Positions 1-64,000 of a DNA stretch of 64,000 nt are shown one piece after another (positions within the stretch are counted from its first letter, which is position 1; every line of letters begins with the position of its first letter). Below the pieces are notes generated by a model, which saw nothing but the letters and a program-made list of their open reading frames with translations, was not told the DNA's origin and did not search any database. This DNA comes from Shimia thalassica (GTDB lineage: Bacteria > Pseudomonadota > Alphaproteobacteria > Rhodobacterales > Rhodobacteraceae). The position numbers were made by a program, and so were the translations under genes. The stretch covers positions 62,001 through 126,000 of the forward strand of contig NZ_CYTW01000004.1 of the NCBI RefSeq assembly GCF_001458215.1. The letters are read 5' to 3'.

Positions 1-189
1 GTATTCCTGTCGAAGGAACTCGGCCTTGGCGATACCGCTTTGCTGACCCGTGGCGCGCAATTCGTTGATCTGGTTGGACAGGTAATCTCCGGGTGGCAAA
101 TTGATAATGGTAAAGACCAGAACCGAAACCACCAACAGCGTTGCCAGCATCGTTATCAGGCGGAAAATGGCGAAGCGAATCATGGCCAT
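1..189 (-). CDS. ABC transporter permease, DppB type (partial, N-terminus only)
   Basis: Only the first 63 codons lie in the window; the rest continues past the left edge. The visible part has a basic N-terminus, one strongly hydrophobic segment at about residues 7-29 and the sequence NLPPGD at 30-35. That arrangement is typical of the first helix of oligopeptide/dipeptide permeases of the DppB/OppB type. The ATG at 189 has an AGGAG ribosome site inside the end of the upstream gene and begins 4 bases after that gene's stop, so the two are translated together. It would form the membrane channel for the binding protein and fused ATPase upstream. The substrate cannot be read from this fragment. 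Confidence 0.8.
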   Translation of the reverse strand, partial: MAMIRFAIFRLITMLATLLVVSVLVFTIINLPPGDYLSNQINELRATGQQSGIAKAEFLRQEY

Positions 190-193
190 GTCG

Positions 194-2092
194 TCACTCT
201 CCTGCCTGCTTGAACCAGAACTCGTCCGGACGGTGCACACCAAAGTGCGCGCCGGGCGACCATGCCCAAAGCGCCTCTTCGGGGACGTTCTGCAAACGGT
301 TGTTCACAACAACAGGTTGGCGTGCGCCCTGAAGCAAACCAATGGCAAAAACCTGATCTGCGTGGATATCAACCATTTCCTGCCATGCAACGCTGCGCTC
401 GGCGTCGGTGGTGGCGTTGCGCCATTGCTCTGCCAACTCCATGAGGCGCATGGCCTCTGGCGTGTCAGGTGCTTCGCCAGCGTCCCCGTGCGTCTGATAA
501 TGTTGGCCCCACATCGGCCATGAAAAGAATTCCTGCTGCTGCGGTGCCACGTACACGGGCGGTGTATAGGGCTGGGCCAATCCGTTATCCCAACCAAACC
601 ATGTCGCCGCCATTGTGCTGCCGGAATAGACTCGGTTGCGCAGTATATCGCGCTCGAGGGGGCGCATTATCAGCTTGACGCCCAAGGACCGCCAGTTGTC
701 GATCACGATCTGAAGGGCGTTTTCCACCTCTTGGCGTTCGCCCGCCGTTTCAACCACCAACCAGAGCGGCCGACCATCGGGCAACAAACGTGTGCCTTCT
801 TTGTTGCGTTCTTTCAGACCAATTTCATCCAGCAGGGCATTGGCCTGTGCTAGATCATAATCGGCCCACGCCTTCAGGTTTTCTTCTTTGAAGAACGGGC
901 TGGCGGGCAGCATCGTCATGCCGCCTTCTGTGGCCAATCCGAAATACAGAACCTTGTTGATGATTTTGCGATTGATCCCAAGAGACAGGGCGCGCCGGAA
1001 CCGCACATCACGGATCAGACCCCGCCATTCAGGATCGCTATAATTCATGTTGAGGTAGATTGCGATCTGGGACGCCGTGCCGTTCTTCCAGAGGTGCGCC
1101 TTGTAGTCACCCGTTGCCTCACCCTTTTTGAGAATCGCGATGTCCTTGAAGGCAAGGCCACGCGCCTGAAGATCAACCTCGCCAGCGTTGGCCTTGGCGG
1201 CCACAAGACCGGGGCTAACGACATTCATCTCGATAATATCAATATAAGGAAGCTGCGTGCCTGCGGTGTCTACACGGTGGAAATAGGGGTTCCGAACAAA
1301 CAGGAAACGGCTTTTGCCTTCGTTGGTTGCCAGCATCCAGGGCTGCAGCGTGGGCAAGTCCGCGTTGTCGAACTTGTACATGTTATCCAGCTTGTTGTGC
1401 AGCGCAGCCCAGCTGCGCACACGTTTTTCACGCAACCGGAGCCGCAGCTCTTCCTCTTCGGCATAGGCCGCATGAAACGGCTTGAGATAATGAGATGGGC
1501 GAAACAGGAACGGCGGGCGCGCTTCTGCCAATTCCTGAATGAACTGCGGGTTGGGCCGCGTCCATTCATAAATCACCGTATGTTCGTCAGGAAAAGTAAC
1601 AGTGGGCAGTTCTTCGTCTACACGCAGAAATTCGAGCGGCCCCGATGGAGACAGGTCGGGATTATTGGCGACATCTTCCCACCAATAGCGGAAATCTTCG
1701 GAAGTGAACGGCGCTCCATCAGACCACATATGGCCGGGGCGCAAACGCAGCGTGAACTTGCGATTTTCTTCGATATCCATGCCGAGCAAAAGGTCCGGCA
1801 CAATGATATAGTTTTCGTCATAGCCAACAAGCCGTGCATAGCCATAGACCACCATCTGACGCACATCTTTCGTGCGCGTGACCAAGGTGCGAAGAGTGCC
1901 CCCTTGTCGTCCGGTTACGCGGCCCTTAGCCTCCATGTCGACGACTTGCGGCTCTGCGGGGACACGTTCTGCAACGGGCGGCAAATGGTTGGCCTCGACT
2001 TCGGCCTTCCAAAATTCGCTTTCGCTATATTGCGCGAAAGCTGCACTTGCGAGAATGCAGAACCAAAGAGATGTCAGGAATGTCTTAATCAT
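194..2092 (-). CDS. ABC transporter substrate-binding protein, peptide family 5
   Basis: A 632-residue periplasmic solute receptor. A signal peptide is visible (basic MIK, hydrophobic residues 4-19, likely cut after Ala20). The mature part has the layout of family 5 extracellular binding proteins (DppA/OppA/YejA), including a segment near residues 105-130 describing the fitted state (RLRPGHMWSDG) and a later conserved FRRALSLGINR helix. At over 600 residues it is longer than DppA (about 535) and closer in size to YejA-like receptors. Its start overlaps the end of the ATPase gene by 8 bases, and a permease gene follows 4 bases after its stop. Peptides are the usual ligands of the family, but the true ligand is unknown. 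Confidence 0.9.
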   Translation of the reverse strand: MIKTFLTSLWFCILASAAFAQYSESEFWKAEVEANHLPPVAERVPAEPQVVDMEAKGRVTGRQGGTLRTLVTRTKDVRQMVVYGYARLVGYDENYIIVPDLLLGMDIEENRKFTLRLRPGHMWSDGAPFTSEDFRYWWEDVANNPDLSPSGPLEFLRVDEELPTVTFPDEHTVIYEWTRPNPQFIQELAEARPPFLFRPSHYLKPFHAAYAEEEELRLRLREKRVRSWAALHNKLDNMYKFDNADLPTLQPWMLATNEGKSRFLFVRNPYFHRVDTAGTQLPYIDIIEMNVVSPGLVAAKANAGEVDLQARGLAFKDIAILKKGEATGDYKAHLWKNGTASQIAIYLNMNYSDPEWRGLIRDVRFRRALSLGINRKIINKVLYFGLATEGGMTMLPASPFFKEENLKAWADYDLAQANALLDEIGLKERNKEGTRLLPDGRPLWLVVETAGERQEVENALQIVIDNWRSLGVKLIMRPLERDILRNRVYSGSTMAATWFGWDNGLAQPYTPPVYVAPQQQEFFSWPMWGQHYQTHGDAGEAPDTPEAMRLMELAEQWRNATTDAERSVAWQEMVDIHADQVFAIGLLQGARQPVVVNNRLQNVPEEALWAWSPGAHFGVHRPDEFWFKQAGE

Positions 2093-3857
2093 AGAAGCGT
2101 ACCATATGTCCCGGCCCCGTTTCGGTCAGCGGCGGCGCGTGTTGCCCATCAAAGCGGAACTGTTCTGGCCACGTTGACGGATCACCCGCCCCTTGCGACA
2201 CGACGTTCAAATCAATCGGGCGATTGATATCCGGCTCTGGCTGCGCGGCCAGCAATGCGCGCGTGTAAGGATGTTTTGGATCATAGAACAAGGCTTCGGG
2301 CGGGCCTTGCTCAACCACCAGACCGCCGCGCATCACCGCAACCTCGTCCGCAATCCGCGCCACAACGGCAAGGTCATGGCTGATAAACAGATAAGATAGG
2401 TTCATTTGATCGCGAATTTCCTCGAGCAGCTGAAGAACCTGTTCTTGCACGGACACGTCCAGCGCCGAGGTCGGTTCGTCACACACCAGAAACGTCGGCC
2501 CCAGCATCAACGCGCGCGCAATGGACAAACGTTGGCGCTGGCCGCCCGAAAAGGCATGGGGATACCGCGTCAGCATGTTTTCACTCAACCCGACCCAACG
2601 CAGCATTTCGACCGCACGATCCGTGCGCTCTGCAGCGGTGCCGATGCCGTGAATGTCCATGGGTTCGCACAAGGCTTCTTTCACCCGCATACGGGGGTTC
2701 AGCGTCGAATAGGGGTCTTGGAACACCATCTGTGCGTTGCGTTGAAAATCGAGACGCTCCGCATTGTTGAGGTGTTGAAGGTCTACAGCCTCGGCATGGG
2801 TGTCCGGTTTGAACAGAATTGATGCACCGGGATCCGCTCGTTCCGCGCCCAGTGCCATTCTGGCGCAAGTGGTTTTGCCCGACCCGGATTCCCCGACAAC
2901 CGCAAGCGTCTTGCCGCGTTCGACCCCGAACTCGATACCCCGCACCGCATAGACGTGTGTCTTTGGATGCCAAGGTGCAGAGCCTTTGAGTGTATACGTC
3001 TTGGAAACATTCTTCATTTGAAGGATGAAATCCCGATCCGCATCCAATGCCTTGTCTTCTGTCGCTTCGGGAATCTTGGGGGCCGCTGCGAACAGATCGC
3101 GCGTATATCCGTGTTGCGGATCACCCAAAATCTGTTGGGCTGTGCCCGCTTCCATGACGCGCCCGCGATTCATAACCGTGACCCTGTCTGCCATGTTCGC
3201 CACCACACCCAAATCGTGTGTGACCAGAACAACGGCCATCCCAGTGTCTTTCTGAATATCTTTGATAAGCCCCAAAACCTGCGCCTGGGTGGTCACATCA
3301 AGAGCTGTTGTCGGCTCGTCCGCAATAAGCAGATCCGGTTTGCCAACGATGGCCATCGCAATCATGGCGCGTTGGCGCATCCCTCCCGAAAGTTCGAACG
3401 GATAGGACCGGTAAATACGTTCAGGGTCCTTGAATCCCACACGATCAAACGTATCCAGCACTCTTTTTTTGGCGTCGCGCCCGTTGTCTTCACCATGAAG
3501 GCGCAGAACCTCGATCACCTGGTTCCCAATTCGGTGCAACGGAGACAGCGACCGCATCGGTTCCTGAAAAATCATGGAAACCCGATTGCCCCGAATGTCG
3601 CACATGCGGCGTTCGCTCAGGTCCATAAGGTTAAGAGGTCCGTTTTCACCCGCCAGTGTCACCGATCCGGCACGAATCTGTGCGGCTGCAGGCAAAATAC
3701 GCAATGCAGCGCGGCAGCTGAGTGTTTTGCCAGAACCACTTTCCCCAACTAGGGCAAGGGTTTCACCCTTTTCAACGGAAAAGCTGACGTCGTTTACCAC
3801 GGGCGGGGCTTTGCCAAAGCCAATCGTAAGCCCTTCAACCTTCAAAAGTGCAGTCAC
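2085..3857 (-). CDS. ABC transporter ATP-binding protein, two fused nucleotide-binding domains
   Basis: A 590-residue protein carrying two complete ATPase domains in tandem, like DppD and DppF fused (GsiA/YejF arrangement). Domain 1 has Walker A GESGSGKT at 38-45, signature LSGGM at 156-160 and Walker B ending in DE at 180-181. Domain 2 has Walker A at 322-329, signature FSGGQ at 436-440 and Walker B ending in DE at 460-461. Both domains keep all catalytic motifs, so both should hydrolyse ATP. The start is GTG at 3857, preceded by a good GGGAG ribosome site. It is the first gene of a minus-strand operon with the binding protein and permease. It would power import of an oligopeptide-like substrate. 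Confidence 0.92.
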
Positions 3858-4090
3858 GCCAACTCCCTCATTCGCGCCCTTACGCGAAAATACATCCAGA
3901 GGCCCCGTCTAAGCGCGAGACTTCCCTGCTCAAGAGAGTGAAGCACAAATGCCTATCTCCAAGCAAGCCGCTTGTCCTTTGCCAACCTACCAGCTTTGCG
4001 ACGTTTTCGCAGAAGTTTATCAGAAGGCTGTCAATGCTGTGCGATCTGGTCTAGGACCATCTCGCAACGTTTTTTTGACAGGAGCCAGCA

Positions 4091-4582
4091 ATGAGCCGCT
4101 TGGATGTCTTCATTAACAGAATGGTATCACAACGCGCCTGCTTGGACTTTGCGATTGAGCAGACCCGTGGCATGGCCGGACCCGTATTTGAACTGGGTTT
4201 GGGAAACGGCCGCACGTTTGATCACATGCGTGAACGGATGCCCGAGCGTGACGTTTATGTTTTTGAGCGCAAAGTCGAATCCAATCCGGCCTCTACGCCC
4301 GAACCTGAAATGACGATTCTGGGTGATGTGCGCGAAACGCTTCCACAATCCCTCGAACGATTTGGTCCAACGGCCCACCTGATCCACGCAGATCTCGGGG
4401 GGCACAACCTCGAGAAAAATGTGCAGTTCGCGCGCGAAATTTCGCCACTCATCGAACCGATGCTTGCAGTCGGTGGTATTTTCGTTTCAAGCGATCGTAT
4501 GTTTTTCACATCCCTGACAGAGCTGCCTTTGCCAGCAGATGCAATTGAAGGACGTTGCTTTATTTACAGGCGAGACGCTTAA
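4091..4582 (+). CDS. Class I SAM-dependent methyltransferase-like protein
   Basis: A 163-residue protein with a glycine-rich segment ELGLGNGRT at about residues 34-42 that matches motif I of class I S-adenosylmethionine methyltransferases. It is followed by an acidic strand end (VFERK, about 57-61) and a DLGGHN segment that could be motif IV-like. It resembles the short stand-alone methyltransferase family often seen in Rhodobacteraceae (I recall it as Methyltransf_17), which is shorter than typical methyltransferases. An AGGAG ribosome site lies just before the ATG. The substrate is unknown. It precedes the lipid operon by 134 bases on the same strand, but nothing visible ties it to that pathway. 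Confidence 0.65.
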   Translation: MSRLDVFINRMVSQRACLDFAIEQTRGMAGPVFELGLGNGRTFDHMRERMPERDVYVFERKVESNPASTPEPEMTILGDVRETLPQSLERFGPTAHLIHADLGGHNLEKNVQFAREISPLIEPMLAVGGIFVSSDRMFFTSLTELPLPADAIEGRCFIYRRDA

Positions 4583-4716
4583 GAATTCCACATTTTTCGC
4601 GATTTTGGGCGTAAAGTTGGTACAAATGATGTGATTGAAGAAGAGATGGGGCGTACTGCGACCCGTGCTTAGATGAAATAAAGGAATTTGGCACTTATCG
4701 CCAAACGAGGACATTG

Positions 4717-5943
4717 ATGACAAAGGCACCGTCCAGTTTTTCCAAATTTGCTGAACGCCATTTTCGCCTAAGCGGCAAAGCTTTGATCGAAAATGGTCAC
4801 CCTTATTTTGTTCCGACAGATGTGCTTGAAACCCAGTCCGACCAATGGCCCGATGGCTATTTGTCGATGTCGCATTACGACTATCTGGGCCTCATGCATC
4901 ATCCGCGCACGGTCGCGGCTGCAAAAGCCGCGCTTGATATGCACGGAACAGGTGTCGGGGCATCGCGTCTGGTTGGCGGCGAACGCCGCGCGCATCAACT
5001 ACTCGAAGCGGATTTGGCCGATTTCCTAGGTGTGGGCAGCACCCTGTCGATCATTTCCGGATACCTGACCAATGTGACCCTCATCGGCCACATTGCCGGA
5101 CAGCGCGACCTCGTGATCGTGGATGAGTTGGCCCATAATTCAATCATGATGGGATGTCGTGGCGGAAAATTCGGCTTTGAAACCTTTCCCCACAACGACC
5201 TTGAGGCGCTGGACAGGTTTCTGACCGATCACCGGTCGGACTATGCCCGCGTTCTGATTGTGACCGAAGGTCTGTTTTCGATGGACGGGGACATTACGGA
5301 TTTGCCCCGCCTTCTTGAGATCAAGGAAGCCCACGAAGCCTGGCTGATGCTGGACGAGGCGCATTCTTATGGCGTTCTTGGTGCCACCGGGCGCGGTCTT
5401 TGTGAACATTTTGGCGTTGATCCCAAACGGATCGAGCTGGCCGTGGGCACGCTTTCCAAAAGCTTTGCGAGTTCGGGTGGTTTTATCGCGGCAGACGCAG
5501 AAGTCATCGAATGGCTTCGATTTACGCTGCCCGGTTTCATTTTTTCCGTCGGACTGTCGCCCGCCACAACGGCAAGTGCCCATGCGGCGCTGGAAATTTT
5601 GAAGGAAGAGCCCGAACGCGTCACGCGTTTGCGGACGACCTCGCGGCAATTTCTAAGGCTGGCGAAAGAAGCCGGTCTGAATACAGGAGATGCACTCGGC
5701 GAAGCCGTTGTCCCCATCCTGTTTCCTACAGCTGACGAGTGTATCTATGTGTCCGAGACCCTGATGAGCCTCGGGATCTACGCCCCGCCGGTTGTGCATG
5801 TAGGTGTCCCCAAAGACCTGCCACGTATCCGGTTTTTCCTGTCACACACGCACTCGCAGCGAGACATCGAGCGTGTCATCCGTGAAATCTCGTATGCCGT
5901 CTTCTGCTTGAAAAAAAAAGACATGCGGCCAGTTGCCGAGTAA
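4717..5943 (+). CDS. spt: Alpha-oxoamine synthase, probable serine palmitoyltransferase
   Basis: A PLP enzyme of 408 residues that would join serine to an acyl-CoA or acyl-ACP, giving 3-ketodihydrosphingosine, the first step of sphingolipid synthesis. Family residues are in place: His140 in DELAHNSI stacks on PLP, Asp213 and His216 in DEAHSYG hold the ring, and Lys248 in TLSKSF forms the Schiff base. The Ser-Lys-Ser setting of the lysine is closer to serine palmitoyltransferases than to BioF or Kbl (usually GKA), and no bio or tdh gene is nearby. The start is taken as the ATG at 4717, with CGAGG 6 bases ahead; a TTG at 4714 is less likely. It is first in an operon with a KDSR-like reductase, which supports the assignment. 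AONS or aminoketone synthesis is the alternative. Confidence 0.72.
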   Translation: MTKAPSSFSKFAERHFRLSGKALIENGHPYFVPTDVLETQSDQWPDGYLSMSHYDYLGLMHHPRTVAAAKAALDMHGTGVGASRLVGGERRAHQLLEADLADFLGVGSTLSIISGYLTNVTLIGHIAGQRDLVIVDELAHNSIMMGCRGGKFGFETFPHNDLEALDRFLTDHRSDYARVLIVTEGLFSMDGDITDLPRLLEIKEAHEAWLMLDEAHSYGVLGATGRGLCEHFGVDPKRIELAVGTLSKSFASSGGFIAADAEVIEWLRFTLPGFIFSVGLSPATTASAHAALEILKEEPERVTRLRTTSRQFLRLAKEAGLNTGDALGEAVVPILFPTADECIYVSETLMSLGIYAPPVVHVGVPKDLPRIRFFLSHTHSQRDIERVIREISYAVFCLKKKDMRPVAE

Positions 5944-5945
5944 CA

Positions 5946-6563
5946 ATGTTTTTACCTCGCTTTGTCGCGATATTGTGTTTTTTGATGTGCCTGTACGCCC
6001 CAACGGTGCAGGCCGAGCCTCAGCTGACGCTCATTTCGTCAGAAACCACCCAAACCCTGCCCTCGGCGCAACCGGGCTGGCCAACACCAAGCGATCCCGG
6101 CATGGTGTTTTTCCTGCAACGCTCGATTAGCAAGAACGTTGTGGTTTATGCCGCCCAATTCGAAGACGACGGATCACTCAAGCGGCGCCCCATAGATGCA
6201 TTCTGGAGACGCTATAGCGACGACGGCACCGGCAGAGGACAGATCAAGGATTTGCGGTTTTTTGAATCCCGGCTGGCTTATGGCGTTTACACTTATCCCA
6301 CAGGGCGCGCCGGAGAATTTGACCTGCGCTTTGCCGCCCTTCCGGACCTGCCACTGACACTGCGGCAAGAGCGCCACAATCAGGCATCACTCTGGGCAAG
6401 ATTAGATGAAGAAGACTACAGGCTGGTTTACGGCTACGTCGAAATCGATCAAAAAGCGCTCATTCCACGCGTAGAACGCCTTCGGCTCTATACAATAGAC
6501 GTCAAAACGGGCAGTTACGTGACACATATTCTATCAGTTACGGGTGGGGCCATTCCCGAATGA
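5946..6563 (+). CDS. Secreted DUF4833-like protein
   Basis: A 205-residue exported protein. Residues 1-22 form a signal peptide (short basic start, hydrophobic core, cut near VQA-EP). The mature part contains a block beginning FFLQRSISKNVVVY, then PIDAFWRRY and a later LAYGVYTY. This pattern matches my recollection of the DUF4833 family, which has no assigned function. It starts 2 bases after the synthase stop and its own stop overlaps the inositol-phosphate synthase start (ATGA), so it is firmly inside the lipid operon. The position suggests a periplasmic role in handling or modifying the lipid, which is inference. No catalytic motif is evident. Confidence 0.6.
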   Translation: MFLPRFVAILCFLMCLYAPTVQAEPQLTLISSETTQTLPSAQPGWPTPSDPGMVFFLQRSISKNVVVYAAQFEDDGSLKRRPIDAFWRRYSDDGTGRGQIKDLRFFESRLAYGVYTYPTGRAGEFDLRFAALPDLPLTLRQERHNQASLWARLDEEDYRLVYGYVEIDQKALIPRVERLRLYTIDVKTGSYVTHILSVTGGAIPE

Positions 6564-7678
6564 ACGACACCAATAAATCAGGAATTCGCACCGCAATCGT
6601 GGGCGTCGGCAATTGCGCAAGTTCAATTATTCAGGGCGTTTCCTATTGCCGCGCCTTCGGTGAAGATGCCATCGGCGTGAGCTTTCCGGAACTGGGTGGG
6701 TACAAACCCGGTGACGTTGAACTGGTCGCCGGCTTTGAGGTTGATGCCCGTAAGGTTGGTAAAACTTTGGGCGAAGCCGCATTCGCAGCCCCGAACTGTA
6801 CCGAACGCTTTCACACTGATCTCGCGGATCAAACCGCAATGGTCTATCGCGGCCCCGATCTTGACGGTGTAGCCGCCCACATGCTGGCAAGCCCCGAAGA
6901 CCGCAGTTTTCGATTGTCTGAGGCCCCTGCCCTCAGCAAAGAAGAAGTTGTCGCCGTTTTGAAAGAAACCGGCGCCGAAGTCATGATGATTCTTCTGCCG
7001 GTCGGGTCACATCAGGCTGTTGCCTTCTACGCGGAATGCGCCATCGAAGCTGGATGTGCATTGGTAAACGGCATCCCCGTTTTTGTGGCGTCGCACCCTG
7101 TTTGGGCCGAGAAATTCAAGGCTGCCGGACTTCCTATTCTGGGCGATGATTTCAAGGCTCAGCTGGGCGCAACCATCGTTCACCGCGCATTGGCAAACCT
7201 TGCTGATATGCGTGGCGTTCAGATTGATCGCACCTATCAGTTGAACGTTGGTGGCAATACCGACTTTCTGAACATGTCCGACCACAGCCGCCTGACGCTC
7301 AAGCGTGAAAGCAAGACAGAAGCCGTGCAATCGGCCATGGACCAACGTCTTGAAAACGAAGATATCCGCATCGGGCCGTCCGATTACGTACCGTGGCTGA
7401 ACGACCGCAAGGTTGCCTATATTCGTCTCGAAGGACGCCTTTTCGGTGGCGCACGCACCAACATTGAACTGCGTTTGGATGTAGAAGACAGCCCAAATGC
7501 CGCCGCAGAAGCCCTTGCCGGTATCCGTCTTGCGCGTATCGCGCTGGATCGCGGTCTGTCCGGTTCGGTTGATGCTGCCAGCGCCTTCCTGTTCAAACAT
7601 CCACCGGTGCAACTCGAAGACACCAATGCGCATGACATGCTAATGGCTTTTGCGAACGGAGACGGGGAACAGGCCTGA
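6560..7678 (+). CDS. ino1: Inositol-3-phosphate synthase (actinobacterial/archaeal type)
   Basis: Converts glucose 6-phosphate to 1D-myo-inositol 3-phosphate using NAD. The 372-residue protein shows the NAD-binding GVGNCASS at 15-22, the LPVGS segment near 146-150, GDDFKAQLGATI around 195-206 and NVGGNTDF at 229-236, all hallmarks of the Ino1 family. Length and motif spacing fit the shorter actinobacterial and archaeal enzymes, not the longer yeast form. It overlaps the upstream gene by 4 bases and the next gene by 1 base (TGATG), so it is translationally coupled on both sides. Its place between sphingoid-base genes points to inositol-containing lipid rather than free inositol as the end product. 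Confidence 0.92.
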   Translation: MNDTNKSGIRTAIVGVGNCASSIIQGVSYCRAFGEDAIGVSFPELGGYKPGDVELVAGFEVDARKVGKTLGEAAFAAPNCTERFHTDLADQTAMVYRGPDLDGVAAHMLASPEDRSFRLSEAPALSKEEVVAVLKETGAEVMMILLPVGSHQAVAFYAECAIEAGCALVNGIPVFVASHPVWAEKFKAAGLPILGDDFKAQLGATIVHRALANLADMRGVQIDRTYQLNVGGNTDFLNMSDHSRLTLKRESKTEAVQSAMDQRLENEDIRIGPSDYVPWLNDRKVAYIRLEGRLFGGARTNIELRLDVEDSPNAAAEALAGIRLARIALDRGLSGSVDAASAFLFKHPPVQLEDTNAHDMLMAFANGDGEQA

Positions 7679-8472
7679 TGCGCCCTGCCTTTGTCACTGG
7701 CGGATCAAGCGGCATTGGCTTTGCCGTTGCGCGACAGTTGGCAGAAAAAGGTCACGACATAGCGCTTTTTGCGCGTGACCAGATGCGATTGAACGCGGCC
7801 AAAGCCTCTATCGTTGCGCGGTTCCCGCATATTCGGGTTGAAACCTTTGCCGTGGATGTCAGCGACCAATCCGCATTTGTCGCAGTACTCGAGCGGGCCC
7901 TTGCGGTGCTGGGAACGCCCGAATACGCGATCGCCAGCGCGGGTATCGCAGAGCCGGGTTTGTTCACGGAACAAGACATCGACCTGCATGAACGCCACAT
8001 GGCGATTAACTATTTTGGTAGTCTCTATTTCACCCGCACCTTGACCCAGCCCATGATAGAAGCAGGCGGCGGGCGGATCGGTTTGATCTCTTCGGGGGCC
8101 GCCTTTTTTGGCATTTACGGGTATGGGGCCTATGCCCCCTCAAAGTTCGCGCTGCGCGCCCTTGCAGAAGTGTTGCATCTTGAGCTCGAGCCGCACGGCA
8201 TCGTGACGACGCTGTGTTATCCACCCGATACAGACACTCCACAGCTCGAAACAGAAAAACGGACCAAGCCGGAAGCCACACAACAAATCACCGCAGGTGG
8301 CGGATTGTGGAAAGCGGATGACGTGTCGGCAACACTCTTGAAGGGGATGGAAAAAGGGCGCTTCATTGTCACCCCAGGGGTCCAAATGGGCGCCTTGAAC
8401 CGTCTGACAAGCCTCATCGCTCCGGCGCTGCGATGGCATCAGCGCCGTATCATCCGCAAGGTTGGGAAATGA
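7678..8472 (+). CDS. Short-chain dehydrogenase, probable 3-ketodihydrosphingosine reductase
   Basis: A classical SDR of 264 residues: cofactor loop TGGSSGIG at 7-14, Asn111, Ser138/139, and the catalytic pair Tyr152 and Lys156 (YAPSK). The stretch YPPDTDTP at 181-188 followed by KRTKPEA is a strong match to what I know of eukaryotic KDSR/Tsc10 and bacterial homologues, where a PPDTDTPG sequence is typical. It would reduce 3-ketodihydrosphingosine to dihydrosphingosine with NADPH, the second step of sphingolipid synthesis. It is coupled to ino1 (TGATG) and to the CdsA-like gene (ATGA). The C-terminal residues 235-264 are basic and hydrophobic and could sit on the membrane. A generic SDR with another ketone substrate is the alternative. 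Confidence 0.75.
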   Translation: MRPAFVTGGSSGIGFAVARQLAEKGHDIALFARDQMRLNAAKASIVARFPHIRVETFAVDVSDQSAFVAVLERALAVLGTPEYAIASAGIAEPGLFTEQDIDLHERHMAINYFGSLYFTRTLTQPMIEAGGGRIGLISSGAAFFGIYGYGAYAPSKFALRALAEVLHLELEPHGIVTTLCYPPDTDTPQLETEKRTKPEATQQITAGGGLWKADDVSATLLKGMEKGRFIVTPGVQMGALNRLTSLIAPALRWHQRRIIRKVGK

Positions 8473-9353
8473 TCGGCTTAACGGTTCCGCAAATATCACT
8501 GGCCGGTTTGCTCTTTCTTGCCGCTGGGTATGCGCTGGTCGGGTCAATTCGCCTTATCCCCGGCAAAGCCGCGCTCGCGCAGGATTTGTTTCAGGCCCTT
8601 TTGTCGATGACAATTGTCGCCGGTAGCTTGCTGGCGATTTTTTTGCTTGGGACTTGGGCGCTTGTTCCCGCGCTTTTGCTTCTTGCCGGTCGTGCCGGTT
8701 TCGAAGCGGCCCATGTGCGCCTTGGCCCGAACATGGCCGCTGCAGGTGGCGCTGTTGGTTTGGCCCTCTCATTGGCAACAATGTTGTGGCCGGTTCTGGC
8801 GCTGGTTTTCGCTGGCGGGTGGTGTTTGCTTCTTGCACGCTTTGTCATGGTGCCAGCGCCGCGCGATTCCAAACTGTGGAAATGGGTCGAACTGCTGTTG
8901 TTTCCACTGATTCCGGCGGCCATTCTGTCGTGGGCTGCTTTGAATCCCGACCTGAGACCCGCAATCCTGATCACCTATATCCTGATCGAAACCTTCGACA
9001 GCTATGCGCTTGTGGCGGGCAAGATGTTTGGAAAGACCAAGGCTTTCCCTGTTCTTAGCCCGCGCAAAACAATCGAAGGCCTGTTTGGCGGGGCTGTTTG
9101 TCTGGTTTTGACAGCCCTTGTCGCCGCCCTTGTTCTCGGCTTACCTGTGGCGGCATCTGTTGCGGCTGCATGCGTTATCGGGGCTTTTGCAATTGGTGGC
9201 GATCTTGCTGCATCACGACTTAAACGCGCTGCCGGGGTCAAAGACTATCCTGTTGTTCTTCCGAAACAGGGGGGCATACTGGATATCCTTGATTCATGGA
9301 TTGCGGCAGGCGCCGCCCTTGGGATGGCTCTTTTTCTCTTGGGCGGAGGATGA
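8469..9353 (+). CDS. CdsA-like phosphatidate cytidylyltransferase, divergent
   Basis: A polytopic membrane protein of 294 residues with about eight hydrophobic segments. Near the C-terminus, 249-276 follows the CdsA signature (SRLKR, VKD, then GG and D..LD). However, the normally conserved His of HGG is Gln267, and the Arg of the DR pair is Ile. An upstream SPRKTIEG block at 197-204 also matches the family. CdsA makes CDP-diacylglycerol from CTP and phosphatidate. The altered residues suggest a paralogue with a different lipid substrate or weaker activity. I chose ATG 8469, which overlaps the preceding stop as ATGA; a longer start at 8433 would run inside the SDR gene. It sits in the same operon as the sphingoid and inositol genes. 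Confidence 0.75.
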   Translation: MIGLTVPQISLAGLLFLAAGYALVGSIRLIPGKAALAQDLFQALLSMTIVAGSLLAIFLLGTWALVPALLLLAGRAGFEAAHVRLGPNMAAAGGAVGLALSLATMLWPVLALVFAGGWCLLLARFVMVPAPRDSKLWKWVELLLFPLIPAAILSWAALNPDLRPAILITYILIETFDSYALVAGKMFGKTKAFPVLSPRKTIEGLFGGAVCLVLTALVAALVLGLPVAASVAAACVIGAFAIGGDLAASRLKRAAGVKDYPVVLPKQGGILDILDSWIAAGAALGMALFLLGGG

Positions 9354-9392
9354 GCCCTTGCCAGAAAAGTTGCAGACGTCAACAATTCATCC

Positions 9393-10517
9393 ATGATCTT
9401 ACCCGGTCCAGTTTTTAAGATCCTTGGCAAACCGCTTGTCCGACGGCTGGCGCTGTTGTTGGCCATGGTTGTTGGCATCTTTCTGATTGAAAGCTTCACG
9501 ACCCTGATGGAGCGCGCTCTGCAATTTGGCGGCACCCCGTGGGATGTTGCCACGCTACTGGCGTATAAGGCACCAGAGATTGTCGATATTGCGCTGGCTC
9601 TGGGTCTGTTGATTGCCTTCTATTTTGCTTTGGCCGAGGCCCGCAACAAAGGCGAATTGATGATTCTGGCCACCGCTGGTGTGCACTGGGTGCGGGTGGT
9701 CGGCTTTGCGCTTGTCGTTGGTTTGGTTGGGGGCGCCGTTTCTTATACGGTTGCGGGATACATTGTGCCGCGAGCGCACTTTGCCGAACGTATCAAAATG
9801 GCAGAGTTGCGAACCGGTCATGTCCTGCAACAGATTTCCGAAACTGGCCCACGCAACGAAATCCTGAATATGGAGCAGGCCAGCTTTATCGCGACACCAC
9901 CGTCAAACACTGAAAGTGGTCTGGAACGGGGGCCTTTGTTCATCGTTCAAACCAACCCTGATCAGTCGTGGCGGGTGATCCAGTCTTATGATTGGACCAT
10001 TGTCAAAACCCCCTCGCCCGACGTTCCTGATGGCCGCAGGATCGAACTTCTTTCCCTGCGCGCATTTGATGGCCCGCCTCCGGAAGTGGCGGCAACATCA
10101 AACCTGAACGTCTTTAATACCACCTCTGCGGATCTGTCTTTCCGGTTGCAGGACATCGCGCCAGAGCCGGCACTGGTTGCAGCACTTGGTGAAAATGTAC
10201 TGCGGTTTACGCGCGAAGACGGCAGACGGATCGCCAGTATCGGGGCGCGTGCCCTTTTGGTGCCCGCAGCGGCCCTTTTGGCAATCGTTGCCGTTCTTGC
10301 CGGAGGAAGCGGGCGATCCCGTTTCTTTGTCCTGCCCGTCGCGATTGCACTGGTGATGACCTATGATGTTCTGGGCCGCACTCTTGTTCTGGATGGTGTC
10401 GACGCTTTTGCGCCGCATGTATTGGTTGTCATCGCTTTGTGCGCATACCTTGGCCCAGCGCTGTTGTTCATTGCATGGCGTGGCGAGGCAATCATGATAC
10501 CGTCGCGGGGCGGATAA
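9393..10517 (+). CDS. LptF/LptG-like permease, first of pair
   Basis: A 374-residue protein with the YjgP/YjgQ architecture: three N-terminal membrane helices (about residues 18-38, 50-75 and 98-130), a soluble periplasmic domain of about 150 residues, then three C-terminal helices (about 280-368). In the lipopolysaccharide exporter this fold forms the membrane half that lifts lipid to the periplasmic bridge together with the ATPase LptB. Canonical lptFG usually sit with pepA, lptD or surA; here the pair lies directly behind lipid-synthesis genes, 39 bases after the CdsA-like gene and 3 bases before its partner. A role in exporting the cluster's lipid is the natural inference. No LptB is encoded nearby, so it would share one. 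Confidence 0.82.
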   Translation: MILPGPVFKILGKPLVRRLALLLAMVVGIFLIESFTTLMERALQFGGTPWDVATLLAYKAPEIVDIALALGLLIAFYFALAEARNKGELMILATAGVHWVRVVGFALVVGLVGGAVSYTVAGYIVPRAHFAERIKMAELRTGHVLQQISETGPRNEILNMEQASFIATPPSNTESGLERGPLFIVQTNPDQSWRVIQSYDWTIVKTPSPDVPDGRRIELLSLRAFDGPPPEVAATSNLNVFNTTSADLSFRLQDIAPEPALVAALGENVLRFTREDGRRIASIGARALLVPAAALLAIVAVLAGGSGRSRFFVLPVAIALVMTYDVLGRTLVLDGVDAFAPHVLVVIALCAYLGPALLFIAWRGEAIMIPSRGG

Positions 10518-10520
10518 CGG

Positions 10521-11660
10521 ATGGGCATTCTGCGGAAACACACCGGCATTGCCGCAAGGCGCGTTTTTGCGACCTATCTTCTTGCGATCAGTTTCTCGAT
10601 GTTCGTTCTTTTGGTCATTGCACTGGCCATCGACCTTGCCGGCAACCTTGATGATGTCCGCGCGAAAGCCGACGATACAGGCGTTTCAACTTCGTCGTTA
10701 TTGCTGCCCTATATGGGATACAGAGCGGCCGATATCATCGCTCGTTTGCTGCCGATGGCCTGTCTGATCGGGGGCCTTATTGCCGAACTGCTGCGCCGGC
10801 AACGGCTTGAGGACGTGATCCTTGATGCTGCTGGCGCCTCTCCCTCTATCACATTGGGGGCGTTGCTTGCCGTCGGGCTGGTCACAGGGATCGCACAAAC
10901 AGCGTTGGAAGGCTCTATTCGGCCGCACGCCGTGGCCAATCAGGTGAAACTCGGGCTGGGAAGCTATGCCGAGCGTTTCAAATCGGGCGAAACGGCACCT
11001 GTGTGGTTTCTGGATGGCAACCGCGCCATGCAGGCCAAAGTGTACCGTGCGGATGCTCCGGAGCTGCGTGATGTCCGCCTGTATGAGGGACTCACAGAAA
11101 GCAGCCTGACAAGCATCACACACGCCACGCGTGCCATTCCGGTTGAAGGCAATCAGATGTGGCGGCTGGAGGGGATCGTCCGGTGGCAAATCAAAGACGG
11201 TTATCCACAATCACCAGAGCGCCTTGCGCAGATGGATATCGCTTTTCCGCTAACCTCGGCACATGTTCAATATCACGGCGTCCTTGGGTTTTATCTCCCC
11301 TATGAACGGTTGCAGGAATTGTCTTCTATCGCAGCCTCGCATCGCAGTCCTGATGCAGAAACCGCCATTGTCCGTCGCTATGCCGCGTTTTTCCTGCCCG
11401 GGATTTTTGCTCTGTTGGGGGCAAGCCTGGCACGGGTAAGCCAACGCGGAAGGGTGCTTGCGCCGTTTCGCCTGTTGATGCTGGGCACCATGGGGTATTT
11501 GTCATTGGTGTCGGTAAAGGTGTTCTGGGCGCTTGGCGAATTTGGCGAGGTCGGGCCAATCGCAACAAGCGTGATCCCTCTCACCATTGCGCTTGGGGTG
11601 TCTATCCTGCTTCAACTCATCGCCAGCGGCTATGTCGTGTTGCGACGCTCCGAGGCATAA
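10521..11660 (+). CDS. LptF/LptG-like permease, second of pair
   Basis: A 379-residue YjgP/YjgQ-family protein with three membrane helices at the N-terminus (about 15-40, 62-85 and 108-130), a periplasmic domain, and three helices at about 295-315, 322-345 and 352-372. The cytoplasmic link RRQRLEDVILDAAGAS around residues 91-106 corresponds to the coupling region that touches the ATPase in this family. It begins 3 bases after its partner ends and closes the operon. Its last 31 bases overlap the end of the convergent nucleotidyltransferase gene. It would form a heterodimer with the preceding protein as a lipid extraction channel. Confidence 0.82.
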   Translation: MGILRKHTGIAARRVFATYLLAISFSMFVLLVIALAIDLAGNLDDVRAKADDTGVSTSSLLLPYMGYRAADIIARLLPMACLIGGLIAELLRRQRLEDVILDAAGASPSITLGALLAVGLVTGIAQTALEGSIRPHAVANQVKLGLGSYAERFKSGETAPVWFLDGNRAMQAKVYRADAPELRDVRLYEGLTESSLTSITHATRAIPVEGNQMWRLEGIVRWQIKDGYPQSPERLAQMDIAFPLTSAHVQYHGVLGFYLPYERLQELSSIAASHRSPDAETAIVRRYAAFFLPGIFALLGASLARVSQRGRVLAPFRLLMLGTMGYLSLVSVKVFWALGEFGEVGPIATSVIPLTIALGVSILLQLIASGYVVLRRSEA

Positions 11661-12403
11661 AGCGTGTCGTTTTCACAGATGCGCGGCCACACGTGGGATA
11701 TGGCGTTGTGATACATCTGCTCGTCATCCACTTCGGACCATGCCAAATCTTCGATCAAGTGACAGTCGATATCAACGCGGGCCCCAGTTTTCACGACGAC
11801 AATTTCATAGTCAGACGTCGGATGCGCTGCCAAATGTGCGGCACCGACGTCTTGTAACACACTTCTGTTGGCCGCTGAAAAACAGGTGATTCCCACCAGT
11901 TCCCCAAGGTGTTGTTCGGGTTGTGCCGAGATGTCTTTGTTCATTGTTTTTAAGACTGCCTGCCCCTGCAGACCTTCCCGCGACCAAATGAAGACTTCAT
12001 CCGTGGCCCGCGTTTCACCAGACATCAAAATGCGTGTCACACCCGACGTGATGGGCGCAAGGGCCCGCCGTTCAAAGATGATATCGGACTCGAGAAGAAC
12101 CACATCCCCGTCCAAACCTTCAAGCCCCATCATCAAAGACAACAGGCTGCCGGTCTCACCATATTGCGCATTGTGAACAAGGGTCACGCCGGCATGGTTC
12201 TGAAAAAGGTCTTGGTATTGGTCCGCAAGGTGTCCGGTCACAATCCGAACGTTGCGGACCCCCTGTTCCTGCAACAACCGGACCGATCGCTGAACAAGGG
12301 GTTCGCCCCCAACCTCAAGCAGACCTTTGGGCGTCATTTCCCCCCGTTTGCCCATGCGCATGCCGCGCCCGGCGGCAAGTATAAGTGCAGTCGCTTCAGG
12401 CAT
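11630..12403 (-). CDS. Sugar-phosphate/alcohol-phosphate nucleotidyltransferase
   Basis: A 257-residue NTP transferase. The N-terminus has LAAGRGMRMG at 9-18 followed by PKGLLEVGG at 25-33, the nucleotide-binding loop and catalytic lysine of the family. ESD at 105-107 is the likely metal site. The overall look is that of CTP-using enzymes such as LicC (phosphocholine) and archaeal inositol-1-phosphate cytidylyltransferase. Beside inositol-phosphate synthase, an FGGY kinase and a CDP-alcohol phosphotransferase, it may form a CDP-inositol or CDP-polyol headgroup donor. I start it at ATG 12403; the longer TTG start at 12430 has no better ribosome site. It is convergent with the permease operon and divergent from the glycosyltransferase. 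Confidence 0.75.
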   Translation of the reverse strand: MPEATALILAAGRGMRMGKRGEMTPKGLLEVGGEPLVQRSVRLLQEQGVRNVRIVTGHLADQYQDLFQNHAGVTLVHNAQYGETGSLLSLMMGLEGLDGDVVLLESDIIFERRALAPITSGVTRILMSGETRATDEVFIWSREGLQGQAVLKTMNKDISAQPEQHLGELVGITCFSAANRSVLQDVGAAHLAAHPTSDYEIVVVKTGARVDIDCHLIEDLAWSEVDDEQMYHNAISHVWPRICENDTLYASERRNTT

Positions 12404-12520
12404 TTTGTCCGCCGCCCCAAATATTTCCAAAAATCTGACACGCCTATGCTAGGAGGTTTTTGACCACAAGAAAACGGCCGGAATACCCCATATGCCCCAC
12501 AGCCAGCGGATAGCGTCCAG

Positions 12521-13621
12521 ATGAAAATCGTAATGGTGTGCCCCTATGCCATGGGACGCCCCGGAGGCGTGCAAACGCATGTCCGGGATATGGCGGGCTG
12601 GCTTCGCTCGCAAGGGCACGGCGTGCGTATTGTGGCACCGGATGATGGAAGTGAAGAAGAGGGGCTTTATCCGTTGGGTGGGTTTCGGAAAATCACCCTT
12701 CACGGCACCAGCTTTGAAATTGCCCGCGCCAACAGAAAAGCCGTTCAAACCTGTGCGCGTGATCTCAGGGAATGGGGTGCAGATGTCGTCCACCTGCACA
12801 CCCCGTGGACGCCGATGATGGCATGGCAAATCTGGAAAGCGCTGAAACTGCCGACAGTCGCGACGTTTCACGCCACACTGCCAGAAAGTACCGGCTTTGA
12901 CCCGATGACGGCCTTTTTGAACCGCGCCGCCCGATATTTTTCAAAACGTCTGGATCACATCGTTGTCCCGTCTCGGGCACCTCAGGCGCAATGGGAACGC
13001 TTGGGGCTTCCTGCCCCCACAATCATTTCTCCAACCATAGACCTTTCCAAGTGGCGCGCCGCATGTGGCACCCCGACCGATCGTCTGAAAATCGTCTATC
13101 TGGGTCGACTGGAAGAGCGCAAAGGCCTGAATGTCCTGCTGGATGCATGGCAGGATATCGCTGCAATGCTGCCCCGTGCAGAACTGACCATCGCTGGCAG
13201 TGGCGAACTGCAAAACGCCATTGAAACGCAGATCTCAAGCCTTGGGCTGCAACGTATACGTCTGATACCTGCGCCTGACGATGCCACGGCAAAATCACTG
13301 GTCGGAGAGTCGGATCTGTTTCTTGCACCCGCGCTTGAGGGGGAAAGTTTCGGGCTGGTTCTGATCGAAGCCATGGCCGCGGGCACCTTGCCCATTGCGG
13401 CCTCGAATGCAGGGTTCAGAACAGTCATGACCGGGGCGGGCCAAAGCTTGCTGGTTGCGCCGGGTGATGCTCTTGCGCTGGCCGAAAGAGTGATCGAAGT
13501 GGCGTCGAACCCTGCCGAACGCGCCGCACTACAGGCTTGGGCCAGCAAACGCGCGTTCGAATTCGACGTTGCCTCGGTTGGGCCAGACTATGTTGCGCTT
13601 TATCAATCAGCTCTGGCATGA
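12521..13621 (+). CDS. GT4 glycosyltransferase, PimA-like
   Basis: A GT-B fold retaining glycosyltransferase of 366 residues. The N-terminal MVCPYA..RPGGVQTHV (5-21) closely recalls phosphatidylinositol mannosyltransferase PimA, where CPYS..PGGVQ is conserved. The C-terminal half has LGRLEERKG (194-202) and the E-x7-E pair Glu275/Glu283 in EGESFGLVLIEAMAAG, which binds the nucleotide sugar. It would add a sugar to a lipid acceptor on the cytoplasmic face; given the inositol genes beside it, an inositol lipid is a reasonable guess. It starts a second plus-strand run that includes the kinase and the phosphotransferase. The donor sugar is not predictable from sequence alone. Confidence 0.8.
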   Translation: MKIVMVCPYAMGRPGGVQTHVRDMAGWLRSQGHGVRIVAPDDGSEEEGLYPLGGFRKITLHGTSFEIARANRKAVQTCARDLREWGADVVHLHTPWTPMMAWQIWKALKLPTVATFHATLPESTGFDPMTAFLNRAARYFSKRLDHIVVPSRAPQAQWERLGLPAPTIISPTIDLSKWRAACGTPTDRLKIVYLGRLEERKGLNVLLDAWQDIAAMLPRAELTIAGSGELQNAIETQISSLGLQRIRLIPAPDDATAKSLVGESDLFLAPALEGESFGLVLIEAMAAGTLPIAASNAGFRTVMTGAGQSLLVAPGDALALAERVIEVASNPAERAALQAWASKRAFEFDVASVGPDYVALYQSALA

Positions 13622-13667
13622 GGTGATTTGTCATATCCGTTCTGCGGTTGCATAATCCCCGCCATTC

Positions 13668-15263
13668 ATGCCAGCTAACGACATCTCAGCCGAACGGCGA
13701 CATGAAGCCCCAATAGGGAAAGTGATTGTGACTGAACGCGATCTTGTTATTTCAGCGGATTTTGGAACTTCCGGTGTCAAGATCGGTATCGTGGACCATT
13801 CTTTAAAGCTTATCTCGCGGGCCACTGCGACATACCCCCTGTCTCTGGCCAAGGGTGGCATCGCAGAGCAAGCACCTGATGACTGGTGGGCGGCGCTTGC
13901 GCGGGGCTTGTCCGACCTGCGTCACGAAATTCCGAACCTGATGGAGCGCACCGGCGCATTGGTCATGAGCACGCAGCTGTGCGGCGTGATTTGCGCGGAC
14001 GAGACCGGTCATGCCCTGCGCCCCTGCCTGACATGGCTGGACAAGCGGGCCGCCCCCATAGGTCGTGCCCTGACTGGCGGATTTCCAGAGGTGCATGGAT
14101 ATCAGATTTTCAAACTCGCACGATGGTTGCGTATCGCAAACGGCGCACCTGCCAAAAACGGTATGGACCCGACCGCCAAATTTCTTTGGATCGCACAAAA
14201 CGAACCCGAGATTTATGCCCGCACGCGCTGGTTCCTTGATGTGAAAGACTGGCTGGTGCATCGCGCAACCGGCCGTTTCACCACAAGCGCCGAAAGCGCC
14301 AATCTGAGCTGGCTGATGGATACCCGTCCCGGGCGCGAGGGATGGTCCCAGACATTGGCCAACGTAGTGGGCATACCGCTCGAAAAAATGCCCGAGATTG
14401 TCGACGCCGCCGAGATTGTCGGCACTCTTACACCCCAAGCCGCCGCAGAACTTGGGTTGCGCGCAGATGTTCCGGTTCTGGGCGGCGCATCGGATGTCAC
14501 TGCAGCCGCTTTGGGATCGGGGGAAGTGTCCGATGGCGCCTTGCACATCAGCGCCGCAACCAGCGCCTGGATCGCGGGGTTCATGCCCTCTCGATTGCTC
14601 AGCGTTGCGCATTCCTATGCCACCATCACCAGTGCCTTGAACTATCGCCCGCTTTTGATCGCCTCGCAGGAAAATGCGGGATCTGCATTGGAATGGGGCG
14701 TGCGTATCAGTGGCGGTCGGGTCGACGGCGAAGCTCTGGCCCATGCTTTTGCCGATATGGGGCCACCCGAAATAGACGATCCCTATTTTTTGCCTTGGCT
14801 TGCCGGGGAACGTGTCCCAGTCGACAATGATGCGTTGCGCGGTGTGTTTCATGGGCTGGCCCTGCACCACGATGATCGCGCCATTCGACGCGCAACGCTT
14901 GAAGGCGTGGCCCTGAACCTGCGCTGGTCTTATTCTAAGGTCTGCAAAGAAAAGCCCGTCAAAACCGATGGACCGATTGGAATGGTGGGGGGCGTGTCTG
15001 CTAACCCTGCCTTTGCCCAGACCATCGCGGATGCATTGAACCGCGAGGTGCGTGTTGGCGGATCACGGCATGCGGGCGTACTGGGCGCTGCAACTCTGGC
15101 CGCACCGGTGATGGGGTGGGCCGAAACCCCCTGGAAAGCCGCCGAGGTTTTGCGCGCCAATACAAATGCACATTATGTTCCGAACCCTGCCCGGGTCGCA
15201 GATCTTGACCGCCGTGCAACACATCTGGCCAAAATCCGAAAACACATCCTGCGCAGTTATTAG
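13668..15263 (+). CDS. FGGY-family carbohydrate/polyol kinase
   Basis: A 531-residue ATP-dependent kinase of the FGGY family (xylulokinase, glycerol kinase, ribulokinase). The phosphate-binding strand DFGTSGVKIG at 31-40 and the C-terminal GMVGGVSANPAFAQ segment are characteristic. TWLDKRA near residue 122 is part of the sugar site. Substrates of this family are short sugars or polyols. Between a GT4 enzyme and a CDP-alcohol phosphotransferase, it may prepare a polyol phosphate headgroup, though sugar catabolism cannot be excluded. The ATG at 13668 gives a 20-residue extension not needed by the fold; the GTG at 13728 (codon 21) is an equally good start. It ends 17 bases before the next gene. 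Confidence 0.82.
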   Translation: MPANDISAERRHEAPIGKVIVTERDLVISADFGTSGVKIGIVDHSLKLISRATATYPLSLAKGGIAEQAPDDWWAALARGLSDLRHEIPNLMERTGALVMSTQLCGVICADETGHALRPCLTWLDKRAAPIGRALTGGFPEVHGYQIFKLARWLRIANGAPAKNGMDPTAKFLWIAQNEPEIYARTRWFLDVKDWLVHRATGRFTTSAESANLSWLMDTRPGREGWSQTLANVVGIPLEKMPEIVDAAEIVGTLTPQAAAELGLRADVPVLGGASDVTAAALGSGEVSDGALHISAATSAWIAGFMPSRLLSVAHSYATITSALNYRPLLIASQENAGSALEWGVRISGGRVDGEALAHAFADMGPPEIDDPYFLPWLAGERVPVDNDALRGVFHGLALHHDDRAIRRATLEGVALNLRWSYSKVCKEKPVKTDGPIGMVGGVSANPAFAQTIADALNREVRVGGSRHAGVLGAATLAAPVMGWAETPWKAAEVLRANTNAHYVPNPARVADLDRRATHLAKIRKHILRSY

Positions 15264-15280
15264 ACCAAGGAAGACCTCTG

Positions 15281-15892
15281 ATGATCGACGGACTTATCAA
15301 ATCCAAGATTGATCCCATTTGGGAGAGCCTGTCGACGCCGCTTGTTCGTGCAGGCTGGACCCCGAACCAGGTCACGTTTACCGGTCTGGTCCTGATTATC
15401 GCAACCTCGCTGGCCTATCTGTGGCACGGAAGCGAGTTGATTTACGGGCTGACTTTGGCGGTTGCTTTTGCCTTTGATGCATTGGATGGCGCAGTGGCCC
15501 GCCGTCGCGATATGTGCAGCAAGGCAGGTGGTTATTTCGACGCAATGGTAGATCGCTATCAAGAGCTTGCCGTTCTGGCGACGCTGGCCTTTGTGCACGA
15601 TTTGTGGGCTTTGGCGCTGGCCGCCTTTTCAGGAAGCGTTCTGACCAGCTATGCCAAGGCCCGCACCGCTATTGAGATCGAGATCAGCAATGATGACTGG
15701 CCCGACTTCTTCGAACGGCTTGAACGGATCATATTCATTTGCGTGTTTCTGGTTCTTGCAGGCATTTTTGACGCCGGATGGATCGTCACTGCGGGCCTCG
15801 CCATATTTGCACTGCTTTCGCACTTCACGGCACTTCAGCGCGCGTGGCGGGCGACCCAGATGCTCAAATCGGACGATCAGGCGCGTCGGTAA
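15281..15892 (+). CDS. CDP-alcohol phosphatidyltransferase, PIP-synthase-like
   Basis: A 203-residue membrane enzyme with a complete catalytic motif: Asp66, Asp69-Gly70, Ala73-Arg74, Gly83, Asp87 and Asp91 with exact family spacing. The preceding WTPNQVTFTG segment resembles archaetidylinositol-phosphate and phosphatidylinositol-phosphate synthases. Enzymes of this class either move a lipid phosphate from CDP-diacylglycerol to inositol phosphate, or an alcohol phosphate from a CDP-alcohol to a lipid hydroxyl. Both substrates could be made by neighbours (CdsA-like enzyme, Ino1, nucleotidyltransferase), so the direction is open. An AGGAAG ribosome site precedes the ATG. Its last 16 bases overlap the convergent membrane-protein gene. 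Confidence 0.88.
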   Translation: MIDGLIKSKIDPIWESLSTPLVRAGWTPNQVTFTGLVLIIATSLAYLWHGSELIYGLTLAVAFAFDALDGAVARRRDMCSKAGGYFDAMVDRYQELAVLATLAFVHDLWALALAAFSGSVLTSYAKARTAIEIEISNDDWPDFFERLERIIFICVFLVLAGIFDAGWIVTAGLAIFALLSHFTALQRAWRATQMLKSDDQARR

Positions 15893-16635
15893 CGCAGGAT
15901 CGCCCCCCACATATCTGCATGAAAAATCAGATTGTAGAGCAAGAATGACGAGATCAACAAAGGCTCGGTGATGACATACGTCTGAAACACGGCTGCTTGA
16001 AACGCGCCAAGATCATAGTTCTTGATCAAAAACAGCACCAGATACGCAACGCCCAGAAAAATAGGCACCCACACGTATTTGCGGCGCACCCGCATCATCG
16101 AAGGCAGAATAACGGAATTGCGCTCGGGCTGTTTTGCAAACCTGCGGGCAGTGATCTCGACAAACACCACCACAAAGGCTTGGGAAAAGAAAAACAGATA
16201 GCTGCCGAACATGTGTTCGTCGTTGTAGTCGGGAAAGCGGTAATTGCTCAGGATAACCATCCCGACACATGCCATGAGTTGCAAGGTGGCCGACCACAGG
16301 GACAACACCGTCAGCCAGCGACGTTCTTTTGGGGGGATCTGGTCAGAGCGCATGCCCTCGGCCCAAAGCGCCGCAATCATGCTGCCCACTCCAAAAAACA
16401 GAAATACGGCAGAAATTGAAATCCACACCGCAAAAGGATTGCCAATCGCGGGGTCACGGATCGCGCCACTAATCGTAGGTGGTTTCGCGGCCGTCAGCTC
16501 AGGATACGCTGCAATATAAAGAATGCGCGCCTGATAGATCTGAAAGTTCACAACGATAATAACAAAGCCCGTCAAAACAATCGCTGCAAACAGCACCATC
16601 ACGGATCTACGGGTAGGAATGGAAACAGAAGACAT
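15877..16635 (-). CDS. Polytopic membrane protein, possibly Frag1/DRAM/Sfk1-like
   Basis: A 252-residue integral membrane protein with about six hydrophobic helices (roughly 13-31, 71-92, 109-129, 144-162, 191-209 and 218-240). Between helices 1 and 2 lies a long non-cytoplasmic loop ending in ISGAIRDPAIGNPF. The layout and a loop followed by a helix beginning WISISAVFLF recall Frag1/DRAM/Sfk1 proteins, which in eukaryotes are linked to phosphoinositide and lysosomal lipid biology. The resemblance is weak and from memory. It starts 2 bases after the stop of the ABC exporter gene, so they share an operon. Its 3' end overlaps the CDP-alcohol phosphotransferase gene. Function unknown. Confidence 0.6.
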   Translation of the reverse strand: MSSVSIPTRRSVMVLFAAIVLTGFVIIVVNFQIYQARILYIAAYPELTAAKPPTISGAIRDPAIGNPFAVWISISAVFLFFGVGSMIAALWAEGMRSDQIPPKERRWLTVLSLWSATLQLMACVGMVILSNYRFPDYNDEHMFGSYLFFFSQAFVVVFVEITARRFAKQPERNSVILPSMMRVRRKYVWVPIFLGVAYLVLFLIKNYDLGAFQAAVFQTYVITEPLLISSFLLYNLIFHADMWGAILRYRRA

Positions 16636-16637
16636 AG

Positions 16638-18341
16638 TTAAACAACTCTTTCGCTGTCAGAAGACATGCGTTGATCCGAAACAATATGGCCATTTTCCAT
16701 TTTGATCAGGCGATCACATTTTCCGAACTGGTGATCATCATGTGTCACGGCAATAACCAATTGTCCCGTTGCAGCCAATTCCGGGATCAACACATCGTAA
16801 AAATATGTTCGGTTTTCAGGGTCTTGGTCAGCGGCAAACTCATCCAGAATAATCACCGGCCGGTTTTCGGCAAGCGCGACAGACAGGGCAAGACGGCGCT
16901 TTTGACCAGCGGATAAGGACAGAGTGGAAAATCTCCCTTCTGCCAATGTGACACGGTTGGACAGCTTTAAATCCACTATCCGCTGTTCCAGAACGTCTTC
17001 TTCAGCAGACGTCATCCCGAAGGTGCGATCAAACAGGTGGAATTCGCTAAAGACGCCGCAAAACAATTCGCGATAGATCGCTTTGGAGTGGTCGTCCAAT
17101 GGCTGCCCATCCAAGAGAATTTCACCTTGGTCGGGATTGCGCATCCCCGTGATCAGGCTCAGCAATGTTGTTTTGCCCGATCCATTGCCCCCGCAAATGA
17201 AAACCGTTTCCCCGGGTTTAAAGCCAAGATTGATTGGCCCGAGTTCAAAGACCTCACCACCCGCAGCCGTTTTGTCCCCGACCCGTGCCACAACATTTCG
17301 CAGCTCGATTTCCTTGAAGCCTTGTTGGTGCTCAACATCTTGCGACAGCGCCGGAGATTGCGATGTGGCAAGGTCTGCCTCGACCTGTCGCAGCCTGTAA
17401 TAAGCATTCTCGGCCTGTGAAATTTTGGGCAGCGCCGCAAACAAAAGTTCGATCGGTCCGCTCGTTAAAAAGATCACTGTCAGAACCTGAAACATTGTTG
17501 CTGTGCCGCCCGACTGAAGGGACGGCAAACCAATGACCATGAAACACAACAACAGTATGACCGATGCTTCGCCAATGCCGGTGCTCGCCGAAAAGCGCCG
17601 CTCGGCGCGCATTGTGTCTGCGCTAATCCTGTGGATTGTGTTGACTGTTTCTTGTTCGATCGCTTCGCGCCGTGACGAACGCAGGCGCACCTCTTTCCAA
17701 CCTGACAGCATATCGCTGACACGATCACAATAAACCGTGTAGGCCTCGGATGCCTTGCGCAGGAAACGTCGTGCGGGCGGGTCAAACAAAACCCAGCCGA
17801 TGCTGCCAAAGACAACAGCCAGCACTGTCGCAAATCCGGCGATGGGCGATATCCAGAACAGATAGGGAATTGCGATTCCAACAACGATCACCGCTTCGAT
17901 GGCCTGAATCAGATTGATGATAGACCCGGATAGTTTTTCAACTTCGCTCGTCATGGCGGCATAGACCTTGCCATGTGACCGCGACAGCAGGAAATCGATG
18001 TTGGCATGCAAAAGGCGCTGACTTGCCGTTGTGCGCATCTGTTCGTTTATACGCACGATCAACGTATGCGCGCGTATCCGAACAAAGAACCCCGCAATCA
18101 GCAAAGCACCTGCCGACACCAGCAAGATCAGAATTGTCTGCGCGCCAATTCCATCTTCCACCTGACTTGCAGCCCGGTTGATGGCAAAGATCATGCCCGC
18201 GCGGCTCAGGCTGGCCATTAACGTCAGCCAAATCACCGGATCGCGCAGCACGCCACTTGTTACCAGAAGGTAATGCAAAACCTCGAGCCGGCGGCTCGAC
18301 CCTTTTTCTGCATCTGTCTGGGTGGGGGGCGTCTGGGTCAC
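16638..18341 (-). CDS. ABC exporter half-transporter, SyrD/PvdE (cyclic peptide export) type
   Basis: A 567-residue fusion of a six-helix membrane domain (about residues 30-305) and an ATPase domain. The ATPase has Walker A GGNGSGKT at 384-391, signature LSAGQ at 476-480 and Walker B VIILDE ending at Glu501. LSAGQ in place of LSGGQ and a DEFAADQDP segment after Walker B are typical of the SyrD/PvdE/YojI branch, which exports siderophore precursors, cyclic lipopeptides or microcin. It would act as a homodimer in the inner membrane. The start is GTG at 18341. Its operon partner is the small membrane protein, and the location beside lipid genes suggests an amphipathic cargo; this is inference. 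Confidence 0.85.
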   Translation of the reverse strand: MTQTPPTQTDAEKGSSRRLEVLHYLLVTSGVLRDPVIWLTLMASLSRAGMIFAINRAASQVEDGIGAQTILILLVSAGALLIAGFFVRIRAHTLIVRINEQMRTTASQRLLHANIDFLLSRSHGKVYAAMTSEVEKLSGSIINLIQAIEAVIVVGIAIPYLFWISPIAGFATVLAVVFGSIGWVLFDPPARRFLRKASEAYTVYCDRVSDMLSGWKEVRLRSSRREAIEQETVNTIHRISADTMRAERRFSASTGIGEASVILLLCFMVIGLPSLQSGGTATMFQVLTVIFLTSGPIELLFAALPKISQAENAYYRLRQVEADLATSQSPALSQDVEHQQGFKEIELRNVVARVGDKTAAGGEVFELGPINLGFKPGETVFICGGNGSGKTTLLSLITGMRNPDQGEILLDGQPLDDHSKAIYRELFCGVFSEFHLFDRTFGMTSAEEDVLEQRIVDLKLSNRVTLAEGRFSTLSLSAGQKRRLALSVALAENRPVIILDEFAADQDPENRTYFYDVLIPELAATGQLVIAVTHDDHQFGKCDRLIKMENGHIVSDQRMSSDSERVV

Positions 18342-18511
18342 ACGGTCAATTCCGTCAAGTTTGACAAGGCGTCATTATCAATAGGGGTGCATACCGGTTC
18401 AGGTCGGATGCAGGCATTTGTTCGCTTTGCGCAATAAGACCGAAAAAGAGTGAAAATGCCACCGTTTTAATGCCGCAAGCCGGTCACATAACAAGCAGCG
18501 TCTTGCAGCCA

Positions 18512-19345
18512 TCATTCGATCCAATACCGCAACATGCGCCGCCCCTTGGACCACGCATCCGGCGTCACACCATCTACAAAGCTGGTTCTGCCATGAAACA
18601 CCCGCGTGTCGAACGCCAGCAAAAGCTGCCCTTGTTGCAAAGTAAAGCGGTGCTGAAGGTCCGATATTTCATTGAAAGCGTCCAGCACATCAAATGCAAA
18701 AATCTGGTCCGTCGTTAAGGGCCAGCCCGCCCGCTCGTGAGCGCTCGCGATATAGGACCGCAGGTATCGAAAGTCAGGTTTGTCGACGGAGCCCGCCAAA
18801 ACCGGAAGCTGAAACAACTCGATCTCTTCCGACATGCCACGCCCTTCGAAAAAGAACGGTTTGCGCAGTATGTCTTCGACCTCGGGATAGGCCGCAAGTC
18901 TTTCACAGACTTCGCGCGCACGAATGATGATCGACTCGCCCCCAATCAGGGCGGTGGTCGCACTGCCCAAAATCAACAGCTTCATCGGATCGGGACGATT
19001 GACCGAATCTGTGTGAATATCCCCGCCCTGGCGCGTTTGATGATATCGCACGCCATCCTCAATGCGCCCGATATTACGGTCCCACACTTCGACAACAGTG
19101 TCGCCTGCATCGTTCTGAACCATCAAGGTGCCAAAAGCCTCGGCAATCCGCGTTGCCGCAGTTTTGAAACTTTCATAGCCATCGCAATAGGCATTCAAAT
19201 CCAAAAGCCCGAAATCTGCGTCTTCCAGATAAGACAACACCTGTTGCGAAAACGGGGCCGTGTCTGCCTTGTCGCCGCGCAGGATGGTATCAAGCACGTC
19301 CGGTTCCAGTGGAATGGCATAAGGATCTGGGGACATCGTCGTCAT
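18512..19345 (-). CDS. Fe(II)/2-oxoglutarate-dependent oxygenase, TauD-like
   Basis: A 277-residue protein with the facial triad of TauD/TfdA enzymes: His111 and Asp113 in IHTDSV, and His251 in FHGRTSF, followed by a conserved Arg (RRMLRYW, about 270-273) that binds 2-oxoglutarate. Such enzymes hydroxylate substrates such as taurine or gamma-butyrobetaine. I placed the start at ATG 19345; a TTG five codons upstream (19360) and an ATG three codons downstream (19336) are possible, and none has a good ribosome site. It is divergent from the mttB-like gene across a region holding a perfect palindrome. The substrate is unknown; quaternary amines are a reasonable guess from the neighbour. Confidence 0.78.
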   Translation of the reverse strand: MTTMSPDPYAIPLEPDVLDTILRGDKADTAPFSQQVLSYLEDADFGLLDLNAYCDGYESFKTAATRIAEAFGTLMVQNDAGDTVVEVWDRNIGRIEDGVRYHQTRQGGDIHTDSVNRPDPMKLLILGSATTALIGGESIIIRAREVCERLAAYPEVEDILRKPFFFEGRGMSEEIELFQLPVLAGSVDKPDFRYLRSYIASAHERAGWPLTTDQIFAFDVLDAFNEISDLQHRFTLQQGQLLLAFDTRVFHGRTSFVDGVTPDAWSKGRRMLRYWIE

Positions 19346-19439
19346 CCAATCGAGTTTCAAAACCGTCCTTCAAACGTGACAGGTGCCATGAAAGGAATCA
19401 ACAAAACGCTTTGAACAGCCAAAACGGCCCCTTTCCTCT

Positions 19440-19453
19440 ATTTGACGTCAAAT
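19440..19453. promoter_or_regulatory. Perfect 14-bp palindrome ATTTGACGTCAAAT, probable operator
   Basis: A perfect inverted repeat in the 206-base divergent region between the TauD-like gene and the mttB-like gene. It contains TTGACG, which could serve as a -35 element for rightward transcription. A bound regulator would then block the promoter. The centre lies about 105 bases before the mttB start. Which regulator binds it is not known. Confidence 0.5.
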
Positions 19454-19551
19454 TCGGGCGACTGTCGTAAACTGTCATGACTCTTCGCATTCGTGCAGGT
19501 GATCTGCCTTTGTTTCCGGCTTTCTAGAAAGCAAGCCAAGGAGACACGCAC

Positions 19552-21105
19552 ATGCTTGATACCCCACGTCCCCGCACACGTTCTGGTGGCCGCAGCGCAC
19601 GCCGCGCCGCCCGGTCCGCACCCGTGTTTGACATGCTGCCCGGTTTAGAGCGCAACATTCCCGTCTGCGAAGTGATGGACGGAAGTCAGGTCGAACGCAT
19701 CCACAATGCATCGATGGATATTCTGGAAAATGTGGGCGTGCAATTCCGTGACCCCATTGCCTTGGAAGACTGGAAACGTATCGGGGCCAAAGTGGTCGGA
19801 GAGCTTGTCTATCTGGACCGCGCATTGGTCATGGACCTGATTTCGACGATCCCTGCCGACTTTACCTACAATGCGCGCGATCCGAAAAAGAACGTGCGTC
19901 TTGGCGGCAAGCATTCGATCTTTGTACCCATGACAGGTGCACCGTTCCTGCGGGATTTGGATGACGTGCGCCGCAACCCGACGCTCGACGATCTCGCCAT
20001 GTTCCACAAGCTGGCCCACATGTCGCCCGCATTGCATTCGTCGGCGCATCACATTGTGGAACCATATGATCATCCGATTTCACAGCGCCATCTGCAAATC
20101 ACCTATTCTTCGATGAAGTATTCCGACAAGACATTCATGGGCATGACGACGTCCCCCAAGAATGCCGAAGACGTGATGGATATGTGCGCCATTTTGTTTG
20201 GTCAGGACTTCATCGAGAACAATCCTGTCACCACGGGCAACTGCAACGGCAACTCTCCGTTGGTGTGGGATGAAACCATGTTGGGGGCGATGCGCGCCTT
20301 CTGCAAACGCAATCAACCTGTCTTGTGCTCGCCATTTGTTCTTGGCGGGGCCAACACGCCTGCCTCGGTTGCGGCCTCGGTGGCGCAGTTGAACGCAGAA
20401 GCCCTCAGCGCCCTGGCCTATACACAGGTCATCCGTCGCGGTGCGCCTGCCATCTATGGCCATTACCTGTCGACGGTGTCGATGAAATCGGGCGCGCCAA
20501 TGGCAGGAACACCCGAGATCAGCCTGATGAACTTTATGATCGGGCAGATGGCACGTTTTTATGATGTCCCTTGGCGCACCTCGAATACTTTGGGCGGGGC
20601 GAAAACCTTTGACGCGCAAGCGGGTTATGAATCCGCAACCACACTGTCCGCCGTCATTCATGCCGGTGCCAACTACATCTGGCATTCTGCAGGCTGGAAC
20701 GAAGCAGGTATGCACTGTTCCGTCGCCAAGTTCATTGTAGACACGGAACAATGCGCCATGGCCTATCGTATGGCCCAAGGTCCGAATTGGGACGACTTTG
20801 ATGCGGCGCTTGCTGCTGTTCCGGATGTGGGTCCAGGCGGTCATTACCTTGGCCACCAACACACACAGGACAACTTCCAAACCGCCTTCTTCATGCCCGA
20901 ACTTTTCGACAACAACTCGATCGAGCAATGGGTGGCCGAAGGGAGTGTTGAAATTACAGAACGCGCTTTGAACCGCGCTCGCAAACTGCTTCAGGATTAT
21001 GAAGAACCCAAATTGGACATCGCTAAAGATGAAGAATTGCGGGACTACATCGCGCGACGCGAACGTGAAATTCCAGCGAGCGACGAGTTGAACCAGGAAT
21101 ACTAA
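19552..21105 (+). CDS. MttB-family methyltransferase without pyrrolysine
   Basis: A 517-residue member of the trimethylamine methyltransferase (MttB) superfamily. The reading frame is open with no internal TAG, so it lacks the pyrrolysine of archaeal MttB. Homologues of this kind (for example glycine-betaine or proline-betaine demethylases) move a methyl group from a quaternary amine to a corrinoid protein. No corrinoid protein gene is nearby. The first 25 residues are arginine-rich and probably disordered. The ATG has AGGAG eight bases ahead. The transcript ends at a hairpin at 21139-21170. Together with the adjacent oxidase, dehydrogenase and lyase genes it suggests use of a methylated amine or amino acid. 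Confidence 0.85.
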   Translation: MLDTPRPRTRSGGRSARRAARSAPVFDMLPGLERNIPVCEVMDGSQVERIHNASMDILENVGVQFRDPIALEDWKRIGAKVVGELVYLDRALVMDLISTIPADFTYNARDPKKNVRLGGKHSIFVPMTGAPFLRDLDDVRRNPTLDDLAMFHKLAHMSPALHSSAHHIVEPYDHPISQRHLQITYSSMKYSDKTFMGMTTSPKNAEDVMDMCAILFGQDFIENNPVTTGNCNGNSPLVWDETMLGAMRAFCKRNQPVLCSPFVLGGANTPASVAASVAQLNAEALSALAYTQVIRRGAPAIYGHYLSTVSMKSGAPMAGTPEISLMNFMIGQMARFYDVPWRTSNTLGGAKTFDAQAGYESATTLSAVIHAGANYIWHSAGWNEAGMHCSVAKFIVDTEQCAMAYRMAQGPNWDDFDAALAAVPDVGPGGHYLGHQHTQDNFQTAFFMPELFDNNSIEQWVAEGSVEITERALNRARKLLQDYEEPKLDIAKDEELRDYIARREREIPASDELNQEY

Positions 21106-21138
21106 GCTGATGTAACTCGCGAAACAAAAATCAGAAAA

Positions 21139-21170
21139 AAGCCTGACATGAAAAAGTTCCTGTCAGGCTT
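21139..21170 (+). terminator. Rho-independent terminator after mttB-like gene
   Basis: A perfect 10-bp stem, AAGCCTGACA at 21139-21148 pairing with TGTCAGGCTT at 21161-21170, with a 12-base loop. An A-rich run precedes it and TTTCTTATTT follows, so it could work in both directions between the convergent mttB-like and FAD oxidoreductase genes. Confidence 0.75.
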
Positions 21171-21216
21171 TCTTATTTCAGGAAAAGATTGCTCCCCTTT
21201 AAGGGAGAATTCGTCT

Positions 21217-22557
21217 CTATTCCGCCGCGGCACGCCATTCTCGCCAACGCATATAGGCATTTGCTCCGATGCTTGCGAATGGCTGTGGTGGCAGCTTTTT
21301 GGGGGCATCCTCGGCACCGAAAAACTGCGAAATCTCGCTTTGCGTGCCGCTGGCCACCTCGGCTGCGGCGATACCGGTCAACGTCCCACGGGCAGTGCCA
21401 AGACCATTCTGGACGCAGGCCGAATAGACGCCGTCGTCGATCTGGCCCATCACCGAAACACCATTTAGCGACAAACACAGATGCCCCGCCCATTTGTATT
21501 CCATCTGCAGGCCCGCCAGCTGGGGGAACCGTTCGTCGAATTTTCTTTGCTGCACACGCGCGGCCCGATCAACGTCGGCTTGGGATGCTTTCATTCCGGG
21601 CTTCAAAACGGCACATGTCCGCGTGACAATCCGGTTGCCCCCCTGTGCCGTATCGATCCGGCGCACAGTTGTTCCCATTGGATCCGACGGCGTTATGCCC
21701 CATCTGGGTTGCCCACCCAGCAAGGCCAAAGCAGCGTCATCCAGATCAGGTGTCATCGAGGCAAAAAGGAAAAGCTGCATCAATCGGCCGCTCTTGATGC
21801 CAAAGCTCTCCAGATGCCCGTTATTGGCCAGCAAAACGCGTGGAGTAGAGACTGTTCCAGCGGAAATGGACACTTTCCACGTTGCGCCCTCCTTCTTGAA
21901 CGCGCTCACGGGGCTGTTTTCAAAGACGTGCACCCCATCCTTGCGAAGGCCTGCGCATAGCCCTCTGATATAGCCGGCAGGCTGAAGCGTCACGGTTCCA
22001 GGAGTATAGAGCCCCGAGAGATAGTGCGCCGACCCTGTCAACTCTTGCATCGCCTGCGCGTCGAGCTTTTCGGAGTGTTCGCCAAGGGTGGTCAAATGCT
22101 CTGCATAGCTCAGGTTATGCGTATGCGCTGTGGTACTTGCAGCGCCGTTTACTTTGCCCGACTCGTCAAAAAAGTTCGCATCAATCCCGTACTCGTCAAC
22201 AGCCGTGCGTGCGAAATCGATGGCCTGCCTGTTCAGCGTGATCAGGGTGCGATCATCACCGGCTCCGGAATAGTCTTCAGAGGCCAGATCATGCGGAAGG
22301 TCGATCATGAAGCCAGAGTTTCGCCCCGCGGCCCCGTCTGCCACGCGTCCCGCTTCGAGAACCATAATCACCGCATCGGAATGCAGCTGTCGCAAACGAC
22401 GTGCCGCAGAAAGGCCCGCAAACCCTCCACCGATAACAACAAAATCGGCTGTGTTAGAGCCTGAAAGCGCCTCAGAAGCAGGTTGCGGCCCCAAGATAGC
22501 ATTCCAAGCCGCCGGTCCGGTCTGAACCGGCAGCCTTTTTGCGGTATAGGTTGTCAC
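21217..22557 (-). CDS. FAD-dependent amine/amino-acid oxidoreductase, DAO family (PuuB/OrdL-like)
   Basis: A 446-residue flavoprotein. The FAD-binding beta-alpha-beta loop VVIGGGFAGLSAARRL lies near residues 40-55, followed by the family segment GRNSGFMIDLP at about 78-88. The C-terminal GLGTARGTLTGIAAAE segment closes the FAD domain. It resembles gamma-glutamylputrescine oxidase and other OrdL-type enzymes that oxidise a secondary or primary amine to an imine or aldehyde. The start is GTG at 22557, overlapping the aldehyde dehydrogenase stop as GTGA, so the two are translated together. The aldehyde dehydrogenase upstream would use its product. Substrate unknown. Confidence 0.85.
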   Translation of the reverse strand: MTTYTAKRLPVQTGPAAWNAILGPQPASEALSGSNTADFVVIGGGFAGLSAARRLRQLHSDAVIMVLEAGRVADGAAGRNSGFMIDLPHDLASEDYSGAGDDRTLITLNRQAIDFARTAVDEYGIDANFFDESGKVNGAASTTAHTHNLSYAEHLTTLGEHSEKLDAQAMQELTGSAHYLSGLYTPGTVTLQPAGYIRGLCAGLRKDGVHVFENSPVSAFKKEGATWKVSISAGTVSTPRVLLANNGHLESFGIKSGRLMQLFLFASMTPDLDDAALALLGGQPRWGITPSDPMGTTVRRIDTAQGGNRIVTRTCAVLKPGMKASQADVDRAARVQQRKFDERFPQLAGLQMEYKWAGHLCLSLNGVSVMGQIDDGVYSACVQNGLGTARGTLTGIAAAEVASGTQSEISQFFGAEDAPKKLPPQPFASIGANAYMRWREWRAAAE

Positions 22558-24053
22558 GACACGGCCTCGTCATCGTCGTCGGCCAGATCAATCCAGATGG
22601 TTTTGATCTGTGTGTACTGGTCGTGGGCAAAAATCGAGTTGTCCCGCCCGCCAAATCCGGACTGTTTGTAACCGCCGAAGGGGGTCGTGATATCCCCTTC
22701 TCCGAAGCTGTTTATAGTCACTGTTCCGGCCCGAAGCACGCGGGCACCCCGAAGGGCACGTTTGACGTTTGCCGTAAAGATCGAGGCCGCGAGACCATAT
22801 TCGGTTTCATTTGCTACGGCTATAGCCTCGTCAAATCCGCCAACCGTGATAACCGACAAGACCGGTCCAAAAATCTCTTCCTGTGCCAAAGGATGATCAT
22901 TGCCGGACACGTCGACAACTGTTGCTTCTACATGGGTGCCACCAGAGGTTTTACCGCCCAGAACAACATTCTCGGCTTTGTCGAGATATCCGCAAACCTT
23001 GTCAAAATGCGCCTTCGACACCAGCGCTCCCATGCGGGTTTCGGGATCAAGCGGATCGCCAACATTCCAATGACGGGCGTGCGCCTCGATCCGGTCCAGC
23101 AACTCGGATTTGACATTTTTGTGCACGATCAACCGCGATGTTGCCGAACAGTTTTCGCCCATGTTCCAAAACGCACCGTTAACGATGTGCTGTGCCACAC
23201 GGTCGAGGTTCTCCGCGTCATCCAATACGACGCAGGGGTTCTTGCCGCCCATTTCCAGAACGACCTCTTTGGCGTTTGAATCCGCAGCATATCCAAGGAA
23301 CCGCTTGCCGGTCACGGTAGAGCCGGTGAACGACACCATATCGATGTCCATGTGACGCCCAATCGGTTCGCCCACATCTGGGCCGGATCCGGTGACGATG
23401 TTCAAAACACCTTTGGGAAGCCCAGCTTCAGACGCCAGTTCTGCGACGCGCAACGCTGTCAAAGATGTTTCTTCGGCCGGTTTCACAATAACCGAACATC
23501 CAGCCGCCAAGGCAGGGCCGATCTTCCATGCCAACATCAACAACGGGAAGTTCCACGGGAGTACAAGCCCGACAACTCCGATAGGTTCGCGAACCACCAT
23601 GGCGATATGATCATCCGATGCCGGGCTGACCTGATCATAGATTTTGTCAATCGCTTCGGCGTGCCATTTGATGCAGTGGATGGTTTCCGGAATATCGACG
23701 GTTTCACAGTCAAAGATTGTTTTGCCGCTGTCGATTGACTCCATCACAGCCAACTCGCGCGCGTTGCGGTTCATCAGCTTTGCAAAGCGGATCAGGACAT
23801 CCTTGCGGTCCGAGGGATGCATTTTGGACCAGCGCCCATCATCAAAGGCTTCGCGCGCTTTCGACACTGCGAAATCAACGTCGTCTTGCGCACATGCCGC
23901 CACATCAACCAGCTTTTCGCCAGTGGCCGGATTGAGGGTCTCAAAGGTTTTTCCCGAAGCCGCCGGACGGTATCCTCCGTCAATGAACGCGCTTGTGGGC
24001 AATGACAGGTTTGCAGCGATGGATTTGTATTCTTCTTGTGTAAGCAGATCCAT
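22554..24053 (-). CDS. NAD(P)-dependent aldehyde dehydrogenase
   Basis: A 499-residue aldehyde dehydrogenase with catalytic Cys302 (GENCSATSR), general base Glu267 (LEMGGK), the Asn of PWNFP at 166-170, and the cofactor-binding FTGSTVTGK at 242-250. Sequence character is closest to the PuuC/betaine-aldehyde group, which oxidises amino-aldehydes to amino acids. It lies between a FAD oxidase (4-base overlap) and a DHDPS-family lyase (5-base gap), as part of a four-gene minus-strand catabolic operon led by a GntR regulator. It probably oxidises an aldehyde released by one of these two partners. Confidence 0.9.
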   Translation of the reverse strand: MDLLTQEEYKSIAANLSLPTSAFIDGGYRPAASGKTFETLNPATGEKLVDVAACAQDDVDFAVSKAREAFDDGRWSKMHPSDRKDVLIRFAKLMNRNARELAVMESIDSGKTIFDCETVDIPETIHCIKWHAEAIDKIYDQVSPASDDHIAMVVREPIGVVGLVLPWNFPLLMLAWKIGPALAAGCSVIVKPAEETSLTALRVAELASEAGLPKGVLNIVTGSGPDVGEPIGRHMDIDMVSFTGSTVTGKRFLGYAADSNAKEVVLEMGGKNPCVVLDDAENLDRVAQHIVNGAFWNMGENCSATSRLIVHKNVKSELLDRIEAHARHWNVGDPLDPETRMGALVSKAHFDKVCGYLDKAENVVLGGKTSGGTHVEATVVDVSGNDHPLAQEEIFGPVLSVITVGGFDEAIAVANETEYGLAASIFTANVKRALRGARVLRAGTVTINSFGEGDITTPFGGYKQSGFGGRDNSIFAHDQYTQIKTIWIDLADDDDEAVS

Positions 24054-24058
24054 GATCC

Positions 24059-24976
24059 TTACCCCTCTGCCTGAATGTCTGAGATTGTTGATTTGAGCAC
24101 GCGGATGACCTGCTCGAGTGCGCGTTTGTCATCTTTGTTCAGCCCCTTGAGCGGAGGCCGCATCGGACCAGTATCGATCCCCGTCATGGTCACGCCATGC
24201 TTGATGCATTGGATAAACTTGCCGCCTTGTTCCAGCACACGCATCAAGGGCATCATTGCCGACATGATGCGTCGGCCTTTGTCGAAATTCCCCTCGACAG
24301 CACAGGCATTGTAAAGCGCCAGATGTTCTTCCGGCAGGAAATTCGAGCCGCCGCACACCCAGCTGCGCGCACCCCAAGCAAAGAATTCAAGCGCTTGGTC
24401 ATCCATGCCACATGACATCTGGATATGCGGATAGTCCCGCGCCAGAAGATGCACGCGGTTGATGTCGCCAGAGCTTTCCTTGATGGCACAGATGTTACGG
24501 CTGCGACCAACACGGTCCAGAAACTCTTCCCCCATGTGAACGCCCATTCGACCCGGATAGTTGTACAGCATCACGGGCAAATTGGCCGCCTTGTCGATGG
24601 CCAGAGCATTGAGCGCATTCTCTCTTTCGGTTGGCACCGAATAGGGGGGCGTGGCCAAGAGAATCGCATCCGCGCCCATATCACGCGCTCCTGTGGCCAA
24701 TGCGATGGAATCAGGAGTCATCATGGCGCCTGTGCCAACAATCAAAGGCACCCGACCCGCGCTGCGCTCGCGTGTGAACCGCGCAATTTCGAGCCGTTCC
24801 TCAACGGATTGCGCATAATTTTCACCGGTCGAGCCGCCGGAAATGAGACCATGCACGCCTTTGTCGATCAGGTTCTCGATCACATCGGCCAGACCGTCCC
24901 AATTGACGCTTTGGTCATGATAAAAGGGGGTCACGACAGGCGTATAAATCCCTTCGAATTTGAAAATAGGGGTCAT
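24059..24976 (-). CDS. Dihydrodipicolinate synthase/N-acetylneuraminate lyase family protein
   Basis: A 305-residue TIM-barrel enzyme that forms a Schiff base through Lys166 (AIKESSGD) with Tyr140 (YNYPGR) as the acid/base. The GGSTGENY at 47-54 is the carboxylate-binding loop. In catabolic operons members of this family act as aldolases, dehydratases or deaminases on 2-keto acids (for example pyrroline-4-hydroxy-2-carboxylate deaminase), not as lysine-synthesis DapA. The company of an amine oxidase and aldehyde dehydrogenase resembles hydroxyproline breakdown, but no hydroxyproline epimerase is present. A GAGGAC ribosome site precedes the ATG at 24976. Confidence 0.85.
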   Translation of the reverse strand: MTPIFKFEGIYTPVVTPFYHDQSVNWDGLADVIENLIDKGVHGLISGGSTGENYAQSVEERLEIARFTRERSAGRVPLIVGTGAMMTPDSIALATGARDMGADAILLATPPYSVPTERENALNALAIDKAANLPVMLYNYPGRMGVHMGEEFLDRVGRSRNICAIKESSGDINRVHLLARDYPHIQMSCGMDDQALEFFAWGARSWVCGGSNFLPEEHLALYNACAVEGNFDKGRRIMSAMMPLMRVLEQGGKFIQCIKHGVTMTGIDTGPMRPPLKGLNKDDKRALEQVIRVLKSTISDIQAEG

Positions 24977-24994
24977 TTGCGTCCTCGTTCGGGG

Positions 24995-25705
24995 TTAAGC
25001 AGGGGTCTTGCGGGGAAGGTCGCCAAGAGGCACTTCCAAGCCCGCAGGCATTACAAAAAGTTCAATCTGATCACGTGACAAAGCCCAATGGTCGTCAGCC
25101 AACTGTGCAGCGCGCGCTTCGTCGCGCGCTTCGATTGCGGCGATGATCTGATCATGTTGATCGGCGGCTTCCGTCACATTTTCCGCCATGTGATTGTCCG
25201 TCGGACGATAGAACGTCATCGAGATACGGGCGTGGTCAATCAGCAGACGATGAAAGCTTGGGGTGAGATAGACGTTGTCTGCCATTTCGCCGGTAATTTC
25301 GTGAAACCGGTTGTTGGCCAGCGCACGATCATCCCCGGAACCGGTCCTCAAAACCCTCCGGAAATCCTCTTGGGCGTCCTTGAGGCGTTTGATCTGATCA
25401 CGGGTTGCGTTTTTGGCGGCAAGGCGAAGAATCGCGCCATAGATCATCGGAGCCGTCAGAAAGAAATCTCTGAGTGTGGTGTGCGACATTTCCGAAATGC
25501 GGGCACCACGGTTTTCACGAAGGTCGATAAACCCTTCACCTGCCAATTGACGAAACACCTCGCGCAGAGGGGTGCGTGACAAGGAAAACTCTTCGGACAG
25601 CGCAGTCTCATCAAGATCTTCTCCGGGACGCAGCTGCATCGTGAGAACACCCATTTTCAGAGCCTCATAAAGGGCCGCTTTGCGTGATTTCGAATCTGGT
25701 TTCAT
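24995..25705 (-). CDS. GntR-family transcriptional regulator, FCD domain
   Basis: A 236-residue regulator. A winged helix at about residues 8-70 contains the recognition region LSEEFSLSRTPLREVFRQL, and an all-helical FCD effector domain covers about 80-220, with the metal- or ligand-binding histidines expected in that fold (FHE near 130, DQHDQI near 180). The start is taken at ATG 25705 because GGGAGGT lies just upstream; a longer reading to 25774 would lack this. It is the first gene of the minus-strand catabolic operon and probably represses it in the absence of the substrate, acting at the palindrome at 25746-25758. Confidence 0.88.
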   Translation of the reverse strand: MKPDSKSRKAALYEALKMGVLTMQLRPGEDLDETALSEEFSLSRTPLREVFRQLAGEGFIDLRENRGARISEMSHTTLRDFFLTAPMIYGAILRLAAKNATRDQIKRLKDAQEDFRRVLRTGSGDDRALANNRFHEITGEMADNVYLTPSFHRLLIDHARISMTFYRPTDNHMAENVTEAADQHDQIIAAIEARDEARAAQLADDHWALSRDQIELFVMPAGLEVPLGDLPRKTPA

Positions 25706-25745
25706 GTGCACCTCCCACGTCATTACGGTGGCATTTAGCATTAAA

Positions 25746-25758
25746 ATACAATTTGTAT
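25746..25758. promoter_or_regulatory. Palindrome ATACAA-T-TTGTAT, candidate GntR operator
   Basis: A perfect 6+1+6 inverted repeat, 41 bases before the GntR start and 72 bases before the GlxA-type gene. FadR/FCD-subfamily GntR proteins commonly bind short AT-rich repeats with TTGTATAC-like arms. The location between two divergent genes suits control of both. Confidence 0.55.
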
Positions 25759-25829
25759 ACAGAGAAAATTTCACTTAGACCAAACCGGCACCATGGTGCG
25801 AATTAACGACTCGCAGTAGGATTTTTGTC

Positions 25830-26780
25830 ATGACGACGACGGAACACTTTACTTTTTTGCTGGTGCCAGAGTTCACGCACATCGCGTTTTCATGCGCGAT
25901 TGAACCCTTGCGCATTGCCAACCTCGTAAGCGGCACCGACCTCTACCAATGGTCCCTGGCCAGTGAAAACGGCGAGACCGCAACCTGTTCCAACGGCACC
26001 GTCACCCTTGTGGACCACAGCTATGCCACGATCCCCGCGTGCGACCGTCTTTTTGTGCTTTCGGGTATTCACGTCCAAAACCACGTCGATCCGGCCCTGC
26101 TGAACGTCTTGCGCAAAGCGCGCACCGGAAAGGCCAAGATCGGCGCCCTGTGCTCGGCGGCCTATATTCTGGCAAAGGCGGGCATGCTGGATGGAAAGCG
26201 GGCTGCAATCCATTGGGATTTCCATGATGGCTTTATGGAAGAGTTTCCCGAAGTCTCTCTGGAAAGCAGCGTTTTCGTAGCGGACGAAACAATCGTCACC
26301 GCATCGGGCGGCACGGCCACGGCAGATTTGATGCTGAACCTGATTGCAACCACCCATGGTAATGACCTTGCCATCGCTGTTGCAGACCAAATGGTTTATA
26401 ATGCTGTCCGTGAAGGAACCGCCGAGCAACGCGTTTCATTGCAATCGCGGCACGGCATGCGAAATCCGCATTTGGTCAAGGCCATCCAAGTCATGAACGA
26501 GAACCTTGAAACGCCTATCTCGCCAGCGACCATCGCTGTCGACATCGGTATTTCCACGCGCCAGCTTGAACGGATTTTCGGGCGATATCTGAATTGTTCC
26601 CCAAAGAAGTACTACGTCGACCTGCGTTTACAAAAGGCCCGCAACTTACTGGTTCAGACCGACCAGTCCGTAACTGAAATCGCCCTTGCGAGTGGCTTTG
26701 AAAGTCCTGGCCACTTCAGCCGTGTGTATCGGGCAAAGTTTGGAATCACGCCAACCGCTCAGCAAAACACGCTGAGTTAG
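25830..26780 (+). CDS. GlxA-type AraC-family transcriptional regulator
   Basis: A 316-residue regulator made of an N-terminal DJ-1/PfpI-like (class I glutamine amidotransferase) domain at about 1-190 and a C-terminal AraC-type double helix-turn-helix at about 215-312 (TIAVDIGISTRQLERIF, then VTEIALASGFESPGHFSRVYR). The GALCSAAYILAKAG segment holds the Cys at the nucleophile-elbow position. Related proteins (GbdR, CdhR, ArgR types) activate genes for glycine betaine, carnitine or arginine use. It is divergent from the GntR-led catabolic operon, so it probably activates that operon or the mttB region. Confidence 0.88.
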   Translation: MTTTEHFTFLLVPEFTHIAFSCAIEPLRIANLVSGTDLYQWSLASENGETATCSNGTVTLVDHSYATIPACDRLFVLSGIHVQNHVDPALLNVLRKARTGKAKIGALCSAAYILAKAGMLDGKRAAIHWDFHDGFMEEFPEVSLESSVFVADETIVTASGGTATADLMLNLIATTHGNDLAIAVADQMVYNAVREGTAEQRVSLQSRHGMRNPHLVKAIQVMNENLETPISPATIAVDIGISTRQLERIFGRYLNCSPKKYYVDLRLQKARNLLVQTDQSVTEIALASGFESPGHFSRVYRAKFGITPTAQQNTLS

Positions 26781-27042
26781 AGACGCCTTTTCCCCTCGAT
26801 GCCGGCGCACCAAAGGGGACATTCAATTGACAGTTTTATACGCTAGGGGATAATGGCCCGATGTGGCACACAGGCTTATCCCAATCCAAAGCAGTTGCCG
26901 GCTTCGAGACGGCGTCAGGTAAGATGGCTCTTGCGGCCATGTTATCGAATGCGCGCGCTCAAAACCTGATACATACACTTTGGCCAAAGCCGAACACCGG
27001 TTTGGGCAAGGGCGCTTTGCTTTGTGATGCGATACTTTCCTG

Positions 27043-28353
27043 ATGCTGTCGGTTCTCAAAAATCGCACCTATCGCCACCTCTTTCTCGCTCAGGTGGTTG
27101 CGCTGTCGGGGACTGGGCTGGCAACCGTAGCTTTGGGGTTGCTCGCCTATGACCTTGCCGGCGAGCAGGCAGGTTTGGTTCTCGGTATTGCGCTCACGAT
27201 CAAGATGGTTGCCTATGTCCTGATCGCACCAATAGCTTCTGCGCTGATTGTGAACCTCAATCGGCGGGCGGTTTTGGTTGCGCTCGACGTGATCCGCGCC
27301 AGCGTTGTGTTGATGTTGCCGTTTGTCACAGAAATCTGGCAAATCTACGTTCTGATTTTTGTGCTTCAATCGGCCTCGGCCGGATTCACCCCGACGTTTC
27401 AGGCAACCATTCCCGATATTCTCACCGATGAAGAGGACTATACAAAGGCGCTTTCCCTATCGCGGTTGGCGATGGATGCAGAAAGCCTTCTGAGCCCTGT
27501 TTTTGCGGCGGCACTTTTGACGTGGATGAGCTTTGACAATCTGTTTTGGGGCACGGCACTTGGGTTTACGGCATCTGCTCTGCTCGTGATTTCCGTGGCT
27601 TTGCCCTCTGCGCATCCCTCAAAAACACGAGGGTTTTACGAGCGCACCACGCGCGGATTGAAGATCTATCTCAAAACACCCCGTTTGCGCGGACTTTTGG
27701 CTTTGAACTGGACGATTTCGGCAGTTGTGTCTCTGGTCTTTGTGAATTCGGTGGTCATTGTCAAAACCGATCTGGGACGTGCTGACGCTGCCTTGGCCAT
27801 CGCGCTTGCCGGTTTTGGCGCGGGGTCAATGCTGGCCTCACTCCTGATCCCTCGGCTGCTGCACGTGTTGAGCGACCGCACCACGATGATCTGTGGTGGG
27901 GCCTTTGCGACGGCTGTCCTTGGGGCGATCCCTTTTGTCGGCACATTGGACCTGAGGCTGTTGGTTGCGGGATGGTTCTGTATCGGCTTTGCCTATTCTC
28001 TGGTTTTAACACCCGCAGGACGGGTCCTGACGCGCTCGGCCCATCCAGAGGACCGGCCAGCCGTTTTTGCCGCACAGTTCACGCTGTCTCATGCGTGCTG
28101 GCTGATTTTCTATCCTTTGACAGGATGGTTGCTACTTGTTTTTGGCACGTCCACGGCAATGTGCGTGCAATCCGCACTCGGGTTTTTAGGGGTCATCGCC
28201 GCTTTGAAAATCTGGCCAAGGAACAGTAGCGCACCCATTCCCCATACGCATCGCGATCTGCCCTCGGATCATGCACATCTTGCAGGGCACAAGAACCACG
28301 TTCACTCTATCATTATTGATGATTTACATCCCCGGTTCACGCCGCGCCGCTAG
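27043..28353 (+). CDS. MFS exporter with histidine-rich C-terminal tail
   Basis: A 436-residue major facilitator with 12 predicted helices, most like the EntS/multidrug branch. After the last helix (about residue 392) comes a tail of about 40 residues rich in His and Asp: [21 protein letters not shown], then a short IIIDDLH end. Similar tails occur in proteobacterial exporters tied to metals, so the tail may bind or sense a divalent metal; that is inference. The ATG at 27043 has no clear ribosome site but overlaps the stop of an open frame at 26861-27043 (TGATG), so coupling is possible. A weak GC-rich hairpin at 28341-28375 overlaps its stop codon. Confidence 0.8.
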
Positions 28354-28463
28354 AGGGCGCCAGTTTCCGCGCGGCATTCTTTTGGGGGCTGCAACTTGGC
28401 CAAATAGCCATTACATGTGAAGCAAGATTGGGCGCACCGGCGTCAAAGAAAAGGAAAAACGCG

Positions 28464-29582
28464 ATGAAAAAAGCCCTGATCACAGGTGTAACGGGTCAAG
28501 ATGGCTCGTATCTGGCAGAATTTCTTCTGGAAAAAGGGTACGAAGTGCACGGTATCAAACGCCGCGCGTCTTCATTCAACACACAACGCATCGACCATAT
28601 TTTCCAAGACCCACATACGTCGAACGCACGGCTCAAACTTCACTATGGCGACCTGACCGACAGTTCGAACCTGACGCGAATCCTGCAAGAGGTGCAACCA
28701 GACGAGGTTTATAACCTCGGTGCGCAGTCCCATGTCGCGGTGAGCTTTGAAAGCCCGGAATACACGGCCGATGTGGATGCAACAGGTGCGCTTCGCCTGC
28801 TGGAAGCCATCCGGTTTCTCGGACTTGAAAAAACGACCCGCTTTTATCAGGCGTCGACGTCCGAACTCTATGGGCTGGTTCAGGAAACACCACAGACCGA
28901 GACAACCCCCTTCCACCCCAGAAGCCCGTATGCCGTTGCCAAAATGTATGCCTACTGGATCACGGTAAATTACCGCGAGGCCTATGGCATGTATGCCTGT
29001 AACGGCATCCTGTTTAACCACGAAAGCCCGCGGCGGGGCGAAACCTTTGTGACTCGCAAAATCACGCGCGGCCTTGCCAATATCGCCCAAGGCCTCGAAC
29101 CCTGCCTGTATATGGGCAACATTGATGCGTTGCGTGATTGGGGCCATGCCAAAGACTATGTCCGCATGCAGTGGATGATGCTGCAGCAGGACGAGCCGGA
29201 TGATTTTGTAATCGCAACCGGCGTTCAGTATTCTGTCCGTCAGTTTATCGAATGGTCCGCAGAAGAACTGGGCGTCAAAATCCGGTTCGAAGGTGAAGGC
29301 CTTGAGGAAATCGGAATCGTTGACGCGATCGAAGGCGACGACGCCCCTGCCCTGTCAGTGGGCGATGTGATTGTGCGTATTGATCCGCGTTACTTCCGGC
29401 CTGCCGAAGTGGAAACCCTGTTGGGCGATCCTGCCAAGGCCAAAACGAAACTGGGTTGGACACCAGAGATCACGGTTCAGGAAATGTGTGCGGAAATGGT
29501 CGCCAACGACCTCAAAGACTCGCGCCGTAACCGACTTTTGCGGGAACATGGATTGGAACTTCCGGTTTCGACCGAAAGCTGA
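28464..29582 (+). CDS. gmd: GDP-mannose 4,6-dehydratase
   Basis: A 372-residue extended SDR converting GDP-D-mannose to GDP-4-keto-6-deoxy-D-mannose. The N-terminal [16 protein letters not shown] binds [12 protein letters not shown] holds the catalytic Thr/Glu area, and [10 protein letters not shown] gives the Tyr-x3-Lys pair. [17 protein letters not shown] is a diagnostic GMD segment. The ATG at 28464 has AAGGA ahead; the longer start at 28428 is not supported. It is the first gene of a three-gene operon with a GDP-fucose-synthase-like gene (9 bases later) and a ColD-like gene, which all use its product. Confidence 0.95.
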
Positions 29583-29591
29583 GGAACACTT

Positions 29592-30527
29592 ATGGCCAAG
29601 AACGGCAGGCTTCTTCTCACCGGTGGATCAGGCATGGTGGGGCGCAATATACTTGAACACCCGCTGTCGGCGGAGTGGGATATCGTTGCACCGACATCGC
29701 GCGAGCTGGATCTGACCGATGCGAACGCAGTGAACGAATACGTCGCAGAAGTGCAGCCCGATCTGGTGGTGCACGCAGCCGGTCAGGTGGGCGGCATTCA
29801 GGCGAACATGGCGCACCCTGTCGCGTTTCTGGAACGCAACACGTCGATGGGCCGCAATATCATTATGGCGTCTTATCAATCGGGTGTTCAAAAGTTCCTG
29901 AACCTTGCGTCGACCTGTATGTACCCGCGTGCGGCACCGAACCCGTTAAGCGAAGACATGATCCTGACGGGTGAGCTTGAGCCCACCAACGAAGGCTATG
30001 CCCTTGCCAAAATCATGGCGACGCGTTTGTGCCAGTATATCGGGCGCGAGGACGAAGCCGCACAATACAAGACGCTGATCCCGTGCAACCTGTTTGGCCG
30101 CCACGACAAGTTTGATCCCAAACACTCACACCTCCTTCCCGCGATCATCCACAAGGTGCATCTCGCCAAAACCAATGGCGAAGACACCGTGGAAATCTGG
30201 GGCGATGGCACCGCACGACGAGAATTCATGTATGCCGGTGATCTGGCGGATGCCGTGTTGAAGGCATCGGGCGATATCGACAACCTTCCCGATTTGATGA
30301 ACACCGGCCTTGGTCATGATTTCTCGATCAACGAATATTATCAAACCGTTGCGGACGTAATCGGCTGGAAGGGCGACTTTGTCCATGATCTTTCAAAACC
30401 GGTTGGCATGAAGCAGAAACTTTGCGCCACCGACCGGCAGAGCGCGTGGGGTTGGTCCGCACCAACCACATTGCATGACGCAATCCAGCGCACCTATGAC
30501 TTCTATTTGAATGAGGCCACAAAATGA
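29592..30527 (+). CDS. fcl: GDP-L-fucose synthase-like epimerase/reductase (possible GDP-colitose synthase ColC)
   Basis: A 311-residue extended SDR of the Fcl/WcaG family, with cofactor loop GGSGMVGRNIL near 10-20, Ser/Cys in LASTCMYP and the Tyr-x3-Lys pair in YALAKIMATRL. Fcl epimerises C3 and C5 and reduces C4 of GDP-4-keto-6-deoxymannose to give GDP-L-fucose. The homologous ColC does the matching C5 epimerisation and C4 reduction on the 3-deoxy substrate. Because the next gene encodes a ColD-like dehydratase and overlaps it by 4 bases, this enzyme may be a ColC. Sequence alone does not separate the two. The product feeds surface polysaccharide. Confidence 0.88.
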   Translation: MAKNGRLLLTGGSGMVGRNILEHPLSAEWDIVAPTSRELDLTDANAVNEYVAEVQPDLVVHAAGQVGGIQANMAHPVAFLERNTSMGRNIIMASYQSGVQKFLNLASTCMYPRAAPNPLSEDMILTGELEPTNEGYALAKIMATRLCQYIGREDEAAQYKTLIPCNLFGRHDKFDPKHSHLLPAIIHKVHLAKTNGEDTVEIWGDGTARREFMYAGDLADAVLKASGDIDNLPDLMNTGLGHDFSINEYYQTVADVIGWKGDFVHDLSKPVGMKQKLCATDRQSAWGWSAPTTLHDAIQRTYDFYLNEATK

Positions 30528-31690
30528 GCATTCGCTTTCCGCTTGCCACCTCGTCCTGGGACCAGAAAGAATTGGATGCCCTGCAAAAGGTGATCGATTC
30601 CGACCGCTATTCGATGGGCGCAGAAGTCGCCAATTTTGAACAGCAATTCGCCGAGCATTTCGGGTCGAAATTCGCCATCATGGTAAACTCGGGGTCCTCC
30701 GCAAACCTGCTGATGACCGCTGCCCTGTTCTTTACCAAAAACCCCGCCTTGCACCTCGAGCGCGGCGACGAAATCATCGTTCCCGCCGTCAGCTGGTCCA
30801 CTACGTATTTTCCGCTGAACCAATACGGTCTGCATCTCAAATTTGTGGATATCGACCTTGAAACGCTGAACTATGACCTCGCCGCGTTAGAAGAGGCCGT
30901 CACGGACAAAACACGTGCCATCATGGTGGTCAATCTGTTGGGCAACCCTAACGATTTCGATGCTCTGAACCGGATCATCGACGGACGTGACATCGTTGTC
31001 ATCGAAGACAACTGTGAATCCATGGGCGCAACATTCAATGGCAAACAGACCGGCACATTCGGGGCAATGGGAAGCTACTCCTGTTTCTTCTCGCACCATA
31101 TCTCGACGATGGAAGGCGGCATGGTCGTCACCGATGATGAAGAGCTTTATCATGTGATGCTGGCCCTGCGCGCGCATGGGTGGACCCGAAACCTTCCCAA
31201 GTTCAATCACGTCACCGGCGAGAAGTCGGACGACCCCTTTGAAGAAAGCTTCCGGTTTGTTCTTCCGGGTTACAACCTGCGTCCGCTCGAGATGTCAGGC
31301 GCGCTGGGCATCGAGCAGCTTGCCAAGTTGCCAGACCTGATCAAAGGGCGCCGTGCGAACGGTGCCTTGGTGCAACAACGTCTGGCAAACCACCCCAAAT
31401 TCATGATCCAACGCGAGATTGGCGAGGCCAGCTGGTTCGGGTTTTCGCTGGTCATTCGACCCGATACCGGCCTGAACCGTGCGGATCTGGTCAAAGACCT
31501 CGTTGAGGCCGGATTTGAATGCCGCCCCATCGTGGCAGGCAACTTTGCGAAAAACGAAGTGATGAAATACTTCGATTACTCGATTCACGGCGATCTCAAA
31601 AACGCCGACTATATCGATGCCAACGGACTGTTTGTGGGCAACCACCATTACCCCATCGCAGAAGCCGTCGATGCCTTGACGCGCATCTAA
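30524..31690 (+). CDS. colD: ColD-like GDP-4-keto-6-deoxy-D-mannose 3-dehydratase (His in place of PLP lysine)
   Basis: A 388-residue DegT/DnrJ fold-type I PLP/PMP enzyme. At the site where sugar aminotransferases have the Schiff-base lysine, this protein reads SHHISTMEGG, so His191 replaces it. That substitution defines the PMP-dependent C3-dehydratases ColD and RfbH/E1, which remove a hydroxyl and do not transfer an amine. A ColD needs glutamate to regenerate PMP and no iron-sulfur partner, and none is seen here. GSSANL at 57-62 binds cofactor phosphate and EDNCES at 161-166 the ring nitrogen. After Gmd, it would lead to 3,6-dideoxy sugars, probably GDP-L-colitose. Confidence 0.85.
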   Translation: MSIRFPLATSSWDQKELDALQKVIDSDRYSMGAEVANFEQQFAEHFGSKFAIMVNSGSSANLLMTAALFFTKNPALHLERGDEIIVPAVSWSTTYFPLNQYGLHLKFVDIDLETLNYDLAALEEAVTDKTRAIMVVNLLGNPNDFDALNRIIDGRDIVVIEDNCESMGATFNGKQTGTFGAMGSYSCFFSHHISTMEGGMVVTDDEELYHVMLALRAHGWTRNLPKFNHVTGEKSDDPFEESFRFVLPGYNLRPLEMSGALGIEQLAKLPDLIKGRRANGALVQQRLANHPKFMIQREIGEASWFGFSLVIRPDTGLNRADLVKDLVEAGFECRPIVAGNFAKNEVMKYFDYSIHGDLKNADYIDANGLFVGNHHYPIAEAVDALTRI

Positions 31691-32379
31691 CCAAGATAGT
31701 CTTTCAATGCTTGCGGCGGGTTTTCCAACAAATCCGCCGTGGCAACCAACGGATGCGCAACGCCTTCTGCGACAAGTATCGTCTGATCGGCAATGCGGCG
31801 TGCATCTTCGGGATCGTGGCTGACCATCAACATCCCTGCGCCTGTTTCCGCAAGCAATTCAGCAACCAGATCAAGCATCTCTGCCTTGAGCGCCGGACCA
31901 AGAGCCGCAAAGGGCTCATCCAGCAATACTAGAGGCCGACGCTGCACCAACACCCGCGCCAAAGCCACCCGGCTTTGTTGCCCGCCGGACAAGGCAGCAG
32001 GCTTGCGGTCTTCGAACCCTGCAAGACCAACACGTTTGAGGGCGTCTACCACCAGCGCATGTTGTGACGGGTCCAGCTTTAAATTGGGTCGAATGCCCAA
32101 GCCGACATTTTGAAAAACCGTCAGGTGCGGGAAAAGGTTGTTGTCTTGAAACAGCATCGCAATCGGGCGCTTGCCGGGCGAAGCCATCGTAATGTCTTTG
32201 TCTTCCCAGAAGACGCGTCCCTGTGATGCCGGAAGAAAGCCCGCAATCAGCGACAACAGGGTCGATTTTCCGGCACCCGAGGGGCCGATAACCGCAACGC
32301 GTGCTCCCGCGGGGACCGTCAAATCGCCCCCCAGCGTAAAGTCGCCCTGTCTCATCAAAACGTTCTCAAGCCTCAGCAT
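31687..32379 (-). CDS. thiQ: Thiamine ABC transporter ATP-binding protein
   Basis: A 230-residue ATPase with Walker A GPSGAGKST near 31-39, signature LSGGQQSR and Walker B VLLDEPFAALGP. It energises thiamine, TMP and TPP import with ThiP and ThiB. The start is ATG 32379 (MLRLENV), which overlaps the end of thiP by 14 bases; the longer TTG frame at 32418 would extend into thiP without support. It is convergent with colD, with a 4-base overlap of the ends. Identity rests on the ATPase motifs plus the TPP riboswitch and binding-protein type upstream. Confidence 0.9.
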   Translation of the reverse strand: MLRLENVLMRQGDFTLGGDLTVPAGARVAVIGPSGAGKSTLLSLIAGFLPASQGRVFWEDKDITMASPGKRPIAMLFQDNNLFPHLTVFQNVGLGIRPNLKLDPSQHALVVDALKRVGLAGFEDRKPAALSGGQQSRVALARVLVQRRPLVLLDEPFAALGPALKAEMLDLVAELLAETGAGMLMVSHDPEDARRIADQTILVAEGVAHPLVATADLLENPPQALKDYLG

Positions 32380-33919
32380 GCCCACGCCCCCCGCGATCAA
32401 ACGCCCAAAACAAACCAAAACTCAGACACAGCAACAACAGGGCCGCGCCTGATGCGGCCTCCATCCGGTAGCTTCCCATCAACCGGTACATTTGCAATGG
32501 CAATGTTGCGCGCTCGGGATCGGCGAACAAGGCGATAACACCGAGGTCACCCATCGACAGTGCCGCCGTCAAGCCACAGGAAAACCCCAGAGCCCCGCGC
32601 ACACGTGGCAACAACACAAGACGCATCCAGGCCCACCCTTTGATGTCCAGCGACCCACTCAGGCGACCGTAGTCCTGAACAACGTCTCGAACCGGACCAA
32701 TCAACATGCGCAGGGCAAAAGGCAACGCCATCACCGCATTGACCAATGCCGTTACAGGGAAAGCGACCGAAAACGGGTTGGCAATGGGATAGATGATCAG
32801 AAACAGTCCTGTGCCAATCACCAAAGGCGAAGCTGCAATGCCCAAGAGCGCGACTGCTTCTAGCCAACGGTGACGGGACGAGGACGCAATCGCAATTGGC
32901 AGCGCCAGCGCAACCATGATGCCCGTCGAAGCAAGAGACACAAGCACCGACACCCATGCCGCCTGCCAGACCTGTCGCGGCAGCTGTGCCAATCCTGCAA
33001 TCCCATCCAGAACCACCAAAGACAGTGGCACCAGCAAAAACACGGCGGCACATAAAATCACACATGTATCGAGGGCGACTTTTGGTGCGGTATCTGCATC
33101 CCAACGCAATACGGGCCGGTCCAGCCCCGCACCAAACCCGTCCCTGTCCGACAGCTTCAGGGCCAACAACGCAGCAGCACCGACCATAACCAGTTGCAGG
33201 CATGACAACAGCGCGGCCCGCCCCAAATCGAAATCAAACCGGAAAGCCTGATAAATGGCCAATTCAACCGTCGTGGCCTTTGGCCCCCCGCCAAGCGTCA
33301 ATGCAACGGCAAAACTTGAAATACATAAGGCAAATATCACGGCAAAAGACTGGGGCACGACACGCCGCAGCATGGGCGCCTCGATGATCCGCCACATGTC
33401 CTTGGATCCAAAACCCAGCTGGGCGGCCAGCCGGAACCGTTCGGCGGGAACCTGTTGCCACCCTTGCAGGATGAGCCGTGTGGCAAGTGGCAGGTTAAAA
33501 AACACGTGGGCCAGAACGACCCCGTGGAATCCGTAGATCGAAATTTCCGGCAACTCGGCCCAGCGCAGCGCCGAATTCACAATGCCGCTGCGCCCGAACA
33601 CAGCCAACAGACCCAGAACAGCCACGATCACAGGCAAAATAAAGGGCACGCCCAGAAGAGATATGAACAGCCGACGACCGATGAAACGGCGGCGCGCCAA
33701 GGCTCTTGCCACAGGGACCGCCAGCAAAACACTCAGGCCCGCAGACCAAAGCGCTTGAGATACCGTAAACCGGAGTGCGGCCCATTCAGACGGGCCAAGA
33801 CCGCGCCCCGCTTCTGCACGCAGGGCGACGGCCAGCAAGGTTCCCAGGATCAGAGCCGCGACAAAGGCCGCCGCACCGATTCCGGGCCATGCTCTTATTG
33901 CGATAACGCGTCCAGCCAT
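32366..33919 (-). CDS. thiP: Thiamine ABC transporter permease
   Basis: A 517-residue polytopic permease with about 12 helices, made of two tandem copies of the binding-protein-dependent permease domain. The first coupling loop AAQLGFGSKDMWRIIEAPMLRR (near 178-199) and the second LSGSLDIKGWAWMRLVLLPRVR (near 430-450) are EAA loops that dock on ThiQ. The doubled architecture is typical of ThiP and iron permeases. It overlaps thiB by 25 bases and thiQ by 14 bases, so the operon is translated as one unit. The TPP riboswitch upstream of thiB identifies the substrate as thiamine. Confidence 0.9.
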   Translation of the reverse strand: MAGRVIAIRAWPGIGAAAFVAALILGTLLAVALRAEAGRGLGPSEWAALRFTVSQALWSAGLSVLLAVPVARALARRRFIGRRLFISLLGVPFILPVIVAVLGLLAVFGRSGIVNSALRWAELPEISIYGFHGVVLAHVFFNLPLATRLILQGWQQVPAERFRLAAQLGFGSKDMWRIIEAPMLRRVVPQSFAVIFALCISSFAVALTLGGGPKATTVELAIYQAFRFDFDLGRAALLSCLQLVMVGAAALLALKLSDRDGFGAGLDRPVLRWDADTAPKVALDTCVILCAAVFLLVPLSLVVLDGIAGLAQLPRQVWQAAWVSVLVSLASTGIMVALALPIAIASSSRHRWLEAVALLGIAASPLVIGTGLFLIIYPIANPFSVAFPVTALVNAVMALPFALRMLIGPVRDVVQDYGRLSGSLDIKGWAWMRLVLLPRVRGALGFSCGLTAALSMGDLGVIALFADPERATLPLQMYRLMGSYRMEAASGAALLLLCLSFGLFWAFDRGGRGHAEA

Positions 33920-34872
33920 TCCGCCAGCGCCGCATCCCGCACCATGTCAGCCTTCTCGGGTGACACCAGCAGCGATTTTTCTGGCGTAATCAGAGTTTCA
34001 AACCCTTTGGGCAACCCTTCTTTCGGAGTGACCGCAGGATACATCCAGTTTGTTGTCGGAATGATGGCCTGAAAGTCATCAGTTACCATGAAGGCAAGAA
34101 ACTGATCGGCGAGATCTTGTTGATCGCTTGCGGCCAGTTTGCCCGCAACTTCGATCTGCATGTAGTGGCCTTCGTCAAAGGCTGCTGCTGCTTTTGACGC
34201 ATCTTCCTCGGCAATCAGGTGATAGGCTGGCGAAGTTGTATAAGACAGCACCATGTCGGCTTCGCCGTCAAGGAACAGGCCATACGCCTCGGACCACCCT
34301 TTGGTCACGGTGACCACATTGTCGGCAAGGCCTTCCCAAACGGATTTGGCTTCGTCGCCATAGGCCTCTTTGACCCAAAGCAAAAGGCCAAGACCCGGAG
34401 TCGACGAACGCGGGTCTTGAATGACAATCTTCAGATCGCTATCAGCCAGATCTTTGAAGTTGGTAGGCGCTTCAAGCTCGGCCGCTTTGACAAAGGCAAA
34501 ATATCCCCAGTCAAAAGGCACAAACTGAGAATCCGACCATTCAATTGGCAATGTATACTCTGCAGTCACGGAATGATCTGAAAACAGGCCGGTTTCGCGA
34601 GCGGCGGCAACAAGGTTGGTGTCCAGCCCCAGAACAACATCAGCATCAGAACGCGCGCCCTCAAGCTTGAGGCGGGCCAGCAATGCAGCGCCATCGCCAG
34701 CACCAACAAGTTTCAGGTCACACCCGCATTGTGCTTCGAACGCTTTTTCAACCGAAGGACCGGGGCCCCAGTTGGAAACAAAGCTGTCATAGGTATAAAC
34801 AGTGAGAACGGGCGTCTCGGCAATTGCCGTTGTAGCCGCCAACATTCCCGTGGCAAACGCAAGATACTTCAT
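33895..34872 (-). CDS. thiB: Thiamine ABC transporter substrate-binding protein
   Basis: A 325-residue periplasmic receptor for thiamine and its phosphates. Residues 1-18 are a signal peptide cut after AIA, followed by the family start TPVLTVYTYDSFVSNWGPG, as in ThiB. Later segments FVPFDWGYFAFVK and LSYTTSPAYH line the thiamine pocket in this family. The start is ATG 34872, with GGAGG five bases ahead (34878-34882); the longer open frame runs through the riboswitch and is not coding. First gene of thiBPQ. Confidence 0.93.
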   Translation of the reverse strand: MKYLAFATGMLAATTAIAETPVLTVYTYDSFVSNWGPGPSVEKAFEAQCGCDLKLVGAGDGAALLARLKLEGARSDADVVLGLDTNLVAAARETGLFSDHSVTAEYTLPIEWSDSQFVPFDWGYFAFVKAAELEAPTNFKDLADSDLKIVIQDPRSSTPGLGLLLWVKEAYGDEAKSVWEGLADNVVTVTKGWSEAYGLFLDGEADMVLSYTTSPAYHLIAEEDASKAAAAFDEGHYMQIEVAGKLAASDQQDLADQFLAFMVTDDFQAIIPTTNWMYPAVTPKEGLPKGFETLITPEKSLLVSPEKADMVRDAALAEWLDALSQ

Positions 34873-34923
34873 GGCATCCTCCAAAATGCGACGGGCGGAG
34901 CAAGCCGAGGAGCATTCCACGGA

Positions 34924-35010
34924 CCTTCCCTCCGCCGGTCTTAACCGGTTCAGGTTCAACGGGTTCGCATTCGCGCATCTCAGCCCGCACACTGTGTACC
35001 GGCACCCCGA
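34924..35010 (-). ncRNA. TPP riboswitch (THI element)
   Basis: Read on the minus strand, this stretch has the conserved parts in order: GGGGTGCC, then GGGCTGAGATG, then GAACCCGTTGAACCTGA, then CCGGTTAAGACCGGCGGAGGGAA. These form the pyrimidine- and pyrophosphate-sensing helices of the THI box. It lies 51 bases before the thiB start. No clear terminator hairpin separates it from the gene, and the ribosome site is close, so control by blocking translation initiation is likely. When TPP is plentiful thiamine import would be shut off. Confidence 0.95.
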
Positions 35011-35069
35011 GGTAGGCGCGAAACTAGTGTCGGCTTGGCATGATGACAAGCGGTTTCGATAAGTCCAGT

Positions 35070-35097
35070 TTGACAAAATTTCACTGAAAAATATGGA
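35070..35097 (+). promoter_or_regulatory. Candidate sigma-70 promoter for aroC
   Basis: TTGACA at 35070-35075 and TATGGA at 35092-35097 are separated by 16 bases, about 200 bases ahead of aroC. The rest of the 35011-35293 interval shows no other gene or clear motif; it must also hold the leftward promoter of thiB. Confidence 0.35.
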
Positions 35098-35293
35098 TTG
35101 ATTGCGTCGCGTACCTGACATCCGTCTGCTGAGGAACGCCGATGCCCCTTGGGTGCGGCCAAAGTCTTGGTCGCCCAGAAACACGTGACTTCAAAGCGTC
35201 AGTCCCTTTGGTCGCAAGCCTGGAAAAGCAAATGCACTTGAGCAAACTTCCCGAGACCGTTATTCGGCCCTAAGCACAAAGGAGCCCCTCCCC

Positions 35294-36397
35294 ATGTCGA
35301 TGAACAGCTTTGGCCATCTCTTTCGCGTCACCACTTGGGGTGAAAGCCACGGCCCCGCTTTAGGGGCAACCGTTGACGGGTGCCCTCCGGGGGTACCTGT
35401 GACCGAAGACATGCTGCAACATTGGCTGGACAAACGTCGTCCCGGTCAAAACAAAAACACCACCCAGCGGAATGAACCCGACGCAGTCAAAATCCTGTCT
35501 GGTGTGTTCGAAGGCCAATCAACCGGCACACCAATCCAGCTGATGATCGAAAACACCGATCAGCGCAGCCGCGATTATGGGGACATTTCGGAAACATTCC
35601 GTCCCGGCCACGCCGACATCACCTATTGGCAGAAATACGGCATCCGTGATTATCGTGGTGGCGGCCGTTCCTCTGCCCGCGAAACAGCCGCCCGCGTCGC
35701 CGCCGGAGGTGTCGCGCGCGAAGCGATCAAGGCACTGGCCCCGAATGTTGAAATCCGGGGCTACATGACCGCGATGGGCGCATTGGATATCGATCGCACG
35801 CGGTTTGATTGGGACGAGATTGACCAGAACCCGTTCTGGATTCCGCAATCAGCGGATGTCGCTCAGGAATGGGAAGACTATCTGCAAAAGCTGCGAAAAG
35901 AGCACAACTCGGTCGGTGCGATCGTCGAAGTGGTTGCACGTAACCTGCCCGCAGGTCTGGGCGCGCCGGTTTATGGCAAACTCGACACTGATCTTGCTGC
36001 GGCCATGATGTCGATCAACGCCGTCAAGGGCGTCGAGATCGGTGAAGGTATGAACTCTGCCCGCCTGACCGGCACGGACAATGCCGACGAAATCTTTATG
36101 GGCGACGACGGCCCCGAGTACGGATCGAACCATTCCGGCGGTATTCTGGGCGGCATATCAACCGGCCAGGACGTGGTGATCAGGTTTGCGGTCAAACCAA
36201 CCTCGTCCATCCTGTCTCCGCGCAAATCCATCCGCAAAGACGGCACGCCGATCGAGGTCATCACAAAGGGACGCCATGATCCGTGTGTTGGCATTCGCGC
36301 CGTACCCGTCGCTGAGGCCATGATGGCCTGTGTCGTTCTTGACCACATGCTGCTTCATCGCGGGCAAGTCGGCGAAAATCGCGGTAAAATCGGCTAA
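35294..36397 (+). CDS. aroC: Chorismate synthase
   Basis: Catalyses the last step of the shikimate pathway, 5-enolpyruvylshikimate 3-phosphate to chorismate, with reduced FMN. The 367-residue protein shows the three family signatures: [18 protein letters not shown] near 17-34, the [21 protein letters not shown] region (about 111-131) with flavin-binding Arg and Ser residues, and the C-terminal [17 protein letters not shown] (about 317-334). Length is normal for a bacterial enzyme. A GGAG ribosome site precedes ATG 35294. It stands alone, with a transporter gene following on the same strand. Confidence 0.97.
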
Positions 36398-36418
36398 AAC
36401 ACAGGGCAAGGATGACCC

Positions 36419-37360
36419 ATGCTTGATATCCTTGCGATCACGTTTCCGATCTATGCGGCGATCCTGATTGGATACGCAATCGTCGCGCGCGGCTGGTTCA
36501 GCGCCGCCGACATGCGCACGCTTGGCAAATATGTGCTCAACATTGCTTTGCCCGCCTTGTTGTTCAAAGCCGTGGCTTCGCGTGATTTGGCAGAAATCTT
36601 TCATCTCGGATATCTGACAGTTTTCCTGCTGGGCGGGCTGGCGGCTATCGCTGTGGCCTTTTGCTGGTTCACATTTGCGGCCAGCGATCCCGCACGGCGG
36701 GCCGTTGCCACTTTGGGCAGTTCTTGTCCAAACTCGGGCTTTATTGGCTATCCCGTGATGTTGCTGGTCTTTCCGGATCTGGCCGGAATCGTCCTTGCCC
36801 TGAACTTTCTTGTTGAAAACGTCGTTCTCATTCCGATCTGCCTGATCTTGATGGATATGAGCAAAGACGGTGATCACGGTTCAATCCTCAAACGGATTGC
36901 AAACATCCTCTGGGGGGTCGCCAAACGCCCTATGGTTATCGGGCTTGCGCTTGGGATCGTCGTCTCGGTTTCGGGGGTTTCACTGCCGTCTCCTGCGATG
37001 CGGCTGTTTGAAATGCTCGCGGCTTCTGCTGCTGCGCTGTCTTTGATTGTGATCGGGGGATCGCTTTTTGGACTGCCTGCCAAAGGCAACCGCGCCCTCG
37101 CGACACAAATTGCGGTTGGCAAACTGGTTGTGCATCCGGCGCTTGTCGCGCTGGTTGTTGTTGCTCTGCCTGTGCTGGGGATGACCTTATCGCCTGATCT
37201 GGCAGTGGCGGCCATTCTGTCGGCGGCCATGCCAATGTTCGGCATTTATGCCGTTCTTGCACAAGAGCGTGGTTTGGAAGGTCTCGCGTCACTTGCCATG
37301 CTCATCGCGACGAGTGCCGCGTTTGTCACCCTGTCGCTATTGCTTTTGTGGCTAACCTAA
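36419..37360 (+). CDS. AEC-family transporter (auxin efflux carrier-like)
   Basis: A 313-residue membrane protein with about ten helices in two inverted halves, as in the AEC family. The sequence around residues 100-110 (SSCPNSGFIGYPV) is the conserved Asn/Gly/Pro crossover of the first half, and AAAMPMFGIYAV-like sequence near 262-272 (SAAMPMFGIY) is the second. Bacterial members such as MdcF often move malonate or other dicarboxylates. The convergent gene next door is a malonyl-CoA synthetase, so malonate is a plausible substrate, though this is inference from position. An AAGGA ribosome site precedes the ATG. Confidence 0.82.
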   Translation: MLDILAITFPIYAAILIGYAIVARGWFSAADMRTLGKYVLNIALPALLFKAVASRDLAEIFHLGYLTVFLLGGLAAIAVAFCWFTFAASDPARRAVATLGSSCPNSGFIGYPVMLLVFPDLAGIVLALNFLVENVVLIPICLILMDMSKDGDHGSILKRIANILWGVAKRPMVIGLALGIVVSVSGVSLPSPAMRLFEMLAASAAALSLIVIGGSLFGLPAKGNRALATQIAVGKLVVHPALVALVVVALPVLGMTLSPDLAVAAILSAAMPMFGIYAVLAQERGLEGLASLAMLIATSAAFVTLSLLLLWLT

Positions 37361-37364
37361 CGGT

Positions 37365-38867
37365 CTAGGCAAACAACGCCGCATAGTCTTCACGCAGGGC
37401 CTTTTTCTGGACTTTGCCCATCGTGTTGCGCGGCAATTCTGGCAACACAATCACGGTCTTGGGCTGTTTGAATTTAGCCAACTGTCCGGCCAGTCCTGCC
37501 AGTATGCCTTTTTCGCTCAGCTCTGCGCCATCAGCCACGACAACCGCAACAACGGCTTCGCCAAAATCCGGATGTGGCACGCCGATCACAGCACTTTCCA
37601 ACACGCCTTCCATGTCATCAATCAGCGATTCAATCTCTTTGGGGTACACATTGAACCCGCCCGTAATAACGAGGTCTTTTGCGCGCCCCACGATGGTGAC
37701 GTACCCGTCTTCATCGAATTTGGACAAATCACCCGTGATAAACCAGCCGTCCGGCAAAAGTTCTTCTGCGGTCTTTTCCGGCATTTGCCAATACCCCTGA
37801 AAAACATTGTCGCCCCGCACCTCGAGCACACCAATGTCACCGGTCGGAACCTCTTGCCCATCGTTCCTGATCCGTGCTTCGACACCCGGCAACGGAAACC
37901 CGACCGTCCCTGCGCGGCGCTCGCCTTCGTACGGATTTGAGGTGCTCATATTGGTTTCGGTCATGCCATAGCGTTCAAGAATCCGATGCCCTGTCCGCTC
38001 TTCCCATTTTTCATGGGTGTCGACCAACAGCGGCGCAGAACCGGAAATGAACAACCGCATGTTCGCGGCCCGCGCGCGGTCAAGGCGCGGATCATCAAGA
38101 AGGCGCGTATAGAATGTTGGAACGCCCATCAACGCAGTGGCGCGCGGCATCGCTTCGAGAATCTGGTCCGCGTCAAACTTGGACAAAAACTCGGTCGAGG
38201 CCCCGGCCAGCAATGCGACGTTTGTTGCCACGAACAAACCGTGCGTGTGAAAGATCGGCAAGGCATGTATGAGAACATCGGATTTTGTGAACTGCCAGTA
38301 GTCACGCAAGGTTTCCGAATTGCTGGCAAGGTTTTTATGGCTCAGCATAGCCCCTTTGGAGCGTCCCGTGGTGCCCGAAGTATAAAGAATAGCCGCGAGA
38401 TCGTCCGCCTCACGGCTGACCGGTGTGAAACCGCCACGCCCGACAATAGCCTCTTCCAGACTGCCTCTGCCCTTAGCATCCAATGTCAAAATGCGCGCAT
38501 CGCCCGCGACTTCGGCAATGGCATCGGCTTTTGCTGGATCACATACCACAACACGCGGTGTTGCATCCCCAAGGAAATAGGCCACTTCCGGTGTGGTATA
38601 GGCCGTGTTCAAGGGCAGAAACACACCACCGGCCATAACGGTTCCAAGATAGAGCTGGATCGCCTCGATCGTTTTGTCGACTTGAACGGCAACGCGATCA
38701 CCCGGCTGGACACCACAGCCGACAAGAGCCCCTGCCATACGTTCCGCGCCAGCAAAGAGTTCGCCAAACGTCATGCTGGCCCTTTGTGGAATTCGCGCAA
38801 AGTTGCGTGTTTCTTGTCCTACCGAAGCCGCATGAAGGCGGGAAATCAGGTAATTCTGTTCATACAT
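37365..38867 (-). CDS. matB: Malonyl-CoA synthetase
   Basis: A 500-residue adenylate-forming enzyme that makes malonyl-CoA from malonate, ATP and CoA. Motifs: YTSGTTGRSKGAM phosphate loop near 162-174, ERYGMTETNMSTSNPY near 294-309, GDLSKFDEDGYVTIVGR near 379-395, and the C-terminal catalytic lysine in PRNTMGKVQKK. The GMTETNMSTSNPYEGERR stretch is characteristic of MatB and separates it from acetyl-CoA synthetases. The start ATG 38867 fits family N-termini. It lies next to an AEC transporter, so uptake and activation of malonate may be paired. Confidence 0.9.
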   Translation of the reverse strand: MYEQNYLISRLHAASVGQETRNFARIPQRASMTFGELFAGAERMAGALVGCGVQPGDRVAVQVDKTIEAIQLYLGTVMAGGVFLPLNTAYTTPEVAYFLGDATPRVVVCDPAKADAIAEVAGDARILTLDAKGRGSLEEAIVGRGGFTPVSREADDLAAILYTSGTTGRSKGAMLSHKNLASNSETLRDYWQFTKSDVLIHALPIFHTHGLFVATNVALLAGASTEFLSKFDADQILEAMPRATALMGVPTFYTRLLDDPRLDRARAANMRLFISGSAPLLVDTHEKWEERTGHRILERYGMTETNMSTSNPYEGERRAGTVGFPLPGVEARIRNDGQEVPTGDIGVLEVRGDNVFQGYWQMPEKTAEELLPDGWFITGDLSKFDEDGYVTIVGRAKDLVITGGFNVYPKEIESLIDDMEGVLESAVIGVPHPDFGEAVVAVVVADGAELSEKGILAGLAGQLAKFKQPKTVIVLPELPRNTMGKVQKKALREDYAALFA

Positions 38868-38987
38868 GACTGGCTCTCCAACTTTGCTCTATGCATCCCC
38901 GCATGTTGCGCAAAGATCAAGAGGGCGGCTTGCCACGGCCCATTGTTGTGTTAACAATCTTCTATCCCAACATGAAAGACGGCCCCG

Positions 38988-39908
38988 ATGAACCCGGTTC
39001 GCGGCATCCTACTCAAAGTCTGCGCCATTGCCTTGTTCTCGGTTATGGCGTCTTTCATCAAAGCCACTGCCGACCATGTCCCTCCGGGACAAGCGGTGTT
39101 TTTCAGATCATTCTTTGCATTGATCGTCATTCTGGTCTGGCTGGCCCAGCGCGGTGATTTGGCGACGGGCCTCAAAGTCAACAACGGTCTTGGACATTTC
39201 TGGCGCGGCTTCATCGGCACAACGGCCATGGCGCTCAACTTTGCCGCGCTTGGGCTTCTGCCTTTGCCAGAGGTCACCGCGATCGGATTTACCGCCCCGC
39301 TGTTGACCGTGATCTTTGCCGCGATGTTTCTTGGGGAAACGGTGCGGTTGTTCCGGTTGTCGGCCGTTGGCATCGGTTTGATCGGTGTCTTGATTGTTCT
39401 CTGGCCGCGCCTGACCATCTTTGGGGAAACAGATCCCTATACCGCCGCAACATTGGGTGTGATGTTTGTTCTGGGGTCTGCGGTGTTTCGGGCGCTGGCG
39501 CAGGTGCATATTCGAAAACTGGTTCAAACGGATCAAACCTCGGCCATCGTTTTCTATTTTTCTCTGACCGCCACCGGTTTGTCTTTATTCACGATCCCGT
39601 TTGGGTGGGTCATGCCGACAGCGCAGGAATGGATGCTATTGATAGGTGCGGGATTGATCGGAGGTCTTGCGCAGATATTGCTGACGTCGTGCTATCGCTA
39701 TGCGCCAGCATCCGTCGTCGCGCCGTTTGACTATGCGGCGATGCTGTTTGCTTTGCTGATCGGGTATGTCTGGTTCGACGAGGTGCCAACCGGATATATG
39801 CTGGTCGGGGCAGCAATCGTCATCTTTGCGGGTGTTATGATTATCTGGCGTGAACGCCAACTGGGACTAAAGCGCGGGGCGCGAAAGAACCTGACACCCC
39901 AAGGGTAA
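38988..39908 (+). CDS. EamA/DMT-family transporter
   Basis: A 306-residue inner-membrane protein with ten helices arranged as two EamA repeats of five, the second starting near residue 150. Glycine- and proline-rich helix ends (ALPLPEVTAIGFTAPLLTVIFAAMF, YAPASVVAPFDYAAMLFALLIGY) are typical of drug/metabolite exporters of the RhaT/YdcZ group. A basic tail follows the last helix. No substrate can be assigned. A hairpin with a T-run at 39926-39969 follows it. Confidence 0.85.
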   Translation: MNPVRGILLKVCAIALFSVMASFIKATADHVPPGQAVFFRSFFALIVILVWLAQRGDLATGLKVNNGLGHFWRGFIGTTAMALNFAALGLLPLPEVTAIGFTAPLLTVIFAAMFLGETVRLFRLSAVGIGLIGVLIVLWPRLTIFGETDPYTAATLGVMFVLGSAVFRALAQVHIRKLVQTDQTSAIVFYFSLTATGLSLFTIPFGWVMPTAQEWMLLIGAGLIGGLAQILLTSCYRYAPASVVAPFDYAAMLFALLIGYVWFDEVPTGYMLVGAAIVIFAGVMIIWRERQLGLKRGARKNLTPQG

Positions 39909-39925
39909 CACCCTGAAAGGGGCAA

Positions 39926-39969
39926 CAGGGGCGCAATAAGATCAAGGCGCCCCTGATACCGATTTTTTT
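39926..39969 (+). terminator. Probable rho-independent terminator after EamA gene
   Basis: CAGGGGCGC at 39926-39934 pairs perfectly with GCGCCCCTG at 39947-39955 across a 12-base loop. A run of seven T follows after seven bases and reaches into the convergent ilvE stop codon. The spacer before the T-run makes it less than ideal. Confidence 0.55.
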
Positions 39970-40837
39970 AGGCTCGGACCAGACGTTCGTAGCTTTCCGA
40001 GACGTCACGGGTCAGCGCGCCAACCTCAAAGGTATAGTCGCCAATCTGGCCAACCGGTGTCACCTCGGCAGCGGTACCCGTCAGGAAGCATTGCTCGAAA
40101 TCGGCCATTTCTTCAGGCATGATGTGGCGCTCGTGAACCACAACACCCTTTTCTTTCAGCATCGCGATGATGGTCTGGCGGGTGATGCCGTTCAGGATCG
40201 CATCCGGGATCGGCGTATGTACTTCGCCATCTTTGACAAAGAATACGTTGGCGCCGGTCGCTTCGGCCACATACCCACGATAGTCCATAAACAACGCATC
40301 AGAACAGCCTTTGGCCTCGGCGGCGTGTTTGGAAATCGTACAGATCATGTAAAGACCCGCAGCCTTGGCAGCTGTTGGAATCGTCTCGGGGCTGGGGCGT
40401 TTCCACTGGGCGATATCAAGCTTGGCGCCCTTCATCTTGGCGTCACCGTAATAGGCGCCCCATTCCCAAACCGCGACCGCAAGGCGCACAGGGTTCTTGG
40501 CCGAGGCCACACCCATATCTTCGCCCGCACCACGCCAGGCGACGGCGCGCACATACGCGTCAGTCAAACCATTGGCCTTGAGCGTTTCTTCTTTGGCGGC
40601 TTCGATCTGATCCACAGTCCATGGAATATCCATATCGATCAGTTTGCCAGACACCAAAAGGCGTTCGGAATGTTCCCGGCTTTTGAAGATCTTACCGTTA
40701 TAGGCCCGCTCGCCTTCAAAGACCGAACTTGCATAGTGCATCGCGTGTGTCAGGATGTGCACATTGGCATCACGCCAATCGACGAGGGTGCCGTCCATCC
40801 AGATTTTGCCGTCGCGATCATCATAAGACCCTGCCAT
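39968..40837 (-). CDS. ilvE: Branched-chain amino acid aminotransferase
   Basis: A 289-residue fold-type IV PLP transaminase interconverting branched 2-keto acids with Ile, Leu and Val. GKIWMDGTLVDW begins the family, FEGERAYNGKIFKSREHSERL contains the substrate-binding region, and the C-terminal ANVFFVKDGEVHTP, TGITRQTI-like (NGITRQTIIAM) and E..FLTGTAAEVTPV segments are standard. The start is ATG 40837, with GGAGGGAAG just ahead; the longer frame to 40954 is not supported. It is divergent from the petP-like gene, an arrangement I recall from other Rhodobacteraceae. Confidence 0.93.
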   Translation of the reverse strand: MAGSYDDRDGKIWMDGTLVDWRDANVHILTHAMHYASSVFEGERAYNGKIFKSREHSERLLVSGKLIDMDIPWTVDQIEAAKEETLKANGLTDAYVRAVAWRGAGEDMGVASAKNPVRLAVAVWEWGAYYGDAKMKGAKLDIAQWKRPSPETIPTAAKAAGLYMICTISKHAAEAKGCSDALFMDYRGYVAEATGANVFFVKDGEVHTPIPDAILNGITRQTIIAMLKEKGVVVHERHIMPEEMADFEQCFLTGTAAEVTPVGQIGDYTFEVGALTRDVSESYERLVRA

Positions 40838-41005
40838 GGTCTTCCCTCCAGAATCAGATAAATTTCCATTTATTGCGCTCGAAATGGCCGTTCCGGTCAC
40901 ATTGTTGCGCAAAATCTGAGATTCGCTATCAGTTCGTCCTTGGAGTGTCAACAAAGCTGACTTATTGTGACGTCAAAACAGGCTAAAAAGTGATTGGTTC
41001 AACCC

Positions 41006-41503
41006 ATGCCAGAGTCTCATAGTGGCGAAAGCCTTCTTTATCTCACCGACGAGCAACTTAGACAGGGAATCGAGGCGATGTATTTCGCCTATCGCGGTTT
41101 CACAGCCGACCCTGACCGAATCCTTGCGACAATGGCTTATGGGCGCGCGCATCACCGCGCGATTCACTTTATCAAACGCGCGCCGGGCACAACGGTGACA
41201 AATCTTCTTGAAATCCTTGGCGTGACCAAACAATCGCTCAATCGTGTTCTGCGCACCCTGATCGAGGATGGGCTTGTTGAAAGCCGTGTTGGTCCATCAG
41301 ACCGCCGGGAACGTAACCTTTTCCTCACCGAAGCGGGTGAAGCGCTGGAAAATCGCCTGTCTGATGCACAGAGGGTCCGCATGCGATCGGCCTATCGCGA
41401 CGCAGGACCAGAAGCGGTTTCCGGCTTCCGCAAAGTTCTTGAGGCGATGATGGATGGCGAAATGAAACGCCGCTATGCAAGCCTGCGGGAGAACGGATCA
41501 TGA
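41006..41503 (+). CDS. petP: MarR-family regulator, PetP-like
   Basis: A 165-residue MarR winged-helix protein. The DNA-binding region at about 55-115 includes TVTNLLEILGVTKQSLNRVLRTLIEDGLVES and the wing RVGPSDRRERNLFLTEAG. Its stop overlaps the start of a response regulator gene (ATGA), the arrangement of petP-petR in Rhodobacter, where both are needed for cytochrome bc1 operon expression and growth. That link to petABC is from family knowledge; petABC is not in this window. The start is ATG 41006; no strong ribosome site is visible. Confidence 0.8.
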   Translation: MPESHSGESLLYLTDEQLRQGIEAMYFAYRGFTADPDRILATMAYGRAHHRAIHFIKRAPGTTVTNLLEILGVTKQSLNRVLRTLIEDGLVESRVGPSDRRERNLFLTEAGEALENRLSDAQRVRMRSAYRDAGPEAVSGFRKVLEAMMDGEMKRRYASLRENGS

Positions 41504-42201
41504 TCGAAGTCGATCCGCACCTTCTGATCGTTGATGACGACGAGCGCATTCGTGATCTGTTGAAAAAGTTCCTTATGCGCAACGGGTTTCTGGTCAGTGC
41601 GGCCCGAGACGCGGCGCACGCTCGCCGCATTTTGTCGGGGCTGGATTTTGATCTGATCGTAATGGACGTGATGATGCCCGGCGAAGACGGCATGTCCCTC
41701 ACGCGCGCCATTCGCGAAACATCGATGACACCTATTCTGCTTCTGACAGCCAAAGGCGAAACCGAAGATCGCATCAAAGGGCTTGAGGCGGGTGCGGATG
41801 ACTATTTGCCAAAACCTTTCGAGCCCAAGGAATTGCTGTTGCGTATCAACGCCATTTTGCGGCGGATGCCCGAAGTCAGCGAAGCTGACACGGCTCCCAA
41901 AGTGCTGCATCTTGGCCCGATCCGTTATGACATTGACCGAGGTGAGATGTGGCAGGGTGACGAGATCGTGCGTTTGACCGCCACCGAAAGCCAGTTGATG
42001 AAGATCTTTGCAGGCACACCCGGAGAAGCCGTCAGCCGGACCAAACTGGTCGAAGATCTGGGGCGTGACAGAGGGCAGGCACAGGAACGCGCCGTCGACG
42101 TTCAAATCACCCGTTTGCGCCGCAAAATTGAAGAAGACCCCAAGCAACCGAGATACTTACAGACAGTGCGCGGTGCAGGATATATGCTGGCCCCTGATTA
42201 G
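41500..42201 (+). CDS. petR: OmpR-type response regulator, PetR-like
   Basis: A 233-residue two-domain regulator. The receiver domain (about 8-120) has the acidic pocket Asp12-Asp14, phosphoacceptor Asp56 (VMDVMMPG) and the Lys of LPKPF near 105. A winged-helix output domain follows (about 135-230), ending in RTKLVEDL...VDVQITRLRRKIE...QTVRGAGYML. No sensor kinase gene is adjacent, which agrees with PetR in Rhodobacter being an orphan regulator. It overlaps the MarR-type gene by 4 bases and is co-translated with it. Confidence 0.85.
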   Translation: MIEVDPHLLIVDDDERIRDLLKKFLMRNGFLVSAARDAAHARRILSGLDFDLIVMDVMMPGEDGMSLTRAIRETSMTPILLLTAKGETEDRIKGLEAGADDYLPKPFEPKELLLRINAILRRMPEVSEADTAPKVLHLGPIRYDIDRGEMWQGDEIVRLTATESQLMKIFAGTPGEAVSRTKLVEDLGRDRGQAQERAVDVQITRLRRKIEEDPKQPRYLQTVRGAGYMLAPD

Positions 42202-42289
42202 GTCCTGTTTGCCAGTACCCCTTTTTTGCGATGACACCTTGGCCATACCCGGGTGGGACCTTTGATGATTCAAAGCAAGGGGAACCGAT

Positions 42290-42781
42290 ATGTTTAAAAC
42301 ATCCATAGCTTCTTTGGCAGTCGCCGCCGCCTTGTCCACGACCGCCTTCGCACAACAGCTCGAACCTTGGGGCACGGCGGGCGGATGGGACATTATGATC
42401 GATCCTTCGCTTGGGAACGGTTGTCTGATCCAAGCGGAATATCAGGACGGCTCTGTGATCCGCATCGGCTTTGATCGCAACGAAGGCATGGGCTATCTGA
42501 CCGCCTTTAACGAAGAGTGGGGCGAGATCGAAGAAGGCGCCGATTACGGTATCCTGTTTGATCTTGACGGTGAAGAATACGAGGCCGTAGCCACAGGCAT
42601 TTACCTCAATGGGGTGCCCGGTGCCGATATCTATTTTGACAACCCGGACTTCCTTTTTGACATCGCTGCCAAATACACAATGCGCATCTACAATGAAAAC
42701 GGGCTGGTCACGGCAATCGACCTTGGGGGCACAATGGTTGGTCTCGAAGCAGCGATGGAATGTCAGGACGAATTGGGCTGA
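42290..42781 (+). CDS. Secreted protein of unknown function
   Basis: A 163-residue exported protein. The signal peptide is clear (MFKTS, hydrophobic 6-20, cut after TAFA). The mature part is acidic, with repeated short beta-strand-like segments (GYLTAFNEEWGEIEEGADYGILFDLDGEEYEA) and two cysteines (Cys44 and the one in MECQDE near the end) that could form a disulfide. A GGGGAA ribosome site precedes the ATG. I do not recognise the family with certainty; such small periplasmic proteins are common in Roseobacter genomes. Confidence 0.75.
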   Translation: MFKTSIASLAVAAALSTTAFAQQLEPWGTAGGWDIMIDPSLGNGCLIQAEYQDGSVIRIGFDRNEGMGYLTAFNEEWGEIEEGADYGILFDLDGEEYEAVATGIYLNGVPGADIYFDNPDFLFDIAAKYTMRIYNENGLVTAIDLGGTMVGLEAAMECQDELG

Positions 42782-42881
42782 TCCGCACTGAATCCTCTGG
42801 CCACTGCTCCCTTCGCTGACTAGGCTTTTGCGACAGCACACTATTGGCTGCTTCGAAGCACAGCACAGAAACGGGATACCT

Positions 42882-43817
42882 ATGACCACAGCCTTGTTTT
42901 CGCATCCTGATTGTTTGCAACATCAGACACCGTCGGGCCACCCTGAACAAGTTGCACGGCTTGAGTATATCACCGAAGCCCTGTCTGTTGCGGCGTTCGA
43001 CACACTGGACCGCCAAGATGCGCCTCTTTGCACGGATGACGACATCCTGTTGTGCCATCCACAAAGTCATCTGGACGCGATCATTGCGGCAGAGCCGACA
43101 ACAGGCACACGTGCGCTGGATGGGGACACCCATATGTCGCCCGGCTCAACTCGCGCTGCGCAACGGGCGGTCGGGGGATGCCTTGCCGCTGTGGATACCG
43201 TTCTCGCGGGCAAAGCAATGAATGCATTTGTTGCCTGCCGTCCCCCCGGACACCACGCCGAACAGTCTACGCCGATGGGGTTTTGTCTGTTCGGTACAGC
43301 CGCCATCGCCGCCCGCCATGCAATGGAGCGGCATGGATTAGACCGCGTCGCTATTGTCGATTTTGATGTCCACCACGGGAACGGCACCCAAGCTCTTTTG
43401 TGGAACGAACCACGGGCGCTTTTCTTTTCGTCCCATCAAAATCCACTTTGGCCCGGCACGGGCATGGCCGAAGAAACAGGCGGGCACAACAACATCTACA
43501 ACCTGCCCCTTCCCCCGCACAGCGATGGACGCCTGATGCGCGCGACCTACGACGCAGAAGTCTGGCCCGCGATCGAGCGGTTTAAACCGCAGTTGATCAT
43601 CGTTTCGGCCGGTTTTGACGCCCATATGGCGGACCCTCTGGCCCAGTTGAACTGGAGCACCGAAGATTTCATCTGGCTCACCCAAAAGATTTGCGATTTG
43701 GCTGACGAACATTGCGATGGGCGCGTTGTCTCGACTCTTGAGGGCGGATATGATCTGACGGCATTGGCGGCCTCGGTTGCCGCACATGTCAGCGTATTGA
43801 TGGAGAGAGGCGCATGA
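42882..43817 (+). CDS. Histone deacetylase-family amidohydrolase
   Basis: A 311-residue zinc hydrolase of the HDAC/AcuC/acetylpolyamine amidohydrolase family. Visible parts: the paired histidines of RPPGHHAE, the zinc ligands in DFDVHHGNGT (Asp and His) and in AGFDAHMADPL (Asp), and a C-terminal LEGGYDL loop with the catalytic Tyr. SSHQNPLWPGTG is also conserved. In bacteria such enzymes deacetylate acetyl-CoA synthetase, polyamines or other small amides; which one applies is unknown. I start it at ATG 42882. It overlaps xseB by 4 bases, leading an operon of xseB, ispA and dxs. Confidence 0.88.
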   Translation: MTTALFSHPDCLQHQTPSGHPEQVARLEYITEALSVAAFDTLDRQDAPLCTDDDILLCHPQSHLDAIIAAEPTTGTRALDGDTHMSPGSTRAAQRAVGGCLAAVDTVLAGKAMNAFVACRPPGHHAEQSTPMGFCLFGTAAIAARHAMERHGLDRVAIVDFDVHHGNGTQALLWNEPRALFFSSHQNPLWPGTGMAEETGGHNNIYNLPLPPHSDGRLMRATYDAEVWPAIERFKPQLIIVSAGFDAHMADPLAQLNWSTEDFIWLTQKICDLADEHCDGRVVSTLEGGYDLTALAASVAAHVSVLMERGA

Positions 43818-44056
43818 GTGACACACCAGTAAGCGAGCTTAGCTTTGAACAGGCGATGGCCGAATTGGAACAGGTGGTCGGAAAACTCGAGCGTGGCGAT
43901 GTAGCCCTTGAGGAATCCATCAAGCTTTATGAACGTGGCGCCGAATTGAAAAAGCGGTGTGAAACCAAACTGAAAGAAGCCGAAGAAAAAGTTGCGGCTA
44001 TCACCCTTGACGGTGACGGCAATCCATCAGGATTGAAGCCGGTCGAAGGGCTGTAA
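43814..44056 (+). CDS. xseB: Exodeoxyribonuclease VII small subunit
   Basis: An 80-residue helical hairpin protein. SFEQAMAELEQVVGKLERGDVALEESIKLYERGAELKK is the diagnostic XseB sequence (residues about 10-50). It binds XseA to form the single-strand nuclease used in mismatch repair; XseA is not in the window. It overlaps the deacetylase-family gene by 4 bases, and the next gene starts one base after its stop. The linkage xseB-ispA-dxs is widespread in Proteobacteria. Confidence 0.95.
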   Translation: MSDTPVSELSFEQAMAELEQVVGKLERGDVALEESIKLYERGAELKKRCETKLKEAEEKVAAITLDGDGNPSGLKPVEGL

Positions 44057-44057
44057 A

Positions 44058-44927
44058 TTGTTCCAGACCCGACTGAAAGAAACCGCTGCACAGGTGCAAG
44101 CGCACCTTGACGCAACGATGATGCCTTTGGGCCATTTACCTGTGATCGAGGCCATGCGCTATGCCAGTGCTGGTGGCAAACGGCTGCGTGCCTTTCTGGT
44201 GATGGAAAGCGCAAGGTTGCACGGTGTTGACCCCCAGCATGCGATTTGGGCCGCCGCAGCAATCGAAGCGATCCACGCCTATTCTCTTGTGCATGACGAC
44301 CTGCCCTGCATGGATGATGACGATCTGCGCCGTGGATTGCCGACCGTCCACAAAAAATGGGACGATTGCACAGCGGTTCTTGCGGGTGACGCCCTGCAAA
44401 CGTTTGGCTTTGAATGCGTGAGCCGTGCCGAATGCCACACCGATCCACTTGTCCGCGCGGAACTGACCGTGACGCTGGCCCGCGCTGCGGGTGCGCAGGG
44501 TATGGTCTTGGGGCAGGCCTTGGATATCGCGGCCGAAACGGCGGAAACTCCGCTGTCGCTGGATGAAATCACCCGCTTACAGGCCGGCAAAACTGGCGCA
44601 TTGATTGCGTGGTCGGCCACGGCCGGCCCTTTGATGGCACAACAGGATACCGCACCGCTCATGCAATATGCCGCCGCCTTGGGATTGGCCTTTCAGATTG
44701 CAGACGACATTCTTGATGTTGAAGGCGACGCAGACAAAGTTGGCAAAGCTGTCGGCAAAGATGCCAGTGCTGGCAAGGCCACCTTCGTTTCGCTTCTAGG
44801 CCTCAAAGGGGCAAAGAGCCGCGCCGAGGATCTCGTACAAAAGGCTTGTGACGCGCTATATGTCTACGGAGACGACGCCGAAACCTTGCGGGAAGCCGCG
44901 CGTTTCGTTATCTCGCGCGATAGCTAA
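44058..44927 (+). CDS. ispA: Polyprenyl (farnesyl/geranyl) diphosphate synthase, TTG start
   Basis: A 289-residue trans-prenyltransferase that extends dimethylallyl diphosphate with IPP to C10-C15 products. The first aspartate-rich motif is DDLPCMDDDD near 83-92 and the second is DDILD near 216-220. GGKRLRAF and the KTGALI segment bind IPP and magnesium. The only start close to the xseB stop is TTG 44058, with GAAGGG seven bases upstream, so an unusual TTG start is preferred; the fold needs these residues. Co-transcribed with dxs, which supplies its precursors. Confidence 0.92.
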   Translation: MFQTRLKETAAQVQAHLDATMMPLGHLPVIEAMRYASAGGKRLRAFLVMESARLHGVDPQHAIWAAAAIEAIHAYSLVHDDLPCMDDDDLRRGLPTVHKKWDDCTAVLAGDALQTFGFECVSRAECHTDPLVRAELTVTLARAAGAQGMVLGQALDIAAETAETPLSLDEITRLQAGKTGALIAWSATAGPLMAQQDTAPLMQYAAALGLAFQIADDILDVEGDADKVGKAVGKDASAGKATFVSLLGLKGAKSRAEDLVQKACDALYVYGDDAETLREAARFVISRDS

Positions 44928-44942
44928 GACAGAAAGACGCCC

Positions 44943-46871
44943 ATGTCAGCCAGACCCGAAACGCCAATGCTGGACCGCGTGACCGTACCTGCGGACCTGA
45001 AACAGCTTTCTGATGCAGAGCTGACCCAGCTTGCGCACGAACTTCGCTCGGAAACTGTATCTGCCGTTTCCGAAACCGGCGGGCATCTGGGTGCCGGACT
45101 GGGCGTTGTCGAACTTACTGTTGCGTTGCACGCGATCTTTGACACACCTCGGGACAAGATCATCTGGGACGTGGGGCACCAATGTTATCCTCACAAAATT
45201 CTGACGGGTCGACGCGACCGCATTCGCACCCTGCGCACCAAGGGTGGGCTTTCCGGTTTCACCAAACGCAGCGAGAGCGTTTATGACCCCTTTGGCGCGG
45301 CGCACAGTTCCACATCTATTTCCGCAGCCCTTGGCTTTGCCGTTGCGCGCGATCTGGGTGGTCAATGCGAAGGCGGGCTTGGGGATGCGATTGCCGTTAT
45401 CGGTGATGGCTCGATCTCGGCCGGTATGGCCTATGAGGCGATGAACAACGCAGGCCACCTGAACAAGCGTCTGTTTGTGGTCCTGAATGACAACGAAATG
45501 TCGATTGCCCCGCCAGTCGGCGCCATGTCTGCGTATTTGTCCCGCCTGTATGCCGGAGACCCGTTTCAGGAACTGAAATCGGCCGCCAAAGGCGCCGTAT
45601 CTCTGTTGCCTGAACCCTTCCGCGAGGGCGCCAAACGCGCCAAGGAAATGCTCAAGGGCATGGCCGTCGGGGGCACTTTGTTCGAAGAGCTGGGCTTTTC
45701 CTATATCGGGCCTATTGATGGCCACGACATGGAGCAACTGCTGCCTGTGCTGCGGACATTGCACCAGCGTGCCACAGGTCCGGTGTTGCTGCACATTCTG
45801 ACCAAAAAGGGCAAAGGCTATGCCCCTGCGGAAAATGCACGCGACAAGGGCCATGCAACCGCCAAGTTTGATGTGCTGACCGGCAAGCAGGTCAAAGCCC
45901 CGTCAAACGCGCCCTCCTATACCTCTGTTTTTGGTAAAACGTTGGTCGAAGAGGCCGCACGGGATGACAAGATTTGTGCCGTCACGGCGGCGATGCCCGA
46001 CGGGACCGGATTGAACCTGTTCGCTGAACGCTATCCAAGCCGGTGTTTCGATGTCGCGATTGCGGAACAGCACGGCGTTACCTTCTGTGCGGCGCTGGCT
46101 GCCGGTGGGATGAAACCGTTCTGCACCATGTATTCGACCTTCCTGCAACGTGGCTATGATCAGGTTGTGCACGATGTGGCGATCCAACGCCTGCCGGTGC
46201 GTTTCGCGATTGACCGCGCAGGGCTGGTCGGGGCCGATGGTGCGACCCATGCAGGGTCTTTTGACATCGCCTATCTCGCCAACCTTCCTGGCATGGTGGT
46301 GATGGCCGCGGCGGATGAGGCCGAATTGGTGCATATGGTGGCCACTGCCGCCACACATGACGAAGGCCCGATTGCTTTCCGGTATCCACGCGGTGAAGGC
46401 GTTGGGGTAGACTTGCCCGAACGCGGCACGCCGTTGGAAATCGGCAAGGGCCGTATGATTCAAGAGGGCAAACGCGTTGCGTTGCTGTCTTTTGGCACAC
46501 GTCTGGAAGAAGTCCGCAAAGCGGCCGAAACCTTGGCCGCCAAAGGGATCACCCCGACAATTGCGGATGCCCGGTTTGCCAAACCACTGGACGAGGCGAT
46601 GATCCTTGATCTTGCCGCGAACCACGAAGCCCTGATCACCATCGAAGAAGGTGCCATCGGCGGCTTTGGCAGCCATGTGGCACAGATGCTGGCGGAAAAC
46701 GCGGTATTCGATAACGGGCTAAAGTTCCGGTCGATGGTGTTGCCTGACATCTTCATCGATCAGGCCAGCCCCAGCGACATGTATGACGTGGCCGCGATGA
46801 ATGCCGAACAGATCGAAGCCAAAGTTCTTGATACGCTGGGTGTATCCCGGATCGGTAGCAAAAGCGCCTGA
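44943..46871 (+). CDS. dxs: 1-deoxy-D-xylulose-5-phosphate synthase
   Basis: A 642-residue thiamine-diphosphate enzyme that condenses pyruvate with glyceraldehyde 3-phosphate, the first step of the MEP isoprenoid pathway. [16 protein letters not shown] and [18 protein letters not shown] at the N-terminus, the TPP motif [16 protein letters not shown] near 149-164, and the transketolase Pyr domain [16 protein letters not shown] with [15 protein letters not shown] are all present. Normal length. It lies 15 bases after ispA. An 8-bp inverted repeat immediately follows. Confidence 0.97.
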
Positions 46872-46891
46872 TCCCTTTAATGCGGGATCAG
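46868..46891 (+). terminator. Short hairpin at the dxs stop, possible terminator
   Basis: CTGATCCC at 46868-46875 pairs with GGGATCAG at 46884-46891 around an 8-base loop. It includes the dxs stop codon and the stop codon of the convergent gene. There is no proper T-run, so it may only be a weak or Rho-assisted terminator. Confidence 0.4.
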
Positions 46892-47745
46892 CTTTGGCGT
46901 TCTTCTTCAAGCATCGCTTGCAGGGCATTCTTAAAGTCGGGATACTTCAGGACGACCCCAAGCTCGTCTTTGATCCGGTCATTGCGCACACGTTTGCTGT
47001 CCGAATAAAAACTACGGGCCATCGGACTCATCTCGGCCTCTTCAAAGGGAACGGCCGGAGGCGGTTCCATCCCCAGCAACTCGGCCGCATATTCAATGAC
47101 GATTTCAGGTGGCTGCGGATCATCGTCACAGACGTTATAAATCCGACCCGGATTGGGCTTGTTGATCGACGCCTCAAGAACCTGTGCGATGTCATCCACA
47201 TGTGTGCGGCTAAACACCTGATTTTTCTTAATCACGCGCTGCGCAATCCCTTTGCGCAGCTTGGCGAACGGTCCACGGCCCGGACCATAAATTCCAGCCA
47301 ATCGAAACACATGCACAGGCAATCCTGTCACATCCAGCCATTCCTGTTCGGCCAAGACACGGCGCCGGCCCCGCACGGTTGCAGGTTCGGTCGGCGATGT
47401 CTCGTCAACCCAGCCACCGTCATGATCACCATAAACGCCTGTGGTCGACAGGTATCCGACCCATTCAAGATGAGGCGCAGCATCCAAAAGGGCCTGCCGA
47501 CCCAGTCGCATAACCGGATCGCCTTCGGCGTCGGGGCTGATTGATGTGAGCACATGCGTTACACCCTGAAGCGCCTGTTCAAGGTCGCAGGGCCATTCCA
47601 GTGGGACAACCCCTTGTTCCTGAAAAAGCGAGAGCTTTTCCGGCTTGCGAGAGGTTCCAATTACACGCCAGCCCTGTGGCAACAACCGCTTGGCAAGGCC
47701 CTGTGCAGAGAACCCGTGCCCCAATGAAAGAAGTGTCTTTTCCAT
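46888..47745 (-). CDS. NAD(P)-dependent epimerase-like protein (YeeZ-like)
   Basis: A 285-residue atypical SDR. The N-terminus SLGHGFSAQGLAKRLLPQGW carries a GxGxxG-like nucleotide loop. LSTTGVYGDHDGGWVDE holds the Thr/Ser and Tyr positions, and FRLAGIYGPGRGPFAKLRKG is a strong family segment. The proteins resemble YeeZ, whose reaction is unknown. Start ATG 47745 gives MEKTLLSLGHG; the frame extends to 47772 without support. It is convergent with dxs. No operon partner is seen. Confidence 0.82.
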   Translation of the reverse strand: MEKTLLSLGHGFSAQGLAKRLLPQGWRVIGTSRKPEKLSLFQEQGVVPLEWPCDLEQALQGVTHVLTSISPDAEGDPVMRLGRQALLDAAPHLEWVGYLSTTGVYGDHDGGWVDETSPTEPATVRGRRRVLAEQEWLDVTGLPVHVFRLAGIYGPGRGPFAKLRKGIAQRVIKKNQVFSRTHVDDIAQVLEASINKPNPGRIYNVCDDDPQPPEIVIEYAAELLGMEPPPAVPFEEAEMSPMARSFYSDSKRVRNDRIKDELGVVLKYPDFKNALQAMLEEERQS

Positions 47746-47926
47746 AGCCGCACACTGCCGCCGCCGATGCAAAGTTGCAAGTCAAACCCTGTCAACTTTG
47801 GCCACGGAAAATCAGGCGAGCCACGTCAAACCAAGACGCAGGGAGAACGCCCCGCGCCCACAAACAAACTGCCCAATATTTAGATTTCAGGCGGAATGGA
47901 CTCTGCTTTTCTAAAGATAGCCACTT

Positions 47927-47966
47927 ATTGGGACCACTTCTCATCATCGTCAGAAGAGGTCCCAAT
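47927..47966. other. Long near-perfect hairpin between caiD-like and YeeZ-like genes
   Basis: A 15-bp inverted repeat with one mismatch: ATTGGGACCACTTCT at 47927-47941 against AGAAGAGGTCCCAAT at 47952-47966, with a 10-base loop. It begins 11 bases beyond the caiD-like stop on the minus strand, so it may end that transcript, but no T-run follows on either strand. The rest of 47746-47977 shows no gene. Confidence 0.55.
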
Positions 47967-47977
47967 TTCTCAAGCGG

Positions 47978-48763
47978 TCAGCGACCCTTCCAAACAGGAT
48001 CGCGTTTTTCCGCAAACGCACGTGCGCCTTCAAGCTGATCTTCAGACCGATACAAGGCGTCTACAGTCGCAAGTTGGCTTTTGGTGATGCGGTTCATGGC
48101 ATCCTGAAATTTGGAATCTTCCGCGTCCCGTACGATTTCCTTGATCGCCGCATAGACCAAAGGCGGACCGCTTGCCAACAACCGCGCCAGTTCCCATGCG
48201 CGATCCATCAGCTGATCTGCTGGGACAATTTCATTTACCAGCCCCCAGCGGTTCGCCTCTTCCACATCAAACCAGCGCCCCGTCAGCAAAAGCTCCATCG
48301 CGATGTGATAGGGAATACGTTTTGGCAGCTTCACACTGGCCGCATCGGCAACCGTGCCAGAACGGATTTCAGGAAGCGCAAATGTGGCATGCTCTGCCGC
48401 GAGAATGATGTCAGCGGAAATCGCCAGTTCAAGGCCGCCACCACACGCAATACCATTGACCGCCGCAATCACAGGTTTGTTCATGTCCCGCATTTCCTGC
48501 AAGCCACCGAACCCGCCGGGACCATAGTCGGCGTCAACTTCGTCACCGTCTGCTGCGGCCTTCAAATCCCAACCAGGGCAAAAGAACTTTTCTCCGCCTC
48601 CGGTCAGGATCGCGACCCGCAGTTCAGGATCATCACGAAAGTCCCGAAACACTTCGCCCATGATGCGGCTGGTCGCGAGGTCGATCGCGTTCGCCTTGGG
48701 ACGATCCAGCGTCACTTCGAGTATGGCACCATCGCGCCGCGTTTTTACAATATCTTGGCTCAT
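47978..48763 (-). CDS. caiD: Carnitinyl-CoA dehydratase / crotonobetainyl-CoA hydratase
   Basis: A 261-residue enoyl-CoA hydratase-superfamily protein. Long stretches match what I know of Escherichia coli CaiD: LDRPKANAID near 19-28, GWDLKAAADG, DYGPGGFGGL and the C-terminal FAEKRDPVWKGR. The two glutamates used by CaiD are kept as Glu112 (LELAISAD) and Glu132 (LPEIRSG). It would interconvert L-carnitinyl-CoA and crotonobetainyl-CoA. It lies 4 bases after the CoA-ligase gene, and a CaiA-like dehydrogenase is upstream, supporting a carnitine or related betaine pathway. One change, TVADAAS in place of the usual PDSGG, might alter specificity. Confidence 0.85.
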   Translation of the reverse strand: MSQDIVKTRRDGAILEVTLDRPKANAIDLATSRIMGEVFRDFRDDPELRVAILTGGGEKFFCPGWDLKAAADGDEVDADYGPGGFGGLQEMRDMNKPVIAAVNGIACGGGLELAISADIILAAEHATFALPEIRSGTVADAASVKLPKRIPYHIAMELLLTGRWFDVEEANRWGLVNEIVPADQLMDRAWELARLLASGPPLVYAAIKEIVRDAEDSKFQDAMNRITKSQLATVDALYRSEDQLEGARAFAEKRDPVWKGR

Positions 48764-48767
48764 TGGA

Positions 48768-50798
48768 TTAGTCCTTCCGTCGCATCAACGCGTCTGCAGC
48801 TACGGCATCATCCGGAGTGCAGAGCAGTGGGTTAATTTCAATTTCTTCAAGGCCCTCGGCATTGGCAAGCACGTAGGCCTCAATAGCGCGGATTGCCTTG
48901 AAAATCGCGCTTCGATCCGCCGGGGGCGCACCTCGATACCCGTCAAGCAGCTTTGAAACACGCAAACTGTTTAGCGCGGTATCAATCATGTCATCCGTGG
49001 CGGGCAACAAAAGGCTCGCGCTGTCCTGCATGATTTCGGTCAGGATTCCGCCTGCGGCCAATGTCATGACAAACCCGTGTGCGGGATCTTTGACCACTCC
49101 AATCAACAACTCGGCAACCGCATCCGTTATCATCTCTTCAATCAAGAAATGATCGGTTGGCATGGCTGCGGCTGTATCGCTGACGGCTTGTCCGTTCATT
49201 AGGTTAAGCACAACAGCACCTGCTTCGGTCTTGTGTGCAACACCTTCGCCTTTGAGAACGACAGGAAACCCAATGTCCACCGCTGCGGCGCGCGCGGCCC
49301 CCGTGGAAGCCGCTCTTTTAAAGTGGGGCGTGCGCAATCCGTGCCACGACAAACGGCTTTTTGCTTCTGCTTCAGGTAAGAGTTCCGGTGAAACATTCTC
49401 TGTTGGCAGGCAAATCGGGGGCGTATCGCCTGAAACCGGAAGAGCCGCGGCTTCACATGCCACGATCGCTTCGCTTAATCCCATCAAGGGCACGACCCCC
49501 GCTGCCATCAATCGGTCCGCCACCCCTTCGGGCAACAGTTCGGGCAGTGTTGCAACCATCGCGACATTGGTGCCCGTTTGTTCTTTTGCGCCAATCGCCG
49601 CCTGTATGGTGCATTCCCAATCGGATGCATCACACCGATCTTCGCGCGGGGTATCAACGATCAGAAGGGTCATCGCGATATCCGGGTCCATGATGGCGCC
49701 CCACGCCTTGGTCATCGCCTCGGCATCGCGCCAGATATAGGTGTGATAGTCCAATGGGTTTGCCAAGGCGACCATCGGGCCCAGCGCATCCCTCAAGTCG
49801 GTTTTCTGCCGGTCGTTCAGGGGCGGAAAGACCATACCCCGCCCATGTGCCGTGTCGGCCGCAAGGCTGGCTTCGCCGCCGGAACAGCTGATTGAGGCGA
49901 TCCGGTTCGAGGGAAGCCGTCCCACGACATGCAACAGTTTGAGCGTTTCCAGAAATTCAGGAATCGAGTCGACCCGCGCAATCCCCAAACGGGATAACAA
50001 TGCACTGGCGCCTGCATCTCCTCCGGCCAAAGAGGCGGTATGAGACACGGTTGCCGCCTGCGCCTGTTCGGACTTTCCGACCTTTAACGCGACAATGGGC
50101 TTGCCCAGTTCTCGGGCTTTGGCCGCGAGGTCTTCGAATGCGCGCAAATCTCCAAAGCCTTCGATATGAAGCCCCAAAGCCGTCACCCGTGGGTCCTCTA
50201 GCAACGCCTGACCAATGTGCGCCACACCGGATTGTGCCTGATTGCCCGCTGTCACGACATACGCGACGGGAACACCCCGCTTTTGCATGGTCATGTTGAT
50301 CGCGATATTGGAACTTTGAGTGACGATGGCCACGCCTGAATCTGCTGCGACCCCGCCATGTTGATCTGGCCACAAAAGCGCGCCGTCGAGGTAATTCACG
50401 AACCCATAACAGTTTGGCCCAAGAATGGGCATGTCCCCTGCCGCGTCCAACAGTTGCTGTTGAAGATCCGCACCTTCGGCATCTTCTGCTTCGGCCTCAA
50501 GGAACCCGCTGGCAAAGCAAACCGCACCCCCCGCGCCGCGTTCGGACAAAAGGCGCACGGCCTCGATCGTGATAAAGCGGTTCACACCAATGAAGCTTGC
50601 GTCCGGGGCAGATGGCAAATCCTCGATGTGTCGATATACCGGAAGGCCTGCCATTTCCTCGGCCTTGGGGTGTACCGGCCAGATGGCGCCAGCAAAGCCC
50701 ATCTTGCGACATTGTTCGATCACGAGCCGACACCAGTCTCCGCCGCCGATCACAGCTATGGATTTTGGCGACAACAGGCGATTCAACTTTTCAACCAT
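48768..50798 (-). CDS. Acyl-CoA synthetase, NDP-forming (acetate-CoA ligase family)
   Basis: A 676-residue protein with the NDP-forming acyl-CoA synthetase layout: a CoA-binding Rossmann domain (about 1-130, SIAVIGGGDWCRLVIEQ...), a succinyl-CoA-ligase-like middle (about 145-440, with SCSGGEASLAAD near 306-317) and a C-terminal ATP-grasp domain (about 460-676, with FPVVLKGEGVAHKTEAGAV near 512-530). It would activate a carboxylic acid with CoA and ATP. Together with CaiD-like and CaiA-like enzymes, carnitine, crotonobetaine or a related betaine is the likely acid; this replaces CaiB/CaiC of enteric bacteria. A GGAGG ribosome site precedes ATG 50798. Confidence 0.82.
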   Translation of the reverse strand: MVEKLNRLLSPKSIAVIGGGDWCRLVIEQCRKMGFAGAIWPVHPKAEEMAGLPVYRHIEDLPSAPDASFIGVNRFITIEAVRLLSERGAGGAVCFASGFLEAEAEDAEGADLQQQLLDAAGDMPILGPNCYGFVNYLDGALLWPDQHGGVAADSGVAIVTQSSNIAINMTMQKRGVPVAYVVTAGNQAQSGVAHIGQALLEDPRVTALGLHIEGFGDLRAFEDLAAKARELGKPIVALKVGKSEQAQAATVSHTASLAGGDAGASALLSRLGIARVDSIPEFLETLKLLHVVGRLPSNRIASISCSGGEASLAADTAHGRGMVFPPLNDRQKTDLRDALGPMVALANPLDYHTYIWRDAEAMTKAWGAIMDPDIAMTLLIVDTPREDRCDASDWECTIQAAIGAKEQTGTNVAMVATLPELLPEGVADRLMAAGVVPLMGLSEAIVACEAAALPVSGDTPPICLPTENVSPELLPEAEAKSRLSWHGLRTPHFKRAASTGAARAAAVDIGFPVVLKGEGVAHKTEAGAVVLNLMNGQAVSDTAAAMPTDHFLIEEMITDAVAELLIGVVKDPAHGFVMTLAAGGILTEIMQDSASLLLPATDDMIDTALNSLRVSKLLDGYRGAPPADRSAIFKAIRAIEAYVLANAEGLEEIEINPLLCTPDDAVAADALMRRKD

Positions 50799-51228
50799 TC
50801 AAAAACCTCCAGGTAGGATTGCCTTCTTTTTGGGCAAATTTCGGGATTGCCATCCGCAATTGCTGCATCGCAGCATTTTTCTTGTAGGTCCGGCGCATGA
50901 TCTCTCTTACCTTGAGAGTCAGCCAGAGAGCGGGAGGCCAGCTCTGGATGACCTGCAACCATGATGGAGATTGTTCCATGTGCCTCTCGACTGCTGCGCT
51001 TTCACTTTTTCTGAACCTTCTGAACCTTGAAAACATCACGACCGAACCCGGCCGCGTCATCATCCACGCCTCTGACCGCGAGGCCCATTGGGTGAACGAC
51101 GGTGACCGCTGGTGTACCATGGCGCCCCAACTAGATCGGCTTGCCCGTTTTGCGCCCAGCGCAACCGAGTGATCATTTGTCCGCATAAAGACATATCCAG
51201 AAAAAGGCGGTTCAGGCCTGATTAGAGC
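50799..51228. other. 430-base interval between two parts of the carnitine-type cluster
   Basis: This interval separates the CoA-ligase gene from the Rdx-family gene. Besides the small open frame at 50978-51172 on the plus strand, I see no conserved gene. It probably carries the promoter for the ligase and caiD genes. The long antisense frame at 50791-51186 has no recognisable features. Confidence 0.4.
50978..51172 (+). CDS. Possible small protein of 64 residues
   Basis: An open frame with a GGAG site 8 bases before its ATG and GC-rich third codon positions like neighbouring genes, especially over the last 40 codons. The product starts with a hydrophobic stretch (residues 5-17) and ends in a charged part with one WVNDGDRW segment. 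I do not recognise it. It runs opposite to the flanking genes. It may be a real small gene or a remnant of a larger one. Confidence 0.35.
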   Translation: MCLSTAALSLFLNLLNLENITTEPGRVIIHASDREAHWVNDGDRWCTMAPQLDRLARFAPSATE

Positions 51229-51519
51229 CTAATCCGTCACGTCACGATCAAGGTGACCGAGGTCTTTCTCGGGCGTGATCTGGTCACGGACGCGGCTTTT
51301 GAGCACTTTCACATCGGGAAAGCCTCCGTCGCGTTTTCGTTCCCAGATCAACACGCCATCCACCTCGATTTCGAACACGCCACCCATTTCACCCGGCACA
51401 AGCGTCACAGCCCCCAATTCGGTCTGAAAGGTCTGCAACAACTCTTGGGCCATCCATCCGGCGCGCAACAACCAGTTGCACCCCGTACAATAAGTGATGG
51501 TCACGTGTGGTTTTGTCAT
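51229..51519 (-). CDS. SelT/SelW/SelH-family (Rdx) selenoprotein homologue
   Basis: A 96-residue thioredoxin-like protein of the Rdx family. The redox pair Cys11-x2-Cys14 (YCTGCNW) sits at the place where some members carry selenocysteine; here both are cysteine. GEMGGVFEIEVDG and a tail with WERKRDGGFPD follow, as in bacterial homologues. It begins 3 bases after the acyl-CoA dehydrogenase stop, so it is co-transcribed. A redox role is likely but its partner is unknown. Confidence 0.85.
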   Translation of the reverse strand: MTKPHVTITYCTGCNWLLRAGWMAQELLQTFQTELGAVTLVPGEMGGVFEIEVDGVLIWERKRDGGFPDVKVLKSRVRDQITPEKDLGHLDRDVTD

Positions 51520-51522
51520 CGA

Positions 51523-52686
51523 TCAAGCGCCATGTGCTCTCAGCATCTCGCGGCTGATGATGTGCCGCTGGATTTCACTGGTGCCTTCCCAGATACGCTC
51601 AACCCGCGCGTCTCGCCAGATGCGTTCGAGAGGAAGTTCATCCATCAGCCCCATACCGCCGTGAATCTGGATTGCTTCGTCAGCGACAAAGGCCAACATC
51701 TCGGTCGCTTTGAGTTTCGCCATCGACATGTCGGATTCGGTGACGGTGCCCTGATCAAACTTCCAACCAGCCTCCCATGTCAGCAGGTTGGCCGCCTTCA
51801 GCTCCAGCGCCATATCGGCGAGTTTGAAGGATACGCCCTGAAACTTGCCGATCTGCTGGCCGAATTGCTTGCGTTCGGCGGCGTATTCTACGGAATGTTG
51901 CAATGCCCGCTCTGCGCGTCCCAAACAGGTGGCCGCAACTTGCAGACGGGTCGCGCCAAGCCACGTGTTGGCAACGTCAAACCCTTTGTCGACTTCGCCC
52001 AAAATCGCCGAGGACGGCAGGCGGCAATCGTCAAATTCCAGAACCGCATTGGTATACCCACGATGACTGACGTTGCCGTACCCGTCGCGCACTTCAAAAC
52101 CGGGCGTGCCTTTGTCGACAAAGAACGCGGTGATTTTCTTTTTCGGGCCGCGGGGCGTGTCTTCGACACCTGTCGCCATAAAACAGATCGCAAAGTCGGC
52201 AATGTCGGCATGGCTGATGAAGTGTTTGGTTCCGTTCAAAATCCAATCATCGCCGTCCTGCTTGGCCGTGGCCTTCATGCCACGCAGATCGGAACCCGCA
52301 TCAGGCTCTGTCATCGCCAAACAATCCCACTTTTCCCCTTTCATACAGGGATAGAGATATTTTTCCTTTTGCTCGTCGGTGCCAGCCAAAAGAATGTTCG
52401 AAGGGCGCGCCACGCCCGTCCAGTGCAGCGCATAGTTGGCCCGACCCAGTTCCTTTTCGTACATAAGCCAGCTCAGGGTATCGAGGCCCGCACCGCCCAC
52501 TTCTTCTGGCATGTTGGCGGCATAAAGACCTGCCTCCATTGCCTTGCTCTGAACGTCCTTGATGACGTCCATGTCCAGATGCCCGGTCCGTTCGATTTCC
52601 AACTCGTGTGGATAAAGTTCATTTTCAACAAAGGCACGTGTCGTATCGACGATCATTGCCTGTTCTTCGGTCATCCCAAACTGCAT
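51523..52686 (-). CDS. Acyl-CoA dehydrogenase, CaiA-like
   Basis: A 387-residue FAD acyl-CoA dehydrogenase. Family segments are AMTEPDAGSDLRGMKATA (about 127-144) for flavin binding, RKQFGQQIGKFQGVSFKLADM (about 269-289), and QIHGGMGLMDELPLERIWRDARVERIWEGTSEIQR near the C-terminus with the catalytic Glu in the EGTSE loop. Beside caiD and a CoA-ligase it may act as crotonobetainyl-CoA reductase or gamma-butyrobetainyl-CoA dehydrogenase. I use ATG 52686 (MQFGMTEEQ), which fits family N-termini; the frame to 52749 would overlap the regulatory region. Confidence 0.87.
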   Translation of the reverse strand: MQFGMTEEQAMIVDTTRAFVENELYPHELEIERTGHLDMDVIKDVQSKAMEAGLYAANMPEEVGGAGLDTLSWLMYEKELGRANYALHWTGVARPSNILLAGTDEQKEKYLYPCMKGEKWDCLAMTEPDAGSDLRGMKATAKQDGDDWILNGTKHFISHADIADFAICFMATGVEDTPRGPKKKITAFFVDKGTPGFEVRDGYGNVSHRGYTNAVLEFDDCRLPSSAILGEVDKGFDVANTWLGATRLQVAATCLGRAERALQHSVEYAAERKQFGQQIGKFQGVSFKLADMALELKAANLLTWEAGWKFDQGTVTESDMSMAKLKATEMLAFVADEAIQIHGGMGLMDELPLERIWRDARVERIWEGTSEIQRHIISREMLRAHGA

Positions 52687-52740
52687 GTTGCGCGCTCCGT
52701 TAAAGGTGTTTTGTCCATGTGAAAGGGCTTGCCAATTCAC

Positions 52741-52773
52741 ATCATGCAAGATTAGTCATTTATCATGCATGAT
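52741..52773. promoter_or_regulatory. Repeated ATCATGCA element, candidate GlxA-regulator operator
   Basis: ATCATGCA occurs at 52741-52748 and again at 52762-52769, 21 bases apart (two helical turns). The second copy is part of a perfect 12-bp palindrome ATCATGCATGAT at 52762-52773 that covers the start codon of the GlxA-type gene. AraC-family dimers often bind such spaced direct repeats, so this may control both the regulator and the divergent dehydrogenase operon. Confidence 0.45.
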
Positions 52774-53712
52774 TGGACCAAAAAAAACGCTGCTTTGCAG
52801 CACATCGGCGTGCTGCTGTTCGAGGGATTCTCGAACCATTGCCTTGCCAATACGGTCGAGCCTATGCGCGCCGCCAATATGCTAAGCGATCAGACGCTCT
52901 ATGACTGGCGTTTCCTTTCACTTACCGGCGAGGCTGTTGTGTCTTCCAGCGGCCTTGAGGTCACGCCGCACAGCCGTTTGGCGGATCACGCGGGCGACAT
53001 GCTTGTGGTCATGCCGTCCTATGGTTTCTTGAACCACGGTGGCTGGCACACGCAAGCAGCGCTGCGTGCGGCGTCACATCGATACGAAACACTTGCCGCT
53101 ATGGACACAGGAAGCTGGCTGTTGGCCGAGGCGGGGCTGCTTGATAGCCATCGCGCGACGATCCATTGGGAAGAATTGGTCCGGTTTTCAGAGCGTTTTC
53201 CAGAAGTGGACACCGTGCGCGAACGATACGTGATTGATGACAACCGGATCACCTGTTCCGGTGCCATGGCCGCCTTTGATCTGACGATGCACTTGATCGG
53301 GCGCGATCAGGGACAGGCATTGGCGCTGGAGGTGGCACAACTGTTCATGTCCCGGGATTCGGCACGATCCCATGCAGGCGGGGCCAGCTCTTCCAGCCGC
53401 GTGATCAATCAGGCCCTTGCTTTGATGCAAGAGCATCTGGAGCACCCCTTGCCCATTTCAGAAATTGCGCGGCGCACGGGCCGGACACAAAAGGCCTTGG
53501 AAACGCGGATGAAGGCGGACCTTGGCGCGTCTCCTGCACAGGTTTACCGTCGCATGCGTCTCACGTTTGCCCGCAAGTTGGTGAATGAAACTGATCTCGC
53601 AATCAGCGAAATCGCGTTGCGCTCCGGGTATGAAGATCCCGCCGCAATGACGCGTGCCTTTCGCAAGGAATTTGGCACCACACCACGAGATTTACGCAGG
53701 AATAGTCTCTGA
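52765..53712 (+). CDS. GlxA-type AraC-family transcriptional regulator (carnitine-cluster)
   Basis: A 315-residue regulator with an N-terminal DJ-1/PfpI-like domain (about 12-190) and C-terminal AraC DNA-binding domain (about 215-312, ISEIARRTGRTQKALETRM then ISEIALRSGYEDPAAMTRAFRKEFG). At the usual nucleophile position the sequence reads AAMDTGSWLLAEAG, so the common cysteine is replaced, which suits a ligand-sensing, non-enzymatic role. It is divergent from the acyl-CoA dehydrogenase gene and most likely activates the carnitine-type genes, as CdhR does in Pseudomonas. Confidence 0.88.
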   Translation: MHDWTKKNAALQHIGVLLFEGFSNHCLANTVEPMRAANMLSDQTLYDWRFLSLTGEAVVSSSGLEVTPHSRLADHAGDMLVVMPSYGFLNHGGWHTQAALRAASHRYETLAAMDTGSWLLAEAGLLDSHRATIHWEELVRFSERFPEVDTVRERYVIDDNRITCSGAMAAFDLTMHLIGRDQGQALALEVAQLFMSRDSARSHAGGASSSSRVINQALALMQEHLEHPLPISEIARRTGRTQKALETRMKADLGASPAQVYRRMRLTFARKLVNETDLAISEIALRSGYEDPAAMTRAFRKEFGTTPRDLRRNSL

Positions 53713-53805
53713 TTTGTTGCGAAATACTTGCAAACGGATGCGACTTTTCGAAGAACCGGCAGCCTCATAGGCCGCCAGTTCTCTGTGCCAGCTTCACGGA
53801 AAACG

Positions 53806-54561
53806 TTAGCTCGCGTAGTTCGAGTTTTCTTCGTCTAAAATGGCTTTCAACTCGGCAAGGTGCCTGAAGTCCTGTTCGGGATAGTCTTCCAGTTCGCTAG
53901 CCGTCTTTTCAGCCACCTCATCGGACAACACCCGCAGCGGCTGTCCGGTTTGCAGCGCGCGAATATAGGTCTCGGCGGCACGCTCGAAATAATAGAGGCG
54001 GTTGAACGTTTCTGCGACAGTATCGCCAATGATCATCACACCATGATTGCCCATGATCATGGTTTTCTTCTTTGGATCGGTCAGCAACGCGGCACAACGC
54101 TCGCCTTCGTCCTCGAAGGCAAGTCCGCCATAGTGGTTGTCGATCACATAGCGGTTAAAGAAGGTCGCACAGTTCTGGTCGATCGGCAGCAAACGTGAAT
54201 CTTCCAAAGAAGCCAGAACCGTCGCGTGAATCGAATGGACATGCATTGCACACCGCGCATGCGGACAGTGGCGATGGATGCCGCCATGAAGCCCCCACGC
54301 GGTGGGGTCTGGCGCATCTGGTCCGGACAAGGTTTCCGGATCATTGGCATCCACAATAATCAGATCGCTGGCCTTGATCCGGCTAAAGTGTTTCTGGTTT
54401 GGGTTCATCAAGAACTGCGTGCCATCATCATTGATCGCAAGGCTAAAATGATTGGCTACCCCTTCGTGCAAGTTCAGCCGAGCCGTCCAGCGAAAGGCAG
54501 CCGCCAAATCGACCCGCTCCTGCCAGTGGTCCATATTCGGGCGAAGTTCAGTCACGCTCAT
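53806..54561 (-). CDS. Class II aldolase/adducin-family protein
   Basis: A 251-residue protein with the class II aldolase fold. Zinc ligands are visible as the His pair in MHVHSIHAT (near 112-120) and a further His in MGNHGVMIIG (near 174-183). LNLHEGVANHFSLAI and FLMNPNQKHFSRI bind substrate phosphate or carboxylate in relatives. Enzymes of this group cleave or decarboxylate sugar-like acids; some roseobacter copies are annotated only generally. It is divergent from a LysR regulator that probably controls it. Substrate unknown. Confidence 0.85.
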   Translation of the reverse strand: MSVTELRPNMDHWQERVDLAAAFRWTARLNLHEGVANHFSLAINDDGTQFLMNPNQKHFSRIKASDLIIVDANDPETLSGPDAPDPTAWGLHGGIHRHCPHARCAMHVHSIHATVLASLEDSRLLPIDQNCATFFNRYVIDNHYGGLAFEDEGERCAALLTDPKKKTMIMGNHGVMIIGDTVAETFNRLYYFERAAETYIRALQTGQPLRVLSDEVAEKTASELEDYPEQDFRHLAELKAILDEENSNYAS

Positions 54562-54644
54562 TTTGGCGTATCTCCTTGGACAAAATCGAAATCAGTTCAA
54601 GCCTGCCCAAAGCCGGTATTCTTTACCAACGAAAAATTCTGAGT

Positions 54645-54667
54645 TAATGCATTAGTATAACTTATGC
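54645..54667. promoter_or_regulatory. LysR-type box between aldolase and LysR genes
   Basis: GCAT-N11-ATGC spans 54649-54667, matching the general T-N11-A shape of LysR sites, and overlaps a perfect TAATGCATTA palindrome at 54645-54654. It touches the LysR start codon, which suits autoregulation plus control of the divergent aldolase gene. Confidence 0.45.
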
Positions 54668-55561
54668 ATGGATTATACCATGAACTCTGCCCTACCCCCT
54701 TTGAATTGGCTTCGCGCATTCGAGGCCTCGGCCCGCCACTTGTCTTTCACCGATGCGGCCGCCGAACTCAACATGACCCAAAGCGCCGTAAGCCAGCAGA
54801 TCAAATCGCTGGAAGGTCACTTGGGGCGACAGCTTTTTCATCGCCGCCCGCGCGCATTGGAATTGACCCAATCGGGCCTAACCTTTTTGCCTGTCGTCCG
54901 AGAGGCGTTTCGCACCCTTACACGTGGCACCCGCGCAATGCTTGGCCCTGATCGAAATGTCTTGCAGGTGCAAAGCAACATTTCTTTTGCGATCCAGTGG
55001 CTCGCTCCGCGCCTGCCGCGATTTCACGCGCGTCACCCTGACGTTCGCCTGAGCATCAGAACCGAACTTTGGGAAGCGCGCGATATGGCCGAAGGCGCAG
55101 ATATCGAGATCCGGTATTCGCTGCGTCCTGCCACGCACCTGAATGCCCATCTGCTCAAAAGGGATCATTACTATCCGGTTGCGGCGCCCGGATATGACGT
55201 GCCTCTCGATCAACTTTCCAGTCATCCTCTTTTTGACTGCGCGGGGCTGATGTGCAACTGGCCGTCCTGGGCCGAAGATCAGTCTCTAACTTGGCCCAAT
55301 CCTTATGTAACCTATTGCACCACCTATTCGATTTCGCTCGCCATTGCGGCAGCGGGAGGAGGCGTTGCGCTTGCGCATGACACGATTGCTTCGGAATACC
55401 TAAAACAAGGCACGCTTGTGCGTCCGTTTGAACACCGGGTGCCCATGGAAGAAGCCTATTATCTACTGATGTCTCCTCAGGCCGCAGATACCCCATCGGC
55501 CCAAGCCTTCAGCAATTGGCTCATCGAGGAAATTGCTGCGTTCGAAGGGTCACTCGACTAG
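54668..55561 (+). CDS. LysR-family transcriptional regulator, GcvA-like
   Basis: A 297-residue regulator. The N-terminal winged helix covers LPPLNWLRAFEASARHLSFTDAAAELNMTQSAVSQQIKSLE (about 7-47), close to GcvA-type proteins, and a periplasmic-binding-like effector domain follows (about 95-290). ATG 54668 is used, but ATG 54680 (MNSALPPLNWLRAFEA) would match family starts better; neither has a clear ribosome site. It is divergent from the class II aldolase and convergent with a VOC-family gene. Confidence 0.87.
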   Translation: MDYTMNSALPPLNWLRAFEASARHLSFTDAAAELNMTQSAVSQQIKSLEGHLGRQLFHRRPRALELTQSGLTFLPVVREAFRTLTRGTRAMLGPDRNVLQVQSNISFAIQWLAPRLPRFHARHPDVRLSIRTELWEARDMAEGADIEIRYSLRPATHLNAHLLKRDHYYPVAAPGYDVPLDQLSSHPLFDCAGLMCNWPSWAEDQSLTWPNPYVTYCTTYSISLAIAAAGGGVALAHDTIASEYLKQGTLVRPFEHRVPMEEAYYLLMSPQAADTPSAQAFSNWLIEEIAAFEGSLD

Positions 55562-55589
55562 GCGGGGCGACCTCGCAGGTGCGCGTCCT

Positions 55590-56012
55590 CTAGTCTTTGG
55601 GGCGCGAAGGCACCCATGCATACCCATCCGGACACAACAGATACGCCTCTCTCAGACCATGTGGCTTGTCCGTTGGAGGCTGCAAAACATGCATCCCTGC
55701 GGCCTCGGCCCTGGCAACTGCGACCTCTGGGTCTGTATCATATAGACGGATCTCGAGACCGGCACCCCTTGCACCATTTTCAGGCAACAGCCCCAAAAGC
55801 GGGTTTGAATGGTACGTCCCGTCGGCATGAAGCTGAAACACCTGATCGCCATAGGTGACGATCGCAAAATCATCCGTCGGCTGATGCACAGTCATATCAA
55901 AAACAGTCTCTAACATGGCGCAATGTGCTCTGACATTGCGCACAAGAAGATTGAAGCCAATCCCTTTGAGGGATTTTCCAAACGTTTCTGCATCCACAGT
56001 TTCAAAATTCAC
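55590..56012 (-). CDS. VOC/glyoxalase-family protein
   Basis: A 140-residue protein with the paired beta-alpha-beta-beta-beta modules of the vicinal oxygen chelate fold (first near 15-70, NLLVRNVRAHCAMLETVFDM; second near 83-140, GLEIRLYDTDPEVAVARAEAAGMHV). A glyoxalase or dioxygenase-like function is possible, but few metal ligands are obvious. The start is GTG 56012 with AAAGGG ahead. It is divergent from the adenine deaminase gene, and its upstream end lies close to that gene. Confidence 0.72.
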   Translation of the reverse strand: MNFETVDAETFGKSLKGIGFNLLVRNVRAHCAMLETVFDMTVHQPTDDFAIVTYGDQVFQLHADGTYHSNPLLGLLPENGARGAGLEIRLYDTDPEVAVARAEAAGMHVLQPPTDKPHGLREAYLLCPDGYAWVPSRPKD

Positions 56013-56085
56013 AAGAAAGCCCTTTCACGAAACCTTCATCACCATGCAGCTTGATAGTTCCCTTACCACTGTGTCAACGTGGGCC

Positions 56086-57894
56086 ATGACTAAGAACAGT
56101 TTTCCAAGCTGGGCAGAAAGTGCCCCCCGCCTCATTGCAGTTGCCGCAGGACGCGCCGCCGCCGACACGGTTATTCGAAATGGACAATGGGTCAACGTCC
56201 ACACGCGGGAAATCTTGCCAGACCAATCCATTGCCATTGCCGACGGGCGGATCGCTTATGTCGGTCCGGATGCGTCGCATTGTGTTGGCGAAAACACCGA
56301 GATCATTGAGGCGCATGGCCGCTTTATGATCCCTGGCCTGTGTGACGGGCATATGCACATCGAGTCCGGCATGTTGACGCCAGCCGAGTTCGCGCGCGCG
56401 GTCATTCCGCACGGCACGACCAGCATGTTCACGGACCCTCATGAGATTGCGAATGTGCTTGGCATCGAAGGCGTTCGTATGATGCATGACGAGGCTCTGT
56501 TACAGCCCATTAACATCTTTACCCAAATGCCATCCTGTGCGCCCTCTGCTCCGGGCCTCGAAACGACAGGGTATGAAATAACGCCCGAAAACGTGGCCGA
56601 GGCCATGACCTGGCCCGGTATCGTGGGTCTTGGCGAGATGATGAATTTTCCCGGCGTCATTCACGCCGACCCCAAGATGCTGGCCGAGATGGCCGCGACC
56701 CAAGAAGCCGGAAAAACGATCGGCGGGCACTATGCCAGCCCTGATTTAGGCCCGAACTTTCACGCCTATGCGGCGGGCGGACCGGCAGACGATCACGAAG
56801 GCACATGCGAAGCCGACGCCGTGATGCGCGTCCGACAGGGCATGCGCGCCATGATGCGGTTCGGCAGCGCCTGGTATGATGTCGAATCCCAGATTACTGC
56901 AGTGACCGAAAAAGGGCTCGATCCGCGAGGCTTTATCTTGTGCACCGACGATTGCCACTCTGGCACTCTAACTCAAGACGGGCACATGAACCGCGCCGTC
57001 CGCCACGCCATCGACGTTGGATGCGATCCTCTTATCGCCCTTCAAATGGCAACGATCAACACAGCAACACACTTTGGGTTAGAGCGTGAATTAGGCTCTA
57101 TTACACCCGGAAGACGTGCTGATGTGATCCTGACCAGCGATTTACACAGCTTGCCAATTGAATTGGTCATTGCACGTGGTGTCACCGTCGCGAAAGACGG
57201 CACATGTCTTGTGACCTGCCCGCATTATGACTGGCCCGATCACGCGAGACAAACCGTGCACCTTGGCAAACAGCTGTCCGCACCCGATTTTGCGATTCCC
57301 GCACCAGAAGGTGCTACTTCGGTGAAAGCAAAGGTGATCGGAATTGTCGAAAATCAGGCTCCGACAAAAGCACTTTCAGCCGTGCTTCAGGTCAGGGATG
57401 GGCTGGTTCAGCCTGAAACAGAGACTGATATTGCCCAAGTTGCCCTTGTTGAGCGACATCGCGGAACTGGCAGTGTGGCGAACGGATTTGTCTCTGGCTT
57501 TGGATATCAGGGCGATATGGCCATGGCGTCGACAGTGGCGCATGACAGTCACCAAATGATTGTCGTCGGAACATGCCGCGAGAACATGGCACTGGCCGCC
57601 AACCGTCTTGGTGAGGTTTCGGGCGGCATGGTGATCTTTAAAGACGGGCAAGAGATCGCGCTTGTCGAACTTCCTATTGCCGGGTTGATGTCTGATGAAC
57701 CCGCCAAAGAGGTCGCCATAAAGGCTCAAGGGATTGTAGATGGCATGCGCGCCTGCGGCTGCACATTGAACAACGCCAATATTCAGCACTCGTTCCTTGC
57801 GCTTGTTGTTATCCCGGAACTGCGCCTGTCGGATTTGGGTTTGGTCGATGTGGTCAAATTTGAACTGACGGACCTTTTGGAAAGCACTACATGA
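56086..57894 (+). CDS. ade: Adenine deaminase
   Basis: A 602-residue amidohydrolase that deaminates adenine to hypoxanthine. The metal-binding HMH is His89/His91 in GLCDGHMHIESG, with further ligands in TDPHEIANVLG and in CTDDCHSGTL. The C-terminal part matches bacterial adenine deaminases (GFGYQGDMAMASTVAHDSHQ segment). I chose ATG 56086 (MTKNSFPSWAE), which matches family N-termini; ATG 56044 is possible, and the frame back to 55915 runs antisense through the VOC gene. It overlaps amn by 4 bases (ATGA), so the two are co-translated. Confidence 0.9.
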   Translation: MTKNSFPSWAESAPRLIAVAAGRAAADTVIRNGQWVNVHTREILPDQSIAIADGRIAYVGPDASHCVGENTEIIEAHGRFMIPGLCDGHMHIESGMLTPAEFARAVIPHGTTSMFTDPHEIANVLGIEGVRMMHDEALLQPINIFTQMPSCAPSAPGLETTGYEITPENVAEAMTWPGIVGLGEMMNFPGVIHADPKMLAEMAATQEAGKTIGGHYASPDLGPNFHAYAAGGPADDHEGTCEADAVMRVRQGMRAMMRFGSAWYDVESQITAVTEKGLDPRGFILCTDDCHSGTLTQDGHMNRAVRHAIDVGCDPLIALQMATINTATHFGLERELGSITPGRRADVILTSDLHSLPIELVIARGVTVAKDGTCLVTCPHYDWPDHARQTVHLGKQLSAPDFAIPAPEGATSVKAKVIGIVENQAPTKALSAVLQVRDGLVQPETETDIAQVALVERHRGTGSVANGFVSGFGYQGDMAMASTVAHDSHQMIVVGTCRENMALAANRLGEVSGGMVIFKDGQEIALVELPIAGLMSDEPAKEVAIKAQGIVDGMRACGCTLNNANIQHSFLALVVIPELRLSDLGLVDVVKFELTDLLESTT

Positions 57895-59372
57895 CACCTG
57901 CTGCGAACACCCCCGTCATCACACCCACCGTTCCCACCGCCGAAGCGTTTACCGATGCAGAGGCAGCCGTCACGCGCCTTGAAGAATTGTACCGTGAAGG
58001 CACGTCGTTTCTGTGTGAAAAATTTCGAATTGTTCTGGAAGGCGGGCCAAAGCAAAAACGCTTTCGCGCCTTTTATCCGGAAATCCGGATCACAACGACA
58101 AGCTTTGCACAAATCGACTCAAGGCTGAGCTTTGGTCACGTGGCCGAACCCGGAACACACAGCACGACCATCACGCGCCCCGATCTGTTTCGAAACTATC
58201 TGGTGCAGCAGATCGACCTTTTGATCTGCAACCATGGCGTTCCTGTGATCATTGGCCCATCCGACACACCGATCCCCATTCATTTTGCGGTCTCGTCAGA
58301 TGCCACCTTAACGGTCCCACAAGAAGGCGCGTCGTCCTTCACTCTCAGAGATGTGTTTGATGTGCCTATGTTGTCGAATACCAACGACGATATCGTGAAT
58401 GGCACATTTTCAGGACACGACGACGGAAGCGCGCCCCTGTCGCCCTTTACCGCACAACGGATCGATTATTCCTTGGCGCGTCTCAGCCACTATACCGCGA
58501 CAGATCCGGAACACTTTCAAAACCACGTCCTGTTCACCAACTACCAGTTTTACGTGTCCGAGTTCGAAGCATTTGCTCGCACCCAGCTCGCAGACCCCAA
58601 CAGCGGCTATTCGAGCTTTGTCAGCACCGGTAACCAAGAGATAACAGATCCTGATGCCCCTCTGAATGTGGTCGAGAAGCAACCTCAGATGCCGACCTAT
58701 CACCTGAAGCGCAAAGATGGTTCAGGGATTACACTGGTCAATATCGGCGTCGGGCCGTCGAATGCTAAAACCGCCACGGATCACATCGCTGTTTTGCGCC
58801 CCCATGCGTGGGTCATGGTGGGGCATTGCGCAGGTCTTCGAAATTCACAATCGCTTGGAGATTTTGTTCTCGCGCATGCCTATTTGCGAGAGGACCACGT
58901 GCTTGACGATGACCTGCCCGTGTGGGTTCCGATCCCGGCGCTGGCCGAGGTGCAGATCGCGCTGGAACAAGCCGTCGAAGATGTTACCGAGTTGGAAGGG
59001 TATGACCTAAAACGTGTCATGCGGACAGGAACGGTTGCAACAATTGACAACCGAAATTGGGAATTACGTGATCAATCCGGGCCTGTTCAGCGTCTGAGCC
59101 AATCACGTGCCGTCGCTTTGGACATGGAGAGCGCAACAATCGCGGCCAATGGATTCCGCTTTCGCGTCCCGTATGGCACCTTGTTATGTGTCAGCGACAA
59201 ACCTTTGCATGGTGAATTGAAGCTGCCCGGCATGGCCTCTGACTTTTATCGCACCCAAGTGGCACGCCATCTCATGATCGGTATCAGGGCCATGGAAACC
59301 CTGCGGGACATGCCGTTAGAGCGTCTTCATTCGCGAAAATTGCGCAGCTTTGACGAGACCGCATTTTTGTGA
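57891..59372 (+). CDS. amn: AMP nucleosidase
   Basis: A 493-residue enzyme splitting AMP into adenine and ribose 5-phosphate. The N-terminal domain (about 1-180) is the AMP nucleosidase-specific half, with FRAFYPEIRITT and RPDLFRNYLVQQIDLL. The C-terminal half (about 270-470) is a nucleoside phosphorylase fold with VMVGHCAGLRNSQSLGDFVLAHAYLREDHVLDDDLP and the purine/ribose site ALDMESATIAANGFRFRVPYGTLLCVSDKPLHGELK. It follows ade with a 4-base overlap, so AMP would be turned to adenine and on to hypoxanthine. Confidence 0.95.
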   Translation: MTPAANTPVITPTVPTAEAFTDAEAAVTRLEELYREGTSFLCEKFRIVLEGGPKQKRFRAFYPEIRITTTSFAQIDSRLSFGHVAEPGTHSTTITRPDLFRNYLVQQIDLLICNHGVPVIIGPSDTPIPIHFAVSSDATLTVPQEGASSFTLRDVFDVPMLSNTNDDIVNGTFSGHDDGSAPLSPFTAQRIDYSLARLSHYTATDPEHFQNHVLFTNYQFYVSEFEAFARTQLADPNSGYSSFVSTGNQEITDPDAPLNVVEKQPQMPTYHLKRKDGSGITLVNIGVGPSNAKTATDHIAVLRPHAWVMVGHCAGLRNSQSLGDFVLAHAYLREDHVLDDDLPVWVPIPALAEVQIALEQAVEDVTELEGYDLKRVMRTGTVATIDNRNWELRDQSGPVQRLSQSRAVALDMESATIAANGFRFRVPYGTLLCVSDKPLHGELKLPGMASDFYRTQVARHLMIGIRAMETLRDMPLERLHSRKLRSFDETAFL

Positions 59373-59474
59373 GATTTAATCGCAAGAGTTGACGTGAACG
59401 TCTTGCAAGGTGTCGGTCACCAGCAAATCAGGCAAAAAACAGCAGTTATCCCCTAGTTTTTTGGGTTTTCTGAC

Positions 59475-59490
59475 ACACAATTCGTTGTGT
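59475..59490. other. Small hairpin upstream of HU gene
   Basis: ACACAA at 59475-59480 pairs with TTGTGT at 59485-59490 around TTCG. It lies in the 187-base interval between amn and the HU gene, about 70 bases before the HU start, and could be an operator or a structured part of the leader. The rest of the interval has no gene. Confidence 0.3.
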
Positions 59491-59559
59491 TCCCCTACCA
59501 TATCCACTTAAATGCCCGCCATGAGGCCCAATATTCGGGCAGACTAATGGAGACCTGTA

Positions 59560-59847
59560 ATGGCAAAACCAATGACCAAGACCCAGCTCGTTGCCGCTCT
59601 GGCCGAAGAAATGGGCACCGACAAAAAATCCGCAGGCGCTGCTCTGGAAGCAGTATGTGCACTGATCACAAGCGAAGTATCCGCTGGTGGTGCCGTTACC
59701 CTGCCAGGCGTTGGTAAAATCTATTGCCGCGAGCGTCCCGAGCGCATGGTTCGCAACCCCGCGACCGGCGAGCAGATCAAGAAAGAAGCCGACAAGGTTG
59801 TGAAAATGACCATTGCCAAAGCGCTCAAAGACAGCGTGAACGGCTAA
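59560..59847 (+). CDS. hup: DNA-binding protein HU
   Basis: A 95-residue histone-like protein that bends and compacts DNA. MTKTQLVAALAEEMGTDKKSAGAALEAV forms the dimerising helices. The DNA-binding beta-arm region contains GVGKIYCRERPERMVRNPATGEQIK with the conserved Arg-Asn-Pro tip (about 66-68). Alphaproteobacterial HU proteins have this short basic form. A GGAG ribosome site precedes ATG 59560. A strong terminator follows, so it is a single-gene transcript. Confidence 0.95.
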   Translation: MAKPMTKTQLVAALAEEMGTDKKSAGAALEAVCALITSEVSAGGAVTLPGVGKIYCRERPERMVRNPATGEQIKKEADKVVKMTIAKALKDSVNG

Positions 59848-59867
59848 GCTTTCGCTTATTGCTTACG

Positions 59868-59897
59868 AAAAGGGTCGCCCAAGGCGGCCCTTTTTTG
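59868..59897 (+). terminator. Rho-independent terminator after hup
   Basis: GGGTCGCC at 59872-59879 pairs with GGCGGCCC at 59883-59890 (one G-T wobble), with a three-base loop. Four A precede the stem and six T follow, the classic intrinsic terminator form. Confidence 0.9.
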
Positions 59898-60025
59898 TGT
59901 GTCAGGCCATTCCGCATTGCTCCAGAAGCAACGCACGCAACAGAAATCACATTTCCTAAACCTTTATTCTTGCACGCTCGGCCCATTTCCCGTTTTTTCT
60001 CCTGAAAACAGAGCAGGTCACATCA

Positions 60026-60997
60026 ATGCAGTCCGATCGCGCCGCCGTCTTTTCATGTATGCGCAACGAAGGTCCCTTCATCATGGAATGGGTGGCCTAT
60101 CACCGTGCCATCGGTTTTGACACGATTGCGGTTGCAACAAACAACTGTACCGACGGATCGGACCGGATGCTTGATCGTCTGGCCGAGTTGGGCCACGTCA
60201 TTCATATCGACAATCAGCTGGAAGAAGGCGAGGCCCCTCAAAGGGCAGGATTGCGTCGGGCCTTGGCACATCCGGAAATTGGCAGCTGCGCGTGGTTGCT
60301 GCACATCGATGCGGACGAATTTCTGAACGTGACGGCAGGCGAGGGCTTTGTGTCTGACCTGCTGGCGGTGTCAGATGACGCCGAGGCCATCGCCATCCTG
60401 TGGCGCAGTTTTGGGCACAACGGTCTTGGTTACTGGAACGGCGGAAGCGTCTTGAATGCCTTCACCCGTGCGCAGGGACGGCCGATGAAACGCAGCATAG
60501 CCCACAAGACCATGTTCAGGCCCGACAGGTTCGGGTCTGCCATTGATCACATGCCGAAAGAGCCGGTTTCGGACAATCCGGTGCTAATCAACACGGCTGG
60601 CGAACATGTTTACAACCGCGCCCTGCGCAATCCATCCCGTGCGCGATACCGTATGGGGTTCGAGGCCTGCACTTGGGAAAACGCGAACATCAACCACTAT
60701 GCCATCAAATCGCAGGACATCTTCTTGATGAAGAACGACCGCGGCGACGGCATGGCAGCAACCCGAAACAAGTATTTCCTGAATTCGGTCTTTTACTTCC
60801 GCCACAACCGAAATGACGTCGAAGAAAAAGGCATTCTGCGCCATTGGCCCGCGACCGAAGCCATTTTGAATGAAATGCGTTCTGATCCGGAACTTGTTGA
60901 ACTGGAAAAGGCTGCTCTTGACGCATATCGCACACGACGTGACCAAGTGCTTACACCAGAGCGCATTTTAGAATGGAGCTTGCCTCCTCGCAAATAG
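60026..60997 (+). CDS. Glycosyltransferase family 2 protein
   Basis: A 323-residue GT-A type protein of the Glyco_tranf_2_4 group. FSCMRNEGPFIMEWVAYHRAIGFDTIAVATNNCTDGSD near 9-46 is the nucleotide-sugar half, and the metal-binding DAD occurs as HIDADEFL near 91-98. The rest, with HNGLGYWNGGSV and HKTMFR, matches this family's C-terminal area. Such proteins build surface glycans in Rhodobacteraceae. No operon partner is evident, and it has no membrane segment, so it would act in the cytoplasm. Confidence 0.82.
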   Translation: MQSDRAAVFSCMRNEGPFIMEWVAYHRAIGFDTIAVATNNCTDGSDRMLDRLAELGHVIHIDNQLEEGEAPQRAGLRRALAHPEIGSCAWLLHIDADEFLNVTAGEGFVSDLLAVSDDAEAIAILWRSFGHNGLGYWNGGSVLNAFTRAQGRPMKRSIAHKTMFRPDRFGSAIDHMPKEPVSDNPVLINTAGEHVYNRALRNPSRARYRMGFEACTWENANINHYAIKSQDIFLMKNDRGDGMAATRNKYFLNSVFYFRHNRNDVEEKGILRHWPATEAILNEMRSDPELVELEKAALDAYRTRRDQVLTPERILEWSLPPRK

Positions 60998-61063
60998 GCG
61001 TTTGCTACTACTGATCTTGCGAGTTACTGCTTGGCGGCACGACAGGGAAAAAGGCCGTCAGAA

Positions 61064-61939
61064 ATGGATTTTCGCGCTATTGGCATGGGGCTGCTCTTTG
61101 CCCTGATCTGGTCTTCGGCCTTTACATCCGCACGCATTATTGTGGCAGATGCCCCCCCGTTTGCGATCTCGGCCCTGCGCTTTGCAATTGCCGGAGTTCT
61201 GGGCGTCGCCATCGCACGCGCAATGGGACAAAGCTGGCATCTCACCCGTGAACAATGGCGGGCCACGCTGATCTTTGGCTTGTGTCAGAACGCTCTGTAC
61301 CTTGGGCTTAACTTCATGGCCATGACCACGGTCGAGGCCTCGCTTGCCTCTATCATTGCATCAACAATGCCTCTCATGGTGGCACTGGCGGGGTGGGTGT
61401 TCCTTGGGGACAAGCTGAACAAACAGGCCAGCATCGGACTTATCCTCGGATTTGCGGGTGTCATCGTGATTATGGGATCCCGCATGAGCGCCGGTGTCGA
61501 CATTTTCGGGGTCGGCTTGTGCCTTGTGGGGGCGGCCGCACTGACCATTGCCACCCTGATGTTGCGTGGCGCGTCGACCGGCGGCAATTTGATGATGATT
61601 GTCGGCTTGCAGATGTTCGTCGGCGCGGCAGTTCTGTTTGTGGCGTCATTGGCATTCGAAACATGGGAGTTCAACTGGAATCCCCGCATGCTGACAGCTT
61701 TTGCCTATACCATTGTTGCGCCGGGGCTTTTTGCAACATGGATCTGGTTCACACTGGTCAACCGGATCGGGGCTGTGCGCGCGGCAACATTCCACTTCCT
61801 CAATCCGTTCTTTGGTGTTCTGATTGCTGCATTGCTATTGGGCGAAAGCTTGGGCGTCATGGATTATGTTGGCGTGGCTGTGATCTCGGTTGGCATTCTC
61901 TTGGTGCAACTTTCGAAACAAACGAACACGGCCAAGTGA
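61064..61939 (+). CDS. EamA/DMT-family transporter
   Basis: A 291-residue membrane protein with two EamA repeats (about 8-135 and 150-285), ten helices in all. The first begins GLLFALIWSSAFTSARIIVADAPPFAISALRF, a typical opening for YdcZ/RhtA-like exporters, and the second includes NRIGAVRAATFHFLNPFFGVLIAALLLGESL. Exporters of this kind move amino acids or other metabolites out of the cell. ATG 61064 is used; the frame back to a TTG at 61031 is not needed. Substrate unknown. Confidence 0.86.
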   Translation: MDFRAIGMGLLFALIWSSAFTSARIIVADAPPFAISALRFAIAGVLGVAIARAMGQSWHLTREQWRATLIFGLCQNALYLGLNFMAMTTVEASLASIIASTMPLMVALAGWVFLGDKLNKQASIGLILGFAGVIVIMGSRMSAGVDIFGVGLCLVGAAALTIATLMLRGASTGGNLMMIVGLQMFVGAAVLFVASLAFETWEFNWNPRMLTAFAYTIVAPGLFATWIWFTLVNRIGAVRAATFHFLNPFFGVLIAALLLGESLGVMDYVGVAVISVGILLVQLSKQTNTAK

Positions 61940-61997
61940 TCGCGCGTCAGAGGTCTTTGTACTGACATCATATCCTATTCTTGGCACATAAAGTGTC

Positions 61998-62711
61998 ATG
62001 GAATATCTCTTTGCATATGGCGCTGGATTGCTGACGTTGATCAATCCCTGCGTATTACCCGTCTTGCCGATTGTGTTGGCAACGGCGCTTCAAGCCAGCA
62101 AATACGGCCCTGTCGCACTGGCTGCAGGCATGAGCCTGTCCTTTGTGGTGCTGGGCATGGGTGTCACCACCTTTGGCTACGCAATCGGGCTTGGACCCGA
62201 GGATATCGCCAGCGCAGGTGCGTTTTTGATGATTGCCTTTGGTGTCATCCTGTTGGTCCCGCGGTTTTCAACTGCGTTTTCGACAGCCACCGCTGGCGTC
62301 GCTTCAAGCGCCGACGCGGGATTGGATCAAGTGGACCGATCCACCCTGCGTGGTCAGTTTATGGGGGGCGTGCTGCTCGGTGCCGTCTGGAGCCCCTGCG
62401 TCGGCCCGACATTGGGTGGCGCGATATCCCTGGCCAGCCAAGGAGAAAGCCTTCTCCGCGCGACGCTGATCATGACGTTCTTTGCGCTGGGTGTGTCCTC
62501 GATTATTCTGGCCCTTGGGTACGGTGCGCGATCCGCACTGCAACGCCGCCAAGACCTCATGCGCAAGATTGCCGCGTCGGCCCGTCCGTTTATGGGCGTC
62601 ATGTTTATCGCCGTCGGTCTGATGCTTTTCTTTAACCTTCACCACTCGATCGAAGCCTGGCTCGTCAACATAATGCCTGCCTGGTTGCTTGATCTGTCCG
62701 TATCTATCTAA
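61998..62711 (+). CDS. ccdA: CcdA-like transmembrane thiol-disulfide carrier
   Basis: A 237-residue protein with six or seven membrane helices of the CcdA/DsbD-beta family. The two redox cysteines are Cys18 in LINPCVLPVLP and Cys134 in WSPCVGPTLGG, both at the conserved positions next to proline. It carries electrons from cytoplasmic thioredoxin to periplasmic thiol proteins, used for cytochrome c maturation or repair of sulfur-handling proteins. The next gene, 17 bases later, encodes its likely thioredoxin-like partner. Confidence 0.9.
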   Translation: MEYLFAYGAGLLTLINPCVLPVLPIVLATALQASKYGPVALAAGMSLSFVVLGMGVTTFGYAIGLGPEDIASAGAFLMIAFGVILLVPRFSTAFSTATAGVASSADAGLDQVDRSTLRGQFMGGVLLGAVWSPCVGPTLGGAISLASQGESLLRATLIMTFFALGVSSIILALGYGARSALQRRQDLMRKIAASARPFMGVMFIAVGLMLFFNLHHSIEAWLVNIMPAWLLDLSVSI

Positions 62712-62728
62712 TTCACAGGAGACTCGTC

Positions 62729-63145
62729 ATGAAACGCAGAGACTTTATCCTGAGTGGCACAGCCACTCTCGCGTCTGCAGCACTGCCAAACCTTGCAATT
62801 GCCGCAGTAGAATATGCGCCCGGCCTTGTTCAAAAGCGTCTCGATGCCGGCGACACCGTGTTCCTTGATTTCAAGGCGGATTGGTGTGGCACCTGCAAGG
62901 CCCAAGAGCGCGTTATCAATGCCCTGAAATCCGAAAACGGCGACTATGAGAAGAACATCACCTTCGTCAATGTCGACTGGGACGCCTATTCCAAGGCTGA
63001 TCTGACAAAACGGCTCAAGATTCCACGTCGCTCGACGCTGGTTGTCCTGAAAGGCAACAAGGAACTGGGTCGCATCGTGGCCGGCACATCCAAAGACCAA
63101 ATCAAAGATTTGATGGACACCGCTCTTACTGCATCGGTTGCATAA
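62729..63145 (+). CDS. Exported thioredoxin-like protein with CGTC motif
   Basis: A 138-residue thioredoxin-fold protein. The N-terminus KRRDFILSG followed by a hydrophobic stretch to about residue 26 looks like a twin-arginine (Tat) or lipoprotein-free signal peptide cut near AIA-AV. The redox pair is Cys53-Gly-Thr-Cys56 in DWCGTCK, and IPRRSTLVVLKG supplies the cis-Pro region, here with Arg before the Ser-Thr. It would receive electrons from the CcdA protein encoded just upstream and reduce a periplasmic target. Export by Tat implies folding before transport. Confidence 0.82.
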   Translation: MKRRDFILSGTATLASAALPNLAIAAVEYAPGLVQKRLDAGDTVFLDFKADWCGTCKAQERVINALKSENGDYEKNITFVNVDWDAYSKADLTKRLKIPRRSTLVVLKGNKELGRIVAGTSKDQIKDLMDTALTASVA

Positions 63146-63165
63146 GACACGCGGCCCATACTTTG

Positions 63166-63187
63166 ACCGAGGGTTTCAGCCCTCGGT
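63166..63187 (+). terminator. Hairpin between thioredoxin and LysR genes, probable terminator
   Basis: ACCGAGGG at 63166-63173 pairs perfectly with CCCTCGGT at 63180-63187, loop TTTCAG. It includes the stop codon of the convergent LysR gene. The following bases are only partly T-rich (TTCC), so termination strength is uncertain. Confidence 0.45.
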
Positions 63188-64000
63188 TTCCCCACCTGTT
63201 TCCGCTTGTGTCACCAGCCAATCACGCACCTTTTCGGCTTGGGGGATCATCGGAACGCGTTTGGACCACACCAGATAATACCCGGCACCAGTACGCCACG
63301 CCCATTCGGTTTTTGCCGCCAACAGGCCTTGGGCAATCAACTGGCGGGTGACATGGCGCCAGCCAAACGCGAAACCTTCGCCCGCCATGGCAGCCTGAAG
63401 CACCAAAGCATAATCGTTTAATCGCAGACCGGCTTTGGGGGCTTGATCCTGAATTTTGTGGTGGGCAAACCAGTCTTTCCAAGTGGGGCGTTCACGGATC
63501 GGCTCTTCGAGGTGGATCAGCCTTTCGTGCAGAAGATTCGGCACCGTTGTGAGGTTCACAGCAGCGGCCATGACTCTTGGACTGGCTATCGGATAAATGA
63601 CTTCCGGCGCGATCAGCACACTTTCGCACTCTGGCCATTCTCCATACCCACGCCTTATGCCAAGGCTGATGTCTTCTGCATCCAGATCCGGATCCCGATC
63701 ACTTGTCTGAAGCCGCAGATCAATACCGGGATTGGCGTCATGAAAGGCTTCGAGCCGGGGCACCATCCAGTAATTTGCGAAAGCTGTTGAAACCGAAAGC
63801 GTGACGTGATCGTTTTGCCCTCGTTGATGAACGGCACGCGCTGACGCCAGAATACGCTCTAGCGCGACGGAAACGTCTGAAAACAAGCGTTCTCCGGCGG
63901 GTGTCAAACATACGGATCGATGAGCACGCAAGAACAGCTTAACACCCAAAGACTCTTCCATCTGGCGGATGGCGGCACTGACCGCAGGCTGTTGCACATT
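63176..64000 (-). CDS. LysR-family transcriptional regulator (partial, N-terminus missing)
   Basis: The last 274 residues of a LysR protein whose start lies beyond the right edge. The visible part begins inside the recognition helix (VQQPAVSAAIRQMEESLG), then LFLRAHRSVCLTPAGERLFSD and the effector-binding domain to the C-terminus. The DNA-binding start suggests GcvA-like relatives. It is convergent with the thioredoxin gene. Its target genes are probably outside the window on the other side. Confidence 0.88.
   Translation of the reverse strand, partial: NVQQPAVSAAIRQMEESLGVKLFLRAHRSVCLTPAGERLFSDVSVALERILASARAVHQRGQNDHVTLSVSTAFANYWMVPRLEAFHDANPGIDLRLQTSDRDPDLDAEDISLGIRRGYGEWPECESVLIAPEVIYPIASPRVMAAAVNLTTVPNLLHERLIHLEEPIRERPTWKDWFAHHKIQDQAPKAGLRLNDYALVLQAAMAGEGFAFGWRHVTRQLIAQGLLAAKTEWAWRTGAGYYLVWSKRVPMIPQAEKVRDWLVTQAETGGETEG

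Follow-up and report, generated by a model that had tools for sequence, protein, structure and literature searches.

A locus in Shimia thalassica that may make and export a glycosylated inositol-phosphate lipid

The PI/PIM1 pathway of mycobacteria builds on a diacylglycerol anchor, and mycobacterial PimA acts on diacylglycerol lipids. Yeast MIPC is mannosyl-inositol-phosphoceramide. A locus that we analysed in Shimia thalassica has all three mycobacterial types of head-group enzyme: inositol-3-phosphate synthase (INO1), a PIP-synthase-type CDP-alcohol phosphotransferase (PIPS) and a PimA-like GT4 glycosyltransferase, with the residues that we checked conserved. In contrast to the mycobacterial pathway, it also contains an alpha-oxoamine synthase (AOS), an SDR and LptF/LptG-like permeases. 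The end product that we propose is like that of yeast, whereas the yeast head-group enzymes are of different origin.

Bacterial inositol lipids have been described as relatively rare (PMC9246714). As portrayed in that source, the Bacteroides thetaiotaomicron inositol lipid cluster BT_1522-BT_1526 shares MIPS and a PIP synthase with the Shimia locus and its product is an inositol sphingolipid; its SPT, BT_0870, is not encoded in the cluster, and phosphorylinositol is put on ceramide by an AUR1-like enzyme. In contrast, the AOS and SDR of Shimia lie within the unit, together with a PimA-like glycosyltransferase, CdsA and LptF/LptG, and there was no AUR1-like family among the Pfam matches of the cluster genes. 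The phosphosphingolipid cluster of another alphaproteobacterium, Caulobacter crescentus (CC_1168-CC_1152), has in common sphingoid genes, a CdsA-like gene, a second LptF/LptG pair and a CDP-alcohol transferase; it is described with its own spt, acpR, aasR, cerR, cerS and ceramide kinase, and with a phosphoglycerate head group (PMC11324152). The word 'inositol' is absent from the main text of that paper. The Shimia locus differs in its AOS lineage and in having a TSC10-like SDR, INO1, PIPS, a PimA-like glycosyltransferase, DUF4833 and Frag1. A 2020 taxonomy paper states that, within Alphaproteobacteria, sphingolipids seem to be confined to Sphingomonadales (PMC7179689).

We found that the first part of the locus is compact and its order conserved. 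The window is a stretch of 64,000 nucleotides (contig NZ_CYTW01000004.1, positions 62,001 to 126,000), and all coordinates below refer to it. The genes on the plus strand are, in order, AOS (4717..5943; PF00155, 135 bits), which starts with ATG at 4717 (the ORF list gives TTG at 4714); a DUF4833 protein with a signal peptide by inspection (5946..6563; PF16117, 82 bits); INO1 (6560..7678; PF01658, 119 bits); the SDR (7678..8472); a second CdsA-like CTP transferase (8433..9353; PF01148, 110 bits), which overlaps the SDR gene by 40 bases and whose start codon is uncertain; and a second LptF-like (9393..10517; PF03739, 52 bits) and LptG-like permease (10521..11660; PF03739, 108 bits). This order is identical in 17/17 close related loci, and the arrangement is not chance. 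Intergenic spacing from AOS through LptG is -40 to +39 bases, which makes a single transcription unit plausible.

A sequence-only reading had described a tight operon here. The genes that it named are all present where it placed them, including LSKS around the PLP lysine of AOS and YPPDTDTP in the SDR, and the lack of a ceramide synthase and ACP that it remarked on agrees with the families that we detected in the locus genes. Promoter-like sites were at chance level (6 vs 7.5 in shuffles) and terminator-like sites were somewhat above it (27 vs 17.7 in shuffles, sd 3.7). Upstream, a small methyltransferase gene (Methyltransf_17; 4091..4582, plus strand; PF12692, 218 bits) neighbours AOS in 4/17 close related loci and is probably peripheral. 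The locus is also carried by Shimia marina, S. haliotis and Salinihabitans flavidus, all of them named marine species. Kinship of the AOS and a genome of the same genus, G210, agree with a placement of the window near Shimia.

Among 394 family genomes, 12/12 with a close AOS also have INO1 and PIPS; of the 382 others, three have INO1 and two have PIPS. Twelve of the 14 genomes with PIPS carry a close AOS, or 13/14 counting the 41% AOS of G095, where AOS and SDR are on a different contig from the rest of the module. Co-occurrence holds where the genes are split over several loci (G152, G282 and G126). One genome, G246, has DUF4833-INO1-CdsA-LptF-LptG-GT4-FGGY-PIPS-Frag1-ABC without AOS or SDR at the locus, and has no AOS at E<=1e-80.

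The head-group enzymes point to a glycosylated inositol lipid. INO1 matches a single NCBIfam model, that for mycothiol INO1 (381 bits vs a cut-off of 638). In PIPS (15281..15892, plus strand; PF01066), the motif D-x2-D-G-x2-A-R and the equivalents of the inositol-phosphate-binding residues S132, K135, R155 and R195 were present in 16/16 orthologues examined, a set that omits L005 (whose row is the second transferase) and L067-L070. PIPS scored below the curated cut-offs for PIPSynth (87.3 vs 170 bits), the BT1523 type (74.7 vs 350) and archaetidylinositol-phosphate synthase (126.1 vs 180). The genome has three remaining PF01066 matches (E<=0.001), by inspection PgsA, PssA and Pcs-like. The best solved relative of the GT4 (12521..13621, plus strand) is PimA (E 2.7e-45 over residues 1-363; next family 6.5e-11), and five residues that we take to be functional in PimA (Y, H, R, K and E) are retained in 22/22 orthologues. 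We propose from this similarity that the GT4 is a PimA-like mannosyltransferase acting on an inositol lipid. A better-scoring CdsA is encoded elsewhere in the genome (G000:C2:417348), near an RseP-like gene by inspection. The FGGY carbohydrate/polyol kinase (13668..15263, plus strand; PF00370, 142 bits; PF02782, 86 bits) has xylulose kinase as its best PDB match, and a role in inositol salvage is a guess. The PIPS acceptor residues (16/16), the PimA residues (22/22) and the co-occurrence (12/12) give good support to the prediction of an inositol lipid whose head group is glycosylated. This part of the glycosylated inositol-phosphate sphingolipid named by the sequence-only reading is well founded; the sphingoid half has indirect evidence, from the SDR and a linked desaturase, and the AOS falls outside the SPT group.

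Based on the gene families, residues, gene order, co-occurrence and second copies, we suggest, with chances that we consider evenly balanced, that a glycosylated inositol-phosphate lipid, most likely with a sphingoid backbone, is made by the locus and exported. The individual reactions, their sequence, the anchor, the sugar and the place where the lipid ends up are inferred as follows. INO1 would convert glucose-6-phosphate to inositol-3-phosphate. AOS would condense an amino acid, taken here to be serine, with a fatty acyl thioester. The 3-keto group would then be reduced by the TSC10-like SDR. The second CdsA would turn a lipid phosphate into a CDP-lipid, which the PIP-synthase-type enzyme would join to inositol phosphate. 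A phosphatase (none was found in the cluster) would remove the extra phosphate, and the PimA-like GT4 would add a hexose, probably mannose. Flipping of the lipid would fall to the ABC exporter, and its transfer to the outer membrane to DUF4833 together with the second LptF/LptG pair. Relatives might further add 2-aminoethylphosphonate (AEP) by means of a PntC-type enzyme and a second CDP-alcohol transferase. By analogy, the product could, with a similar balance of confidence and doubt, be a bacterial counterpart of yeast mannosyl-inositol-phosphoceramide, made with mycobacterial-type head-group enzymes.

A second LptF/LptG pair and a second CdsA also occur in the phosphosphingolipid region described for Caulobacter (PMC11324152), which favours a sphingoid-inositol product. 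The main alternative is a glycerolipid: the inositol lipid would be a phosphatidylinositol mannoside of the mycobacterial kind, anchored by diacylglycerol, and AOS and SDR would serve a different product, a sphingoid or aminolipid with only the exporter in common. We consider this possible, at clearly less than even chances. It is consistent with the use of CDP-DAG by mycobacterial PIPS (PMC4634129), and the module of G246, with no AOS or SDR in between, argues for it and against a sphingoid anchor. No lipid kinase or PIP phosphatase was recognised among the cluster genes, and an alignment of 8 of the 11 ceramide-synthase candidates (A1, 8 rows), themselves presumed to be ceramide synthases, had no match in the genome, an empty answer that shows little. 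However, AOS and SDR lie inside the INO1-CdsA-LptFG unit in 17/17 loci, and most PIPS genomes (12/14 or 13/14, as above) carry the AOS.

The SDR and a desaturase also bear on the anchor. The nearest solved relative of the SDR is TSC10 (8jat), first of 532 PDB matches (E 1.8e-22; 83.3 bits vs 75.3 for the next), consistent with the proposed 3-ketosphinganine reductase (TSC10/KDSR-like). Its catalytic S139, Y152 and K156 and its Pro198 are conserved in 24/24 orthologues and Lys197 in 23/24. The assignment as a ketosphinganine reductase had been made from YPPDTDTP, which we take to be a KDSR signature. The TSC10 match and the catalytic residues favour that assignment, but PPDTDTP is retained in just 16/24 orthologues, and the solved TSC10 chain itself differs at the motif. 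The genome also has a desaturase gene with relatives that lie within the cluster in L067, L068 and L069 and adjoin FGGY and PIPS in L157 and L160. Its PF08557 matches are below the cut-off (16.8 and 20.4 vs 23), as are matches that arise in 6/14 control genomes; the L068 relative has no match, and a PDB search gave one chance match only. Since TSC10 is the best match of the SDR and the desaturase is linked in relatives, a sphingoid base in the product has indirect support; we hold it to be more probable than not.

The AOS itself forms a third lineage, outside the SPT group and outside the BioF/Kbl group. In a 65-row tree, 18 tier-1 rows formed a clade (support 100/100) separate from 21 SPT rows, which counts against the sphingoid-inositol reading. 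A branch with support 99/86 has the BioF, Kbl, HemA and KAPA rows all on one side and leaves the window AOS out, so the grouping with BioF or Kbl that would have spoken against a sphingoid role was not found; the midpoint-rooted drawing, whose root is arbitrary, has a 97/83 branch that places the AOS clade with BioF/Kbl, a further point against the sphingoid-inositol reading, and a sister relation is possible. The tree comprised the window and 17 tier-1 loci, 14 of 15 tier-2 genomes (G162 omitted) and SPT from 20 of 48 genomes; the tier-1 near-copies L006, L008, L010, L012, L015, L017 and L018 were omitted, and, judging by length, L063, L064 and L066 come from the contigs of L003, L016 and L011. 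AOS passed no curated NCBIfam cut-off: its top score was to bioF (319.6 bits vs 426), also a point against, with lower scores to SPT-CFB (278 vs 640), glycine C-acetyltransferase (267.5 vs 460) and other SPT models (262 vs 500 and 196.7 vs 670). We rejected a BioF role in biotin synthesis: AOS is outside the BioF/Kbl/HemA side, is below the bioF cut-off and is located in a lipid locus. By inspection, the other AOS paralogues in the genome are HemA-like and Kbl-like, and the latter groups with E. coli Kbl.

It is unlikely, in our estimate, that AOS takes another amino acid (alanine, glycine or cysteate) or an ACP-bound chain, giving a deoxy- or sulfono-sphingoid or other aminoketone lipid rather than true sphinganine. 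The separate clade, with a stem of 1.04 and joined with a 40-49% group, would fit such a substrate, as would PKS-like genes (by inspection) that adjoin two of the three loci of that group whose reading frames were inspected (L076, L080 and L084). Cysteate acyltransferase is also among the PDB matches of AOS (138 bits). In contrast, the best solved match is Sphingobacterium SPT (206 bits), by a small margin over BioF (192) and above Kbl (186).

Besides the DUF4833 protein, the sequence-only reading overlooked the second pair of LptF and LptG genes, an ABC exporter and a membrane protein that is Frag1/PGAP2-like. The genome has a better-scoring LptF/LptG pair elsewhere (G000:C1:2025736-2027918), so we rejected the locus pair as the housekeeping one. 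All 18 aligned DUF4833 members (A2, the window and 17 of 23 orthologues) match PF16117. The AlphaFold model is confident (pLDDT 91.7) and had no PDB fold match at E<=0.001, and an LptC-like identity was set aside on that ground; we propose DUF4833 as a periplasmic partner of the exporter. The Frag1/DRAM/Sfk1 (PGAP2-like) protein, a proposed lipid remodeller (15877..16635, minus strand), matches PF10277 at 36.3 bits (cut-off 30.3), a family that we take to include PGAP2/CWH43-N. Thirteen of 15 aligned members (A3, the window and 14 of 15 orthologues, L007 left out) match PF10277 at E<=0.01; the window protein had no PDB fold match and chance-level PDB sequence matches only. GPI-lipid remodelling by CWH43/PGAP2 is described for yeast (PMC7125958). 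On that family assignment, it shares a Frag1-family membrane protein with the locus. The ABC exporter, a proposed flippase (16638..18341, minus strand), passes only 'cyclic peptide export ABC transporter' among its best 25 models (288.8 bits vs 286.2), a point against the sphingoid-inositol reading, and scores 108 bits vs a cut-off of 602 for MsbA. The same exporter gene adjoins Frag1 in L065, L155, L156 and L159.

The nucleotidyltransferase (11630..12430, minus strand) resembles PntC, which the sequence-only reading had not foreseen, and is a proposed accessory for CMP-AEP synthesis. As in the PntC phosphonate tailoring described in PMC6697681, both AEP-contacting residues (Glu104 and Glu196) are retained, here in 7/7 rows (L007 and L158 excluded), and one relative, L003, has PepM-PntC and PhnW beside AOS; L071 has PhnW there. 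The Shimia gene differs in being tied to a lipid-export locus and in that its own genome has no recognisable PepM. Two PF13714 matches were found: the strong one (C5:10011) is by inspection isocitrate-lyase-like and lacks EDK...NS, presumably the PepM motif, and the other (24.4 bits) is below the cut-off. AEP production by this genome is therefore not supported; the enzyme at the locus may work on AEP taken up from outside or on some other substrate, or it may be a remnant. A second CDP-alcohol transferase adjoins the nucleotidyltransferase gene in L005, L011, L067-L070 and L158; a PF01066 search of the S. thalassica genome found no partner of the L005/L011/L067-L070 kind. Synthesis of CDP-inositol by the nucleotidyltransferase, as proposed for the alternative inositol-lipid cluster of Prevotella/B. 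vulgatus (NTP transferase, CDP-alcohol transferase and HAD), would fit that adjoining transferase and the Bacteroidetes NTP transferase described beside MIPS (PMC9246714), but is very improbable given the far closer match to PntC (6pd1, E 2.6e-30) than to the CTP:inositol-1-phosphate enzyme (0.0022), the Glu pair, the phosphonate genes in L003 and L071, and the absence of the gene from 14/17 loci that retain INO1.

In its boldest form, which we think improbable as a whole, our proposal is that a pathway to mannosyl-inositol-phosphoceramide was put together independently in Roseobacter-type bacteria, where PIP synthase and PimA replace the yeast enzymes. The Frag1/PGAP2-like protein would swap diacylglycerol for a ceramide-type anchor in the manner of CWH43, an LptFG2-DUF4833 machine would deliver the lipid to the outer membrane, and AEP would be an optional head-group addition. 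If true, a conserved locus that couples inositol, mannosyl and sphingoid chemistry with a second Lpt pair would provide, in bacteria, a testable parallel to a membrane lipid of fungi. Roles for DUF4833 and for bacterial Frag1 proteins would then be suggested, and the movement of non-LPS lipids by LptFG paralogues could be studied in a second system.

We found that the window (G000:C4:62001-126000) contains all of the genes named in the sequence-only reading, which had placed a sphingolipid and inositol-lipid cluster at 4717-15892. Open reading frames and Pfam/NCBIfam scans also revealed five more cluster genes, encoding DUF4833, LptF-like, LptG-like and Frag1-like proteins and an ABC exporter. 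From the alpha-oxoamine synthase (AOS, the proposed sphingoid-base synthase) to LptG, intergenic spacing is -40 to +39 bases. A PntC-like cytidylyltransferase gene (NT) lies on the opposite strand. A PimA-like glycosyltransferase (GT4), a carbohydrate/polyol kinase (FGGY) and a PIP-synthase-type CDP-alcohol phosphotransferase (PIPS) form a second tight run (gaps of 46 and 17), toward which the Frag1 and ABC genes are convergent. No lipid kinase or PIP phosphatase was seen in the cluster. Peptide/nickel-type ABC importer genes (SBP_bac_5 and a double ATPase; 194-3857) form the upstream border in 16 of 17 loci (L003 differs). The window also encodes an MTTB-family methyltransferase (19552-21105; PF06253, 720.9 bits). 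Because it scores under the curated trimethylamine cut-off (274 vs 525), its substrate is perhaps another methylamine or betaine.

The cluster is conserved among relatives. Searching genome contigs with AOS gave 23 loci. Seventeen share 69-74% identity and come from Shimia, Salinihabitans and further Rhodobacteraceae; the remaining six, at 32-37%, lie elsewhere. The order AOS-DUF4833-INO1-SDR-CdsA-LptF-LptG (INO1, inositol-3-phosphate synthase; SDR, proposed 3-ketosphinganine reductase) is kept in 17/17 close loci. GT4 and FGGY come next in 16 (exception L003), and PIPS was seen in 14. In L003 PIPS is on a separate contig, L011 stops short of it (L066, judged by its length to be the same contig, shows it), and L005 stops short of its expected position. 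NT is found in three (L005, L007, L011).

Co-occurrence across Rhodobacteraceae, proposed earlier as a check, bore out the association. Among 394 family genomes (approximately one per genus), 27 had AOS at E<=1e-80: 12 close (>=61% identity, including this genome and one AOS broken across two contigs) and 15 at 40-49%. PIPS was found in 14 (E<=1e-20) and INO1 in 15 (E<=1e-40). Both were present in 12/12 close-AOS genomes, vs two (PIPS) and three (INO1) of the other 382 (Fisher p ~4e-21 and ~2e-20, respectively, kinship ignored). In three genomes (G152, G282, G126) the genes are spread over separate loci with the main ones still there; the AOS/INO1/PIPS link is therefore more than neighbourhood.

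Two gene layouts, which count against a joined sphingoid anchor, indicate that the inositol module can exist without adjacent sphingoid genes. At locus L155, genome G246 carries the run DUF4833-INO1-CdsA-LptF-LptG-GT4-FGGY-PIPS-Frag1-ABC uninterrupted by AOS or SDR, and the genome yields no AOS at E<=1e-80. G095 has the same DUF4833-to-ABC module (L156), with AOS (41%) and SDR (45%) on a different contig (L084, ~7721-9678, minus strand). Frag1 is retained in both modules. By eye, FabF-like, dehydratase-like and PlsC-like genes lie near L156.

The locus product is very probably an inositol glycolipid with dedicated export. All 16 PIPS orthologues examined have the motif D-x2-D-G-x2-A-R...G-x3-D-x3-D and equivalents of MtPIPS S132, K135, R155 and R195. 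PMC4634129 describes the two arginines as absolutely conserved among PIP synthases, unlike in the PI synthases of eukaryotes. PIPS scores under curated cut-offs (PIPSynth, 87.3 vs 170); the genome's other three PF01066 matches appear by eye to be PgsA, PssA (beside psd) and Pcs-like. The best solved relatives of GT4 are two PimA sequences (E 2.7e-45 and 3.1e-45; next 6.5e-11). Five PimA residues, whose functional role we assume, are retained in 22/22 orthologues. INO1 has a single NCBIfam match, to the mycothiol INO1 model, with 381 bits against a cut-off of 638.

Elsewhere, the 4.35 Mb genome has a better-scoring LptF/LptG pair and an additional CdsA, with a gene nearby that looks RseP-like by eye. 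Second LptF/LptG copies and a CdsA-like gene are shared with the Caulobacter phosphosphingolipid region, where, as described in PMC11324152, the CdsA-like gene is required for product and second LptC/F/G copies are proposed (not tested there) to deliver this lipid to the outer membrane. DUF4833 seems secreted (by eye); its high-confidence predicted structure (pLDDT 91.7) matched no solved fold at E<=0.001. The ABC exporter passes a cyclic-peptide-export model (288.8 vs 286.2) and fails the MsbA model (108 vs 602); its proposed role as a lipid flippase is therefore a guess based on where the gene lies. The minus-strand neighbour of PIPS belongs to the Frag1/DRAM/Sfk1 family (36.3 bits, cut-off 30.3), which 13/15 aligned members match at E<=0.01. 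We take this family to include PGAP2. Yeast CWH43, needed to change GPI diacylglycerol to ceramide, is reported to have an N-terminal part that is the PGAP2 counterpart (PMC7125958). Because of this kinship, a role in lipid remodelling would be worth testing, no more.

NT may point to phosphonate chemistry. Its top solved relative is PntC (2.6e-30; CTP:phosphocholine enzyme, 8e-14; inositol-1-phosphate enzyme, 0.0022), and both glutamates reported to touch 2-aminoethylphosphonate in Tde-PntC (PMC6697681) are retained in 7/7 NT rows. Upstream of AOS, L003 carries PepM fused to PntC, PhnW and what by eye is a decarboxylase-like gene, with NCBIfam passes for PEP mutase (377.9 vs 319.55) and PhnW (431.3 vs 400.8). 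A PhnW-like gene (59%) adjoins AOS in L071, and a second CDP-alcohol transferase adjoins NT in L005, L011, L067-L070 and L158. A search of the window's genome found NT and neither a partner CDP-alcohol transferase nor a recognisable PepM.

The chances that a sphingoid anchor is attached to this glycolipid are evenly balanced. Of the glycosylated inositol sphingolipid or glycerolipid proposed earlier, the inositol glycolipid part is well supported by the PIPS residues, the PimA similarity and the 12/12 co-occurrence. The reading of the SDR as ketosphinganine-reductase-type is supported by TSC10 being top among 532 solved matches. AOS identity is ambiguous by similarity scores (PDB: SPT 206, BioF 192, Kbl 186 bits; NCBIfam: bioF 319.6, SPT-CFB 278, all below cut-off). 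In a 65-row tree, AOS and the 40-49% group form their own clade (100/100, stem 1.04), beside lineages of SPT rows and of BioF/Kbl/HemA rows. AOS falls within neither of these two lineages. The tree has no outgroup and was midpoint-rooted for drawing only; drawn so, the AOS clade shares one side of a 97/83 branch with BioF/Kbl/HemA, and either lineage may be its sister.

An alphaproteobacterial SPT model matched 48/385 genomes (E<=1e-100) in a class-wide sample, none from this family, of which at least five genomes, this one included, were sampled. A GNAT-like protein conserved in 11/20 SPT loci (PF00583, 19.2 bits, below cut-off) is a candidate ceramide synthase; this genome has no match to it. 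Like the failure to see a lipid kinase or PIP phosphatase in the cluster, chemotaxonomy speaks against the anchor: PMC7179689 notes that it has reported alphaproteobacterial sphingolipids only for Sphingomonadales, though also that absences are seldom reported. A fatty acyl-AMP-ligase-like gene (by eye; G000:C5:16.4-17.9 kb, L148:14395-15873) is a possible acyl supplier. Locus L135 (G744, another family, 7.4 Mb; reverse orientation) holds a canonical alphaproteobacterial SPT locus (SPT ~9268-10281) and, ~5 kb away, INO1 (52%, ~3316-4398) with a short nucleotidyltransferase match; it is possibly an independent inositol-sphingolipid locus.

A fatty-acid desaturase (PF00487, 86 bits) and an adjacent Stealth phosphotransferase are encoded at G000:C2:363.4-365.5k (L095:4445-6549). 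Relatives of both form a pair within the cluster in L067, L068 and L069, and adjoin FGGY-PIPS in L157 and L160. This linkage is better evidence than the match to sphingolipid-desaturase PF08557 (16.8 bits for the protein and 20.4 when the genome was scanned, against a cut-off of 23), a weak signal since 6/14 control genomes also match below cut-off and the desaturase of L068 gives no match at all.

By eye, 40-49% AOS members in L076 and L080 adjoin long PKS-like genes, with a divergent SDR beside; such enzymes could possibly make polyketide-derived sphingoid-like products in Rhodobacteraceae. The Shimia locus itself is a variant among known sphingolipid and inositol-lipid loci, rather than a separate kind.
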